NCBI GenBank assembly: GCA_037447655.1
Contig: JBBHKE010000660.1
Location: 180,016-244,015 of the forward strand
Source: Zygnema cylindricum
Taxonomy: Eukaryota > Streptophyta > Zygnematophyceae > Zygnematales > Zygnemataceae
Length of the DNA stretch: 64,000 bases
Direction: 5' to 3'
Under the pieces are notes generated by a model, which was given only the letters and a program-made list of their open reading frames with translations, was not told where the DNA came from and did not search any database. The position numbers and the translations under genes were made by a program. Positions 1-64,000 of the stretch are shown here, piece by piece. Position 1 is the stretch's first letter. Each line of letters starts with the position of its first letter.

Positions 1-454
1 CCTTTATGGGGTTTTCTCTCCCCACTCCATCCCTTTGTGCCTCTTCCCTTTGTACTATTGGTCGACGTCGTATATTACGCCGAGGAAATGGAGGGTAGCG
101 ATGACGATACGGCAAGACAATACGTTGTCGAATATACGACTGCATGTTGCCCTCCATGTAAATCAGCCACACGTGACAAAAAAAAAAAAAAAAAAAAGGC
201 GGCTACACAAAAGGATGAGAGAATACAGGAGTTTGTCTTAAAATGGTTGTACGTAAAAAATAACGCATGAGGTTTTAACGCATCATATGCATTTAAAATA
301 TACTTACAGATTGTATTTTCGCGACGGCACGAAGTCGTCGCTAATCCAATCAATTTGATCATTCCAACAGTGTGGCGACGAAACGAAATTAGGAGATGTC
401 ACGGTTCACTGCTTATAAGATTCTAATAGTGGCAACGTGTCATGCCGCATGGTA
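1..454. other. Intergenic/repeat flank left of the gypsy element
   Basis: No gene is supported here. There is an A-tract near 179-197 and, at about 290-430, a stretch that is loosely collinear in the same orientation with about 10,870-11,040: both share ACTTACA, AAGTCGTCG, a GACGAAA block and a TCACGGTT-like block in the same order. The two copies could be badly diverged LTR ends of the gypsy element or subterminal repeats of an older DNA transposon; I cannot decide. Confidence 0.35.
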
Positions 455-720
455 TCGGACGCATGCGCGCACAATATTTTGCATGCGTACACGATATCGC
501 GCACGCACACGCACAATATTGTGCTCGCACGCGCGATATTCTGCATGCGTGCACGATACGGTGCACGCACACGCGTTATTGTGTCCACGCGCACGATATC
601 GTGCACGCGTTCACGATATTCGGCGGTGCGCGTGATTTCATTCACACGCGCACGATATCATTCTCGCACGCACGATATTTTAGCGTGCGTGTATGATTTT
701 CGGTCGCACGTGCGACCGCG
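455..720. repeat. Degenerate palindromic minisatellite (GCACGATATCGTGC type)
   Basis: Imperfect units of about 18-24 bases built on the self-complementary core GCACGATATCGTGC alternate with CGCACGCGC spacers. The array can fold on itself on either strand, and it produces similar low-complexity reading frames on both strands that are not genes. Weaker related sequence (TTTCGTGCG, GGTAC) continues to about 960. Confidence 0.65.
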
Positions 721-1132
721 ATTTATTTATGTTAGATGTGTACGCTATTCGCGTACACGTCTAATAGAACACATACTAATTTCGTGCGTGGGTACCATGT
801 CGTTTCGTGCGCAGGTACACATTTTTCAAGTATTTCGTGCGATACCATATATTTCGTGCGATATGTTTCGTTTCGTGCATACGCACGCGATTTGGGGAGT
901 ATCGACGTGAAGTATCGTTTGGAGGCGTATCGCGATTTCCGGGCGACGCGTCGATTCATATGTTTATTTAAGTCGCGAACCCATGTAGGTTCGCGCATAC
1001 ATGTAGTTAGGGAGGGTTTTTACTAGTGTTGGGTATCGAGGACCCATTGCCGATATTCGATATATATCGAATTTCATGTACCCGATATTCGATATATCGC
1101 TTCGATATATCGAATTTCAAATTATCGCGATA

Positions 1133-1212
1133 TATCGCCGATATATCGCCGATATATCGCCGATATATCGCCGATATATCGCCGATATATCGCCGATATA
1201 TCGTATCGACGA
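1133..1212. repeat. 11-bp minisatellite GATATATCGCC
   Basis: About seven uninterrupted copies of the 11-base unit GATATATCGCC lie inside the hAT-type MITE. The unit contains the palindrome CGATATATCG, so the array can form cruciforms. The same CGATATATCG words recur on the right side of the MITE. Confidence 0.85.
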
Positions 1213-1256
1213 TATATCGAATATGAAAATTTTAAATTTTTTTTTTTCAAAACCCA

Positions 1257-1294
1257 CCCCCCCCCCCCCCCCCCCCCCCCACTGAGCGCTCAGT

Positions 1295-1333
<39 letters not shown>
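1257..1333. repeat. C-tract / palindrome / G-tract hairpin
   Basis: A run of 24 C is followed by ACTGAGCGCTCAGT, a perfect palindrome, and then by a run of 39 G. Together they make a long inverted repeat whose stem is almost pure G:C, at the centre of the MITE. The G run could also form quadruplexes. Homopolymer lengths may be affected by sequencing error. Confidence 0.85.
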
Positions 1334-1336
<3 letters not shown>

Positions 1337-1564
1337 AATCCGTACGATTTTTCGTACGATTTGTCGTACGATTCTCCGTACACTTTTTCGTAAGGTTTTC
1401 CGTACTCTGACTGTACGGACACGAAATTTTTGCGATATATATCGCGATAATTTATGTTGGTCTCGGTACGATATATCGAGGATCCTCCTCGATCGATATT
1501 CGATATATCGAATATCGAAATTATCGCGATATGAATCTACCCGATACCCAACACTAGTTTTTAC

Positions 1565-3599
1565 CCTCGGACAGTGGATTATGCGGAACGTGCGGCAGAC
1601 AATGTTGGCCGCCTATTGGCCAACATTTTAAGTAGTTCTTTCATGTGAACTAGTCTAGACTTAGGTTAGGGTTTGCGTAGGCGTAGCGTAGCTAATACTT
1701 AGTCTATTTTCAGACTTAGAATTTCTAGCTTTTGGACAAGAATTTTCTCTTGGCGGCGGAGCTTTCTCTTGCTCTCTCTCTCACCGATTGCTCAAGTTTC
1801 CTCCTTTCTTTTGCTAGCTAGCTGTAGAGGCTAGATAGTTTACGTACATTCTCCTTTGTAATTTTGCCCACGCTTTTAATCGACGCGGCTCAAAGCCAAG
1901 TCCGGAAGGTTTCCCTCCAACTTGTGTCATTTTTGGGAAGTGGTGGATTGGAGTTCGTGTGGAGAAGCATCCGGATCCGGCTGCCCTTCCAACGGACAGC
2001 TAGACGGTTTGGGTGTTTGTTTTGTGTTGTTTGTATTTTCGGTTGGGAATGGAAGGGTGAATTTTGGCTGAATTTTGAGTTTTCCTTGTTTTTGGTTGGA
2101 ATTATTTATTTTGCTTCGTTGCTTTCGTACGAGATAACTCTTGTAAAGAATACGTTGAAGACCCAAGAGCCTAGTGGCTACCTTGTGGCTTAGTATTCTT
2201 GTCCAAAAGGCTTCGCATTTCAAAGGCTTTTATTTGAATTAAATTATTAAAAATATCAAATTTATTTTATAAAAAGAAAAAAATATCACCTTTCATTTTC
2301 AGTTTTAATTCATAGCTTGGTCTCTTCTATTTTCTTTCCAAATTACATTTCGTTTTCAGTTTTGCTTTGAAATAAAAATATTACAAAATTAATTAATTTT
2401 ATAAATTTTATTTTATAAAAAAAAAAAAAAAAAAAAAAAACATAATGTTTTTGTTTCCGCTATTTCTTTCTTTTAATCTTTGTCTCTTATTCTGTCACCA
2501 CTATATTTCTTGGCTTTAGTGTTAAACCTAAATTTTGTTCGAATTTAGGGTTGATCTGCAAAATTAGGGTTAATCTACAGAATTAGGGTTCGGAGGCAGA
2601 ATTAGGATTTTGGCTGCAAAATTAGGGTTGCAGCATATTTAGGGTTTATTCCTTTTGATTCCAGTCCTTAGGTCAGTATCCTTTTATTCTTTGGCTGCAG
2701 ATTTGGAGTCTTGGCCGTCTAGAATTAGGGTTTTCCTTTGGAATTAGGGTTTTCCAAGTGGAATTAGGGTTGACTGCTGGCTTTGGATTATTGTGGTCAC
2801 AAGTTGGGCTGTATATCTGGAGTTTGAGCGGCCTCGTACTTTATTCTAACACACGTTCCCTATCTATCGTATTTGTTTGTCTTATTGTTTATTTTTCTTC
2901 CACCGAACGCTATCTTCCCTCCCTTCCATTGATCCCCTAACATTCCACGACATACATCTTCACGGTACAAACGGGTCTTGCGGAGGATTATTTTGGAGAC
3001 GTTGCTCGGAGCGAATTTCGTGGAGTGAATTTTATCACAGGGAGCTGTGCAAAACCCGACTTGCTTCGAACAAGTTCGGTTCACCCTTAGTGCTCACCAA
3101 AGCACTAAAGGTGTCTGTAAGTAGCCGATGCCTTGCGGGTGCAAGAGCGTTCCGATTTAGTGTGGACACTCGTGTAGGGGATCGGTGTGGAAGGGTTCCA
3201 TAGTGAACCTTTTTTATAGAGCATTTGCATTTTCCGGCTTTCCCTGCATGCTATCTGGCCCTAAGTGGCCTTGGATTTTCTTGTGACTATCTGGAGTGGG
3301 ATTTCTTGCTAGATCTTGCCGTGGGTGGCACTTTGTAGACCTTTTCCCGGCTGTGTTCTTGTAGATCTGCACCCTAGGGTGCCTAGATAGCAATTTTCTT
3401 GTTTTTATAGATCTAGCCCTTTGGCCTTGCCAACTGTTTGCAGGGTAGAGGTTTTGGTAAACCGACTTCTTGCTAGATACGACCATCGGGTCTTGATAGT
3501 GACTGGTGTGTTGACTGGACGAGTGGATTAGTTTGACATGTGTTGCATCTCGATTAGGTCTTGCCAAACATTTCATTATTGTAGTCAGGGTTTTCCCCT
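1565..3599 (+). other. Presumed 5' LTR/leader region of the gypsy element; no gene
   Basis: No reading frame with recognisable content lies between the MITE and the gag start at 3600. The stretch is T-rich, contains poly-A and AT-rich blocks (2,230-2,440), the telo-box-like cluster (2,540-2,780), and a less AT-rich part (3,000-3,600) that looks like the untranslated leader of the retrotransposon. I could not find a convincing primer binding site or delimit the 5' LTR. Confidence 0.4.
2540..2780 (+). repeat. Cluster of telo-box-like AATTAGGGTT motifs
   Basis: Nine occurrences of AATTAGGGTT or close variants (AATTTAGGGTT, TATTTAGGGTTT, AATTAGGATT) lie in 240 bases, spaced roughly 18-25 bases apart apart from one gap. 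The core TTAGGGTT is the reverse complement of the plant telo-box AAACCCTAA, a known regulatory element bound by telomere-repeat-binding proteins. This is not a telomere array, because the motifs are separated by unrelated sequence. A regulatory role is inference. Confidence 0.55.
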
Positions 3600-4859
3600 T
3601 TGTTTGTGCCCACAGATTGGGATAACCTTCATTATTTATCCGAGTCCACCCAAAGAGGTACACTGTATCGTCCTCCGCAGATAAATCCTTCGGATTTTCC
3701 CGAATCATGGACCACATCCGATCCGATTACGAATCGCAGATCGTCGTCAGTGCGGTCTGGTCTCACATCTACGTCATCTGTGTCCTCGGTTTCATCTAGG
3801 TCACAACTAGAGGGGACCGAAGAAGACTTCCTAGAGGAAACCTTTCCTACTCCTCACACTCGTAGGTCCCCTATCAGCCCATCTTTGGCACAACCGGCCA
3901 ATCCTTCCCTTTATGACATGGCTTTCTCTTCAGAGGGATCCATGGGAAGGATGCAATTCTGCTTTTCCAGATTAAAGGACACCATGTCCTTGTCGCATTT
4001 CCGTATGTTATACAATACGGAAATGAGGGATTTAGCATTTAGATATCAGGATAGGTTTGACCTCTGTGTCGCTTTTTCCCTACACGGTCGATACCTTCGT
4101 GGTACGGCCCGCACACTCTACACTCGCAAGTACAAGGATGTGCTTCCGATGACAAAGTACGTGGCTCCCTTTGCGGGGTTACCAGAAGTCTTAGGCCAAG
4201 TGGATATCCCATATCAGGCACCAAGACCAGTAGTATTAGATGCCAATGGGGACGAGTTGTATCCAGCTATCCCCGAGGTTCCCCGTCAGTATGCAGTGGC
4301 TGCCCGAGCGGCGGTCCCAGCTAGAGCGGGGGGCACCATTCCCTTACGTGACCCTCTCTCAGTCATGTTTGACATCCTCCAAGAGGAGTACCAGATGCAA
4401 AATCCGGATCAGATCAAAGAGTTAATGAACTTCGAGCGTAGGCCAGGTGAAACTGCCCCTGCCTTGCGAGATCGGATGGAAACTCTGCGTGAAGCATTAC
4501 CGGACCTCATGTCCGATGCGAAGGCTGCCCAAAAATTTGTGGGACAGTTTCCAGGTCCTTCAAAGAGGTTTATCCCAAACCACCTCAGCCAGATGTATGG
4601 ACTGAAATTCACCTTTAAGCAAGTGGCTCAGTACGCGGTAGAGTATGAGATGCAGACATCGTGGTGGGATGCCCATGAGCGTTCCAAACCTCCTCACAGA
4701 GAACCGGTTAATCTATCTCCTCCTCCACCTAAATTCCCATGGCCTCCTAATAGGCCCCAGAAGACGCCGGCCATAAGAACTCCACCCGTTAGTCCCGAAA
4801 ACCGAATGTGTTTCCGATGTGGAAAAACCGGGCAGGATGCCCGCATGTGTCTTGACTAG
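3600..4859 (+). CDS. gag: Gypsy Gag polyprotein (first part, to in-frame TAG)
   Basis: 419 codons. It would form the capsid/nucleocapsid of the retrotransposon particle in the cytoplasm. The N-terminal 100 residues are Ser/Thr/Pro-rich; the middle (about residues 110-370) is the capsid-like part with a PGETAPALRDRMETLREALP helix-type segment; a Pro-rich linker follows. Near the C-terminus is a zinc-knuckle-like CFRCGKTGQDARMC in which the usual His is not in place. The frame stops at TAG (4857-4859), but the same frame continues at once with a proper knuckle CTHCHQKEHYVNRC, so the stop splits the nucleocapsid domain. It is probably a CAG-to-TAG change; programmed readthrough is possible but the position inside the domain argues against it. 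The start is the first ATG of the open frame; the true start could be elsewhere. Confidence 0.75.
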   Translation: MFVPTDWDNLHYLSESTQRGTLYRPPQINPSDFPESWTTSDPITNRRSSSVRSGLTSTSSVSSVSSRSQLEGTEEDFLEETFPTPHTRRSPISPSLAQPANPSLYDMAFSSEGSMGRMQFCFSRLKDTMSLSHFRMLYNTEMRDLAFRYQDRFDLCVAFSLHGRYLRGTARTLYTRKYKDVLPMTKYVAPFAGLPEVLGQVDIPYQAPRPVVLDANGDELYPAIPEVPRQYAVAARAAVPARAGGTIPLRDPLSVMFDILQEEYQMQNPDQIKELMNFERRPGETAPALRDRMETLREALPDLMSDAKAAQKFVGQFPGPSKRFIPNHLSQMYGLKFTFKQVAQYAVEYEMQTSWWDAHERSKPPHREPVNLSPPPPKFPWPPNRPQKTPAIRTPPVSPENRMCFRCGKTGQDARMCLD

Positions 4860-6188
4860 GTGGCCACTTGCACTCATTGCCACCAAAAGGAACATTATGT
4901 CAATCGGTGCCACATCAAGGACCCTAATTTCACCTATCAAAATCAGATAAAGAACGCTGGAATTCCAACCCGTTCCGCGAAACCAGTCACTCCGCCTAAG
5001 GAGACTGGGAAAGAGGAAGCTCCCCCTAAGATCTCTTGTAGAGAGAGAGAGAAGGCCGAGCTTCAAGCCACAATGGCGGCCATGATAAAAGAGCAATTTG
5101 CAGCTTTCATGGCGGAAATGAAACCTCAGTTTACTGGGATGGCCAGGACCGTTGTCCACATGCCGCCGTTGGCTGGGCGAACCCTTCGGGATTCCACCGT
5201 CCAACAACGGGTTACCACATTTGAAAAGGGCTCAGCAGATCATAACGGAGTGGGCAAATTACAAAATTCTCGTGTCCCACTCTCATTTGCAAAAGAGCCT
5301 CTGCCTTCCCTACCGGACACAGTTTATACCATCGCGGCAGAGGCACTGACCATATTGGATGGCACTATTCATGAGGCTCATCGGGTAAAGGAGCGATTAA
5401 GTATTCTTTCTGCAATGTTGGAAGATGTACCGAAAGCCCTTCCCCTCGTTGATGAGGTCGCAGCAGCAGCCGCTTTGAGGGCTCTGCAGTTAAACCGCAG
5501 CCTCTCAGCGGTTCAACCCGTTACTACGGAAGAGCGTGGTAATCTCGATCCCCATATCAGTTTCCTTGATAACTCACGGGGATCATTCTCAGTGAACGGT
5601 GTTCACCCCACTCTTCCTCTCATGGACACCGGGGCCAAACCCGTGATCCTCGGATCCGGATTTGCGCTCAAGCTTGGTCTGACAGCAGACAAGCTTCAGG
5701 CGACCACTACCCGTCTTCTTACTTCGGCTGGGACCACGGAGCCGGTCCTCGGAATCACAAAGGACCCGCTCATCTTTCGGTTTGAGACAGGAACCGAAAA
5801 TGAGTCCGTTGAAATTGTTGTCAGAGCATTAGTCACTAAATGTGACGACTATGAGTGTTTGGTGGGTCAAGACGTTATATTCCGAATTGGCGGTGGTGTG
5901 GACATGCACGACCAAACATTTTCTTACCGACCGACACACTTTCCGGAGCGCAAAATCTGCCTCCCTCTCATTTCAGCCCGCCGACCTTTGCCCACTATGG
6001 CTCACTCGGCTACGGCTCTTCCCGCATTTTTGGGGAACTCCGTTGGGGAGGAAATTTTCCACTCTCTTCGGCCGAAGAAATTATACGGGATAGTTCTCCC
6101 TTACCCGAGCTCTTTGCGGAATCGGGTTTTCTTATATATTCTCACACCTTTGACAATATTTACAAGTCCACATTATCTATTCCATTAA
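4860..6188 (+). CDS. Gypsy zinc knuckle, linker and aspartic protease
   Basis: This continues the gag frame after the TAG, without a start codon at the junction. It opens with a CX2CX4HX4C knuckle (CTHCHQKEHYVNRC, about 4,872-4,913), which binds RNA in Gag. A Lys/Glu-rich linker follows (KEQFAAFMAEMK region). The retropepsin-like protease lies at about 5,590-5,930: PLMDTGAKPVILG carries the catalytic D-T-G, followed by LGLTADKL and the later CLVGQDVI segment, which matches the second half of gypsy proteases. It would cleave Gag-Pol. From about 6,000 the frame loses sense; the continuing protein moves to the frame that encodes the methyltransferase, so a frameshift lies near 6,050-6,110. Confidence 0.7.
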   Translation: MATCTHCHQKEHYVNRCHIKDPNFTYQNQIKNAGIPTRSAKPVTPPKETGKEEAPPKISCREREKAELQATMAAMIKEQFAAFMAEMKPQFTGMARTVVHMPPLAGRTLRDSTVQQRVTTFEKGSADHNGVGKLQNSRVPLSFAKEPLPSLPDTVYTIAAEALTILDGTIHEAHRVKERLSILSAMLEDVPKALPLVDEVAAAAALRALQLNRSLSAVQPVTTEERGNLDPHISFLDNSRGSFSVNGVHPTLPLMDTGAKPVILGSGFALKLGLTADKLQATTTRLLTSAGTTEPVLGITKDPLIFRFETGTENESVEIVVRALVTKCDDYECLVGQDVIFRIGGGVDMHDQTFSYRPTHFPERKICLPLISARRPLPTMAHSATALPAFLGNSVGEEIFHSLRPKKLYGIVLPYPSSLRNRVFLYILTPLTIFTSPHYLFH

Positions 6189-7219
6189 CAACTATCCCTT
6201 CTATACCTACGGTTGCAACCGATCCTTCGGGTTTCTTTCCAATCAGTTGGAAGCCTGTACAGTTGAATCCTCATACAGACGGGGTCGTTATTTTAGATCT
6301 ATTCGCTAGGATCGGAACTTCACTATTGTCATGTTTACGGAATGGTTTCCTCATCCGTCACTACTATGCAGTAGAAATTGATGCATTAGCTAGAAAAGCA
6401 CAATTGCACCGCTGTAATCTCCTGCATTCACAGTATCCATAGTTGTTTCCAAAATCAGCCTTTCTACACATGCACACTGCTCTTCCACAAGACATCCGCA
6501 TCCTTAGTAATCATCACCTACGGGATGTCGAACCGATAGACCTTGTTTTCAGGGGGTGGGAGTGTCAAGGCATGTCTCGGGCCGGCAAAGGTCTTGGTTT
6601 GGCGGATCTCCGTACCAAATTGTTTTTTGAGCTTTTGAGGGTTGTTCATTTTCTTCAAACCATGGCCAAGCCTGTCGGATACATTTTAGAGAACGTTGTT
6701 GCTTATAATGATCTTCGGCCTACAGTCTTGGCTGACTATAAACGCATAGAACACCTTATCGGACCCCCGCTAATTATTGATGCCGCTCGGCATGGGTCCT
6801 TGGCACATCGGGTTTGCTCTAAATGGACAAACCTAATCGATGTTGGTCGTCTTCGTGAGGCTAATTTGTTTGTAAGACCTCCCACTACAGACATTACGAC
6901 CGTTTTGCTTCCCTTTCACCAAGTCCAATCATGTGTCCAAACTGACTACCCTCCGAATTACAACATTAATGTACCCTGCCAACCACTCAAGGTCCTTCCT
7001 ACTTTAGTGTCTTACCCTAATACCCATGCAAGCTCTCATAACAATCCAGGCATGCTTCAGAATAATGTTACTGGAGAGTTAGAGGAGCCTAGGGCCACAG
7101 AACGGGAGCATCTCATGCATTTTTTTACAAGCACTGTGCGGCCCCCGGCCTTACGGATAGACAGCGTTGCACTTTGTTGGGTAGGGTCACCGATCCTTAG
7201 TCGTTATCATTTGTCTTAG
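6110..7219 (+). pseudogene. DNMT3-like DNA cytosine-5 methyltransferase domain inside gypsy pol
   Basis: This domain would transfer methyl groups from S-adenosylmethionine to cytosine in DNA. Motifs appear in the canonical, non-permuted order: motif I VILDLFARIGTS (from about 6,284; SAM binding), motif IV RGWECQGMSRAGKG with the catalytic Cys codon at 6563-6565, then KGLGLADLRTKLFFELLRV, motif VI YILENVVAY, motif VIII IDAARHGSLAHRVCSKWTNL, and motif IX-like TEREHLMHF. ENVVA and IDA..S.AHR..W.NL are DNMT3 signatures rather than DNMT1, CMT or DRM. Lesions: TAG at 6440-6442 between motifs I and IV, PCQ changed to ECQ, the motif VIII R-x-R changed to R-x-C, and a frameshift near 7,217 in the motif X area. 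It sits between protease and reverse transcriptase in the same transcriptional sense. The DNMT call is strong; this copy being inactive is also clear. Confidence 0.88.
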
Positions 7220-7593
7220 GTCGCGGCCTTGCAGCTGGTCGCTACGCACAGAATCAACCCGTGCAACCAGCTGGGGGGGGGGGTACGATGGCTCCTTCAC
7301 GTCATGTTTCCTCTGGCACCTCTCTTTGTCTCAAGGGAAATCCATTGCAATATTTTCTCTTCCCTTCTCTCACAACTGCGGTTAAGGACATCTCTATCTA
7401 TGATTTCCACAACTCTAGTCATGTGTCTTGTGAAATCCCGGCCCATATAGCCGTTCAATCCACAATATCATCGTTTCCCGGTCTGGCACCACACTGGACA
7501 TCTGCATTTCCGACGCGTAGCTGGCACCACAGGGTGAACTACTTGCAGCAGACATCGAAAATGCGAGTTAGGCCTCTCCCTTATCGCCGATGA
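7220..7593 (+). pseudogene. Linker between methyltransferase and RT (frameshifted)
   Basis: After the TAG at 7217-7219 the sense frame appears to continue as LGRGLAAGRYAQNQP, shifted relative to the methyltransferase frame, followed by a G9-G10 tract (about 7,273-7,282) that is itself a likely slippage site. The open stretch runs to TGA at 7591-7593 and has no recognisable domain. It probably joins the methyltransferase C-terminus to the RT. Confidence 0.45.
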
Positions 7594-7615
7594 GCAAATT
7601 GCATTTGCTCAGGCA

Positions 7616-8911
7616 ATGGAAGCTTTCACTATTAAGAGTCCGGAGACGCCCAAGTGGAAGTTCGGTTCCAGTCTCACAATGGCGGAACAGGCACTATTAA
7701 GTGACACAGTCACCCGTCATATAGATGCGTTTGCTTTCTCCATGAATGACCTTGGACGTCATTCTACTTACAAAATGTCTATCGACCTTGAAGACGATCG
7801 ACCTATCTTTAAGCCGAAACACCGTCTCTCTGAAATGGAATGGGAGATGGTGGACAAAAGATGCGCTGAATTGGAAGAAGCCGGTCTAATCTATCGGTCG
7901 GATTCCACCTTTGCCGCCCCCACAGTCATGCCTAGGAAGAAAGATTCCGACGGAAATTTTACTGAGCGAAGAATGTGTGGGGACTATCGAGAGCTCAATG
8001 CTCGGACCGTTCAAGACCGCCACCCTATGCCTCTAGCGGAGGAAATATTTGACCATGTAGGTGGTGCAAAGTTCTTTAGCATTCTTGACTTGCGTCAAGG
8101 GTTTAACCAGATTGAAATCGAGGAAAGAGATCGGCATAAAACTGCATTTTGGGGCAGTGATGGTCGGTGGGAATGGGCAGTCATGCCTTTCGGTCTTAAA
8201 AACGCACCCGCCGTGTTTCAAAAAGTCATGGATTCGGTGCTGGGTGGATGTAAATTTGCCCGGTGCTACATCGATGACTTGATAATCGCTTCCGCCACGG
8301 TCGAGGAACACGCCCGCCATATTGAGTGGGTTCTCACCGAGTTGAAGAAAGTCGGGCTGAAGTGTCACCCAGCCAAGTGTACGTTCGGTGCGGAGGGAGT
8401 GCCCTACCTCGGCCATTTTATTTCGGCTGAGGGCATCACCCCCTTGGAAGCTAAGGTAGAGGCAATCACGAAATTGCCAGCTCCCACAGATCTCACTAGT
8501 CTGAGGGCTTTTCTCGGACTAGCCAATTATTACCGTCGGTTTGTACTAAATTTTAGTACGATTGCTTCTCCCCTCAATGACCTTCTCAAAAAAGAAGTGC
8601 CTTTTGTTTGGGGACCCGCCCAAGTAGAAGCGTTTCAAAAACTGAAAACCGCCCTCTCTAGCGCTCCCATTCTTCGACCTCCTAACCACAAGCTTCCCTT
8701 TTGCCTACAAACCGATTTCGGGAAGCCAGGCATTGCGGCTATTTTAACGCAAAGAGAGTTGAATGGAGAGGAATACGTAGTGGCATACGCTAGCCGGAGC
8801 AATAACCGAGCTGAATCTAATTACAGTAGTTATGAGGGTGAATGTCTCGCGCGGTATGGGGTATTGTTCATTTTCGACATTATCTTTACGGCAAGCCATT
8901 CACGCTCCTAA
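7616..8911 (+). CDS. Gypsy reverse transcriptase and first half of RNase H
   Basis: 431 codons. It copies the element RNA to DNA. The RT spans about residues 60-290: KPKHRLSEMEWEMVDKRC, RMCGDYRELNARTVQDRHPM, FSILDLRQGFNQIEI, MPFGLKNAPAVFQKVMD and the catalytic box CYIDDLIIAS, then YLGHFIS and LRAFLGLANYYRRF. The RNase H begins near residue 350 (FCLQTDFGKPGIAAIL, EEYVVAYASR, NYSSYEGECLA). At about 8,850 the frame breaks; the rest of RNase H continues one frame over, so the last 20 or so residues here are out of frame. The ATG at 7616 is simply the first Met in the open stretch; in the polyprotein no start is needed. Confidence 0.9.
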   Translation: MEAFTIKSPETPKWKFGSSLTMAEQALLSDTVTRHIDAFAFSMNDLGRHSTYKMSIDLEDDRPIFKPKHRLSEMEWEMVDKRCAELEEAGLIYRSDSTFAAPTVMPRKKDSDGNFTERRMCGDYRELNARTVQDRHPMPLAEEIFDHVGGAKFFSILDLRQGFNQIEIEERDRHKTAFWGSDGRWEWAVMPFGLKNAPAVFQKVMDSVLGGCKFARCYIDDLIIASATVEEHARHIEWVLTELKKVGLKCHPAKCTFGAEGVPYLGHFISAEGITPLEAKVEAITKLPAPTDLTSLRAFLGLANYYRRFVLNFSTIASPLNDLLKKEVPFVWGPAQVEAFQKLKTALSSAPILRPPNHKLPFCLQTDFGKPGIAAILTQRELNGEEYVVAYASRSNNRAESNYSSYEGECLARYGVLFIFDIIFTASHSRS

Positions 8912-9273
8912 TTGACCATCAACCCCTTCATTGGTTGATGACCAACGATAAGCTTTCAGAGAAACAAGCCCGATGGGCTTTAATTTTACAAGAGTACGAC
9001 GTTGAGATCATCTATCGGCCCGGTTTGTTAAGCTTGAACGCCGACAGGATTTCTCGGAATCCACTACCCCGGACCACCGATAACGGTGTCCGGCAAGATT
9101 TCGCCGAGGACGAGGTACCGGCCATGTCGGCTGGTTCCTATATCACTTACTGTCTTTCTTCTATTCCTCATCCTCGGCCGGCCACAGATCCGTGGCGCGA
9201 CGACCCATTAATCCTCTTCCTCTCCTCTCAAACGTTTCGGCCCGGTACTACCGCCGAAGAGGAAGACCAGTAA
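8842..9273 (+). pseudogene. Gypsy RNase H C-terminal part and connection
   Basis: This is the shifted continuation of RNase H: AVWGIVHFRHYLYGKPF, LLIDHQPLHWLM with its catalytic-region Asp, then EIIYRPGLLSLNADRISR, the standard tail of gypsy RNase H (HxPG..N..AD..SR) with N for the usual A/V. It overlaps the previous frame by about 70 bases because of a frameshift near 8,850. It ends in a less conserved acidic linker before the integrase. Confidence 0.8.
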
Positions 9274-10066
9274 AGAAACGAGCCAAAAATTATATGTGGC
9301 TCGGCGGATCTTTAGTTCGATTGCTGGCGGACAGCAGTCATCGGCATGTCCCCCCTGCCAACCGAGCGCTTGTCTTTGATTGAGCAGATACATACCGAGC
9401 TTGGCCATTACGGGACCAAGCGTACTTTGAGCCTTGTACAGGCACGCTATTGGTGGTCCGGAATGCAAGCGGATGTGGGGGCCATTCTCCACAAATGCGC
9501 CACATGCGACCGGCTACTCACCTCTTTCTCTAATCGGCAGGCGTCTCTACAGCCATTGCCTATCAGAGGATTGTTTTATCGCTGGTCCGTGGATCTCGCC
9601 GGACCGTTTCCCTTATCTCGAAAGAGGAAACAACACATCATGATAATGATTGAAAATTTTTAGCAAGTGGGTAGAGGTGGTCGCTCTTCCCCACAAGACC
9701 GCTAAATTGACCACTGCTGCTTTTAAAGAGCACGTTCTCATGCGTTATGGAGCTCCTGCGGAGGTTCTTACGGACCAGGGTACGCAGTTCCGTGGGGAAT
9801 TTCAAGAGATGTTGGATGAAGCTTTAATTGATCATCGCCGGACGAGTCGTGATCACCCACAAGCCGATGGCTTGGCGGAACGAGCTGTCCAAACTTTGAA
9901 GCGGGCCCTCCGAAAGCATTGTTTAGAGAAACACATCTCCGTTTGGGACGAATCCTTGGGCTATATCACCATGGGATACCCGATGTCCGTACAGGCTAGC
10001 TTGGCTAATTTCAGCCCGTACTATATTCTCTTCGGTCGAGCACCCTTGCTCGGTCGGAATATTTAG
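9274..10066 (+). pseudogene. Gypsy integrase zinc-binding and catalytic core (frameshifted)
   Basis: The integrase inserts the cDNA copy into chromosomal DNA. Pieces lie in three frames. First RHVPPANRAL (to about 9,370), then IHTELGHYGTKRTL with CATC (HHCC zinc domain, about 9,385-9,515), then WSVDLAGPFP with the first catalytic Asp. A one-base T insertion in the T-run near 9,657-9,661 shifts to FSKWVEVVALPHKTAKL, EVLTDQGTQFRGEF (second Asp) and GLAERAVQTLKRAL (catalytic Glu). The frame ends at TAG 10,064-10,066 after FGRAPLLGRNI, but the same frame continues with sense beyond it. Confidence 0.85.
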
Positions 10067-10663
10067 AAAGCAACAAGTTTACCTTTGCCTCTAATGTTTG
10101 ACACCATATTTTTGGAAGAACTAACTCGCCGTGCTTTGCTTTTCGCTCGTGAGATGCCCATGGCTTTTGATAATTTGTAGATTTTCCAACATCGGGATAC
10201 TTTACGCTTTGCCACCACGCGAAGTGGCAGTTACAAGCCTCAACAGAAATCTTACCGAGTCGGAGATTACGTGTACCTTCGACGACAATCTTTCGACACT
10301 TTGGACACGGATGTTTCACCACACATTCTTCGTGTGGTGGAAATGGATGCTAATGGGATGTTGAGTTTGCAGGGTGCGGATACAAGGATAATTCGAGAGC
10401 ATTCGAAGAACTGTGCACCTTGTTACTTACCAGATTTGTCACAGGATATGGATCCGATGAGGATGCCAATCACAGAGGCGACAGAATGTACCATTTGCAG
10501 GCGAACAGACGGCGAGACTTCCATGCTCTTGTGCGACCATTGTAACCAAGGGTTCCACATGGAGTGTTTAGTTCCTCCATTGACTGCTGTGCCAGGTGGC
10601 CATTGGTTTTGCCATGGCTGTCGTGAGCTGCCAGCGGTTTTGACCAGCTCCTCCGCAGGCTAA
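10067..10663 (+). pseudogene. Integrase C-terminal domain fused to a PHD finger
   Basis: This is the same frame as the integrase core, after TAG 10,064 and with another TAG at 10,178. KSYRVGDYVYLRRQ is the usual integrase C-terminal (GPY/F-like) entry. A full C4HC3 PHD finger follows at about 10,487-10,623: CTIC, eleven residues, CDHC, four residues, H, two residues, C, then GGHWFCHGC with the conserved Trp two positions before the seventh Cys. PHD fingers of this form typically bind histone H3 tails, often methylated at K4. In chromoviruses a chromodomain sits in the same place and guides integration, so a targeting role is the natural inference. The open part (10,271-10,663) ends at TAA next to the polypurine tract. 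There is no chromodomain. Confidence 0.87.
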
Positions 10664-10680
10664 GGAGCTGGGGGGGGGAA
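10664..10680 (+). other. Polypurine tract of the gypsy element
   Basis: GGAGCTGGGGGGGGGAA directly follows the pol stop codon. In gypsy elements the plus-strand primer tract lies just 5' of the 3' LTR, so the LTR should begin near 10,681. Confidence 0.6.
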
Positions 10681-11380
10681 TTATAGGATTCACTTATTGC
10701 TAAGGGAGTATTCTTCCCTTTTTATTCTTTCGCCATCTTCACCTTTATTCTTTTGCATGTTGTATATACATTTTGACCATCTCATTCATTTTCGTTTGTA
10801 TATATGTTTGGAGCATGACTTTGCTGGTTGGGATGCATGTTCGCTCTTTCTAGTCTCTCATGCACGACAAACGACGTGCAAAATACACTTACAAACTGTG
10901 TGGTCCACGACAAAGGAAAGTCGTCGTGTCTCTAATTTTTTTGGATAATCTAACAGTGCGTTGACGAAAGTGAATTGAAAAATCACACGGTTTAATGATT
11001 CCGCGATTCCAACAATAGGACAAAGACAAAGCCTCGTCGACCATACGAAGGTTCATACTTATTGTACTAACTAAAGACAACAAATTAAAATATGCTCGAT
11101 ATTGTAGTTTGTCACTTTTATCATTGTCGCGACGACAAATTGTCGTCGCCAGTTCGATTTCTTCATCCACGCGTCGGCACTTCAATGTGGCCGCCTGCTA
11201 ACAATATTAGTATATTACAACCATAAGCGACGACACGCTGTCGTCGGTGTTTCACGACGGTGCACGAGGATCCAACATAACAACATTAAGAAAATGTGGT
11301 GGGGGCGTGGAAAAAATATATATAAATTCTAACGAACACATAAAGGTAGAGATAAACAAAATGCCACATTATAAGCGAAT
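10681..11380. other. Presumed 3' LTR remnant with GACGAC...GTCGTC hairpin motifs
   Basis: There is no gene. The part just after the polypurine tract should be 3' LTR. At 10,905-11,260 short hairpins recur (ACGACAAAGGAAAGTCGTCGT, then GCGACGACAAATTGTCGTCGC near 11,125, then GCGACGACACGCTGTCGTCG near 11,228), and a related motif sits near 314-336. Such GCGACGAC repeats resemble subterminal repeats of plant CACTA (En/Spm) elements, but I see no CACTA terminus. About 10,870-11,040 is loosely collinear with about 290-430. Confidence 0.35.
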
Positions 11381-11381
11381 A

Positions 11382-11855
11382 CTATATTGAGACACACAAT
11401 TTAAGCAGCCGTAAAAAGTCATATAAGGTAGGAATAAAAAGGTAAGATTGCTTACTTGTATTATATTCGCCGGTAAAGTGTTCCGGAAACTTCTTGACGG
11501 TCCTCGGTATAAGGCATTGCTTTCCGTTTGTATGACAATCCGCAATCATCCAATTGATAACACGAACGCGTGCAGCCTTTGTCGACACGTGTTGGAGCTT
11601 CCATCTCACCACCGGGCTGATACCGTGGTCCACACGGGGTGAGTCTGGCGGTGAGTTTGGAGGTGAATTTGGGGGTGAGCCGAAATCATACCCACCGCCT
11701 TCCATGAGGGTGTCATCATTTTGTGATCCAATCCTTTCACCTGCCTCTCCCTCCCCCTCTTTATCGCCCCACTCCATCTCCTCCTCAGCCGGAGGTGGGA
11801 AAAATAGAGCGGGAGCTCTGGCTTTCGCCGCAAAAAAAGTGGTAATGGGCCACAT
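11382..11855 (-). CDS. Unrecognised protein, probable first exon
   Basis: I do not recognise this. It is open from ATG at 11,855 for 157 codons. An acidic segment (EEEMEWGDKEGEGEAGER) is followed by a repeat SPPNSPPNSPPDSP and then a basic part with RVRVINWMIADCH and TVKKFPEHFTGEYN. A plausible splice donor (TACAA then GTAAGC) falls at 11,456/11,455, so the coding exon may be 11,855-11,456 with the rest intron. FPEHF-type segments occur in plant transposon-encoded proteins, and GACGAC hairpins lie just downstream, so a transposon origin is possible. No further exon was found. Confidence 0.35.
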   Translation of the reverse strand: MWPITTFFAAKARAPALFFPPPAEEEMEWGDKEGEGEAGERIGSQNDDTLMEGGGYDFGSPPNSPPNSPPDSPRVDHGISPVVRWKLQHVSTKAARVRVINWMIADCHTNGKQCLIPRTVKKFPEHFTGEYNTSKQSYLFIPTLYDFLRLLKLCVSI

Positions 11856-11859
11856 ATTT

Positions 11860-12790
11860 TCTTAAGATAGTCACGACAACTTGTCAAAGATAAATATGAA
11901 GCAACAAAAATAAAATGCAACAACAAAGGTGGATGCGAAGAGAGGAAAAAAGTGCCCTTGTTGAATTCAACAACGAGTATATATAGGAGGGGAAGGGAAT
12001 CTCTTGTGAAAAAAAGGAGGGAGAAGCTTGGTCAAAATTTGAACATTCAAAAATTTAAATCAATATTTTGTTTGAAAGTCAAATATTTTGATTTTAAAAA
12101 CGACACGGTGATAGTGGGAAAGTTTTAAAATTTACGTCAGGTTTCAACCTGAGAGTATGCACGTGGTTGACAATGGACGTTTTTCATGAAAATGGCGTGA
12201 GAAAACATGGCAGCTCGTTTAATGTACGGATCTTTTTTTGGAAAGGCAGCGGGTAAGACAGGCGTGTTTTGATGGATCGTAAAAAAAGCCATAATGTTTG
12301 TGTGGATAAAAAATAGGACACGTGTAATCTTTGGCGACCAATCACGTGACGTGAATTATTATTTGGTTGGTCAGTATGTACTTTTTGGTTCATTTTAGTG
12401 TCATCATTTACTCTAATACGGAACAACGTTGACGTTAATATAGGTGAGACGTCTGAAAGACAGACGAGGTTACACCCTTATTACAATTAAGACACATATT
12501 AGCATTTTTACCACCCAAAAGGGACGTTATTAGAATACATGAGATACGGACGAACGGAACTACGACCATACGTCCAAGTTACATGTAGAAACGACGTGGC
12601 GTGTTAACCCTTTTCGTAAACGTCAAACAAAAAAATTGGAAATTAAACTTCACGTTACGCGGTATAGCGTTGACACGTAACCGCCGTAAAATTGTCTGGT
12701 CGGTACGGATACTCGATTTGGCGCCGTCGTACAATTTTTAAGATTGTGTACGGTTACATATATTAATGTGTACAATCGTACGGAGAATAT
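11860..12790. other. Intergenic, nothing recognised
   Basis: AT-rich sequence with no open frame of interest on either strand and no clear repeat structure. Several CGTAC words occur, as throughout the window. Confidence 0.5.
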
Positions 12791-12799
12791 TCCATTTTT

Positions 12800-12939
12800 G
12801 CTGTCCCCAAATTAGCGTTAACACCGAAATTAGAATAAACCTTTTTTTTTCTAATTTTCAAATTCTTAATTAGCGTCAATGACGGTATATTTACTTCCAC
12901 ACTATTTAAACTTTGACACTAATAACGATGCGCGGTGTA
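12800..12939. mobile_element. Stowaway-like MITE, degenerate
   Basis: The right end GATGCGCGGTGTA matches the terminus of the family defined at 22,051-22,267. The left end near 12,800 is worn (AAATTAGCGTTAAC). It shares the internal block CCACACTATTTAAA with the other copies. Confidence 0.45.
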
Positions 12940-13314
12940 CCAGCAGGGGAATAAACAAAAACAGGAAGAATTATATGTGTTAATACTAAAACTACTTATA
13001 TAATAGCATAGTAAATAATAAGATAATAGTATAATAAAACTATAGTATTATAATAATACTATAATTTTAGGCCATATAAAACTTGGAAGATATCAGTACA
13101 CTTAATTTAGAAGTGTAGGTAACACCTTTATGATTTCCAACCCAAAAAAAGTTGAAAGAACAAATAACAATGGGCAATTCAACTGTTGTGTATTGTTGAA
13201 ATTCATATGACGATAACTTTGACAACCGATATTATCGTTTACGGAATATAAAGGGACCGGCGTATCCCTGTGCGACAAATAAATTTGTTATCGTCGATAT
13301 ATGCAAAAATGCAG

Positions 13315-13537
13315 TACAACCGTGAATCGTAATTAGCGTTAATGTTTTTTTCGTCTCTTAAAACGTCTTTTCTCCGTACACACTTGTCGGATTGGGAATC
13401 TGACGGTTTCGATTTGAAGGTAAGGTTCTCAGCTTCCGATTGGCGGTCTTAAATTGAAAACTGGACAAACGTGTACGGAGAAAAGATGTTTTCAGTGGCG
13501 AAAAAAATATTAACGCTAATTACGATTCACGGTTGTA
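13315..13537. mobile_element. Stowaway-like MITE with TA target duplication
   Basis: The terminus CAACCGTGAATCGTAATTAG (from 13,317) is mirrored by CTAATTACGATTCACGGTTG (to 13,535), with TA on both sides. The inverted similarity continues inward (TTTTTTCG, CGTACAC), so much of the 219-bp element folds as a hairpin. It carries no coding sequence. The termini resemble the 22,051-22,267 element. Confidence 0.75.
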
Positions 13538-14547
13538 GTAACTAGTAACAAGTATGAAACTCAAAAACGGACCGTGCAACAATATGGTTTGTATTCGAGG
13601 TCGGTTGGAGAGAATTTGCAGCCAAGATAATCTAGGAGATGGCTGAGAGTCCTCGAAAGCCACAGAAGTTGTCCGCATGAGATAAAATACATAAACACAA
13701 AAAAAAATAGGTCACAATATACTCTAAGCCAAACGAGAAGCTTAACAAGTGAGTGCCCTCAGATAAAGTTTGGGATTCAAAATTATTAAAGGCGAGTGAG
13801 TACGGATTTGAGCCAATTTGAGCATTGTCAGTGGATGTAAATAGGAATATTTTTCAGGAATGTGAAAGATTTTTAAAGCGCCTCGCTTTCCGTTTGGCCT
13901 CCTTGTTTCTTAAAGCACTATTATTGGAATGGTTAAGCCCTATTAAAATGGTCAAGGCCGATGACTTTTTATTTTTATTTATTTTTATGCTTTTAATGAC
14001 TTCCTGATTTTGTATTGTCGTTAGTACACAAAAGGACAAGGCGATGGTATATATGTGTTGCAATTTCAACTTAATCGAAGATAGATGTATGAATAGAATT
14101 TAGATTCACTTCCCGGCTGCCGTACAGCTGCCGTACATTTACCGTACACATTGTCGACATTTTTTTCCCCAAAATCACGAAAAAAATCTCAAAATCTGCC
14201 TAAATTCTTTCTTTTTTTCCCGCAAATCTACATATTTTATTTCAGATTTTCCCGCCAACTCCTAACGCTCATTCCGTACAACCTAACTTTTCTAACTTAT
14301 TGTACTGAAACAAAACAGCCTGAAAAATATGACTTCCCTCCTCCCTTCCCCTCTCTCTCGCTTTTTTCCTCTTCACTACATATAGAGTTGATGGACTGGT
14401 GGGTTCTACAGCTCGCCATGAGTGTTTGAAAGCAATTGGAGTGTCTGCCGATTCTGCCGATTCTGCCGATTCTTTTACACGAAACGGGGAAGCTTTTGCG
14501 CTTTCCGACATTTCCTTCAAATACGTGAAACCCCTCCGGGTACTCAT

Positions 14548-14895
14548 AAATGAGCTAAACCTTTTCATATATGAGCTTAACCTTCTCATTATGACCTAAA
14601 CCTTTTCATATATGAGCTAAATCTTCTATATATGAGCTAAACCTTCTATATATGAGCTAAACCTTCTATATATGACCTAAACCTTCTCATATATGAGCTA
14701 AACCTTTTCATATATGAGCTAAACCTTCTATATATGAGCTAAACCTTCTATATATGACCTAAACCTTCTCATATATGAGCTAAACCTTTTCATATATGAG
14801 CTAAACCTTCTATATATGAGCTAAACCTTCTCATATATATATGAGCTAAACCTTTGATATATGAGCTAAACCTTTGATGTATGAGCTAAACCTTC
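14548..14895. repeat. Minisatellite CTATATATGAGCTAAACCTT in intron 3
   Basis: About 16-17 units of 20-24 bases (CTTCTATATATGAGCTAAAC or CTTTTCATATATGAGCTAAAC). The matching position of arm 2 (about 38,526-38,550) has a single unit, so the array expanded after the duplication, or shrank to one in arm 2. Confidence 0.9.
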
Positions 14896-14929
14896 TTAGT
14901 ATTATGTCGTTGTTGTGTTGTTGACATCC

Positions 14930-15360
14930 CCTACCTTACTCTATCTCTCTACCCCTCTACCTCCAATCAGCCGGCCCTTCCTAATCCGCCCCTCTTTTTC
15001 CCCTCACCTTCTTCAATTCCCCCTTTTCCTTCACCTTCTCCTTCCCCCCTTCCTTTACCGGCTGCTCCCACCACTCCTGCCGGCCTATCAGCCGCTTTTC
15101 TTCTCCATCCTGTCACAAATTCCGAGGATCCTACTTCCTCTCTCTCCCTTTCCCAAGATGATCCTCTTTTTGAAAATCTTTCCCCCACAATTTCCTACTT
15201 CCTCTCTCTCCCTCTCCCAAGCTGATCCTCTTTTGACAATCTTTCCCCCACAATTTCTCACTTCCTCTCTCTCCCTTTCCCATGATGATCCTCTTTTTGA
15301 CAATCTTTCCCCCACAATTTTTTCCAACTCACCTCTTCCTAAGCCTTCGCCTCTTCTTGA
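14930..15360. repeat. Pyrimidine-rich block with three 64-bp tandem repeats
   Basis: A C/T-rich block lies within intron 3 of the truncated thioesterase copy. From about 15,130 it contains three tandem units of roughly 64 bases, each with TTCCTCTCTCTCCCT, GATGATCCTCTTTTTG and ATCTTTCCCCCACAATTT. It is absent from arm 2. The open frame across it is low in complexity (Leu/Pro/Ser) and I do not treat it as a gene. Confidence 0.7.
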
Positions 15361-16849
15361 GCTTGGTTTTGTCTGTGGTTGCTAAACGTTCGTGGGTTTT
15401 GTTGTACAATTACCACATGTGGAAGCGGATTTCTAAGTTGTTATGTGATTTAACAAAAGCATCGAAACACGATGAACGTGTGAACTCTACTTCTAATTAC
15501 GTTTTTGGGTGCTTCCTACCATAGCAAAATATGAAACGTAGAACGACAGTGACAGATTGAAGCTTGTATACAGCAAAGTGTACTATTGGGAAAAAAGAAA
15601 AAGAAGAAGGAATTGGGGTTTGTTTTGATGTCGAACTGAAGCCTTGTGAGGTGGGAGACGCAGACAGAGTGGTGAAGAGCTCATTGTGACAGCTCGAGTA
15701 GCCGGGTCATCTCCGGCTAGGGTTTTCTTTGAACAATTTATATCTAGCCTGCCTGAGAGAGAGGTAAGCGGTTTCCTATCCATCCATGCCAAAGGAGGTC
15801 AATCAAAGTTATAAATGTCGGACAAGGTGAGATACATTGAAGTTCACATTAGCATAAAAAGGGTGGTAAGAACCCCTACACCTTTGTACTTCACCTTTTT
15901 CTTATAGCAACACGTCTTTGTGGTTTCTTTTTTCATTTTTTAATGCGTTAAGATTCTTTGATGGCTGAGAGATTATATGAGTATGGTTGGAAGAGGATCT
16001 AGATGTCGAGTATTCGTATGCGATTTTTTCATTTTTCGCAGTGAGTGACATGAAAGCAACATATGGGAAAAGAGGATCTAAAATGTGTCTGATGCATGTT
16101 TCAGCTTGTTGGTTTATGTCAATGCTGTAAGATTTACTGCACTTTCACTCTACTAATGGCTATTGTAGAGTCTGGTTTTTCCATTTCTAACGCGTGAAGG
16201 TAGTCTCATCGGGTAATTACATGAATATGAACAAAATTTACACTCACCCATTGACACAAAAAGTACCGGTAAAAGTCCATTTGTCACACCTCTTTACTCA
16301 GAAATGAAATAATGGGTGATCACATTAGAACGGAAGTAAATGAACAGTACAGGCTATGTGTAAGTGTTTTTTCACTGGTCATGCACCGCTCGAACTTTAA
16401 TATCGACTAGCTTTATCAAGGTTAAAATTCATACTAATCTTATCTTTTCACCTAAAAAGTCGAGTTTAAAATTACGTAGTCTTAAACTACCCACGTTACT
16501 CTAGCCTCTGTTACACCATAACTGCTTCAGACACAACTGTTTCCGGTTACCATACAGAAACTGGTAAACAGAAAATTGATATTTTACTGGTTCACTCTCG
16601 AAACGAGATTAAGTCTTTTGCGTGATTTCCCTATCATTTTGTGCCGGTTGATCAATTCTCTTTATATAGCTCATTCTCTTTATATAGCTGTTTGGTTAAT
16701 CTGGACTGTGGGATATTTGTTGTGTGGATATGATGGATTCTGTATACAACTGATACAACCAAGACTTTTACTGAAACTGCACAGTCCGAACTTATTCTAC
16801 ACATTTCCAAAGAAAACCACGCAGTTGTAACTACAATATGCGGTTATTA

Positions 16850-17220
16850 ACTGAAACTTTGATGTTGTTCTAATTGAAACCATGCTATAGAAACGACATT
16901 GTTATTCTAATAACTGCTACTGCACGGTTCTAACTGAAATTACATCGCTATCCTAACTGAAACGACTCATTTCTAACTGAAACCAGGGAGTTCTAACTGA
17001 AACCGCACGGTTCTATCTAAAACTACACAGTTCTAACTGAAACTACACATTTCTAACTGAAACTGCTCAGTTCTAACTGAAACCGCACAGTTCTATCTGA
17101 AACTACACAGTACTAACTGAAATTACACAGTTCTAACTGAATCTACACAGTTTAATTGAAACTGCACAGTTCTAACTGAACCAACATAGATCTAACTGAA
17201 ACTGAGCTGTTTTGCTGAAA
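16850..17220. repeat. Minisatellite TTCTAACTGAAACTACACAG (arm 1)
   Basis: About fifteen degenerate units of 20-21 bases built on AACTGAAAC(T/C)(A/G)CACAGTTCT lie in intron 4, just before exon 5. The same array is present in arm 2 (36,690-37,060), so it predates the duplication. Confidence 0.85.
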
Positions 17221-17340
17221 CACGTGCAGGTGGTGCTCGAAGCAAAAGCCACCGTGGTTTTTCTCGACAAGAGGTACCGCCCTGTCAGGATGCCCACGGA
17301 ACTCAAGTCAAAGCTCGTCTTGTGCTTACGGAACCAGTAG

Positions 17341-20079
17341 GATGCGGGCACTTGGGTTGACGAAACAAGTTGAACAAGTATTGAATTTAGTCGGCAATTG
17401 CAGATCGCTAATTGTTTTTTTTTGTACATGAAGACTAAATCATTTCTTTGTTTCCAGGTCGAGGTTCAAGGGAGAGCTATTATGTGAATTTGAGTGTTCA
17501 ATTGTCAATTTTCACTATTTAAGTTTGAATCATGGGTAGTATAGGTCTTGAATGATTCGATTGATATTGTGAATTATATTGTTGGTTTGAATTTGTGGTA
17601 TGTTTACTTTTAAAAAAAATCCTTTTGTGATTAATCAGGGTCTAGAAGGCTGTTTTCCTTCGCCCATATCTCAATAATAATTATTCGCCAATATTGCACG
17701 GGTAGGTTATGGTGGACACACGTTTTTCGGTGAAAATAGCGACGTTTTTTGTCAATTTGTTATGTTGTTTTGTTTTTTCGTTTGTGTTATTATTTTTATT
17801 TTGCTATTTCGTCAATTTGTTTTCCGAAGTTTCGATATTTTGTTGGTCTGGGCAGCCAAACTTTGTTGTCGACGTGATTTCACATGTTGAAAGCCTTTTT
17901 ACACATGCCCCATATTGATTTCCATTCATTTCCAAAAATAATAAGACTTCATTAAAAAAGCATGATGGAAAAACCATCTGAGTAATTGAAACAAAAGACA
18001 TCAATGAAAAAACCAAAACAAGAGCAAAAGCTCAACTAAAATCCTGCGGTTGTAAGAAAATTGAGCTTTATAAGAAAAGTGAGATGGTCGATTATATGAA
18101 TTACATGGGAAAAAAGCAAAGGAAATGTCAAAAGGGAAAACTGAAAAACATTAACACCAATAAACGATACACGGTGTAGTGTGTTGTAGTTAATGATTCA
18201 ATGACATGCAAAAAGCGAGGCAAATACATTTGAAGGACATGTGTTTGACTAAAATATATGTGACAGGTAAATATGCTTCAGTTAAACATGTCAAAATGAG
18301 CTCTCTTTAGTTGTTATGAGATGCCCATCACTATTAATGTTGACATTTTTTTCTGGAACTCGAACAATGTTAACTTCACACTGTCTTGTATGTCATTTTA
18401 TATTTTTTAAACCAACGTAAATCGCTACATACACTCACACAACTAACAGTGATTATTTCCACCCACTTTCTCGCATTTGTCTTCTTTAGACTATAAACAA
18501 ATCTTTTACCATAGTAATTATAACCTCAGATGGTTAACCATCACGCATTTAAAATAAAGCTTCTAATCTTTAAGCCGTAACGTCCGCGAGAATGTTATGT
18601 CAACCACTCCTTTTTAAAACCACACCTTCCAAATGACTCCAGCGACCACAAATGTAATGCAGCAAAATTGATAAATTGTACCGCAGCAAAAGACTGATGA
18701 ACATACGTGACACATGACAAAGCAGTCTAAAATGGCAGTTATAAAAATATCAATTGACTTTGCAACAATTCCAGCACAAAAATAGCAAAAGAGAAAAAAG
18801 AAATTGATTTACAGATGGTAAAAAAATAAATATGAGTGTGAAGTAGAACGAATATAGGGCCAAAACAGCAACGGGAGAGTGAAAGAAAGAGGAAGATAGA
18901 GAGAAAGGGGAACTGGGAGAGAGAAAGAGGGAGAGTAGGAGAGAGGGCGAGAGAGGGGGGCATAGAGAGGAAGAGGGGAAGATAGAGGGGGAGGGAGAAA
19001 GAGTGGGACAGTGAGGGGGAGAGAGAAAGAGGGGGGGGGGGGGGGGGGGAGGGAGAGAGAGGGAGAGGGAGAGAGAGGGAGAGAGAGGGAGAGAGAGAGA
19101 GAGACCTAGTCACGTCCGAGGAGGAACGAGGGAGGCGCAAGGAGGGGAGAAAGGAAGACAGGGCGGCAGAGGATAGAAATAAGAGGGCAGCCAAGAGTGG
19201 AGACAAATGGGCAGGGGAGAGAATGGAAGGGAAGGGAAGCAGAGCAGAGAGAGATTACATACATTCAAAGAGAGAGTTAGGAAGGCGCAGCCTGAACTGT
19301 TCATTAACAATAATAAGATAACAATTTCACCTTTTGATCGTATCCCTCTCCCTCTCTCTCTCCCTCTCACTCTCCCTCCCTCTCCCTCTCCCTCTCCCTC
19401 TCCCTCTCCCTCTCCCTCTCCCTCTCCCTCTCCCTCTCCCTGCGGTTTTAGAACTAGTGACACCCGGCAACCCCTAGTCTCCAACTCTTGACTAATTCTG
19501 CAATCCTGTTTTGATTTGTCACAATTTCCAAACTATTCAACCACAAAAACCGTTTTTTCCAAGTGAATTAAGCTAGATTCCCCAATGTTGCAACCTTCAA
19601 TATGTAATGTTCGAAAATGTGTGCAAAACGAAAGTTATTTGAGTCCTCTTACCGATTCCAAAGCTCTACATATCATTAAATTTGGACTCTTTTCGAATTA
19701 AAAACGAGATGAACTTTTTGAAGAGGTGTACAAATTGAAAGCAACTTGAACAAACCGTCATAGGAAGTTTCTCCAAAAGATGCCCTCCATTATTCTTGTA
19801 AGAACAGCACTCTTGTCGAGAATTAGTGGTTGAATCCGAAATCAAAAACATACAAAATCGTTTCTTGAAAAAAAAACCCAAAACTGCATTTACATTTACA
19901 TTATCAATATTTTGGTCCCTTCCATCCCTCATTCCTTCGACAGACAAGATCCTCTCCACCATGGCTTTTTGCACTTGCGGTTGTGAACCGGACGATTGGA
20001 GAGAAATAACTCCATAATTATTGTTGACATAATTTCCCCAAAAAGGCCTTTGTCCTCGTCCGATGGTTTAGGTTTAGGT
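17341..20079. other. Intergenic part of arm 1
   Basis: Between the thioesterase fragment and the F-box-like gene. It matches arm 2 at 33,721-36,565 in inverted order. Purine-rich low-complexity DNA occupies about 18,870-19,110, including a run of some 20 G near 19,031-19,050. A (CCCTCT)n hexamer array of about 100 bases lies at 19,344-19,440; arm 2 has a shorter, impure version near 34,368-34,415. No gene is seen. Confidence 0.6.
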
Positions 20080-21027
20080 TCACAACGGGAGAACGAGTAT
20101 GGACTTGAAAGTTTTGCAATTAGAAAGTGTCTCGCGAATACGAGCCTCATCCACTTCGTCATCCTTGATATTTTTCATTCGATTCCAATTAGAAAAACTG
20201 TTGCATTTCGCAATCCTGATTACCACATCTTCCAAAGGAGAACCTGTCTCAACAAGTGATTGAATAAAATGATCCAAAACATAATTCGAATGATCGTCAA
20301 AATCCAGAAAATTGACATGTAACTCACGAAGATGATTCATTTTGAAGCCCGTAGAGCTATGATCTTCCTCGAAGTCTGAAGTCTCATGGTTAAAATCCTC
20401 ATAATCCTCAATTAACAAAAATGTTAGAGTTGAACATTTTACGACAACTAACATTGGATCTTCGTAAAAATAATTACAAGAAAGAGATAGTCGACGTAGT
20501 CCAAAAGAAGAATTCAAAAGGAGATCGCTTAGACCCTTATTACTAAGATCACCGCTGCACGCTATAAGAGATAAATCTTGCAAGAGCTTACAACTTTGTC
20601 CTATCTGCGCTCCAATTTCGTCGTCCAAAAATACCCCATAGAGATGCAATACTCTCAATTGAGACAAAGTTTTTACACAAGCCGATATTGGTCTTTTTTC
20701 TAAATAACAAGGAAGCAAATCACTACAAGTGTCACCTATTTGCAAAACTTGCAAATTGGGTAGTTTACTAATAATTGTAAAAACGGAATCGTCGATATTT
20801 TTCGCAATCGGGCGGAGGTCAAGTTTCGTTAAACAAGGAAAGTTTTTGGGTATTTCCTCGATCTTGTCCATGTGTAGACACGTAATTCGTTGTACGGAAC
20901 CAAGTACGATTTGACGATGAAGTTTGGACACTAGTGAAAAGTTGAGGAGGTTGTTGTGGCCTTCAAGGAAAGAAGTGATGTGAGAGAGGAGGTTGGAATC
21001 GTGGACTACTTGATCCATGGACTCCAT
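20080..21027 (-). CDS. F-box-like/LRR protein, arm 1 copy
   Basis: 315 codons, no intron. The ATG at 21,027 (ATGGAGTCCATGGAT) is chosen because both copies align from it and the upstream extension is low-complexity pyrimidine-rich sequence. The N-terminal about 45 residues (LLSHITSFLEGHNNLLNFSL, VSKLHRQIVLGSV) fit a degenerate F-box, which would bind SKP1 in an SCF ubiquitin ligase. Leucine-rich repeats follow: LPNLQVLQIGD, LSQLRVLHLYG, CKLLQDLSLIAC, LRRLSLSCN, CSTLTFLLIED, MNHLRELHVNF. These usually form the substrate-binding side. It is the same length as the arm 2 copy, with eight or so amino-acid differences, all in the first half. It is likely functional as far as sequence shows; the substrate is unknown. 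Confidence 0.82.
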   Translation of the reverse strand: MESMDQVVHDSNLLSHITSFLEGHNNLLNFSLVSKLHRQIVLGSVQRITCLHMDKIEEIPKNFPCLTKLDLRPIAKNIDDSVFTIISKLPNLQVLQIGDTCSDLLPCYLEKRPISACVKTLSQLRVLHLYGVFLDDEIGAQIGQSCKLLQDLSLIACSGDLSNKGLSDLLLNSSFGLRRLSLSCNYFYEDPMLVVVKCSTLTFLLIEDYEDFNHETSDFEEDHSSTGFKMNHLRELHVNFLDFDDHSNYVLDHFIQSLVETGSPLEDVVIRIAKCNSFSNWNRMKNIKDDEVDEARIRETLSNCKTFKSILVLPL

Positions 21028-21310
21028 GGCTAAACAAAGGTAAAGGAGAAGGGACAAAATAAAAATACAATCAAAGAATGAAGGAATGTGCAAAGTAAAG
21101 AGAAGGGATAAAGTTGTAAATAAGAAAGTAAAAGGAGGAGGAATGTACAAATGAAAGGGAAGGGTCAAAGTAACAAAAAAGAAAGGAAAAGGAGAAGGTA
21201 TATATAATAAAAAAAGAGGAGAAGGAAGAGGTGATGGAGGAGAAAGAGTTAAAGGGAGGTCAAAGGACGAAAGGAAAAGCGAACGAACTTTCCACGAAGG
21301 AGAGTCCAGC
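21028..21310 (-). other. Purine/pyrimidine-rich upstream region of the F-box-like gene
   Basis: Read on the minus strand this is CTTTTCCTTT-type pyrimidine-rich DNA immediately 5' of the start codon, mirrored at 32,480-32,770 in arm 2. Pyrimidine-rich leaders are common in plant 5' UTRs. No TATA box was identified with confidence. Confidence 0.4.
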
Positions 21311-22048
21311 AGTACTAAGGCTGAAGTTCCATCAGACGAAAAGTGCAACTTGTTTACAAAATCCCGTAGATTTTCGTACCATAACGTATTGTTTATCTAT
21401 GTGTTTTATTTTTCGAGAAACGGGATAACAGAAGATCCCACCGACATTATCCAAAGGTTTGGGAGGTAACAATGACCATGGGATTATGTTTGGTTATTCA
21501 TCCGCGGAAAAACCGCTCCATCCGGTTCTCTATTTGGCTGCCCACCTGGGGGAGGTAGCTACAGTGGTCAACTACAAAACGTGTAAAACTGAAATACACC
21601 GTGAATTGATACACGTTTCACGATGGGGAAACCAGCAGAATTTTTCACAGGTCGCACAGGTCATGTGCCTTCGGTCAAAGGTAGACACGAGTCCACCAAA
21701 ATCCAGCCGAATTTTTTCTGCCGAAATATTCGTAATTATTCGTAACTTTTCTTTCGTCGCGCTCTTTCTGCCATCCTTCAGGTTCGCGGATTCCCGCGCA
21801 AAGAGCAAGGATTTCTGTGGTACAATGACATATGCGCAAAGTACATTGTACCTGGTAAACAAATATATGGTACGAAAATTGATTTTACGCAGTGAAATTG
21901 GTCGTTTTGTAAAATCGTCGTCGCGCGCGACCAAATCAAGCCACATTATTTAACAGCGCCAATATTTTGCTCTCAAAGTGGAGCTCACGTAAAGTGAGAA
22001 AGTGTCTGCGCCAACACTTTTATGTTCATGAGGTTGCCGCAGTTTCGC

Positions 22049-22269
22049 TACACCGCCAATCGCTATTAGCGTTGTGTACGCTAATCCCGTCCCGCTTTTT
22101 TTTGTTTTTATTCTCAAATAGAATTATCCACACTATTTAAAAAATGCCCTAATTCCTAAATAGAGTAATCGATTTCTTCCAAAATTTCCAAATTCCCAAT
22201 TAGCGTACACCACGCTAAATAATAGTATACGCTAATCAAACCTACACGCTAATAGCGATTGGCGGTGTA
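22049..22269. mobile_element. Stowaway-like MITE with verified empty site
   Basis: The element 22,051-22,267 begins CACCGCCAATCGCTATTAGC and ends with its reverse complement, flanked by TA on both sides. The corresponding place in arm 2 (near 29,365) reads straight through with a single TA, so the element inserted at TA after the duplication. TA target duplication fits Tc1/mariner-type Stowaway MITEs. It is non-coding. Confidence 0.88.
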
Positions 22270-22402
22270 CCGTAAACATTGGCCGGCCATGTGAATTGTT
22301 GATTTTCTTATGACGAACGATGTTCATAAGCGAGTCAAAATTGTAACCGGTTGTTACCATGTCTCGCAAATCACAACTATCCATCAGATTGACCGTCAAA
22401 TC

Positions 22403-23846
22403 GATTAGGATATTGGGCGAATCGGCGTCGGCCGAAATCGCGGTGCAAATGTTATGTTCGGTTCGCGTCAGTTAACGTTTTGTTTCGTTCGATACATTTG
22501 TCGGTTCGCGCGTATGCTTGGTACTTTACGGTTCAATTGTACGAATCGGACGTTGGTTCGAATTCAAGGAAATGTTGGTTCGCGAAGCGTGACGCGATAT
22601 TTTTTCGTCCGCGTGAATATTATGTGTATGACGCAGAGGTCGCAAACGGTCAACCGAAACCGTGACCGACCGTTAACCGACCGCCCGCGCCGGATCCGGA
22701 ACGGATTCGGTTGCCAAATTTTGGGGGTCGGGCGGTTACGACCGGTTGACTCACCAGGAAAAAAAAAACGGTCAGTTACGGTCGGTCAAACAAAAAACCA
22801 AAAAAAATGAACATTTTGTACTTTTTTTTTCCAACATTATTGTTCTTTGTACTTTTGGTATCGTGGAAGTAAGTGGTATCATGATTAGCGTCGCAAATCT
22901 CACACGATACTATAGTAAGCTATTTATTTTGCAAATCAAAGGGAACGCGACAAAGCGTCGCAAATCTGACACGTTAGTACACTATTCATTTCGAAAATCT
23001 TAGGGAAAGCGACAAAGCGTCTCAAATCTGACACGGTAGTACAATATTCATTTCGAAAATCTTAGGCAACGCGACAAAGCGTCGCAAATCTGACACGGTA
23101 GTACACTATTCATTTCGTAAATCTTAGGGAACGCGACAAATCGTAATTATTGGCTTATTCCGTCGTACATTGATTAATTTTGTACTTTTTCGGTTACGGG
23201 CGGGCACGGTTAGTCGCGAAAAATCAAGATCCGGAAAATTTTTTTTTCGTAAACGACGGTCGGTTAACGGTTAACAATTTTGGAGCGTGACAAAACTCGG
23301 TCACGCTTCGGTTACTCAGATTTTGAAAAAAAAAAAAGGTCGGTTTCGGGTATGATTTTTTTATACTTTTGCGACCTCTGGTATGACGAAGCGGCAGTAC
23401 CTTTTGTACAGCCGATCCTACTGCGATCCTGCACAATCTTGCCACAGTTTGTTTCGATTCAAAGTGCACTTGGTTGTAATGCTTAGGGACTGTTTGCGAT
23501 GTATGGTTTTCAATAGTATTTGTTCTTTATCATTGTAGAGAGTATTTAGTGTGTGAGTAGAATTAGGAAATATATCAATATTGTGATCATCAAAATGTAT
23601 TCAATGTGAGTGTGAGTGTGAGTGTGAGTGAGAATATGTGATAAATGTGAGTTAGGAATCTGAGTGAGTTAGATTGGTAAGAGTGAGAGATTGTATTGGA
23701 AAAGCTTCGGCTTAATATATTTATATTTTGTCGATGCGATTTGTTATGTGGTGATTTAGATTTATTTGTGTGTAAGCTTCCGCTGTGCATTATCTTGGTT
23801 TGTTGTTTGTGAAGTTGAGTCGATCCTATTATAGTGTCTTTTAACA
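22403..23846. mobile_element. 1.44-kb insertion of unknown type in arm 1
   Basis: The arm 2 sequence continues without a break across this point, whereas arm 1 holds 1,444 extra bases between two copies of AAATC (22,398-22,402 and 23,847-23,851). The insert starts GATTAGGATA and ends TTTTAACA. Read on the minus strand it starts TGTTAAAAGACAC, LTR-like, but the other end lacks CA. No coding domain is seen; it contains the 62-66-bp tandem repeat at 22,888-23,140. Confidence 0.6.
22888..23140. repeat. 62-66-bp tandem repeat, four copies
   Basis: Four head-to-tail units each run from GCGTCGCAAATCTGACAC through ATTCATTTCGAAAATCTTAG to ACGCGACAAA. The later three are very similar; the first is more diverged. 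Confidence 0.9.
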
Positions 23847-24405
23847 AAATCCAAACTCAAATGTGCCCCCAAAGTTTACCCTCGAACCTAGAATAGGATT
23901 AATTACCATAATTGTCGCACGAGGGGTTGTGAGGCCATGGTTTTCGATGTTTGATCTTTGATGGGTATTAATCTAGTTTGGTTAATCTTCCAATTTTATA
24001 TTTTACATGGATTTTATGTGCCCTTTCCTCAAAAAATTATTGTTTTGCAGATATTTTATTATTTCACTAAATGCCTTTTATTTTGAAATGAGAATTGCTT
24101 CATTTCCCTTTTCTCGGCGTCTCGCACCTAAAGAAACTTGTTTACCAAACATTTTACAAAGTTGTTCATTTGTCCCCTTATGATACCCCTAGTTGTAAGG
24201 CGGATTTCGATATTGGTCTTGTACGGGATTTCAGGATCATGTGAAATGTCGGTTCACGTACGCGTGCGGGTTTCACGCGGTCATACACTTAAATGTAGAC
24301 ATTGACATTTGTAATTGAAAATGATATATAATTGAGTTAAAACGGGTGTATTCTGGTGACTTTGTTCTCTTGCGTTATTGTGGTTCAAGTTTTTTGTGTT
24401 TCAAT

Positions 24406-24417
24406 TGGTATCGGAGC
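24406..24417 (+). other. Primer binding site, initiator tRNA-Met 3' end
   Basis: TGGTATCGGAGC follows the 5' LTR by two bases. It is the plant copia PBS TGGTATCAGAGC with one change, complementary to the 3' end of initiator tRNA-Met. Confidence 0.8.
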
Positions 24418-25195
24418 TGGTTACAATCCAAGACGTAGTATTAACAACTAGGCTAGGCAATGGCTCTAAAGAAATTTAGTAGATAAAATTCAAAAAGCAA
24501 TTTGCAAGCCGATCCCTTTGAAATCGACTAAAAAACCGTAAATCTCAATGTTGAATTATTTGATGAATGCGCAGAATTTACGAAAGATAGAGAAAAGAAA
24601 AACGGAAAAAAATGAAGAACCTAGTGACAGTGAAGATGACTTTAGCTATGTCTCCATAGATGATGACCTTTAGATCATCCGGAAATCCTATCATGTTTAA
24701 TGGAAGCACTTACGCCATTTGGAAACGATACATTTAATGAACGTTTCTGATGAAAAAGTTTTAGAAGATTACCATTAGATAAGAAACTAAAGCTACGGAT
24801 CCAAAGAATAGAAAAAAATGGATGGTAAGGGATATGGCGACCATAAATACACTCGTGCAAACTTGTATAAGCTCGGTACATAATCACTTTCTTACTCATG
24901 ACATCGCATTCAAATGTTAGACGACATTACGAAGAATATCACCAAAATAAAATTTTGTATTCAACGATTACATTCAATTTAAGTTGAAGTTAAACGAGTC
25001 ACTAGATGACAGTGTCAAATGCTTTAATGTCTCAATCGAACAATTGAATTGTTTGGGAAATTCTCGGTAAAACACGAGCGGGTTTGAGTTTTCTTAAATG
25101 CCTCACCAACTAGGTATGAAATGTCAAAGGAAGTTACTACGGAGAATTCTAATCCATCCTTTTCATTTGTTGTGAATCACCTTAAAATGTAAAAA

Positions 25196-25480
25196 ATGAT
25201 TAAGGCATGCTCTTCCAAGAAAGCTGATAGCGAAAGAAATCTCAATATAAATACCACTAATTATTCGGAAATTGATGCAATCCGGGGTCAAAGTGGTATT
25301 AGTGGTCAAAATAGAGGGAATCGAAGAAAAAAACTTGACAAAAACAAATCAAATTCGAGAAACAAAACTTGTTTTAGATGTCATAAGCTAGACCATTACT
25401 CGTCAAGATGTCTTGGCAAAGAGAAACAGTGCCATATATGTCAACAATGGGGACATATGAGTACAATTTGTTATGATTGA
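25196..25480 (+). pseudogene. Copia Gag fragment with two zinc knuckles
   Basis: 94 codons of a broken Gag. A Lys/Arg/Asn-rich segment is followed by CFRCHKLDHYSSRC and CHICQQWGHMSTIC, both CX2CX4HX4C. Most plant copia Gags have one knuckle, so the double knuckle is a family character. The frame ends at TGA. Confidence 0.65.
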
Positions 25481-25976
25481 GGTGATGGCGAAAGATGTGA
25501 CAATTCGACTTTTTACATAAGCAGAGGTCGCGGAAGAGGAAGTGGCGCGGCAGAGGTCGTAATCAATCCAGTGGAGGACGTCATCAATCCTATTACAGTG
25601 ACTATTACGATGACGATAATAATTACACTTTTCGAACCTTTGTTACCATGATTCAAAAAGGTGTACCTTGCAAAGTTAACATTATTGACAAAAACGCACT
25701 TACAAATGATTGAATTGTTGATAAAAGTGCCATCAGGTGTGAACGGACATGAGCTTGTTTAGCGATATGCAAAAGTTAACTGTACCCAAAAATGTTACAG
25801 AGTTAAGTGGACACGTCATACCTGTCGACAACGTAGGTATAGTTTAATTAGATCTAACTGTATATGATGCATACAGTAATCTAAAGTTTCAACCTGTCAA
25901 ATTTCAAAATGCATTTTATATTCTTAACGGCATTATCAATCTCTTAAGTGTCCCACAAATTCAATGTAGAAACTAA

Positions 25977-26324
25977 TGGTTTTATTAGTATTTTCTAGGT
26001 CTGAAAAGAAATATAGAAGTCGAGGCAGTCTATCTCTAACTTCTCTCTCCAACTCTCAAACTTGTCGCAGTCACTGAGAAATTGGAGAAGTTTTCAAAAC
26101 AAACTTATGCGGCGAAAAACAAAAAAAATAATCATTTCAGTCAACCTCACAAAACGCACTAATGACAGTTTAAGTGTATGTCATCACCAAATTATGTCAT
26201 TGGTCAGAGTTTTTGTCTGCCAGGGTGGCAGTTATTTTTGCTTAAACACAAAGGGGTCAGGATTATCCTAGAGGCTTCTTGGAAGCTGTCCACTCTGAGG
26301 ACTTATGGAGGTCTCAGAGTTTCA
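25977..26324 (+). mobile_element. Solo LTR (internally deleted) of the 53-64 kb copia family
   Basis: It starts TGGTTTTATTAGTATTTTC and ends with AGGTCTCAGAGTTTCA. Both ends match the LTRs at 53,247 and 62,536, but some 700 internal bases are missing. It lies inside the older copia element, so it inserted there later. Confidence 0.75.
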
Positions 26325-26384
26325 ACGCAAACTGCATTCGGTCAAAGGCGTCAAACATAAGTTTAAAGCCCCACTTCACTTAGT

Positions 26385-26520
26385 ATATGTAAATCTTTGT
26401 GGAAATATTACCCCAACAACTTTGGGCGGCAATCAATACATTTTTGTCATTATTGATGATTTCGATCGTAGAGTTGGGTCTACTTACCGAACGAAAGCTT
26501 GAGGCATTAATACATTCCGA
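26385..26520 (+). pseudogene. Copia integrase core fragment
   Basis: LHLVYVNLCGNITPTTLGG and QYIFVIIDDF match the beginning of the copia integrase core (normally LxxxHxDLxGP with GGxxYxxxxxDD). The first catalytic Asp is replaced by Asn (YVNLCG). The frame breaks soon after. Confidence 0.65.
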
Positions 26521-27530
26521 AAATTTGTTCTTTGGCCGAAAAAATTATTTGGGCGTAAATTGAAAGTCGTACGCTCAGATAACAGTTGTGAATTTGTCTC
26601 GTTCAAAGGATTTTGTGAATACAGGAGAATCCAACAACAATTTACAACACCGTAGTCAAAATCAACATCCGGCTAATGACTTTATTCTATGTGAAGCGGT
26701 GATCTTTTAGAGTTCGAGATTGCAACCGACCGTGGCTTTAGATTTAACTGAGGTAGAACATATGGTTGTTTTTCATGCGGCAAAAATATCAATTTGGATA
26801 AAAGAGAAGATGAGTGAGCTTGGAATTCCGGAATGACTGCATAACTATTTATTTTTACAATATGACTAGCATTGCTCTCGCCAAAAATCATGTCTTTCAC
26901 GAAATAAAAACATATTCAAATTTAGTGGCATTTTGTTTGTGATTTAGAGCAGGCTAAGGAGATTGAGTCTGTTTTTGTGCCTAGGGGCGAAGAAGCAGCT
27001 CAAATATCAACTAAATGTTAACTAAGTCTGTTATTGGTAATGTGTTTGTAAGAGGTAGACCTAGACTTGGGTTGTTTTAGATTGTACGAATTCTCCCCTT
27101 AAGATAGGGAATGTTAGTTTTGTTACAATGGTACAAATCCGTACGTGACTTTGTTTCATGCGAGATGGATTTCGGTCTTGGTCGTGTAGGGAATTTCAGG
27201 TTCATGTGAAATGTGAAATGTCGGTGCGTGCCACGTGCGGTTTTTACGCGGCAATATATTTCAATGTAGACGTTGTAGGAGGGAATATTCAGTGACGTTT
27301 GTAGTTAAATATGATATATAATTGAGTTAAAATGGGTTTATTTTGGTGACATTATTGACTTGCATTATTGTGTTTCAAGTTTTAAATGTTTAAAACGGGA
27401 ACGAAGAAATTAGCTTTATTAAATCAACCTTCTCTTTTAGTTATCATTCAGAAAAAAAATGAGAACATAGCAACAATAAGAAACTCGACAAATTAGATGA
27501 AGGAACAGTAAAGAGAATAAGTGTACTCAC

Positions 27531-27631
27531 CATGTTGACAATAATTAGCATACACTGCATTATTCCCACCGCCACATTGGTCCAATTCATAATCGCGTAT
27601 TTTTAATTGTACCTCAAATGAGGTAGATATT
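27531..27631 (-). pseudogene. Orphan exon 2 of the thioesterase gene
   Basis: It corresponds base for base to exon 2 of the intact gene (39,306-39,406). It encodes [20 protein letters not shown]; the intact gene has DQYGVVNN. The splice acceptor CAG is CAA here and the ATG is ATA, while the GTGAGT donor is kept. No other exons lie beside it, so it cannot be functional. Confidence 0.85.
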
Positions 27632-27957
27632 TTGCGACCGCAAAATGACAAATGAATAAATTAAACGCAACACATTACTCAATAATTACTAAAAAATGAA
27701 GATTAAACACCGAGTTTATGTCACATATTGTGAAAGAAAAACGTACCACTAACGATGTTGGTTCCTTGACACTTTAATTAGAACAAAAAGATAATGTTTA
27801 CAAACTCCTTGACTATAACTTGTGATAAAATATAAACTAAAATGACAGAAAATTTCAAAAAATCACGGTTATCAGAACATTTTTTTTGTGCATCAATATT
27901 ACATTCAATAGCAAAAAAAAACATACACAAAAAATCATAATATACATATTGTATACA

Positions 27958-28015
27958 CACACACGTGTGTATGTGTGTGCGTACATGCGTGCGTGCGTGT
28001 GTGTATGTATGTATA
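27958..28015. repeat. (CA/TG)n microsatellite
   Basis: Alternating CACACACACGTGTGTATGTG sequence, self-complementary around ACGTGT; the short counterpart of the large array at 39,725-40,162. Confidence 0.85.
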
Positions 28016-28029
28016 ACATGTATATCTAT

Positions 28030-28860
28030 GGGTTTAGTATAAACCTTTGTTAGTGGTTCAACATAATTAGTAGTGTCGACGTACCATATATTACGGAGGA
28101 CGATTTTAATCATCCCACTCCACACGTCATTATATGAGAGCACCTTTTTGTACAACAACCCCACATCGTCAACAGCTGACACGAGCCTCGATATTCAATG
28201 AGAAACTTGTGGTATCAAACTACTCCTAATTTTTTCGGAATGACCTGTGTGCGGAAATAGATTGGAGCACCGCGAAGTAGATCAGATGGGTCGGTTGTGG
28301 TTGCACACTGTTTACTAATGTAATAATATTTTTTGACCAATAACGTAGCTTTCCTATATAGGAACGTCTTTCGTTTCCATTGGGAGACAACTGATAGGAA
28401 TATTGAGGTCTAAGTTCTCCATCGCAACCGTCAAATAAAAAAATTGGCATATGCATAAAAGAGAAATGCGAGGTCATTGGCATAAAAAAGATGGCAATGC
28501 TAATGTCGATACGACATAGACTCTATAGTAGTTGATTACATAGTAAAACATATGATTGTACATAGTGAGTATCACACAAAATACAGAGCTATTTGCGCTT
28601 TTATTTTCTGTTGGTTTTGCCTATTTGTGTCATATGTTTTTAAAAGTATATATATTTTTGTGTGACGCAAAATTTGAAGCGACGTAAATTTTGTAGCTGA
28701 ACAATGAAAACTATCGTTGTTTTGACATTGATTTATTTCAACCGTCTTACACAACTTTAGGATTCATTGGGGAATTAATCACTGCAGTGACTATTTTGGT
28801 TGCACGCAGTCACCTGCGTCAACTAGTGAAGGATTGTACATCTTAAGTACACGTTGGTAC
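28030..28860. other. Intergenic spacer, nothing recognised
   Basis: No open frame with recognisable content and no clear repeat was found between the exon 2 fragment and the next MITE. Confidence 0.5.
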
Positions 28861-28868
28861 AAGTTAAG

Positions 28869-29021
28869 GACACCGTGAATCACTATTTGCGTTAAGAAAT
28901 AATTATTGTAAAAAACAAATAGTGTTGTTAATTATAACTTAGGTTCAAAGCCTTTCGTCAATTTCTTTTACTATAATTTTTTTAATGACGCTAATATGGG
29001 TATACTTTTCCCACAGTGTAG
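28869..29021. mobile_element. Stowaway-like MITE, degenerate
   Basis: The left terminus CACCGTGAATCACTATTTGC and the right terminus ending CACAGTG are imperfect inverted repeats of the family type. The inner parts GCGTTA and TGACGC also pair. Confidence 0.45.
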
Positions 29022-29442
29022 CCGATATAGCCTGTGTTCACACTGAATACGTGAGAGCAGGTTGGCGTGACTCCCCTCCGTCTTTATCACTCAAAATCAA
29101 AACGGAGTGCGCTTTTTTGTGTCGACTCACTCACTTTCGCGTGTTAACGCTTTTACAATTGTACATAATAACACGTTATTATTAATCATATTCTAGGTTC
29201 GAGGTAAAATTTGGGGGCACTTTTGAGTTTAGATTTCACGGTCAATCTGATGGATAGTTGTGACTTGCAAGATATGGTAACAACCGGTTACAATTTTGAC
29301 TCGCTTATGAACGTCGTTCGTCATAAGAAAATCAACAATTCACACGGTCGGCCAATGTTTACGGTAACAAAACCGCGGCAACCACATGAACATAGAAGTG
29401 TTGGCGTAAACAATTTCTCGCTTTACGTGAGCTCCAATTTGA

Positions 29443-29901
29443 GAGCAAATCATAGTTACAAAGTATATGAAAGTAGGCCCAAACAATATGCCTATTGTAC
29501 GCAAAACATACAATATGACCTTAAGACCCATATTGCATTGATCGCAAAATGAAAAAAAAAGTAACAGGGTTGAGTTGCACATTGATCGATAAAGAATTAA
29601 ACATCATGTCTAAATTTTGAAAAACATTCGGACAAAAAAATATTTTTCTGTGAGTTTTGAAGTATAACCGTCAGATTTGGACGATCGAACGGTTGCTGAT
29701 TAAAGTAGCGATCTTAGAAGATGACATGAAAAGCCCATAACACAACTTACGATAGGACTATCGTTAGATTTGGACGATCGGACGGTCGATGATCAAATTA
29801 GCGATTTAAGAAGATCACATGAAAAGCCCATAACACAACTTATAAAGGCGTCTACAAAAGGCCTATAATAGAAATGACTACTTTTGAACTATGGAGCAAA
29901 T
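29443..29901. mobile_element. 443-bp hAT-like MITE with 8-bp target duplication
   Basis: The element 29,451-29,893 begins CATAGTTACAAAGTA and ends TACTTTTGAACTATG (imperfect inverted repeats). It is flanked by GAGCAAAT on both sides (29,443-29,450; 29,894-29,901). Arm 1 near 21,955-21,980 lacks it. Within it, from about 29,670, an 85-90-bp unit (AGATTTGGACGATCG to CCCATAACACAACTTA) is tandemly duplicated. An inverted relative lies at about 45,340-45,680. Confidence 0.8.
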
Positions 29902-30457
29902 GTTGGCGCTGTTAAATAGTGTTGCTTGATTTGGTAGCGCTTGACGACGATTTTACAAAACGACCAATTTCACTGCAGAAAATCATTTTTTCGTACAATG
30001 TATTTGTTTACCATGTACAATGTACTTTGCGCACATGTCATTGTACCACAGAAATCCTTGCACTTTGGGCGGGAATCCGCGAAGCTGAAGGTTGCCAGAA
30101 AGAGCGCGACGAAAGAAAAGTTACGAACAATTACGAATATTTCGGCAAAGATTTTCGGTTCAATTTTGGTGGACTCGCTTCCACCTTTGACCGAAGGCAC
30201 ATGACCTGTGCGACCTGGGATAATTTTGGTGGTTCCCCGTTGTTACACGTGTATCAATTCAAAGCGTGTTATAATTTAACACGTTTTGTAGTTGACCACT
30301 GTAGCTACCTCCCCCAGGTGGGCAGCCAAATAGAGAACTGCGTGGAGCGGTTTTTCCGCGGATGAATAACCAAATATAATCCCATGGTCATTGTTACCTC
30401 CCAAACCTTTGGATAATGTCGGTGGGATCTTCTCTTATCCCGTTTATCGAAAAAAAT

Positions 30458-32363
30458 GGGTAGAATTCCATTAGGCGGTTCCAGTAAATGTATGCAAAAT
30501 TCTACTGGCAGCGTTTACTGGAAGACTATTCCATTTTGTCGGGCCTGAAAGGATCTTAAAAATAAAATAAAACTGAGATTGCAAATGCAAGCGGAAGCAT
30601 AAAAGATAAAACACACACAAGAGAAAGATAACCCCAAGGAAGCCAATATATTCCACGGAGAACTTTTCTTACATAATCTCCTCACACCCTCAAAACACTC
30701 ACTTCTAACTCCTCTAACTCCTCAAACTCTACTAAGCTATCAAACTCCTTCCATTCCTCTAACTCCTTGATAAACTACAAAGAGGATCAATACCAACTCA
30801 CTAGATAGATTGATACATTGATAGTAAACCTCTTCCTCCCTACGCCTCAATATACTCCTTGAAAACGTCACGTAACTACAACAAACCAACCGTACATTTA
30901 CTACGCACTAAGCGTCTACCAATGAAACTACATCATTACGTAACACAACGTAGTACATAAAAGTACACTTCAAACATATTCAACCTGTAGACTTGACCGA
31001 CGACAAACATAATCTGAACAAGTACCTCGACACCAAACACATCTCCAAAAGTATCACGTGCATAGAATGCGTACACCTCAAACGTACAAGTAATCACACG
31101 GAATAAAGTACGCAGTCACCTCGAAATATCATTGCTCGCCGTACACGATCAAAAGGTACGTAAGCGAAGGTCAACCAAAACTCCACGACAAAGTAAAACG
31201 ATGTCGGCCGTACAAATGTACGCCGCAACCGAAAGGACGAATCTCCACATTGAACCGAAATAGAATCGTGCGTCGCGAAGCGAAACATGCGAACGCCCGA
31301 TTCTCCAATGAAACGTCACAGTACCTCAATCCTCAAACGAACCGACAAGTACCGAAGTACAAATAAACCAATCAACCGCGGCGCGCGAAACGCGCGCCGG
31401 CAACGTACTACGACAAAGTACTAGCACAGAACAAAAGAGCACTACGATCACTACGACACAAAACCGTACAGTGACCAAACAATAACTGAACCGGGTCGTC
31501 GCAAGACCGAATCTATGCGAGACCAAAAAATCTACGAAACAACCTACAAAATATAATAAGACAGAATCAGGACCACACGCTTGACAAAAAGACAACTAGC
31601 CGTACAAGCACTTCAATAAGACAAGAAACAAATAACATCGACACACAAATACAAATCCCACAATGTAAAAACCTAACAGGGCCAGTAACAAACTTTCTTC
31701 AATTATGATTGGCGCCACATAGATTAGAGTCCAGATTCATAAAATCTTAAAAAAATCTTCAAACGGAAAGTCAGAAAGAAATATTTGTACGACCGGAGGT
31801 AGTTAATGATTCGTACGTAAAGTTTGCGGCCAGATTTTGATTTTGAAAATGGAAATCAAAATTTCGAAACGGAATGGCAAAAAAACGCGGCAAACTTTGA
31901 AAGTCGCGGCATACTTTGAATGTCGGTGGATGTCAGACGGAGCGTGCGAGGATATTTCCAGCTCACCTGCATCCATCGTGGCAGGCGGTACATTGCATGT
32001 AGGACATACGCACATGGCCTGTAGGACGTGTAGGCCTCTAATCGCTTGCTCAAAGTGGATATTTTTCTGCTTTTTAACGTGTACCAATGGTACACGACCT
32101 TACCATGACCAGTATCGTACAACTCTCCTCGCGAGGAGAGTCCGTGACACTGGACGATGTGCGCGATTGCTTCGCGGATCTGAAAAAGTGGAATATCCAA
32201 CGGCCAGGAATTACACCTACATCATTGGAGCCTCCCGACAGCTTTCCAATAAGGATGTTTCGGCTGACAAAAAAAATATTAAGGTACGGCTTTGTACGGC
32301 GATGCATGAAAACGTACGGCATCCAGTAACGAACCCCACTTTTCGTCTAATGGAATTCTACCC
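30458..32363. mobile_element. PIF/Harbinger-like element split by a solo LTR
   Basis: The terminal repeats GGGTAGAATTCCATTAG (30,458) and CTAATGGAATTCTACCC (to 32,363) are perfect. The right flank is TAA; the left flank has changed to AAT. Arm 1 (near 21,405) gives an empty site containing TAA. PIF/Harbinger elements duplicate a 3-base TWA target. The size without the nested LTR is about 768 bp. No transposase is seen, so it is non-autonomous. A sister element lies at 41,677-42,373. Confidence 0.82.
30546..31678 (-). mobile_element. Solo LTR, 1,133 bp, nested in the PIF-like element
   Basis: It begins TGAAAGG and ends CCTAACA (TG...CA rule) between identical 5-base flanks GGGCC (30,541-30,545 and 31,679-31,683). 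Five-base target duplication with TG..CA ends fits an LTR left by recombination of an LTR retrotransposon. The strand is inferred from the TGTTAGG end on the minus strand and is uncertain. Confidence 0.75.
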
Positions 32364-32772
32364 TAAAACACATTGATAAACAATACGTTATGGTACGAAA
32401 ACGTACGGATTTTTGTAAACAAGTTGTACTTTTCGTCTGATGCAACTTCAGCCTTAGTACTGCTGGACTCTCCTTCGTGGAAAGTTCCGTTCACTTTTTC
32501 CTTTCGTCCTTTGACCTCTCTTTGACTCTTTCACCTCCATTACCTCTCCCTTTTCCTCTTCCTTTCTTGTCTATACCTTCCCCTTTTCCTTTCTTTTTTG
32601 TAAATTTATCTCTTCTCTTTCCTTTTACATTCCTCCTCCTTTTCCTTTCTTACATACACCTTCTCCTTTTCCTTTCTTATTTACAACTTTATCCCTTCTC
32701 TTTACTTTGCACATTCCTTCATTCTTTGATTGTATTTTTATTTTGTCCCTTCTCCTTTACCTTTGTTTAGCC

Positions 32773-33720
32773 ATGGAGTCCATGGATCAAGTAGTCCACG
32801 ATTCCAATCTCCTCTCTCACATCACTTCTTTCCTTGAAAGCCACGACAACCTCCTCAACTTTTCACTAGTGTCCAAATTTCATCGTCAAATCGTACTTGG
32901 TTCCGTACAACGAATTACGTGTCGACACATGGACAAGATCGAGGAAATACCCAAAAACTTTCCTTGTTTAACGAAACTTGACCTCCGCCCGATTGCGAAA
33001 AATATCGACGATTCCGTTTTTCCAATTATTAGTAAACTACCCAATTTGCAAGTTTTGCAAATAGGTGACACTTGTAGTGATTTGCTTCCTTGTTATTTAG
33101 AAAAAAGACCAATATCGGCTTGTGTAAAATCTTTGTCTCAATTGAGAGTATTGCATCTCTATGGGGTATTTTTGGACGACGAAATTGCAGCGCAGATAGG
33201 ACAAAGTTGTAAGCTCTTACAAGATTTGTCTCTTATAGCGTGCAGCGGTGATCTTAGTAATAAGGGTCTAAGCGATCTCCTTTTGAATTCTTCTTTTGGA
33301 CTACGTCGACTATCTCTTTCTTGTAATTATTTTTACGAAGATCCAATGTTAGTTGTCGTAAAATGTTCAACTCTAACATTTTTGTTAATTGAGGATTATG
33401 AGGATTTTAACCATGAGACTTCAGACTTCGAGGAAGATCATAGCTCTACGGGCTTCAAAATGAATCATCTTCGTGAGTTACATGTTAATTTTCTGGATTT
33501 TGACGATCATTCGAATTATGTTTTGGATCATTTTATTCAATCACTTGTTGAGACAGGTTCTCCTTTGGAAGATGTGGTAATCAGGATTGCGAAATGCAAC
33601 AGTTTTTCTAATTGGAATCGAATGAAAAATATCAAGGATGACGAAGTGGATGAGGCTCGTATTCGCGAGACACTTTCTAATTGCAAAACTTTCAAGTCCA
33701 TACTCGTTCTCCCGTTGTGA
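32773..33720 (+). CDS. F-box-like/LRR protein, arm 2 copy
   Basis: 315 codons, single exon. ATG at 32,773 follows a pyrimidine-rich leader. It has the same domain plan as the arm 1 copy: a degenerate F-box near residues 10-55 (LLSHITSFLESHDNLLNFSL, VSKFHRQIVLGSV), then at least six leucine-rich repeats, and an Asp/Glu-rich tail (VDEARIRETLSNCK). It would act as a substrate adaptor of an SCF ubiquitin ligase if the F-box is real; the F-box is weak, so a plain LRR protein is the alternative. Differences from the arm 1 protein include G/S and N/D near residue 27, L/F, L/R, T/P, T/S and G/A; none occur after about residue 160. No stop or frameshift is seen. Confidence 0.82.
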   Translation: MESMDQVVHDSNLLSHITSFLESHDNLLNFSLVSKFHRQIVLGSVQRITCRHMDKIEEIPKNFPCLTKLDLRPIAKNIDDSVFPIISKLPNLQVLQIGDTCSDLLPCYLEKRPISACVKSLSQLRVLHLYGVFLDDEIAAQIGQSCKLLQDLSLIACSGDLSNKGLSDLLLNSSFGLRRLSLSCNYFYEDPMLVVVKCSTLTFLLIEDYEDFNHETSDFEEDHSSTGFKMNHLRELHVNFLDFDDHSNYVLDHFIQSLVETGSPLEDVVIRIAKCNSFSNWNRMKNIKDDEVDEARIRETLSNCKTFKSILVLPL

Positions 33721-35487
33721 ACCTAAACCTAAACCATCAGACGAGGACAAAGGCCTTTTTGGAGAAATTATGTCAACAATAATTATGGAGTTATTTCTCT
33801 CCAATCGTCCGATTCACAACCGCAAGTGCAAAAATCCATGGTGGAGAGGATCTTGTCAATGGAGGGAACAAGGGATGGAAGGGACCAAAATATTGACAAT
33901 GTAAATGTAAATGCAGTTTTGGTTTTTTTTTTCAAGAAACGATTTTGTATGTTTTTGATACCATTTCGGATTCAACCAAAAATCTTTGACGAGAGTACTG
34001 TTCTTACAAAAATTAAAATGGAGGGTATCTTTTCGGAGAAACTTCCTACGACGGTTTGTTCGAGTTTCTTTCAATTTGTACACTTCTTCAAAAAGTTCAT
34101 CTCGTGTTTAATTCGAAAAGGAAACCAAATTTAGTGTTACGTAGAGCTTTGGAATCGGTAAGAGGACTCAAATAACTTTCGTTTTGCACACATTTTCGAA
34201 CATTACATATTGAAGGTTGCAACATTGGGGAATCTAGCTTAATTCACTTGGAAAAAACGGTTTTTGTGGTTGAATAGTTTGGTAATTGTGACAAATCAAA
34301 ACAGGATTGCAGAATTAGTCAAGAGTTGGAGACTAGGGGTTGCCGGGTGTCACTAGTTCTAAAACCGCAGGGAGAGGGAGAGGGAGAGTGAGAGGGAGAG
34401 AGAGAGGGAGAGGGATACGATCAAAAGGTGAAATTGTTATCTTATTATTGTTATGAACAGTTCAGGCTGCGCCTTCCTAACTCTCTCTTTGAATGTAAGT
34501 AACCTCTATGTGCTCTGCTCCCCTTCCCTTCCCTTCTCTCCCCTGCCCATTTGTCTCCACTCTTGGCTGCCCTCTTATTTCTATCCTCTGCCGCCCTGTC
34601 TTCCTTTCTCCTCTCCTTGTGCCTCCCTCGTTCCTTCTCGGACGTGACTAGGTATCTCTCTCTCTCCCTCTCTCTCTCCCCCCTCTCTTTTTCTCTCCCC
34701 CTCTCTGTCCCACTCTTTCTCCCTCCCCCTCTATCTTCCCCTCTTCCTCTCTGTGTCCCCCTCTCCCGTCCTCTCCTACTCTCCCTCTTGCTCTCTCCCA
34801 GTCCCCCTCTCTCTCTATCTTCCTCTTTCTTTCACTCTCCCGTTGCTTTTTTGGCCCTATATTCGTTCTACTTCACACTCATTTTTTATTTTTTACTATC
34901 TTTAAATCAATTTCCTTTTTCTCTTTTGCTAATTTTGTGCTTGAATTATTGCACTGTCAATCGATATATAAATATAACTGCCATTTTAGACTGCTTTGTC
35001 ACGTGTCACGTATGTTCATCAGTCTTTTGCTGCGATACAATTGTACATTTTGCTGCATTACATGTGGTCGCTGGAGTCATTGGGAAGGTGTGGTTTTACA
35101 AAGGAGTGGTTGACATCACATGCTCGCGGGCGTTACGGTTTAAAGTTCAGAAGATTTATTTCAAATGAGTGATGGTTAAACATATGAGGTTATAATTACT
35201 ATGGTAAAAGATTTGTTTATGGTCTAAAGAAGACAAATGCGAGAAAGTGGGTGGAAATAATTACTCGTAGTTGTGTGAGTGTATGTAGCGATTTATGGTT
35301 GTTTAAAAAATATAAAATGATACACAAGTCAGTGTGAAGTTAACATTTTTTGAGTTCCAGAAAAAATTGTCAACAATAATAGTGATGGGTATCTCATAAC
35401 AACTAAAGTTAGAGCTCATATTGACATATTCAACTGAAGCATATTTACCTGTCACATATATTTTAGTCAAACACATCTCCTTCACAT
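33721..35487. other. Intergenic part of arm 2
   Basis: Counterpart of 18,270-20,079. It contains pyrimidine-rich low-complexity sequence (about 34,500-34,860) and a short GGGAGA array (34,368-34,415). No gene is supported. Confidence 0.55.
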
Positions 35488-35688
35488 TACTGTTGGGTAT
35501 CGGGTAAATTCATATCGCGATAATTTCGATATTCGATATATCGAATATCGATCGAGCAAACTCCTCAGTATATCGTACCGGGGCCAATATTTAGCTTCTT
35601 GGTACATGGTCGCAATATATCGATTATCGGCAACCTAAAATTCGATATATATCGAATATTGGCAATAGGTCCTCGATACCCAACACTA
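35488..35688. mobile_element. 201-bp hAT-type MITE, relative of the 1,024-1,556 element
   Basis: The ends TACTGTTGGGTATCG and CGATACCCAACACTA match the termini of the element at 1,024-1,556. The interior is again GATATATCGAATAT-type. Arm 1 near 18,230 has no insertion, so it arrived after the duplication. The target duplication is worn and cannot be read with confidence. Confidence 0.8.
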
Positions 35689-36565
35689 AACATTTATTTG
35701 CCACGCTTGTGCATGTCATTGAATCATTAACTACAATGCACTACACCATGTATCGTTTAATAGTGTTAAAGTTTTTCAGTTTTCCCTTTTCCCGTTTCCT
35801 TTACTTTGTTCCCATGTATTCATATAATCGACCATCACACTCTCTTTATAAAGCTCAATTTTCTTACAACTGCAGGATTTTAGTTGAGCTTTTGTTCTTG
35901 TTTTGGATTTTTTTTTAATGTTTTTTGTTCCAGGTACTCAGATGGTTCCCCATCACACTTTTTTAATGGTCTTATTATTTTTGGAAATGAATGGAAATCA
36001 TTATGGGGTATGTGTAAAAAGGTTTTCAATATGTGAATTCACGTCGACAACAAAGTTTGGCTGCCCAGACCAACAAAATATCGAAACATCAAAAAACAAA
36101 TTGATGAAATAGTAAAATAAAAATACAAACAAAACAACATGACAAATGGTCAAATATGTCGTTTTTTTCACCGAAAAACATGCTTCCAACCATAACCTAC
36201 CCTTGCAATATTGGCGAATAATTATTATTGAGATATGGGCGAAGGAAAACGGCCTTCTAGATGGGGATTAATTACAGCCATAAAAGGAATCTTTAAAAAG
36301 TAAACATACCACAAATTCAAACCAACAATATTATTCACAATAACAATCGATTCATTTAAGACCTATACTACCCATGATACAAAATTAAATAGTGAAAATT
36401 GACAATCGAACACTCAAATTCACATGACAGCTCTCCCTTGAACCTCGGCCTGGAAACAAAGAAATGATTTGGTCTTCATGTACAAAAAAAAAAATTAGTG
36501 ATCTACAATTGCCGACAAAATTCATTACTTGTTCAACTTGTTTCGTCAAACCAAGTGCTTGCATC

Positions 36566-39500
36566 CTATTGGTTCCGCAAGTACAAGACTAGCTTTGACT
36601 TGAGTTCAGTGGGCATCCTGACAGGGCGGTACCTCTTGTCGAGGAAAACCACGGTGGCTTTTGCTTCGAGCACCACCTGCACGTGTTTCAGCAAAACAGC
36701 TCAGTTTCAGTTAGATCTATGTTGGTTCAGTTAGAACTGTGCAGTTTCAATTAAACTGTGTAGATTCAGTTAGAACTGTGTAATTTCAGTTAGTACTGTG
36801 TAGTTTAAGTTGGGACAGAGCAGTTTCAGTTAGAACTGGTAGTTCCAGATAGAACTGTGTAGTTGCAGTTAAAACTGCGTACTAGCAGTTAAAACTGTGT
36901 AGTTTCAGATAGAACTGTGCAGTTACAGTTAGAACTGGTAGTTTCAGTTATAACTCCCTAGTTTCAGTTAGAACTGTGTCATTTCAGTTAGGATAGCAAT
37001 GTAGTTTCAATTAGAACCGTGCAGTTTCAGTTATTAAAATAACAATGTCGTTTCTATAGCGTGGTTTCAATTAGAACAACAACGAAGTTTCGGTTTAGAA
37101 CCGCATATTGTAGTTACAACTGCGTGGTTTTCTTTGGAAATGTGTAGTTTCGGTTCGAACTGCGCAGTTTCAGTAAAAGCCTTGGTTGTATCAGTTGTAT
37201 ACAGAATCCATCATTTCCTCACAACAAATATCACACAGTCCAGATGAATGACAACTTTCCAAACCAGTTATATAAAGAGATAATCAACCGGCACAAAATG
37301 ATAGGGACATCACGCAAAAGGCTTAATCTCGTTTCAAGAGTGAACAGTAAAATATCGATTCTGTTTACCAGTTTCTGTATGTTAACCGGAAACAGTTGTG
37401 CCTGAAGCAGTTATGGTGTAACAGAGTAACGTGGATAGTTTAAGACTACGCAATTTTAAACTTGACTTTTTAGGTGAAAAGATAAGATTAGTATGAATTT
37501 TAACCTTGGTAAAGCTAGTCGATATTAAAGTTCGAGCGGTGCATGACCAGTGAAAAAACACTTACACATAGCCTGTACTGTTCACTTACTTCCGTTCTAA
37601 TGTGATCACCCATTATTTCAATTCTTTGTAAAGAGGTGTGACAAATGGACTTTTTACCGGTACTTGTTAACCAGACTCTACAATAACCATCAAAGGAAAG
37701 AAAGTGCGGTAAATCTTACAGCATTGACATAAACCAACAATCTGAAACATGCATCAGACACATTTAGATCCTCTTTTCCCATATGTTGCTTTCATGTCAC
37801 TCACTGCAAAAAATAAAAAAATCGCATACGAATACTCGACATCTAGATCCTCTTCCAACCATACTCATATATTCTCTCAGCCATCGAAGAATCTTAAAGC
37901 ATTAAAAAATGAAAAAAGAAACCACGAAAACGTGTTGCTATAAGAAAAAGGTGAAGTACAAAGGTGTAGGGGTTGTTATCACCCTTTTGATGCTAATTTG
38001 AACTTCAATGTATCTCACCTTGTCCGACATTTATAACTTTGATTGACATCCTTTGGCATGGATGGATAGGAAACCGCTTACCTCTCTCTCAGGCAGGCTG
38101 TATATAAATTGTTCAAAGAAAACCCTAGCCGGGGATGACCCGGCTACTCGAGCTGTCACAATGAACTCTTCACCACTCTGTCTGCGTCTCCCACCTCACA
38201 AGGCTTCAGTTCGACATCAAAACAAACCCCAATTCCTTTTTATTTTTCTTTTTCCCCAATAGTACACTTTGCTGTATACAAGCTTCAATCTGTCTACGTT
38301 TCATATTTTGCTATGGTAGGAAGCACCCAAAACGTAATTAGAAGTAGAGTTCACTCGTTCATCATGTTTCAATGCTTTTGTTAAATCACATAACAACTTA
38401 GAAATCTGCTTCCACATGTGATTGTATTACACAACACACAAAGGTTTAGCAACGACATACAAAAACAACAACGACAACGAAGACAACAAAACAACAACAC
38501 AACAACACAACAACAACATAATAAGAAGGTTTAGCTCATATATGAGTACCCGGAGGGGTTTCACGTATTTGAAGGAAATGTCGGAAAGCGCCAAAGCTTC
38601 CCCCTTTCGAGCAAAAGAATCGGCAGACACTCCAATTGCTTCCAAAAACTCATGACGAGCTGTATAACCCAGTCCATCAACTATATTCATACATCTATTT
38701 TCTATAAAGTTGAAATTGCAACACAGATATACGATTGCTTTCTCGTTTTGTGTACTAACGACAATATAAAATCAGGAAGTCATTAAAAGCATAAACAATG
38801 CCAAACACATCGGGCTTAACCATTCTAATAGTGCTTTAACAAACAAGGAGGTCAAACTGAAAGAGAGGTGCTTTAAAAATCTTTCAGATTCCTGAAAAAA
38901 TCCTATTTACATCCAGTGACAAGATTCTCAAATTTGCTCAAATCCGTACTCGCAAGTACAACAAAACCCCATCATGCACTCGATGCACTTTAGAAGTCAA
39001 GACTTAATTCAAAAAATGTCCATAATAACCAAAAGTGTTTCCACATTCATTTTTTTCCAAAAATGTCCAACCAGGAAAGGAAAAGGGAGAAGGGGGAAGG
39101 AAGAGTGAGAGAAAGGAAGAGAGAGGGGAGGGCAGGCAGCCAGATGGGAAGAAGAGAGAGGCGAAAAATATAGAAGGGGTAAGAAGGGAACGAAGAAAGT
39201 AGCTTTCTAAAATCAACTTCTCTCTTACTTCTCATTAGGAAAAAAAGGAGAACGTAGCAACCATGGAAAAGATGAGGCAAGAGTAAGGAGAATAAGTGTA
39301 CTCACCATGTTGACAATAATTAGCATACACTGCATTATTCACAACACCATATTGGTCCAATTCATAATCGCGTACTTTTAGTTGTACTTCAAATGGGGTA
39401 GACATTCTGCGGCCGCAAAATGACAAACGAATGAATTAAACACAGCACATTACTCAATAATTACTGAAAAATGAAGATTGAACACTGAGTTTGTGTCACA

Positions 39501-41241
39501 TCTTGTGAAAAGAAAAGCCTATCACTAACGATGTTGAGACACTAGAACAAAAAGAGGATGTTGACTAACTCCTTGACTATAATTTGTGAAAAAATAAAAA
39601 ATTTAATGACAGAAATGTTCAAACAAATCATGGTTACCGCAACGATTTTTTTGTGCATCGATATTACATTCAATAGCAGAAAAAAAACATACACACAAAT
39701 TCATAATATACATATTGTATACACACGCACACGCACACACACACACCACACACCACACACCACACCACACACACACCACACACACCACACACCACACACC
39801 ACACACCACACACACACCACACACACCCCCACACACACACACCACACACACCACACACACACCACACACACCACACACACACCACACACACCACACCACA
39901 CACACACACCACACACACACACCACACACACACCACACACACCACACACACCACACACCCACACCACACACCCACACCACACCCACACCCACACCGCACC
40001 CACACCGCACCCACACCGCACCCACACCCCACCCACACCCCACCCGCACCCCACCCACACCCCACCCCACCCGCACCCCACCCACACCCACCCCACACCC
40101 ACCCCACACCCACCCCACACCCACCCCACACCCACCCCACACCCACCCCACACACACACACGTGTGTGTGTATGTGTGTGTGTGCCTCTGTGTGTGTGTA
40201 TGTATGTATAGCATGACATCGATTTAATGGGCAAAGTCAAAACATTAAAAAAGTTGCACAAATTAACGTCGATTCAGAAAAAAAATGGAGAGCAGAAGGA
40301 GAATCAAGAATTCAAATCAAAAGTAGAAACAACAAAAAAAACGGCTAGCAAACGCAATAGTAAATAAACAGTAGGACAAGCAAACATGAATCATAAAAGA
40401 TACAAATCTTTGAGCACTAACAGAAAAACTCAGCAACCCTCCACAATCCTCAGCAGCCGAAATAAAGAAAACCAAAACGTACAAACTAATAACCTAACAG
40501 AAATAGCCATAGGATTTCTAACTCATGCAGAAGACTTCTGCTGTTATGACAGAAGTTATGCAAAGCCTAAAACCAATTTAAAAACTTTTAACTTATTCAC
40601 AAGAGGCTTGCAGATCGGACAAAAAATTTGCAAATCCTAAAACCAGGGAAGCAAACAATAACAATCCCTTGATATAATAATAGGATCTTGATATGATAAT
40701 AACATCTTCATATGATAAAAATACCTAAAATAAAAATATCTTGATATGATTATAACATAATGATATAATAATATTACCTAGACATGAAAATCATACCTCG
40801 ATATGATAAAAATATCTTGAATATAATAAGAATACCTTGAATATAATAAGAATATCTTGAATATAATAATAACATCTTAACGCTAATATTGAGGTCCTAC
40901 ACACACTTGTGTCCTCCAAAGAAGGCCGCGGCTCCCATCTCCTCACCAAACCCTAAAAACTGCGCAGTCGCAAAAGCCGTCGGCTTGCCACGTGGACAAC
41001 CATGATTGGCGCTCGGACTCAACAACAAAGAAACTCCATTCTTACAAAACAGTGAAGACTTGCTAAAAGAAAAACTTGACTGCGAGAACAGAAGTTGCTT
41101 AGGAAGTTGGAGAGCTGGAGATTGTACGGAACATAGAGGTGGTAATACTCTTGTAGTGACAGGGATGAGGGCAGAAAGAGAGGAGGGAGTGAAAATAGAA
41201 GCCTGAGAGAGAGGGAGATGGATGGCATTCATGGAAGCCAT
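36566..41241 (-). CDS. Plastid acyl-lipid thioesterase-like protein (hotdog fold), five exons
   Basis: Predicted exons (minus strand): 41,241-40,907; 39,406-39,306; 38,659-38,550; 38,177-38,082; 36,676-36,566. All introns have GT and AG ends and the joined frame gives 250 residues ending at TAG. Exon 1 (about 110 residues) starts [17 protein letters not shown] and is Ser/Leu-rich with few acidic residues, as in a chloroplast transit peptide. Exons 2-5 form the hotdog domain: [20 protein letters not shown] holds the catalytic Asp of the family ([10 protein letters not shown]), then [42 protein letters not shown] and [12 protein letters not shown]. Plant ALT proteins release medium-chain fatty acids or keto acids from acyl-ACP in plastids. 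The mature part fits the family; exon 1 is assigned by frame and splice logic. It converges on the F-box-like gene. Confidence 0.85.
36690..37060. repeat. Minisatellite AACTGTGTAGTTTCAGTTAG (arm 2)
   Basis: Reverse-complement counterpart of the 16,850-17,220 array, about fifteen degenerate 20-21-base units in intron 4 of the thioesterase gene. Confidence 0.85.
39725..40162. repeat. Large CA-rich minisatellite (CACCACACAC / CACCCCACAC)
   Basis: Some 440 bases of CACA with irregular CCACAC, CCCACAC and CCCCACAC units, then a short CACACGTGTGTG palindrome. It lies in intron 1 of the thioesterase gene. The duplicate at 27,395-28,025 has only a few tens of bases here. Open frames in all phases across it (Thr/His/Pro or Val/Cys/Gly) are artefacts of the repeat. 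Confidence 0.95.
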
Positions 41242-41673
41242 GGGAGAGGAAGTGATTCAAAATTAAATGGCTTAAAGCAGAAGATTTTATTGTGGTAAAA
41301 CAATATAAGTATGAAGCATGATTGAGGGTACCAAGTAATAAGATGGCTAAGGAAATAGAAAAGCTCATGAAATGAAAGAATAGAAAAGGTGACCGTTGTA
41401 TCATAGTTCAAAACTTCAAATCATACATAAAAATTGCGTGCAAACGATATAATATCATCTGGTTGCTCCGTATTTTATACGCATTTTTATGAGTATAAAA
41501 TTATAAATATGCGTTATAGTACGGGACTATAGTACAGTACCCGATGGGTTTTCGCACTTTTTAAGTATGGTTGAAAACTTGAAATGTGCGAAGACAGTTG
41601 GCAACGCTATATGTAGTTTTCCCGTGCAATACGCAAACCTTAGTAGTCTAGGTTACGGTCAAATTGTGACGTG

Positions 41674-42376
41674 TAAGGGTGGACTTCCATTAGCGAAAAA
41701 GTGAGGTTTTTTACTGAGGGCCGTACCGTTTCGTACAGGTTCGTACAGAATCTTATTTTTTTCAACGAAAACAACATTACAGAAAATTGTCCAAGGTTGT
41801 AGGCGTAAATTAGGACCGTCCGATTTTTATTACACTTTTTATCCGTGACGCCACGTCATCAACCTACAGTTTTCTAAGACCGTGCACAGTGAGGACAATT
41901 CTCGAATACAGAACGTGTAAAAATAGGCCGCGTGGAAAAGGTATATAGAATCCACGATGAGCGCGCGCGTATGTGCGTACACGTCGCAAGGGCCATGTGC
42001 CTTCCGCCAGGGTGGCTGCGAATCCGCCGAAATTATTCCGTCACGCTCCCCACCATCAAAGTTTGCCGCCGCCTTTTTGTCGTTGCGTTTTGAAATTTTG
42101 GGTAGTACATTTAATGCCCTCTGTACGAGTCATTAATTACCTCCGCTGGTACAGATATTATCTCTGCTGGTACAGATATTACTTCCACTCGTACAGATAT
42201 TGCGTTCTGACATTGCATTCGAAGATTCTTTCTAGATTTTAAGCATCGAATATTAACCTACGTGTTACCAACCAGAATGAGCCACGCAGGTTTACAGACG
42301 CGACCTAATGGAAGGCACGCCCTTCAGTAAAATTTTCCGTACAATTACTGGGACGTCTAATGGAAGTCCACCCTAA
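41674..42376. mobile_element. PIF/Harbinger-like MITE, 697 bp
   Basis: The element 41,677-42,373 begins GGGTGGACTTCCATTAG and ends CTAATGGAAGTCCACCC exactly, with TAA on both sides (41,674-41,676; 42,374-42,376). The terminus is the same as that of 30,458-32,363 at 15 of 17 positions. A short CTGGTACAGATATTA repeat (three units) lies near 42,147-42,200. No coding sequence. Confidence 0.88.
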
Positions 42377-42562
42377 ATGTGTAATACAAGTCTATGAGTT
42401 TACCGCATATAGCGTTTCCGATTTATGAGCTACATCCTCACGGGGCTGCTTTTTTCTCTACCGACGAGCCATAAAACGACAAAGAGCAAAGATAAAACCG
42501 CACGTAAAGAAAAAAAAATAATATAGAGACCGAGACATAAAACATAGAAGAGATAGTAAGGC

Positions 42563-43284
42563 TAAGGGCGTGTCCCCATGTGTTCACGTAAGGGTTTTTT
42601 CCGTCGTTTACACAGAAAATGGGACTTCCTACTTGAAAATATTACGCCGTACTAAAAATGGGCAAAAACTCAAATACATTTTGCGTCATCTTGGAACTTG
42701 AAAGGTACGGCGATTTGGCAGTATTATCATCGCGACCCACTTCCAGCTCATCTTCACACTTGCATTGAAATCAAATCGACCTGCTTTTAATCAAAATACT
42801 ACCCTATTGACGAATAGAAAGCCTGGGTTGCACGCGTCAAAAGTTTTCATTTGTTTCTTTGCAGTTGGGAGAATACACGAAAAAAAATTGTTTGTCCGTT
42901 TGCTTATGTTGTCCATTTGTGGGCGTCGTTCACGTGTGGGCGTCAACAAATGACAGTTGGCGTCGACAATTGTCCCAGTATGTCAAGAGCTCTTTGCGGC
43001 GTACAAATGTCCGCAGTTTGTTCCGAGATCGTTGGCGTCTACAAATGTCAGCAGTTGTCGGCGTCTACAGGTGTCGCAAGTATTGGCGACGTGTACAACT
43101 GCCACATATTAAAAATAATGAACTCGCAAGTAAAGATTCACATAGGCACACTTTGAAAAGTACAACGTAAATTCAGCGCTAAATTCCAAAATAACGTTTC
43201 AAAATATCGGTTACATGGGGACACGCCATTACTACAGTCCAAACTGCTTTATGAAAGTACCGATTACATGGTGACGTACCCTTA
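42563..43284. mobile_element. PIF/Harbinger-like MITE with repeated right ends
   Basis: It starts at 42,566 with GGGCGTGTCCCCATGTG after TAA. Candidate right ends are ACATGGGGACACGCC (to 43,227, followed by ATTA) and ACATGGTGACGTACCC (to 43,281, followed by TTA). A third similar end, ACATGCGCACATCC, stops at about 43,331. The three copies of the terminal about 50 bases are tandem. The left start matches the 44,394 element. Confidence 0.65.
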
Positions 43285-43339
43285 GGAAAAAAAAGTACGC
43301 TTCAAAGTTTCGCTTACATGCGCACATCCAAAAAGACGC

Positions 43340-44385
43340 CAAATATAAAAGTACATTTCAAAGGTGAAAGATGACGCCTATTTTCCGTACGGCAATTCAT
43401 TTTCTCGTTGCCATTTCAGTTTTGTGCCAAAACGACAAAAAACATTTATACTTTGACACATGGGCACACCTCTTTCCCGTCGCTCATTACCGCCACAAAC
43501 GACAAACTCAATTCCTTCGACAAAAAATCCAACAGTTTGTGACGTAATGAAAGTCTTGTTGTACATGTCACATGAACCATTTTTATAACAAAGTCAACTA
43601 TTATCGAATATTCGAAATTTTATGGAATATTCCAGGTTATACCGCCAACTGTTCTGACAACTGGGCAAGTCCATGATCATAGAGTCTCTAGTCGACCTTT
43701 TTTGAAAATTGTTGCCTGACGTACATGTACAGCTTGCATATTTGTCGTTTCATGTATACGGTCCAATGGTCAAAACCCGACCGTTCGTCAGAAAAGACAA
43801 AAAGGTACATCTGACACAAGCACGAGTACTAATTCTGAACTTTACCCGATTAGGTTTATTGCATTGATGTCTCATTCGTACAGATGTTGAGAATTCAACA
43901 GTTTGTGACGTCCCTGTTTTTTGTATCTTCGTTTTCTCTTTTTTGTCTTTTTCTGTACTGTACTCATGCTTTTTATTGACACGTCAGGTTCCGTCAGGTC
44001 CGAGAACGATTGGTTGGTGCTTTCGATTGGTTGGACGATCTTCCGCCGTACAATTTAAATCTGAGCCGTCGTTATCTGCCAAGTCATTTGTACGGCTTTG
44101 AAATTACGGCTACCGGACTGTGATTGGTCGTAAGAAGTAGACGTTTTTGTTTTCCTTTCTTTCATTTTCTTCGTCACGTTTGTTTTGTTTTGTACAATCT
44201 GAATCATTGTTCAAAAGTGGCGTTTTTATGGTAGGCCTTTAGTAGTCACACAAAACTCGGCACAAAACTCGTAAGGCACACTGTATGTGTGGGCGTTGTG
44301 CACACCCCTGTACGAGTTTGACGTATGATCATAGTACAGCGCACGCCGCCGAACGAAATTTTTTAGCGAACCAAAAATGCTTAGG
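43340..44385. other. Intergenic, nothing recognised
   Basis: No reading frame with known content on either strand. The sequence is rich in GTACA and TGTAC words and has no obvious repeat unit. Confidence 0.5.
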
Positions 44386-44390
44386 GTATG

Positions 44391-45173
44391 TCCCCATGTG
44401 CATAAGTAAGGGTTTTTTTCTGTGGTTTTCCTGTAAAACTTAGCGCCGTACTGCCTAAGTTGCAACCGTACGAAGGAATCGCAAATTTGTAGAGTACAAT
44501 TTGCGTCATCCTCGAACTTAGGATGAACGAAAATTTGTCGTCTTGTGTTTTTCGACCCACTTCCATGACAAAAAACGTCATCTTCAACCATATGTTTAAA
44601 ACACATGCGCGATGTGTTTTAAAACTAGGTATTTCCGATAAACAAATATGAACATACATTCGCGGGTGCCGTAATTTTCGAAAATTTTCATACGATTTCT
44701 AAGGACAAAGAAAAGTACAGAATTCGCTATGTTTTGTCTGTTTGTGTTCAATACGACTAATAAAAGTACACAATTTGTTTGGTTTTGTCCGTTTTTTGTT
44801 CAGTACGAATTTTATTTTTTTGTAGGGGTCTCGATCTTGAAATTACGATGCCATTTCACGTCGACCGGACAAGAGACGCAAAGGCATAACGCATCTTTTT
44901 CATCCGTGAAATTGCACAGGCTGGAATGCGGTACGTCTACAATGTCACTATGTGACATGCGAAGTCACAAGCAGTTCCAAAAAATAACCTGCGACAACAC
45001 AGATTGTAGTCCCTGACAGCCGTCATAGGTATTGTCGACATATACAATCGTCACAAGCGTAAGTTACGATTACGTTCTTACACATAGGGACACTTGAAAA
45101 TCGGGTCCGGCAGATCCAAGCTAAAATACAAAGTAAGTTCGCTAAGTTCCAAGTACATGGGGACATACCCTTA
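44391..45173. mobile_element. PIF/Harbinger-like MITE, 777 bp, TTA target duplication
   Basis: The element 44,394-45,170 begins GGGTATGTCCCCATG and ends CATGGGGACATACCC, with TTA at 44,391-44,393 and 45,171-45,173. Just inside the left end is AAGTAAGGGTTTTTTTC, shared with the 42,566 element. Non-coding. Confidence 0.88.
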
Positions 45174-45339
45174 GGATGATGACATTGCGCGGGAAAAAAA
45201 ACCGGGAAAAAAAAAAAAAACCTCGGACGGCAAAAAAACTGCGGTTTTTTTGGCAATGTGGACTATATATTTTTTATTGTCCCATACTGCTTGTTTGGTC
45301 AATTTGAGGCTTTATTTATGTGGCCTTCAAAATTGTATA

Positions 45340-45680
45340 TGCTAATATGACAGAATGTCCTATCGTAAGTTGTGTTATGGGCTTTTTATGTGATTTTTTT
45401 AGATCGCTTCTTTGATCAACGAACGTCATATTGTCCAAATGTGACAGTTCAAATAAAAAGTACCTCAAACCTCACACAAAAATATTTTTTTGTCCGAATG
45501 TTTTTCAAAATTTAGGCATGATGTTTAATTCTCTATCGATCGATGTGGAACTCAACCCTATTACTATTTTTTTTTTATTTTGCGGCCAATACAATATGGG
45601 TCTTAAGGTCATATTGTATGTTTTGCGTAGAATAGGCATATTGTATGGGCGTACTTTCACCTACTTTTGAATTATGATCT
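45340..45680. repeat. Inverted relative of the 29,451-29,893 hAT-like MITE
   Basis: It shares, in reverse orientation, TCGTAAGTTGTGTTATGGGC, CCGAATGTTTTTCAAAATTT, GATGTTTAATTCTCTATCGA, CATATTGTATGTTTTGCGTA and a CTACTTTTGAATTATG end. Its left limit is not clear. Confidence 0.7.
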
Positions 45681-45693
45681 GAATGTACTATTG

Positions 45694-45900
45694 TACTATC
45701 TCGATGTACGATATGTTCACCATACGATATGTTCACAGCACTATATCTACTTAAATACTTTAATACTCGATATCTCTATTCGTCTTTACAATCCACGGGC
45801 ACGTTATTTTAGCTCATCTTATCGTCGAGTATTAAAGTACTAAAGTACACATAGTACAACAAACACATCGTATGGTGAACATATCGTACGCAAGATAGTA
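45694..45900. mobile_element. 207-bp inverted-repeat MITE (GTACGATATGTTCACCATAC)
   Basis: Left TACTATCTCGATGTACGATA and GTTCACCATACGAT are mirrored on the right by ATCGTATGGTGAAC and ATATCGTACGCAAGATAGTA. The centre has a second inverted pair (TTTAATACTCGA / TCGAGTATTAAAG), so nearly the whole segment folds. The superfamily is not determined. Confidence 0.65.
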
Positions 45901-45904
45901 TATC

Positions 45905-46875
45905 AGAAGGGGAAGGGGAAGGAGAAGGGGAAAGGAGGAAAAAACGTACTATCACCAGGATGCAAGTCTCCAAAAAATGTCGTTACGTATGCCACGTGGC
46001 ATGCTAAGACTAACATTGCCGCCATAGCGAAAGCGACAGCCATGACTGCCCACTCGTCGCGTCACAAAGGATATAAAATAGTCCCTAAAAACCGGCCAAA
46101 GAGAGAAGTTTTCTATTCGCAGAGAAATTTTTTCGGATCTCCGATCGAGTCGACACTTCACTTTATATAATTTTTTCACACGTACAAACCGCCTTGATCT
46201 TACTCAAGGAAGGGTGGAGAGTAGGCGTCCGTACACTGACTGTGGAAAGAGCTTACCTAATAATTTTACAATGACGTGGAAAATTGGCTCTTGACAATTT
46301 TTTTATCTTTTTGTCTTGTTGCGCGAATCCTGAAAGACTGCGTACGGCATCGAGAAAGAATCTAAAGTACAAACCCTAAAAATTAGGTGGAAAGTACAGA
46401 AGTACATCTGACACTTTTAGAATGATGGTCACTATGGGCTCTATACTTTATTTTGTCTTTTTTCCACATTTGGGGACCGCGCCTCCGTACGTACTCTATG
46501 AAGAGTACGGAGTACGATCCTGTGGAAAGCTGACCTTAACATTTTATACTACTGGTGTACGAATTTATTCGCTGGTGAATGAATTTCTTTTGTCGTTTAG
46601 TGAATAGTTCCTTTGTTTAGATTCTAGCTCACCTGTTCTATATTTATGATAACATCGGCGCAAGTCGAATATCCTCCTAGATACGATCAAATCGGTAACC
46701 AATGAAAAACGACACGTGTGATTTGATTTTTTAGTTTTTTTCGCAATCGCTTTCGGCCTCTCCACTCGCTCTATAAGAAACGTCAGAGAGCTGCCGAATG
46801 TACCGACACAGTTTTTGACAAGTCTTACCTAAAAACGTACGATTTTGTAGGATCTTTTTACGCTTGACCATTCAG
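45905..46875. other. Intergenic, nothing recognised
   Basis: It starts with a short GAAGGGGAAGG purine run. No gene or repeat was identified in the rest. Confidence 0.45.
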
Positions 46876-46879
46876 CAAG

Positions 46880-47045
46880 TACACCGCGAATCGTAATTAG
46901 AGTAAATTACTCTAATTCGGTCGCTCAAAATTTCGACTCTATCACATCAAATAGAGTAATCGATTCTCATTTTTCATTATTCTAATTTAAGTGAGGTTTA
47001 ATAAGCGTTAAAAATTAAAATATAGGTTATTTTTAAATAGTGTGG
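46880..47045. mobile_element. Stowaway-like MITE, one clear end
   Basis: TACACCGCGAATCGTAATTA (from 46,880) matches the family terminus, and AAATAGTGTGGAG (reverse of CCACACTATTT) matches its internal block. The right terminus was not found. Confidence 0.45.
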
Positions 47046-47049
47046 AGTG

Positions 47050-48178
47050 TTGAGCGTGCCCGAGAATCCCCAGGGAAGGGCCCACAGCCCGTGGTAGTTG
47101 GCCTCGGATTCCTGCAAAGAACCCCCCCCCCCCCCCCCCAAATGCGAAAGGCTTCCCAGAATAATGATCATGCCCCCTGCTGAACCCCCATCCTTCGCAT
47201 AGATATGCATGCAAAGATAGGAAAGACACCGGAACCGAGAGTAAGAGAAAGTGACTTATTCACGGGAAGTCTATAGCATTTGTTCCCTCAAAACCCACAA
47301 TTTTGATACAACGAAGTGGCAATTTTACTCCGGGGAGTTCATGCCAAAGCAAAAGAAACTACAAGCAAATACACAAATGCACTACCACGTGGAAACATAG
47401 AAATAAATAGGAATGGCTCTTTCAGATTTAACAATATCACCTTGACCACAAAAATAAAATATAAGATGGAAGATATAAAAGATGGCGAAGCAAGCTTAAC
47501 ATTCCCCGGCAATATACGAGGACAAAGAGAGAAGGGCGAACTCTCTCCCAATGGTAGTGCAAATAGGTATGGTACTCCTTCAACCCTCGGTGTCCGCAGT
47601 TTGGAACCGACTAGACTCTTCTCAGTTTCAAGCAGCAAAAGATCCAAAAATCACCCAAAGGGACGATATTGCCAACTACCAGCCCAAACTATGATTCCCA
47701 CAATGGACATATCCAAAACAAAGATGGCAATAGAGGAAAACAAAACAAAGATTCTTCCAAAAAAAAGTTTGTTGGATTATTTGAGGGTTTTCACAGAAGA
47801 GAGTACTGAAAAGCAACCTGTCTCCTTCGGCCCCAAGTGCCTTATACAGCAAAAGCTTGTCCAGTTTCAGGTCCAAAAGTCAAACCTACGCTATTAGCCA
47901 ATGAGCGGCCAGCAACGGCAACCGAACTGACATAAGACAAAATAATGTGTACTACACTTGGGGCAAAAAGTTGGACCTCTGACTACGGCTAGATCCGCGG
48001 CCGGAAGTTATTATTTGTTCCATAGTTTGTAAGACTAACTACTAAAAGGACACGGAAGTGCCAAGATTTGACTTGATGTAATAAATGAACCACTGGTCAG
48101 CTGAACCTGAACTGAATTGCTACAGACAGCTAACAGCATAATCTAGATTACAGTCGGAAGTCTACGTGGCAGTCCACA
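47050..48178 (-). mobile_element. Probable 3' LTR of the chromovirus
   Basis: It starts TTGTGGACTGCCACGTAG directly after the purine tract. There is no 5' LTR in the window to confirm it. A C18-C19 homopolymer lies near 47,123-47,141. The outer limit is a guess from the change to Stowaway-type sequence. Confidence 0.4.
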
Positions 48179-48483
48179 ATGTACCCCCCACTAGGGCTGG
48201 TGGAAGCTTGTGCTATGTAGCGGAACTGCGATCTTTCAGACGGTAGAACTTTGTCGTCCGGCCTCCGTTAGGCACGAAATAAAGTGCGTCTTGTTCCATA
48301 GAGGAAATATTATAATCCTTCCGGCTGGTTGTGCTTGCTTCTCCGTAATCTGAGAGTAGTACGGGTAGGAAGGGTACGTAAATCCTCGGTAATAGAAAGG
48401 GGTGCTTGAAAAGCACTCGAGCTTGACAGTAACCCTTACAGTGCCTCCCACTAAGGTTTCAACATCCCGAAAAACCTAGCTTA

Positions 48484-49842
48484 CTTAGGGAAATCGAAGT
48501 TGACGGAGTATGCTGTATGTCTCTTCGCGGTACTCCTCGAATTCTTGTCGCAGAAAGTCAAGTTGATTTTGGAGCTGCTCACATCCAGTCTCGAGCAGCG
48601 CGATATGATGATCTGTCGCCGCCAATCTTCTACGAGTGATTCGCTCCCGAACTCGGTCCTCTCCTTCCTCCGGTACTGTTGTAGGTGTTGCGGGTGGCGG
48701 CGGAACGACCATCGGTAGAGATTCTTCGAGTACCAGAACTTGAGCAGTTTCGGGTTCTTCAATCCGTTGTGCTCCTTTCCCAACCTCGTCGGCCTGTTCC
48801 CACCGAGGTACCTTCCTCAGTTTGAAGGATACGTGTTTTTTGGCAGCTCGGGCCCGCTGCAGAGCGTTCTTTCGTGCTTGTTTGAGTGCCCGTACTTCAA
48901 GTGTGACCTCCGCCCGAGAAATGATGTCGTGAAGGCGAACATCCCATGGGTGATATTGGCGCAGAAACCGTGAAACATCTACTCAATAGCAATAGTGGTC
49001 CTCTACCACTTCCACAAATGACAAGGCATGAGGGTTTAATTGCACATAACCCTTATGGTTATTCCCTAAGTCTTTCGTCCTCATGAAATTCCAAGCCGGG
49101 TGGGACGACAAACTGGCGGGAACATTAATAGGATCCCCAGGTTTTCCTGTGCGCCACGCTGCTGGCCAATCCGAAGGATCCCAATAAAAGCGTTTGGCAA
49201 AACTGAAGGCGAGGTTTGGATGTCGGGGTCGATAGGCAGTGGAAAGAGGTAGTCGGGAATTTCTCCCCCTTTTTCACTTTCCTCGTCCGTCTCCTCTTCT
49301 TCTCGTCGTAGAACAAATACGTCATCCCCGCTAGGATACTGTGCCTCAGCCCTCTTTTTTGAACTCTCCGAGGACTGCTCGTCTGCGGTGCTCTCTTTAT
49401 TAGGATCCCTCATCACCTCTACATCTGAGGCACGCTCCTCTATCTGGGGAGGGGTCGGTTCTCGTTTCGGCTCATCTGCGTCCGAGAGATCATGGTTTTC
49501 TTCATCCTCCTGATCCCCCTCTTGGAGTGGATTGTACTCGCGGTCTTGTGAATTTTCTAACCCCTCCCATCCACTGGTCTCCGCCGGCCCTGCCTCACTA
49601 CTGGCCGTCTCTTCCGGTTCTGGTCCTTCTTCTACCTCCCTCCTCCGGTCTGCCTCTACCATGGCCTCTACCGCCACTAGTAATCTATCTGGACGCGGCA
49701 CATCTCCTTGCCCTAGCTGTACAAGTCTCATCCTTTTCGGTGGTGGAGAGGACGACGACGCCATGGATTTTGTTGTGTCAGATAATTCCGGTAGGTTGAG
49801 AAGAAAAGGTAAGTTGGCTATGTCGAACGAGACACTCTCCAA
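48484..49842 (-). pseudogene. Additional ORF between chromodomain and 3' LTR (acidic and coiled-coil protein)
   Basis: I do not recognise this protein. The first part (49,842-49,081) starts MESVSFDIANLPFLL, then a long acidic region (GDQEDEENHDLSDADEP, EEEETDEESEKGGE). After a frame change comes KGYVQLNPHALSFVEVVEDH, a TGA near 48,985 that probably replaces TGG, then VSRFLRQYHPWDVRLHD, a basic helix-forming stretch (ALKQARKNALQRARAAKKH) and a C-terminal coiled-coil-like segment (ALLETGCEQLQNQLDFLRQE) ending at 48,484. It is on the same strand as pol and upstream of the 3' LTR, the place where some plant gypsy elements carry env-like or other extra ORFs. No transmembrane segment is seen, so it is not env-like. 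Confidence 0.55.
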
Positions 49843-49879
49843 TTACTTCGATTGGTTTGGTCGCGAAGGCTGATGGCGG

Positions 49880-50196
49880 CTTTATCTGTGAGGGTTAAAG
49901 GTCTCACTGTTGGACTTTTCCAAACGTCGCAGCCCGTGAGGATATCGCAGCGTCCAACATCTCTTAACTTCCGCTGCTGCGGCGAAACCGCGGGTTCGTC
50001 GTTACCAATGTTGTGATGCACAACTGCGCCGTTGCGATTTCTTGTCATTGCAGCGGTAGCGCTGCGATTCTCTAATGGCACCGCTGCAATGCTTTTCTTC
50101 GGTGGCTCGCAACCATAGTGCTGCGGTCCGTTATGATTGCCACTGCGTTTCTTCGCCGAGTCCCCAAGATGATTGCGATGGTTGCTACATTGCGAT
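49880..50196. other. Gap between extra ORF and chromodomain
   Basis: No open frame. It contains repeated TTGCGAT/CTGCGATT and CACCGCTGCAAT words, perhaps degenerate short repeats belonging to the element. Confidence 0.45.
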
Positions 50197-51602
50197 TCAT
50201 TCCTTTATTGCGTCTATTGCGATTGCCCCTTCGGTTAAGGTGAGTGTCCGACTCTGCGTAAACCGGCGCAGCAAATCGGGTGAATGCACATCTTTCTCGT
50301 CTACCCAAGAATCATCTTCAACTCTGTAGCCCTTCCAACGCACCAAATATTGGGTGGAGTTAGAATACGGAGAGCGACGCGAATGAAGGATCTCCTCCAC
50401 CTCGTACTCGTCCGATGTACCCTGAATGGGCGGTAAAAGGGTACTTCGCCGTCGAGTAAGAAAAATCAAATTCGGGTCGCGAAACGGTTTGAGAAGGGAA
50501 ACATGGAAAACATTGTGAATATGCCTGTCCCTCAGTATATCTAACTTATATGCCATCTCTCCCACCCTTGAAAAAACAGTGAACAGACGTGTAAATCTCG
50601 GTGCCAATTTCTTAGAGAGGGCACCGGGTAACGACACGTTTGCCATATTAAGGCGAACTTTATCACCCACGTTAAACACAATGTTCTTCCGGTGAGAGTT
50701 GGCGTGCGACTTTTGACGGTCCTTTGTTAGCTGGAGCGGCCTCGCCGCCTTTTCCAAATTCCCTTGCAGTGTTTTGGCAAAATCAAGTGTAGCAGGTGTA
50801 GGGCAATTCACTGCCAATAAATTTTGGGGAGGGGTGGGCTATCGTCCATTGAGGGAAATTTTCTTAGCATTCGTGGACGAGTGCACCGCACTGTTGTACG
50901 CCACCTCAATTGCCGTCAAATGGTTCACCGAATCTGTTTGGTTCACCGATACATAAGCCTGCAAAGCCTCCTCCAGAGTCCGATTCACCCTTTCGGTGTG
51001 ACCGTCGGTCTGAGGGTGATAAGCTGTAGACATGGCCAACTGCGTCCCAAACAACTCAAACAGACTTCTCCAAAAGTGACTCACAAATTTTCGGTCACGG
51101 TCGCTGACGATTCTCTTCGGGAGTCCGTGATGGTGAAATATCTCCCGGAGGAATAAGTCTGCCACATCCCGCGCTGTGGCTGTGGTTGTCATGGGCAGGA
51201 AATGGGCCATTTTCGTCAAATAATTCACGACGACCAAGATAGAGTCATAGCCCTCCCGAGTCAACGGAAGAGCAACGATGAAGTCCAACGAAATCGCCCC
51301 CCAAGGAACAAATGGTGTCGGAACAGGTTGTAACAGGCCTTGGTGACCTGATTCCAATTAATTTCTGTTATATGAGTCACACGTCCGGACATACTCTGCA
51401 ATGTCCCGAGTCATGTTCGGCCAATAATACGCCTCAGCGACACGTGCTGTTGTTTTATCCCGTCCGAAATGTCCACTGAGCGGCTCATCATGACTCATTT
51501 TAAGTACCGAATGACGTAACTCTTGGTTTGTCGGGACGTAAAGTCTAGTTGTTTGAATTGGTCTGTATCGCCACATACCATTGGAGGTTCGAACTAATAT
51601 CT
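50197..51602 (-). pseudogene. Chromovirus integrase with chromodomain
   Basis: From 51,576: HSVLKMSHDEPLSGHFGRDK and CDSYNRN (HHCC zinc domain with the final Cys replaced), a TAA at 51,358, then AISLDFIVALPLTREG (first Asp), IVSDRDRKFVSHFW (second Asp) and HTERVNRTLEEALQAY (Glu). A frameshift near 50,840 leads to FNVGDKVRLNMANV, then a chromodomain near the C-terminus: YEVEEILHSRR, QYLVRWKGYRVEDDSWVDE. Chromodomains of this kind bind methylated histone H3 and steer integration to heterochromatin. A short tail ends at 50,197. Confidence 0.87.
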
Positions 51603-51608
51603 TCTATT

Positions 51609-53246
51609 TTACCAGTTCCTTAAATGTCTCGTCTTCTTCGTATACGGCCTTAATCCTATTGAACCATGGTCGTATACTTGTACCGTACTGGTCACTGCGT
51701 TGAGTTCCGGATCCTGCGTTTTGTCCGAAGCTGCGGTGTTTATTTTTACAGCGCCTACGTTTCCATCTTGCGATGCTTGCGATTGTTGCTCCGTGACTGG
51801 CACAGCTACTCGAAGTCTTCTTGACAGCGCTTCCCCCGGGTTCGTCTTGCCTGGTCTATACTCAATAGCTAGATCTGGCCCGAAGGTCTGAAGAAACGTC
51901 ATCCATCGTACCTGTTACTTTGAGAACTTCGGCTGGGTCTGAAGATACAGTAGGGCGTGGTGATCGGTGATGATTGTGATCCGCTTCCCTTGAACATAAC
52001 ATTTCCAAACCTCCAGCGCATTAATATTGGCGATTGTCTCCTTTTCATGTGTGGCCCAATTAAGCTCCGCTGCCTTTGGTTTCTGACTGTCGTAGGCAAT
52101 GGGTTGAAGGCCTTTTCCTTGATCTTGCATAAGGATCGCTCCAATAGCCATATCGCTAGCGTCGGTGATTATCGTCTTAGGTAATTCCGAGTCGGGGACG
52201 GCTAACACAAGGACGGTAACCAATCGCTCTTTTAGCGTGTCAAAGGCTGCCCTTTGCGCCGTTTTCCACTCATAGGGCATGTCATTCTTAAGTAATTCTG
52301 TGAGCGGTGCATCAATTTTTGCAAAACCTTCAACAAAACGGCAATAGTAGGAGTATAATCCAAGAAAGCTCCGTAACTCTGTAATGTTCGTCTGCTGCGG
52401 CCACTCCTTCACTGCCCTAGTTTTGTTGGCATCCACTACGATTCCATCCTGGCTCACAACATGACCCAAAAACTCAATTTTCTCCTTCAAGAAGTCACAT
52501 TTACTCCTCTTCGCATACAACTTGTTCTCCCAAAGGACTTGAAAGACCGTTTGCAGATGCTCGACGTGATCCTCCAACGTCTTGTTGTACACCAAGATGT
52601 CGTCCAAGAAGACAATTACGAAGGTGTCCAAATATTGCCGAAAGATTGAATTCATCAAATGCATAAAGGTTGCCAGTGCGTTGGTCAATCAAAACGGCAT
52701 AACCCGAAATTTGAAATGACCGTACCGAGTTCTTAACGCCGTCTTTTCCACATCTTCCTCGGCAATTATGATTTGGTGATAGCCACTTCGCAGGTCTATC
52801 TTCGAAAAATATTTAACACCTCGTAGTCGATCAACAGTTCGTCTATCATCGGAAGAGGGTACGCATTTTTCACCTTTAACTTGTTTAGCGCTCGGTAATC
52901 CTCACACATCCGAAAACCTCCATCTTTCTTATTCACGAAGAGGACGGGGGCTCCATACGGTGACTTGCTTGGTTCGATTGCTCTGGCTTCGATTAACTCC
53001 GCAAGTTGCTTTTTGAGTCCATCTAATTCGGTGTAGCTCATCTTGTACATTCGATTTGCTGAGGTACCGCTCCGGAAACAAGCTCGATCTTCTGGTCTAC
53101 TTCGGGCTTCGGAGGTAAGCCTTTTGGGAGCTTCAGGGGAAAAACATCAACATACTTCTGGAGAAGTTTTGTCACGACTTCCGGGGCCTCTACGGTAGTC
53201 TTTCCAGTGTCGTCACTCTCTTTCGAGTCGAAGTTGTAGAAATCAA
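51609..53246 (-). pseudogene. Chromovirus reverse transcriptase and RNase H
   Basis: From 53,246: [14 protein letters not shown] and [20 protein letters not shown] (linker), [59 protein letters not shown], a frameshifted [12 protein letters not shown] piece, then TFVIVFLDDILVYNKT (catalytic FLDD) from 52,688. RNase H: ITDASDMAIGAILMQ, NWATHEKETIANINALEVW, ITIITDHHALLYL, and after another shift DLAIEYRPGKTNPGEALSRR to 51,609. Active-site residues are present but the frame is broken at least three times. Confidence 0.88.
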
Positions 53247-54288
53247 TGGTTATTTTATTATTTTCTAGGTCTAAATTGGAATATAGTTAGAAGCCGAGGA
53301 AGTCTGCCTCTAACGTCTCTCTCCAACTCCCCCACTTCTGAGAAGTTTAAGAGGAAGCTAGAGCCATGGCTACCTAGGCTATCTAGAGGTTTACGGGAAA
53401 TAGATTAGTTAATTTACAGATATATAGGTTTATTTACTAAAAGGTGTATGTCGGTAATAGGATTTGATCCTGGTACCTGACAACCGTCAGAACGCCGGTA
53501 GGCGGAAGCCTTAACCGTTAAGTCTAGAAGTTACGATACATGCTATAGGGTTTGATATTTATTTAAATGTTAACACGTAGGAAAATTCATTTAACGGCGG
53601 ATATTTACAGTTACATAGATCCTGTTATGTAAACGTACGGATTTCGGTATGTACAAGAAACAAGTACCGCGCATTTTTTTTCTTTTACGAAACAAATACT
53701 GCACAAGCATTTATGACGGCTACGATTGAAATTTGCATTCAATCGGACGGCCGAAAAAAAAGTCGAGATCGCGAAAGAGATTCTCGGCTGTTTGTGGTCA
53801 TCACCATATCGGATGACACGTGGCACGATTACGTTAGATCGCGGCATCTCCGAGAATTACAGGACCGAATCCGGATATGAAATGTGTCGACATTTAAGCC
53901 ATGTCGTACAAATTCCGTTCATAAAGTACACCGGCAACTGTACTTTTATGTACGGCAGTGTAATATGATTGGTGCCGAACACTAGTAGATAGAGTTTGTG
54001 AGAGAGATAGGACTTAGAAAAATTGGTAGATAAGACCCTCTCTCCTAGAGAGCTTCTATACAAAAGGTCAACTTTGACCCTCCATAACTTACTGCTCGAG
54101 GAGCAAATTCAGAGATTCTTTTTGCTATCGGCTCAGAGGAGTCTTGCCTTCACACGGGTGAAGGTGGTTAGAGTTTTTGTTTGCCAAGGTGACGGTTACT
54201 CGTGCTGAAAGACAAAGGGGTCAGGGTTATCTAAGAGGCTTGGTGTGAGCTGCTTACTCTGAGGTCGTATGGAGGTCTCAGAGTTGCA
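53247..54288 (+). mobile_element. 5' LTR of copia A
   Basis: It starts TGGTTATTTTATTATTTTC and ends GGTCTCAGAGTTGCA, about 1,042 bp. It is similar along its length to the LTR at 62,536-63,579 (1,044 bp), both with GGATTTGATCCTGGTACCT, ACACGTGGCA, GACCCTCTCTCC and CAAAGGGGTCAG blocks. Confidence 0.85.
53450..53532 (-). other. tRNA-like segment on the antisense strand of the LTR
   Basis: Read on the minus strand: AACGGTTAAGGCTTCCGCC, then GGTACCAGGATCAAATCC, resembling the D-arm/A-box and the T-arm/B-box (GGWTCRAAYCC) of a tRNA at the right spacing. Equivalent segments occur at 62,741-62,815 and, inverted, at about 56,673-56,760. It may be a captured tRNA or a tRNA-derived SINE head. Not a functional tRNA as far as I can fold it. 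Confidence 0.4.
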
Positions 54289-54301
54289 GGTTATGTGCCC
54301 A
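54289..54301 (+). other. Half-tRNA primer binding site (copia A)
   Basis: GGTTATGTGCCCA directly follows the LTR. It equals GGTTATGGGCCCA, the complement of the anticodon arm of initiator tRNA-Met, with one change. Confidence 0.7.
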
Positions 54302-54304
54302 CCA

Positions 54305-54960
54305 TCTAGGGTGCCCATATTAAATGGAGCTGGCTTCATATACTGGGAAAGTATGATGTGAGGAGCTCTATGTGAGAAAAGGTTTTGGGGAATAATGAGA
54401 GGACGGGTGAGGCGTCCATCCACTCTTAGGTTACCTCCAGGGTTTACAAGATGCAGATTCACTAGAGATGCAGATCCATCTTTAACGAAGGAGACAATGG
54501 AAGGAGAGGTGGTGGACAAAGGAAAGGAGAAGGGGACGACCACATTAATAGCAACTGGTTCGGCATTCATGTCACCTATTCCGAGGAACAAGGAGAATGA
54601 TACTGATACCTGGGACTTCAACAATATGGCGGCAAAGCACTTCATCCTCCGCCACCTTACTCAAAGACTTGCATGTCCTCATTTGCAGGTAGAAAGGGCA
54701 TCCGATCTTTGGATGGCTCCAATAGAAATGTACCGAAGTGGTACCATTCAACAACAACAGTGTGATGATCATAAAGTTAAAGAGTACGTATACAAAGGGG
54801 GGAAGATGTTGGATTTTTGCAATGAGCTTGCTACACTCTTCATGGAGCTAAAGAGTGCGGGAAAGATTTTAGTGAAAAAGAAAAGGTTAAGTATTTACTG
54901 ATGAAGTTACCCGATGAGTTCGAGAACATAGTCAACCGTGTGCAGGACTTGCCAGACTCA
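54305..54960 (+). pseudogene. Copia A Gag
   Basis: It starts around LNGAGFIYWESM and LCEKRFWGIM, the usual copia Gag N-terminus, then a charged linker and the UBN2-type region: NNMAAKHFILRHLTQRLA, ASDLWMAPIEMYRSGTIQQQ, YVYKGGKMLDFCNELATLFM. Stops near 54,360 and 54,899 break the frame. The product would be the particle capsid. Confidence 0.75.
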
Positions 54961-55154
54961 AGGTGGATATGGAACTCAGTGGTAGGGATGATTCTCGTTC
55001 GGGAGAATAGGATTGAGATCCGAAGGGGAGGAAAGAGTGGCTAAGCCTTGGCAACTACGACCGATTGGAGGAACAAGGATTCCCGGAAACCGGTCGGAAG
55101 CTATGGGGGGAGGGAGCAGAAAAATCAGACCGACGAGTTCGGACCAAGGGCTCC

Positions 55155-55925
55155 CAAAGGTTTATGTCATTTTTGTAAGAAACAAGGGCACTATATGGCG
55201 AAGTGCACTAAATAACCTTGCTTCGTTTAAAGGAGGGGCAGACAGGTAGAACCCCGAGAGGAAAGAAAAAGGCCCTTGTGACACTGGTACATGAGGTGGA
55301 ATCCGAAGACGAGGACGATGAGCTCCTATTGGATGAGGAGTTGGAAGCGACAAACGAGGTAGAAATTCCACGAAAGCAGAAATGTGCTTTCGGTGGATTG
55401 AAAGGTGAAGCAGGCTGGATTGTAGATTCAGGTGCCTCCTTGCACATGTGTAAGGATAAACACCTGTTCTATAAGATAAGAAAGATTCTGATAGTAGAGA
55501 CAGAGTATGGGGATGGGAGGATAGTCACTACTACTCTTGTAGGATTTGTAGATCTAAAAGTGTTGGTAGAAGGAAAGACATCCATAGTTACATTCTCTGT
55601 TGTATTGTATTCGGGAGCTGAACAAAAACCTCATCTCTACGTCTGTATTAGATGATAAGGGTTTGATACTAGCACTAGGAAAAGAGTCTTTACTGCTAGT
55701 TTTGAGGAGGAAGTTCATTTCACTGCTGAAAAAGGTAGCCAAGGGAAGATTAGGCTGATTTTAAGCAATGAAAAGAAAAAACGTTATTATCCTAGTGTTC
55801 ATGATATATTGATATGGCATAAGAGGCTTTGGCATGTGAATCTAGATAAGCTAAGAGAGATGAAAAAGATGGGAGTGGTAGAAGGAATTCAGTTCAGTGA
55901 GAGTGAGAATCTAAGTTATTATTGC
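55155..55925 (+). pseudogene. Copia A zinc knuckle, protease and GAG-pre-integrase start
   Basis: CHFCKKQGHYMAKC (CX2CX4HX4C) at about 55,166-55,207; then an acidic stretch (ESEDEDDELLLDEELEA); then the protease active site WIVDSGASLHMC with the copia D-S-G; then IWHKRLWHVNLDKLREMKKM, the start of the GAG-pre-integrase domain, cut off at about 55,930 by element B. Frames change at least twice. Confidence 0.8.
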
Positions 55926-55929
55926 AATT

Positions 55930-56961
55930 GTGTGTCATCCATTGGACCACAGAATACAGGATGCCTCTAGATAATATTTAACTAACCCACTTCAAGCCAC
56001 AACCACTGCTTTCCAGGAAGGCAAAATGGCAGTTTGACTGAACCCCTATGCAGCCTGGACTCCCCTAAGTGCGTAGCAAAAAGAATCACTGAAAACGACC
56101 AACCAGCCAATAAGTTATGAGGCAGTAAAAATGCCAATTTGTACAAACTCTCAAAGGAAGAGGTGACTACCTACCAAAATTTTCTAAGTCCTGATTCCCT
56201 CTAATAACTTCTATCTACTGAAGTATGAACCAACCAGATTAATGTACCATACCAAAAAGTACTACTGCCAGTGTACCTTTTGTACGGCCTATGTACGACA
56301 AGGCTATTAAGCGGACGCGTGTCTGGATTTCACTTGTCCGTACATTCCTCGGAATTCTTATGACCGAATGTCATCTCTCCACGTGGCTCCAAGTCATGCC
56401 ACATCACAAAACGCCAAAGTGACCACTCCGAGATTTTAGCGATGATGTGCGCCGTTGGATTTGCAGCGAGACGCAATCTTAGCCGTTATAAATACTTGCC
56501 CGACATTTGTTTCGCTGTCAAAACAAAATGCGTGGTATTTGTTTTGAAAAAGTGTTGTACTTCGTACTTTCATAAAACTGTATCTATGCAAGCCGTATAC
56601 AGTTTTAGTTAAATGAATTTGTTCCTCCTTATAGATATATATATATCTATCACATACTATAGCATTTAGCATTGGTCCTAGTCTAATAGGATAAAGGTGG
56701 CCGCTATCGGCCAACTTGACGAACCGAAGGTATCAGGATCAAATCCTGGGTCTGTCAGGTATATTTTTAGTAGCCTACTAAAAATAATTGCCTGTTGAAC
56801 TAAGTCAGCCATGGATCAACCACCCTCTTTATCCTTCAGTGACTACAACAAGTATGGGGGCTAGAGAGAGGAGGTGGAGGCAGGCTATCCGTCATTTTTC
56901 TTTTCTTTTTTACTAACATATTAAACCTAGAAAGTGCTCTAGAAATCTATTATTTTCAACA
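55930..56961 (-). mobile_element. 3' LTR of copia B
   Basis: It starts TGTTGAAAATAATAG (minus) after the polypurine tract and has CACTTTCTAGGTTTAAT, GGATTTGATCCTG, and TCAGTGATTCTTTTTGC in the same order as the LTRs of A and C, but is more diverged. The tRNA-like segment lies at about 56,673-56,760 on the + strand. Confidence 0.75.
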
Positions 56962-56974
56962 CTCCCCTTATTTT

Positions 56975-58015
56975 CTAGTCTAATTTTAATTTTTCTTTCA
57001 ACCCGCATTTTCCGCGACAGTATTTTAATTTACGAGAGGGCACAAGTTTGGTCATCATGTCAGCCACCATTTCTTCATCAGGTCTATACACAAGATTTAA
57101 AATTTTATTTTCAACTTTATCTCTTACGAAGCTTAATCTTATGTCCATATGTTTTGCTTTGAAATGGTATTTTGGATTCCCTTCAATTGCGATTGCAGCT
57201 TGATTATCGCAAAAGATTACATGCACTCCCTCGTTGATATATCCTAGTTCTTGCAACAATGACTTCACCCACATTAGTTCTTTTAGAGCAGAACAAGACG
57301 TCGTATACTCAGCCTCCATAGTAGACTGAGCAACCACCTTTTGTTGCTTACTGCTCCAACAGCAAGCACCTTCCCCCACATACAAAACATATCTAGAAGT
57401 GCATCTTCTCATAGGTGCATCTTTATAACTGGCATCACTCCAAGTGGTGATATCAGTGTGCTCCCCTCCCAAATGGAACCATAATTCTCCGGTTCCAACC
57501 AGATATCTCATGACTCTCTTGGCTGCCTCCCAGTCTCTCTTTCTAGGATCATTAAGACTCCTACAGAGTTCTCCAACTGCTGCCGCTATATCCGACCTGG
57601 TACAGTTCATAAAATAGATTAAACTTCCTACGACCATTCTACAAGGGATACACTTCATAAACTCTCTCTCTTTTGGACTCATCTGATCGTCTAAGATCAT
57701 CACTCCTCCTTCTACACTCCCATCACTTACTTTTTTCAAGTCCATGGGAGTGGTACAGCTGTTAGCATTTTCCATCTGGAATTTCTCAAGCATATTACCT
57801 ATTGCTTCTTTCTGAGTAAGTCTGATAATCTTCTTCCTCCTATATCTCTCCATTTGGATCCCCAAAATATATTTTGCCTCCCCTAAATCCCTCATGTCAA
57901 ATCTGCCTCTAACATCTTTCTTTAGCCTATTGATGGTCTCCAAAGACTTACTCAACACAAGCAGATCATCCACATAAATTGCAATAAAAATGACACCATT
58001 CTCATCTTCAAACAT
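56975..58015 (-). CDS. Copia B reverse transcriptase C-terminal part and RNase H
   Basis: 346 codons. IAIYVDDLLVLSKS carries the RT catalytic YVDD; MRDLGEAKYILGIQM, RLTQKEAIGNMLEKF and MVVGSLIYFMNCTRSDIAAA are standard copia RT. The RNase H follows: TTWSDASYKDAP, WSSKQQKVVAQSTMEAEYTT, VIFCDNQAAIAIE, KHMDIRLSFVRDKVENK, EEMVADMMTKLV. This part is fully open and well conserved, with the catalytic D, E and D visible. The N-terminal RT is in a separate frame upstream. Confidence 0.9.
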   Translation of the reverse strand: MFEDENGVIFIAIYVDDLLVLSKSLETINRLKKDVRGRFDMRDLGEAKYILGIQMERYRRKKIIRLTQKEAIGNMLEKFQMENANSCTTPMDLKKVSDGSVEGGVMILDDQMSPKEREFMKCIPCRMVVGSLIYFMNCTRSDIAAAVGELCRSLNDPRKRDWEAAKRVMRYLVGTGELWFHLGGEHTDITTWSDASYKDAPMRRCTSRYVLYVGEGACCWSSKQQKVVAQSTMEAEYTTSCSALKELMWVKSLLQELGYINEGVHVIFCDNQAAIAIEGNPKYHFKAKHMDIRLSFVRDKVENKILNLVYRPDEEMVADMMTKLVPSRKLKYCRGKCGLKEKLKLD

Positions 58016-58090
58016 ATAGATAAAATGGTCAGTGCTGATCCTGATATATCCTAGATCGGTGAGAAACTCATCTAGTTTCTTATTCCACTG

Positions 58091-58714
58091 TCAGGGAGCT
58101 TGCTTCAGTCCATATAAGGACTTTATGATCTTGCAGACTTTGCTCTCTTCTCCTTCTTCCACAAACCCCTCGAGTTGCCTCATGAAAATTTCTTCCTCCA
58201 ACTCACCATTAAGAAAAGTGGTCTTAATGTCTATCTGGTGTATTTCCATGTCTTCCGCTGCTGCCAGACTGAGGAGAATCCTTATTGATGGGAACCGAAC
58301 AACTAGAGCAAAGGTCTCCTCATTGTCAATCCCCTCCTTTTGGGTGAATCCTTTCTCCACCAATCGAGCCTTATATCTCTCAATTCTATTATCTGGGTTC
58401 AATTTTAGTATAAATACCCATTTACACCCAATAAGTTTTCTATCTGGAGGACAATATGTCAGTTACCAAGTATTTGCTTCCATGATAGAAGCCATCTCAT
58501 CATTTATAGCTCTAATCCATCTTTCTTTCTCCAGACTATTCACGGCCTCCGAGTAAGACCGAGGCTCATCTGGGTGAGATAGCTTAATTACCTTATGAGC
58601 CGTTTGTTTTTCCTGTATCCTTTTGCTGCTCCTCCTTCCTCCCTCAAAATTTGAAGCTAGAATGGATGGAAGTCTTGAATTTCTTCTCACTGTCTCATCG
58701 GCTCCCCTCTCCAT
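58091..58714 (-). pseudogene. Copia B RT N-terminal part
   Basis: EPRSYSEAVNSLEKERWIRA and MASIMEANTW, then (after a break near 58,460) NRIERYKARLVEKGFTQKEG, ALVVRFPSIRILLSLAAAED, IHQIDIKTTFLNGELEEEIF and CKIIKSLYGLKQAP. A TGA at 58,090 (Trp position) interrupts before YVDD. The usual DVKTAFLNG reads DIKTTFLNG. Confidence 0.85.
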
Positions 58715-58740
58715 GGAAGCCGGTTCTTGTCCCGCTTCTT

Positions 58741-59265
58741 CTATCTCCTCGAAGTCATAAGAGTATGTGAGGTTTCCAATGAGTCTTCTGTATCTTGGAT
58801 CTCCCTTGAATTTGCAATCATGGTTTCACTCATGTCCCTTTCGGAAAGGACCGAGTTCTCCTCACTTTCGGACTCAAATCTTATTTTTATCTTCTTTGAA
58901 TATTTGAAGGGGTCAAATGAGTTCCCTTCATCCATGACAACTAAGTGTTTGACCATAATGATATCTTTCTTTGCTAAGTCATAGACTCTATATCCCTTAA
59001 CATCCTCATCATATCCCACAAAGTATCCAGGTTTTCCCTTAACATCTATTGTCCAGTTTTTCCTATCCGTGTTAAGACTGTAAACTTGGCTACCGAATAC
59101 TTTAAGGTGTGAGATATCTGGTTTCCTTCCAACCCATCTCTTATAAGGTGTCACTCCCTTAATAGCTGAGGTAAGGACTCTATTCTTAATGTAGTTGGCA
59201 CAGTTCATTGCTTCTGCCCAAAATCTCTTTCCTATTTTCTTGTCTGCCAACATACTGCATGCACT
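58741..59265 (-). pseudogene. Copia B integrase C-terminal half
   Basis: FWAEAMNCANYIKNRVLTSA, KGVTPYKRWVGRKPDISHLK, VFGSQVYSLNTD, GYFVGYDEDVKGYRVYD and an acidic linker to RT. It joins to 60,508 once the 59,273-60,500 insertion is removed. Confidence 0.85.
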
Positions 59266-60507
59266 ATCTCCTGTTGTTCTTTGGTCTAAAATAGACCGCA
59301 GAAGCCACCCAAACTATCATGCAAAAAGCTAAGCAAAAATAGGTCGACGAACAATCATTTGAAATGCATCCTCCATTTAACATACAACAACATTTAGGGT
59401 TTCATGGAATAATCAACATAAATAAACCCTATGACAACATCTAAGGTTTGATGGAATAATCGACATAAACAAACCCTAGGACAAATGCATAAACAATGCA
59501 TATCAAACATATATAAAACAACATAAATAAATAATAACAAAAGAGTGCAATCTCACATAAACATTAGATAAACAAAAGTATATCAATAAACATATTACTC
59601 AAATGCATGACCTAATCGGCAACCCTAAAAGTTTACATCTTCGGTCCCCACTTTACTAACCAGCATTGATGATTAAATTCCTAACAAAGCTCATTCCTAT
59701 ATATACACTTGTGAGCTGTCAATGAATCACTAAGTGTCAAAATAACCAAAGTAAATTACATAACTGTCACTAAATCAAACTAATCGTAAGCGTACACCTG
59801 AGAGTCAAGCAATCGTAAGCGTACACTTGTCTACAAGTATGATATTGTACACACACAAATTAAACTATCAAAACCCTAATTGATCACTTAAGTATAAACA
59901 TCATAATCAACACTAATTTATAATAACGCAAAAGACAAAACAATGTTACTCCAAATATTTACACCGACGCATCCACATATTCGCGTCATAAGTGACAACT
60001 TGCTTAGTCACTTGTCGATAAGTCCACGTAGTGAACCGACATCGCATATGTACGGTCCACTAGATAATGTGTCATAAAAAACAATGTGGTCCCTTAAAAA
60101 TATCGGCGGACGTCGTCCGCCCTCCACGTGTACCTCGAACAACTTGCCGAAATCAATTCGTACGATCCAAATCATTTTCGTACCGCAAGCGCGTCCCTTG
60201 TAATAAATGCGCTTGTCGCATTTTGTTTCGTACGCCATGCGTACATTTTTACACTTCGAAAATTTCAAATCCGATCGCTTCGCGATCCGCCGTCCATTTA
60301 CATTGCGCATTTCGCGCCACTCAATTAGTCCTTCACGTACATTTAATTTTCTTCGTACATTTACTCCCCCAATCCGCAAATCTATTCGAACCTCCACACT
60401 ACATCGCGTAAAAGCGCACGCACGCGAACACGCGCATGCACGAAACGCTCCGTACGCACGAAATGCTCCGTACGCACGAAACTAAGTTTTCAAAAACAAC
60501 ATCTCCT
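59266..60507. mobile_element. 1.23-kb insertion in the copia B integrase, 7-bp flanks
   Basis: The insert 59,273-60,500 is bounded by ATCTCCT on both sides (59,266-59,272; 60,501-60,507). It starts GTTGTTCTTTGG and ends CAAAAACAAC, short inverted repeats. The left two thirds are AT-rich with CATAAACAAACCCTAGG-type repeats and two CGTAAGCGTACACYT units; the right third is CGTACAT-rich. No transposase is seen. A 7-8-base target duplication would allow an hAT-like origin. Confidence 0.6.
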
Positions 60508-61193
60508 AGTGTTCGATTCAACCTCTCAGCTACCCAATTTTGTTCCGGGTTATATGGTTCAGTTTTCTGGTGCTGCACTCCCTCATCTCTCAGATATTCC
60601 TCAAACTAGTTAGAGGTATATTCCCCCCCATTATCACTCCTTATCCTCTTAATGGGGGTTTCATGCAACTTCTCACTCCAAGCTTTATATTCTTTGAAGT
60701 AAGTTGATGCTTCAGACTTTGTTTTCAGAAAGTAGACTCTAGAGTATCTAGACGTATCATCGGTTATTGTCATCATAATCCTCTTTCCTCCAAACAAAGG
60801 TACTTTGACTGGTCCCCAAATATCTGTGTGGACCAAGTCTAACAGTTTCTCACCTCTATATATGGCGGCTTTGGGAAAGAGAAGTCTGTGAGCCTTACCT
60901 TGAGCACAACCACTAGAATCATCCATCATTTCATTATCCCCAAACTAATTGCCTTATACTACCCCAAGTTTTTTCATTTTCCTCAACCTATCAAAATGCA
61001 CATGCCCCAACCGCTTATGCCAAATCATAACCTTAGGAACACCAACATAATAAGCATTTTTCTTTTCATTACTCAGGTTAAGCCTAAACATTCCTTGCCT
61101 ACCGTTATCTGCCGTGAAGTAAACTTCATCCCCATACTTAGCTGTAAAGACTCCTTTTCTAGTGAAGGTATCAAACTCCTTGTCATCTAGCAT
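60508..61193 (-). pseudogene. Copia B GAG-pre-integrase and integrase N-terminal half
   Basis: IWHKRLGHVHFDRLRKMKKL (GAG-pre-integrase, zinc-binding His), then from 60,929 AQGKAHRLLFPKAAIY, DLVHTDIWGPVKVPLFGG (first Asp), MMTITDDTSRYSRVYFL and IKRIRSDNGGEYTSN (second Asp), then, past a stop, PEQNWVAERLNRTL (Glu), where G of PEQNGVAER is W. A TAG-type break lies near 60,953. Confidence 0.85.
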
Positions 61194-61498
61194 AGACGTA
61201 GAGACAAGATTTTTACTCAGCTAAAGAATGTAGAGTACATCTGAGAATGTAAGTATAGAAGTCTTACCCTCCACTAAGACTTTCAGATCTACTGATACCA
61301 CTAGATCTGTAGTAACCACTCTCCCATCCCCATACTCTATCTCTACAATAGGGATCTTTCTTAGCTTAGTGAAGAGTTTTTTATCACGACACATATGCAT
61401 GGATGCATCTGAGTCGATAATCCATCTTTCCTGTGGAGCTTCCAGAATTGCTCAAAGGCACACTTCTGTCTCCGAGGGATCTCCTTCTCCTCGTGGCT

Positions 61499-61849
61499 CT
61501 AGTCAAGAAGAAGCTCTCCATCCTCCTCAAAGGACTCATCCTCGGTTTCTCGTGTCACTTTTGTAACAATAAGTGCATTTTTCTTCCCTCCGGAATAACC
61601 CCTTCCACGGTTCTCTTGGAGCCTCAGCTCCGACAGCTTAACACAATCTGCGATAAAGTGTTCCGGCTTTTTGCTAAAATGACAAAGACCCTTTGGGGGC
61701 CTCAGCCCCCAAGAAATATCTCTTTCCCCTTTGTAAGGTTTCTTCGGGTCCTTCCCCCATCGGTCCCCTTCTGCTGCTAGAGCTTGAATGCTCTTCCCTC
61801 CTCTCGTAATCTCCATTTTGTTTTCCTGCACAAGTATCATCCTAACCAT
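61499..61849 (-). pseudogene. Copia B zinc knuckle region
   Basis: Lys/Arg-rich sequence then CHFSKKPEHFIADC, a knuckle whose second Cys is Ser, then EDESFEEDGELLLD. Just beyond (about 61,390-61,430) the protease motif reads WIIDSDASMHM, so the catalytic DSG is DSD. Both lesions show decay. Confidence 0.75.
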
Positions 61850-61861
61850 TGTGTTCCATTT

Positions 61862-62419
61862 CTATGAACTATCAGCCATTTTTTGTACTCGGAACACTAT
61901 GTTCTCGTACTCATCTGGTAACTTCATGATAAGGGTGTTAACTTTCATTTTCATTGTACCTGTCCTCCTGGCACTTTCCATCTCCATATACAAACAAGAA
62001 AGATCATTACAATAATCTAACATCTTTCCTCCTTTGTAAGTGTAACTCACTAACTTTTGCTCTGCCAACTGGAGCTCCTGAATAGTTCCAGCTCTATAAA
62101 TCTCCACCAAACTCACCCACAACTCCTCGGCCTTGTAAATGTGAAGATGAGGAGTGGCCAAAGCTTGAGAGAGGTGCCTGAGAATGAAGTTCTTGGCAGC
62201 CATGTTTACATCCTCCCACATTTGAGTATCGTTCTCCGCGGTCTTCACGATCGCCACTCCTTGTATTGTAGCAATAGGAGTGAGGGGTGTCTCCTTCCCT
62301 TTCCCCTTTTCGGACACACTGCTGTCCCTATCCTCTGCCTCCTCCGCTGAGGTAGCCGTTGCTGCAGGAAACCTTACTCCTCCAAATCCTAGTGGAGATC
62401 CCGAAGGTGGACGTTTCAC
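61862..62419 (-). pseudogene. Copia B Gag
   Basis: 185 codons open: RPPSGSPLGFGGVRFP, VNMAAKNFILRHLSQALATP, EELWVSLVEIYRAGTIQELQ, YKGGKMLDYCNDLSCLYMEM, KLPDEYENIVFRVQKM. Upstream, out of frame or past a stop, lie FNGSGFVYWEAMMMGALCEK and KRYWGIV. Closely related to the Gag of elements A and C. Confidence 0.8.
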
Positions 62420-62535
62420 TTGTCAACTAACGATACCCCAGTATCGTTTTTCGCACAAAGCTCCCATCATCATGGCTTCCCAATAGACGAACCCAGATCC
62501 ATTGAAGGTGGGCACCCTAGAGGTGTAGAAATTAA

Positions 62536-63579
62536 TGGTCCATTTTTAGTATTTTCTAGGTCTAAATAGAAATATAGAAAGAAGCCGAGGCAGTCTACCT
62601 CTAACTTCTTTCTCCAACTCTCAAACTTGTCGCAGTCACTGAGAAATTGGAGAGGGAGCTAGAGCCATGGCTACCTAGGCTATCCAGAGGTTTACGGGAA
62701 ATTTATATTAGTTAGGGGTTTATTTACTAAAAGGGTATGTGCCGGCCACAGGATTTGATCCTGGTACCTACCGGCCGGCAGACAGTAGATAGCCGGTAGC
62801 CTTAGCCGTTAAGTCTAGAACTAATGTTACGTAGTATATGGTTTGATATTTATTTAAACATGAATACGTAGGATAAATCATTTAATTGTAATTGTTTACG
62901 TGATACATAGATCCGGTAATGTATAAGTACGGATTACGGTACGGACAAGAAATCAATACCGCGCATTTATTTCTTTAGTGAAACGAAAACCCCGCATGTA
63001 TTTATTACGGCTACGATTAAAATCAAATTTAATCGGACGGCCGGAATTAGCGCCGAGACCGCGGAAGAAGATTTCAGGGGTTTGTGGCCATTGCCACATC
63101 GGATGACACGTGGCAAAATTACATTGGATCGTGGTATCTCCGGAGATTATGGCACCGAATCCGGATATGACATGTGTCGACATTTAGGCCATGTCGTACA
63201 ATGTCCGTACATAAAGTACACCGGCAGCTGTACTTTTGCGTACGGAACTGTGATCTGATTGGTTCCGTACATCAGTAGATAGAGTCTGTGAGAGAGATAG
63301 GACTTAGAAAAATTAGGAGATATGACCCTCTCTCCCAGAGAGCTTCTGTACAAAAGGTCAACTTTGACCCTCCATAACTTACTGCTCAAGGGAGCAAATT
63401 CAGAGATTCTTTTTGCTATCGACTCATGGGAGTCTTGCCTTCACAGATGTGTAGGTGTTCAGAGTTTTTGTATGCCAGGGTGGCAGTTCTTTTTGCTGAA
63501 ACACAAAGGGGTCAGAGTTATCCTAGAGGCTTCTTAGAAGCTATCCACTCTGAGGACTTATAGAGGTCTCAGAGTTACA
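62536..63579 (+). mobile_element. 5' LTR of copia C
   Basis: TGGTCCATTTTTAGTATTTT to GGTCTCAGAGTTACA, 1,044 bp, ending CA directly before the primer site. It includes the antisense tRNA-like segment (62,741-62,815). Confidence 0.87.
62741..62815 (-). other. tRNA-like segment on the antisense strand of LTR C
   Basis: Minus strand: AACGGCTAAGGCTACCGG, a CTATCTACTG loop region, then GGTACCAGGATCAAATCCTG. Same arrangement as at 53,450-53,532; the two have changed in parallel in the stem parts (GGCCGGCA versus GACAACCGTC), which may reflect pairing. Confidence 0.4.
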
Positions 63580-63592
63580 GGTTATGGGCCCA
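63580..63592 (+). other. Half-tRNA primer binding site (copia C)
   Basis: GGTTATGGGCCCA starts at the first base after the LTR. It is an exact complement of the anticodon-arm sequence UGGGCCCAUAACC of plant initiator tRNA-Met, the primer type used by Drosophila copia and yeast Ty5. Confidence 0.8.
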
Positions 63593-63604
63593 CCCTTTAG
63601 GGTA

Positions 63605-64000
63605 CCAATCTTTAATGGAACTGGCTTTATATACTAGGAAAGTATGATGATAGGAGCTCTATGCGAAAAAAGGTTTTGGGGGATAGTGAGTGGACAGTTG
63701 GGGCGTCCATCAAGTCTTGGAATCCCTCCAGGGTTTGGAGGAAGCAGATTCACCAGGAAAGAGGATCCACCTTCAATGGAGGAAACAAAGGAAAGAGAAG
63801 TGGTGGACAAAGGAAAGGAGAAGGAGGCGACCACACCAATAGCAACTGGTTCGGCATTCATGTCACCTATTCCGAGGAACGAGGAGAATGATACTGAAAC
63901 CTGGGACTTCAACAATATGGCGGCAAAGCACTTCATCCTACGCCATCTCACTCAAGGACTTGCATGTCCTCATTTGCAGGTAGAAAGGGCATCCGATCTT
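63605..64000 (+). pseudogene. Copia C Gag (partial, runs off window)
   Basis: FNGTGFIY start, GALCEKRFWGIV, then the charged linker and NNMAAKHFILRHLTQGLACP to the window end. The linker is disturbed relative to element A (frame changes near 63,660-63,890). Confidence 0.7.

Follow-up and report, generated by a model that had tools for sequence, protein, structure and literature searches.

The described system closest to the element reported here is KnitGypsy-Dnmt3 of Klebsormidium nitens, a Gypsy element with a DNMT3 methyltransferase in Pol and DIRS-like repeats (de Mendoza 2018, PMC5890265). According to the text of that paper, the Ka/Ks of the DNMT is below 0.2, and the K. nitens DNMT3 enzyme displayed no activity in yeast, in an assay that the authors themselves call inconclusive. 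The same source describes SymbioDIRS-Dnmt3 of Symbiodinium and names DIRS elements with a Dam-type N6A methylase. For streptophytes and dinoflagellates, Sarre et al. 2025 (PMC12344493) speak of DNMT3 within retroelements of the LTR Copia and DIRS types, and methylase-bearing transposons are stated to be absent from land-plant genomes such as those of tracheophytes (PMC6338049).

We analysed a stretch of DNA of 64,000 nucleotides, the whole of which we call the window. Positions 438-10869 hold one decayed copy of an old and large family of retrotransposons, in which a DNMT3-type methyltransferase has been captured into a gypsy-type pol. As described for KnitGypsy-Dnmt3 (PMC5890265), the domains are of Gypsy type, the DNMT3 is intronless and lies in the Pol frame, the repeats are DIRS-like and the DNMT is under purifying selection; in contrast, the window element bears a PHD finger, a term absent from the main text of that paper, and the present genome holds two deep lineages, a comparison in which KnitGypsy-Dnmt3 is represented by its description only. 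With SymbioDIRS-Dnmt3, as described there, the family shares a DNMT3 inside pol and A-coding-B-A-B repeats, but it has a DDE integrase, a gypsy-type pol order and 4-bp duplications where the Symbiodinium element has a tyrosine recombinase. The Dam-type DIRS elements likewise combine a methylase with split repeats in a retroelement, although the methylase is unrelated and the integration enzyme is another one. PMC12344493 names LTR Copia and DIRS elements, whereas here the integrase follows RNase H, as in gypsy-type elements. In the accessible text of the open-licence literature we found no DNMT-bearing Gypsy element beyond that of K. nitens, and neither the Glu motif, the PHD finger, 4-bp duplications together with split repeats, a copy number such as this one nor the two lineages described below; some of these features may be shared with the K. 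nitens element, known here by description only.

Organisation of the window element

The limits of the element were set by comparison with a relative. Its pol (4860-10663) comprises, all on the plus strand, protease, DNMT, reverse transcriptase (RT), RNase H, integrase core and PHD finger. The features are as follows.

434..437, no strand: target-site duplication AACG, left copy
438..2196, +: repeat A, starting TGTCATGCC, split by a nested insertion (1024-1556); right end (~2196) inferred from the A/B junction of relatives
3585..4859, +: gag-type frame with a CCHC-like knuckle at its end, assigned by position and motif, without Pfam match
5589..5777, +: retroviral-type aspartic protease (MDTGAKP) in frame 4860-6188 (PF13650, 3.4e-5, 24.9 bits, cut-off 24.3)
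6250..7257, +: DNMT3-type C5 methyltransferase domain, broken; borders approximate
6296-6319, +: DNMT motif I (FARIG)
6557-6568, +: DNMT motif IV (WECQ)
6689-6697, +: DNMT motif VI (ENV)
to about 7257, +: DNMT motif X, in a different frame
7270..7283, +: internal polypurine-like G tract directly 3' of the methyltransferase, with AGCTGGGGGGGGG in common with the 3' polypurine tract
7538..8911, +: reverse transcriptase and start of RNase H (RVT_1, 6.2e-30; RT_RNaseH_2, 1.5e-23)
8842..9273, +: remainder of RNase H, in a shifted frame (RT_RNaseH, 4.3e-14)
9650..10066, +: DDE integrase core, part (rve, 7.1e-8, 33.1 bits, cut-off 32.6)
10487..10621, +: PHD finger at the C-terminal end of pol (PF00628, 6.9e-12; PDB PHF12, 8.6e-15)
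10662..10678, +: 3' polypurine tract AAGGAGCTGGGGGGGGG
10679..10869, +: repeat B, ending CATGCACGACA, 99.5% identical to B1 of the relative in a match that starts at 10677, inside the G run
10870..10873, no strand: target-site duplication AACG, right copy

Repeat A matches repeat A of the relative at 98% identity in two pieces (438-1023 and 1557-2189). Plain LTR searches within the window found no pair, because the layout is A-coding-B, and a tRNA search of the window found none. The pol order PR-RT-RNaseH-INT with a DDE integrase core, as given by Pfam matches only, is that of gypsy elements. Two identical terminal LTRs are not present (A-coding-B in the window), and we therefore speak of a 'gypsy-type pol' rather than of a plain Ty3/gypsy member. 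In chromoviruses, a chromatin-reader module, the chromodomain, is located at the C-terminus of the integrase; the window element has a PHD finger instead.

A broken methyltransferase of DNMT3 type

The original prediction, made from the letters of the window, had placed a C5-methyltransferase between protease and RT in the same sense, and profile searches bear this out: in addition to the PF13650 match upstream and the RT, RNase H and integrase matches downstream, the second DNMT frame (6443-7219) matches PF00145 (1.5e-7, 31.6 bits, cut-off 22), with no Pfam match in the first (5855-6442). The assignment to DNMT3 also stands. A PDB search with the second frame matched 29 sequences, all of them DNMT3A, 3B or 3C, and a fold model of the domain, of only limited confidence (pLDDT 53.5, pTM 0.63), gave 151 PDB matches at E<=0.001, the 50 listed among these being DNMT3 entries throughout (3A, 3B, 3C, some with 3L). 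A single-sequence fold of the broken window frame was useless (pLDDT 30.3). Among PDB C5 methyltransferases, both the nearest sequence and the fold match are thus DNMT3. Motif IV is Glu-Cys in the window lineage and Pro-Cys in lineage 2 (see below), and for this reason we name the window-lineage domain 'DNMT3-type' or DNMT3-derived.

Motifs I, IV, VI and VIII occur in the predicted order, with the motif-X region (TLLGRVTDP) going on in another frame to ~7257. The limits originally given (6110..7219) thus end about 40 bp too early; the N-terminal border of the domain is fuzzy (~6250), having been set by the conserved block in an alignment of open-frame copies. The window copy is dead and cannot encode the methyltransferase: a stop closes the reading frame between motifs I and IV, the frame changes and meets another stop towards motif X, the Gly of motif I is replaced by Arg, and pol has further frame changes outside the DNMT. 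The idea that this retrotransposon brings its own de novo methyltransferase is hence not supported in the form in which it was put forward. The ECQ of motif IV is a feature of the lineage, not of decay. The prediction had not included the PHD finger, the element ends or the target-site duplication.

Copy number and linkage to reverse transcriptase

A 258-aa frame served as query against the assembly that contains the window (2,689 contigs, 352.8 Mb). From 1,586 first-look candidates, 147 places were scored in 150 match rows, that of the window among them, at identities of 61-100%. The matched stretch, partial at some places, is free of stops at 44 of the 147. The PF00145 profile gave 782 candidates; of these, 123 were scored, every one of them above the cut-off. 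The codon pattern W-E-C-Q-G-M has 148 exact sites in the genome and W-P-C-Q-G has 200, as compared to 0 for the reversed control in either case; not all 200 W-P-C-Q-G sites are proven elements, three having been read (L041-L043), and few of the W-E-C-Q-G-M sites have been read as well.

A search for RT yielded 93 scored places among 4,193 candidates, at least 57 of which have a DNMT upstream on the same strand, a lower bound since only matches listed in the DNMT search count. The distance between the two domains is 0.7-1.4 kb in 56 of the 57 (median 1,107 bp). Four hand-picked places out of the 36 without a listed DNMT were read, and all four carry DNMT remnants, one nearly whole. The predicted capture of a DNMT in a Ty3/gypsy-type pol is thereby supported by many copies and, where checked, by a fixed distance to RT. 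Both outcomes named in advance as speaking against it, a domain present in one copy alone and a host gene with introns, are ruled out. Copies in K. nitens are described as fewer than those in Symbiodinium (PMC5890265); here, motif-IV patterns run into the hundreds, and gypsy-type elements with a DNMT3 can accordingly become numerous in a further genome, probably one of the green lineage.

A scan of viral contigs with the window frame found nothing. One of two weak viral-contig loci obtained with an alignment query (L049) encodes a Dcm-like enzyme amid phage-like genes and was rejected as a relative.

Two lineages of the element

The second lineage has Pro-Cys in motif IV in the three copies read. 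One copy (C544), from which the order of parts in this lineage is known, has gag-like, protease, DNMT, RT, RNase H, integrase and PHD regions arranged as in the window lineage, although the protease, at 22.7 bits against 24.3, and the PHD finger, at 20.6 against 24, fall short of the Pfam cut-offs. Its identity to the window is 35.5% in the DNMT frame, 48% in RT, 59% in the integrase and 38% in the PHD region. Over longer DNMT stretches of open-frame copies the two lineages are 40-42% identical to each other and 28-33% identical to human DNMT3A. In a PDB search, the best match of the lineage-2 DNMT is DNMT3A (2.3e-14), with weaker matches to HhaI, DRM2 and others. The simplest reading would be a single capture of the DNMT into pol before the two lineages split. 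Sister lineages with a canonical and an altered catalytic motif offer a natural comparison for the role of a self-encoded methyltransferase.

In lineage 2 we also observed the string AACTTCCTCAGTGGGGGGG both before gag and after the methyltransferase (L045:201, L041:1223).

Selection and an altered catalytic motif

To our knowledge, Pro-Cys is near universal in the C5 methyltransferase class. Our motif table for the window lineage covers 28 copies (27 loci and the window; the duplicates L001-L003 were left out). Glu precedes Cys in 25 of the 28 and Pro in none; WECQ is whole in 20, and the Gly of motif I is retained in 21 of the 26 copies in which it is readable. Among the WECQGM sites listed, both Glu codons are found along with many synonymous variants, and the six open-frame copies that we aligned all retain the Cys, the EN of motif VI, the HRVR of motif VIII and the motif-I Gly. 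Because Glu predominates to this extent, is encoded by both codons amid synonymous variation and is accompanied by intact EN and HRVR, it looks like a selected feature of the lineage.

As judged by dN/dS, the DNMT domain of the window lineage is under purifying selection. Twelve clean copies give 66 pairs, 18 of them usable, with a median of 0.24 (interquartile range 0.22-0.45); these copies were picked for open frames, which biases the value downwards, and the pairs are not independent. A further 41 pairs are saturated at synonymous sites (pS 0.74-0.85, pN 0.11-0.20) and the remaining 7 are too close. The corresponding value is 0.23 for RT (6 usable of 7 computed pairs) and 0.49 among 13 decayed copies (78 pairs). 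The DNMT has thus been retained by selection across a deep divergence.

Methyl transfer may be weakened or lost when Glu takes the place of Pro beside the catalytic Cys, and the Glu motif makes methyltransferase activity of the window lineage doubtful. The domain could by now be non-catalytic, DNMT3L-like or a decoy, retained by selection for binding DNA, RNA or a DNMT, for example by interfering with host silencing. We consider this a tentative reading, with odds somewhat against it. The motif-IV counts speak for it (Glu in 25 of 28, never Pro, and 148 genome sites, with Pro in the three lineage-2 copies read), as does the base composition: the observed/expected ratio of CpG is 0.85-1.11 for element halves against 0.64-1.12 for the flanks, and 0.86 for the coding part of the window element, so that in this comparison of halves with flanks we saw no CpG depletion in the elements and no footprint of CG self-methylation. 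However, a dead enzyme need not keep the Cys, EN, HRVR and motif-I Gly that persist in all six open-frame copies. The window has 25 private changes at 1,148 sites that are invariant in its relatives; 14 are C-to-T or G-to-A changes, to which CG, CHG and CHH contexts contribute 4, 5 and 5 (small numbers).

Split repeats and 4-bp target-site duplications

We fetched ten window-lineage copies, picked for long frames, in two halves each. Seven follow the order A-coding-PPT-B-GC-A-B (PPT, polypurine tract), that is, the DIRS-like split repeats; for KnitGypsy-Dnmt3 too, a DNMT3-type domain within a gypsy-type pol goes together with a DIRS-like layout. The GC spacer between B1 and A2 differs slightly among copies, and A1 and A2 are 100, 80.3, 99.1, 97.3, 99.5, 96.3 and 99.6% identical, at least 99% in four copies. 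Of the other three, one has B-A-B but we found no A on its 5' side, in another the A is inverted, and the third resembles A-coding-B. Around the one lineage-2 copy examined (C544) no split repeats were found.

The outer ends read TGTC...GACA, with a substitution in one left end. Seven of nine testable insertions, the window included, are bordered by exact 4-bp duplications (TTGG, TAGA, GGAT, read by eye, CCCT, CCCC and TTGT; AACG in the window), the other two having TCAT/GCAT (three of four bases) and GGGT/TAAT (none). Exact 4-bp duplications and TGTC/GACA ends are what a DDE integrase would leave. Members of the DIRS order are not known to make a target-site duplication; the elements described here combine such duplications with an rve integrase in place of a tyrosine recombinase, and split DIRS-like repeats can thus accompany a DDE integrase. 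We are highly confident in the overall description, which joins domain order, copy number, the two lineages, purifying selection, Glu-Cys-Gln, TGTC/GACA ends, 4-bp duplications and split repeats.

The segment B-GC-A, from the polypurine tract to the end of A, is what would make up a canonical LTR; the outer edges of this segment lack TG/CA, and the inserted ends fall at the palindrome GACA-GC-TGTC inside it. We infer, as somewhat the likelier account, that the cDNA bears an LTR composed of B-GC-A, that a circular intermediate with one or two LTRs (or an equivalent) forms, and that the DDE integrase opens it at the palindromic GACA-GC-TGTC junction inside the LTR; the opening would yield either A-coding-B, as in the window, or A-coding-B-A-B. 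The A-coding-B layout can also come from recombination between B1 and B2 in a full copy.

A-coding-B-A-B can also be written as a full plus a partial element, and the window itself shows only A-coding-B, so that the split repeats might be put down to tandem or nested insertions or to assembly artefacts, with no circular intermediate involved. This is improbable: the junction order is identical at seven sites (PPT|B, GACA-GC-TGTC with small differences, A|B without a PPT), six of these sites have their own exact 4-bp duplication at the outer ends, and the K. nitens element is described with this layout as well (PMC5890265). REM1 of Chlamydomonas, as described in PMC2774666, was weighed as a precedent for the odd ends and dropped.

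The internal G tract 3' of the methyltransferase is found in all seven split-repeat relatives, a G run is present in 14 of 17 short loci, and lineage 2 has G tracts with other flanks at the matching place. The tract (7270-7283; 3' counterpart 10667-10678) is a possible central polypurine tract.

Possible roles of the methyltransferase and the PHD finger

In the PDB, the PHD finger of the window element comes closest to PHF12, the PHD of lid and ubi-d4. Several fingers of this sort recognise the tail of H3 in its unmodified form, a property shared with the ADD domain of DNMT3. A link between the PHD finger and targeting of the DNMT is only an idea. In one conceivable scheme, which we hold to be slightly short of an even chance, the methyltransferase would be made within the pol polyprotein and travel with the cDNA to the insertion site, where it would methylate the new copy or its surroundings and the PHD finger would read histone H3; the outcome might be lower expression of the insertion and a lower cost to the host, or shielding of the cDNA. 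The missing CpG footprint, the Glu beside the catalytic Cys and the negative yeast assay of the related K. nitens enzyme weigh against it. The wider combination of circular-cDNA integration via an att site in the element's own LTR, a selected Glu-Cys motif (with changed chemistry or a DNMT3L-like role) and a PHD reader is, taken as one, rather unlikely to hold in every part.

The methyltransferase might alternatively serve in defence against DNA viruses or foreign DNA rather than in self-silencing, an accessory-domain idea that is aired as speculation in the text of PMC6338049; we regard it as very unlikely. Finally, the notion that a host DNMT3 gene or its retrocopy landed by chance in one element, an impression that the broken window copy alone could give, can be dismissed as next to impossible, since the domain is present in many copies and two lineages, at a fixed distance from RT, intronless in the copies read and under selection.

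Surroundings of the element

The insertion nested in repeat A (1024-1556) is a putative hAT-like miniature element: its ends, TAGTGTTGGGTATCG and CGATACCCAACACTA, are inverted, and the 8-bp string GTTTTTAC borders it left and right. A stretch of some 100 bp within it matches 35488-35590 on the opposite strand. Elsewhere in the host genome, one locus (L044) contains an exon that, read by eye, is chromomethylase-like, which suggests a green-plant lineage but does not establish the larger plant supposed in the original prediction. Two very similar frames in opposite orientation (20080-21396, minus strand, and 32515-33720, plus strand) are F-box/LRR-like by eye and lie within large inverted repeats (~15.4-22.4 kb and 29.2-38.5 kb, with pieces 88-95% identical). 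Further along the window there are pieces of another gypsy-type element with a chromodomain-like C-terminus (50197-52688, minus strand), among whose listed frames we noticed no methyltransferase, and Copia-type fragments (56975-59313, minus strand), both recognised by eye, and a 1.5-kb direct repeat at 53232-54709 and 62521-64000, the two copies of which are 82% identical.
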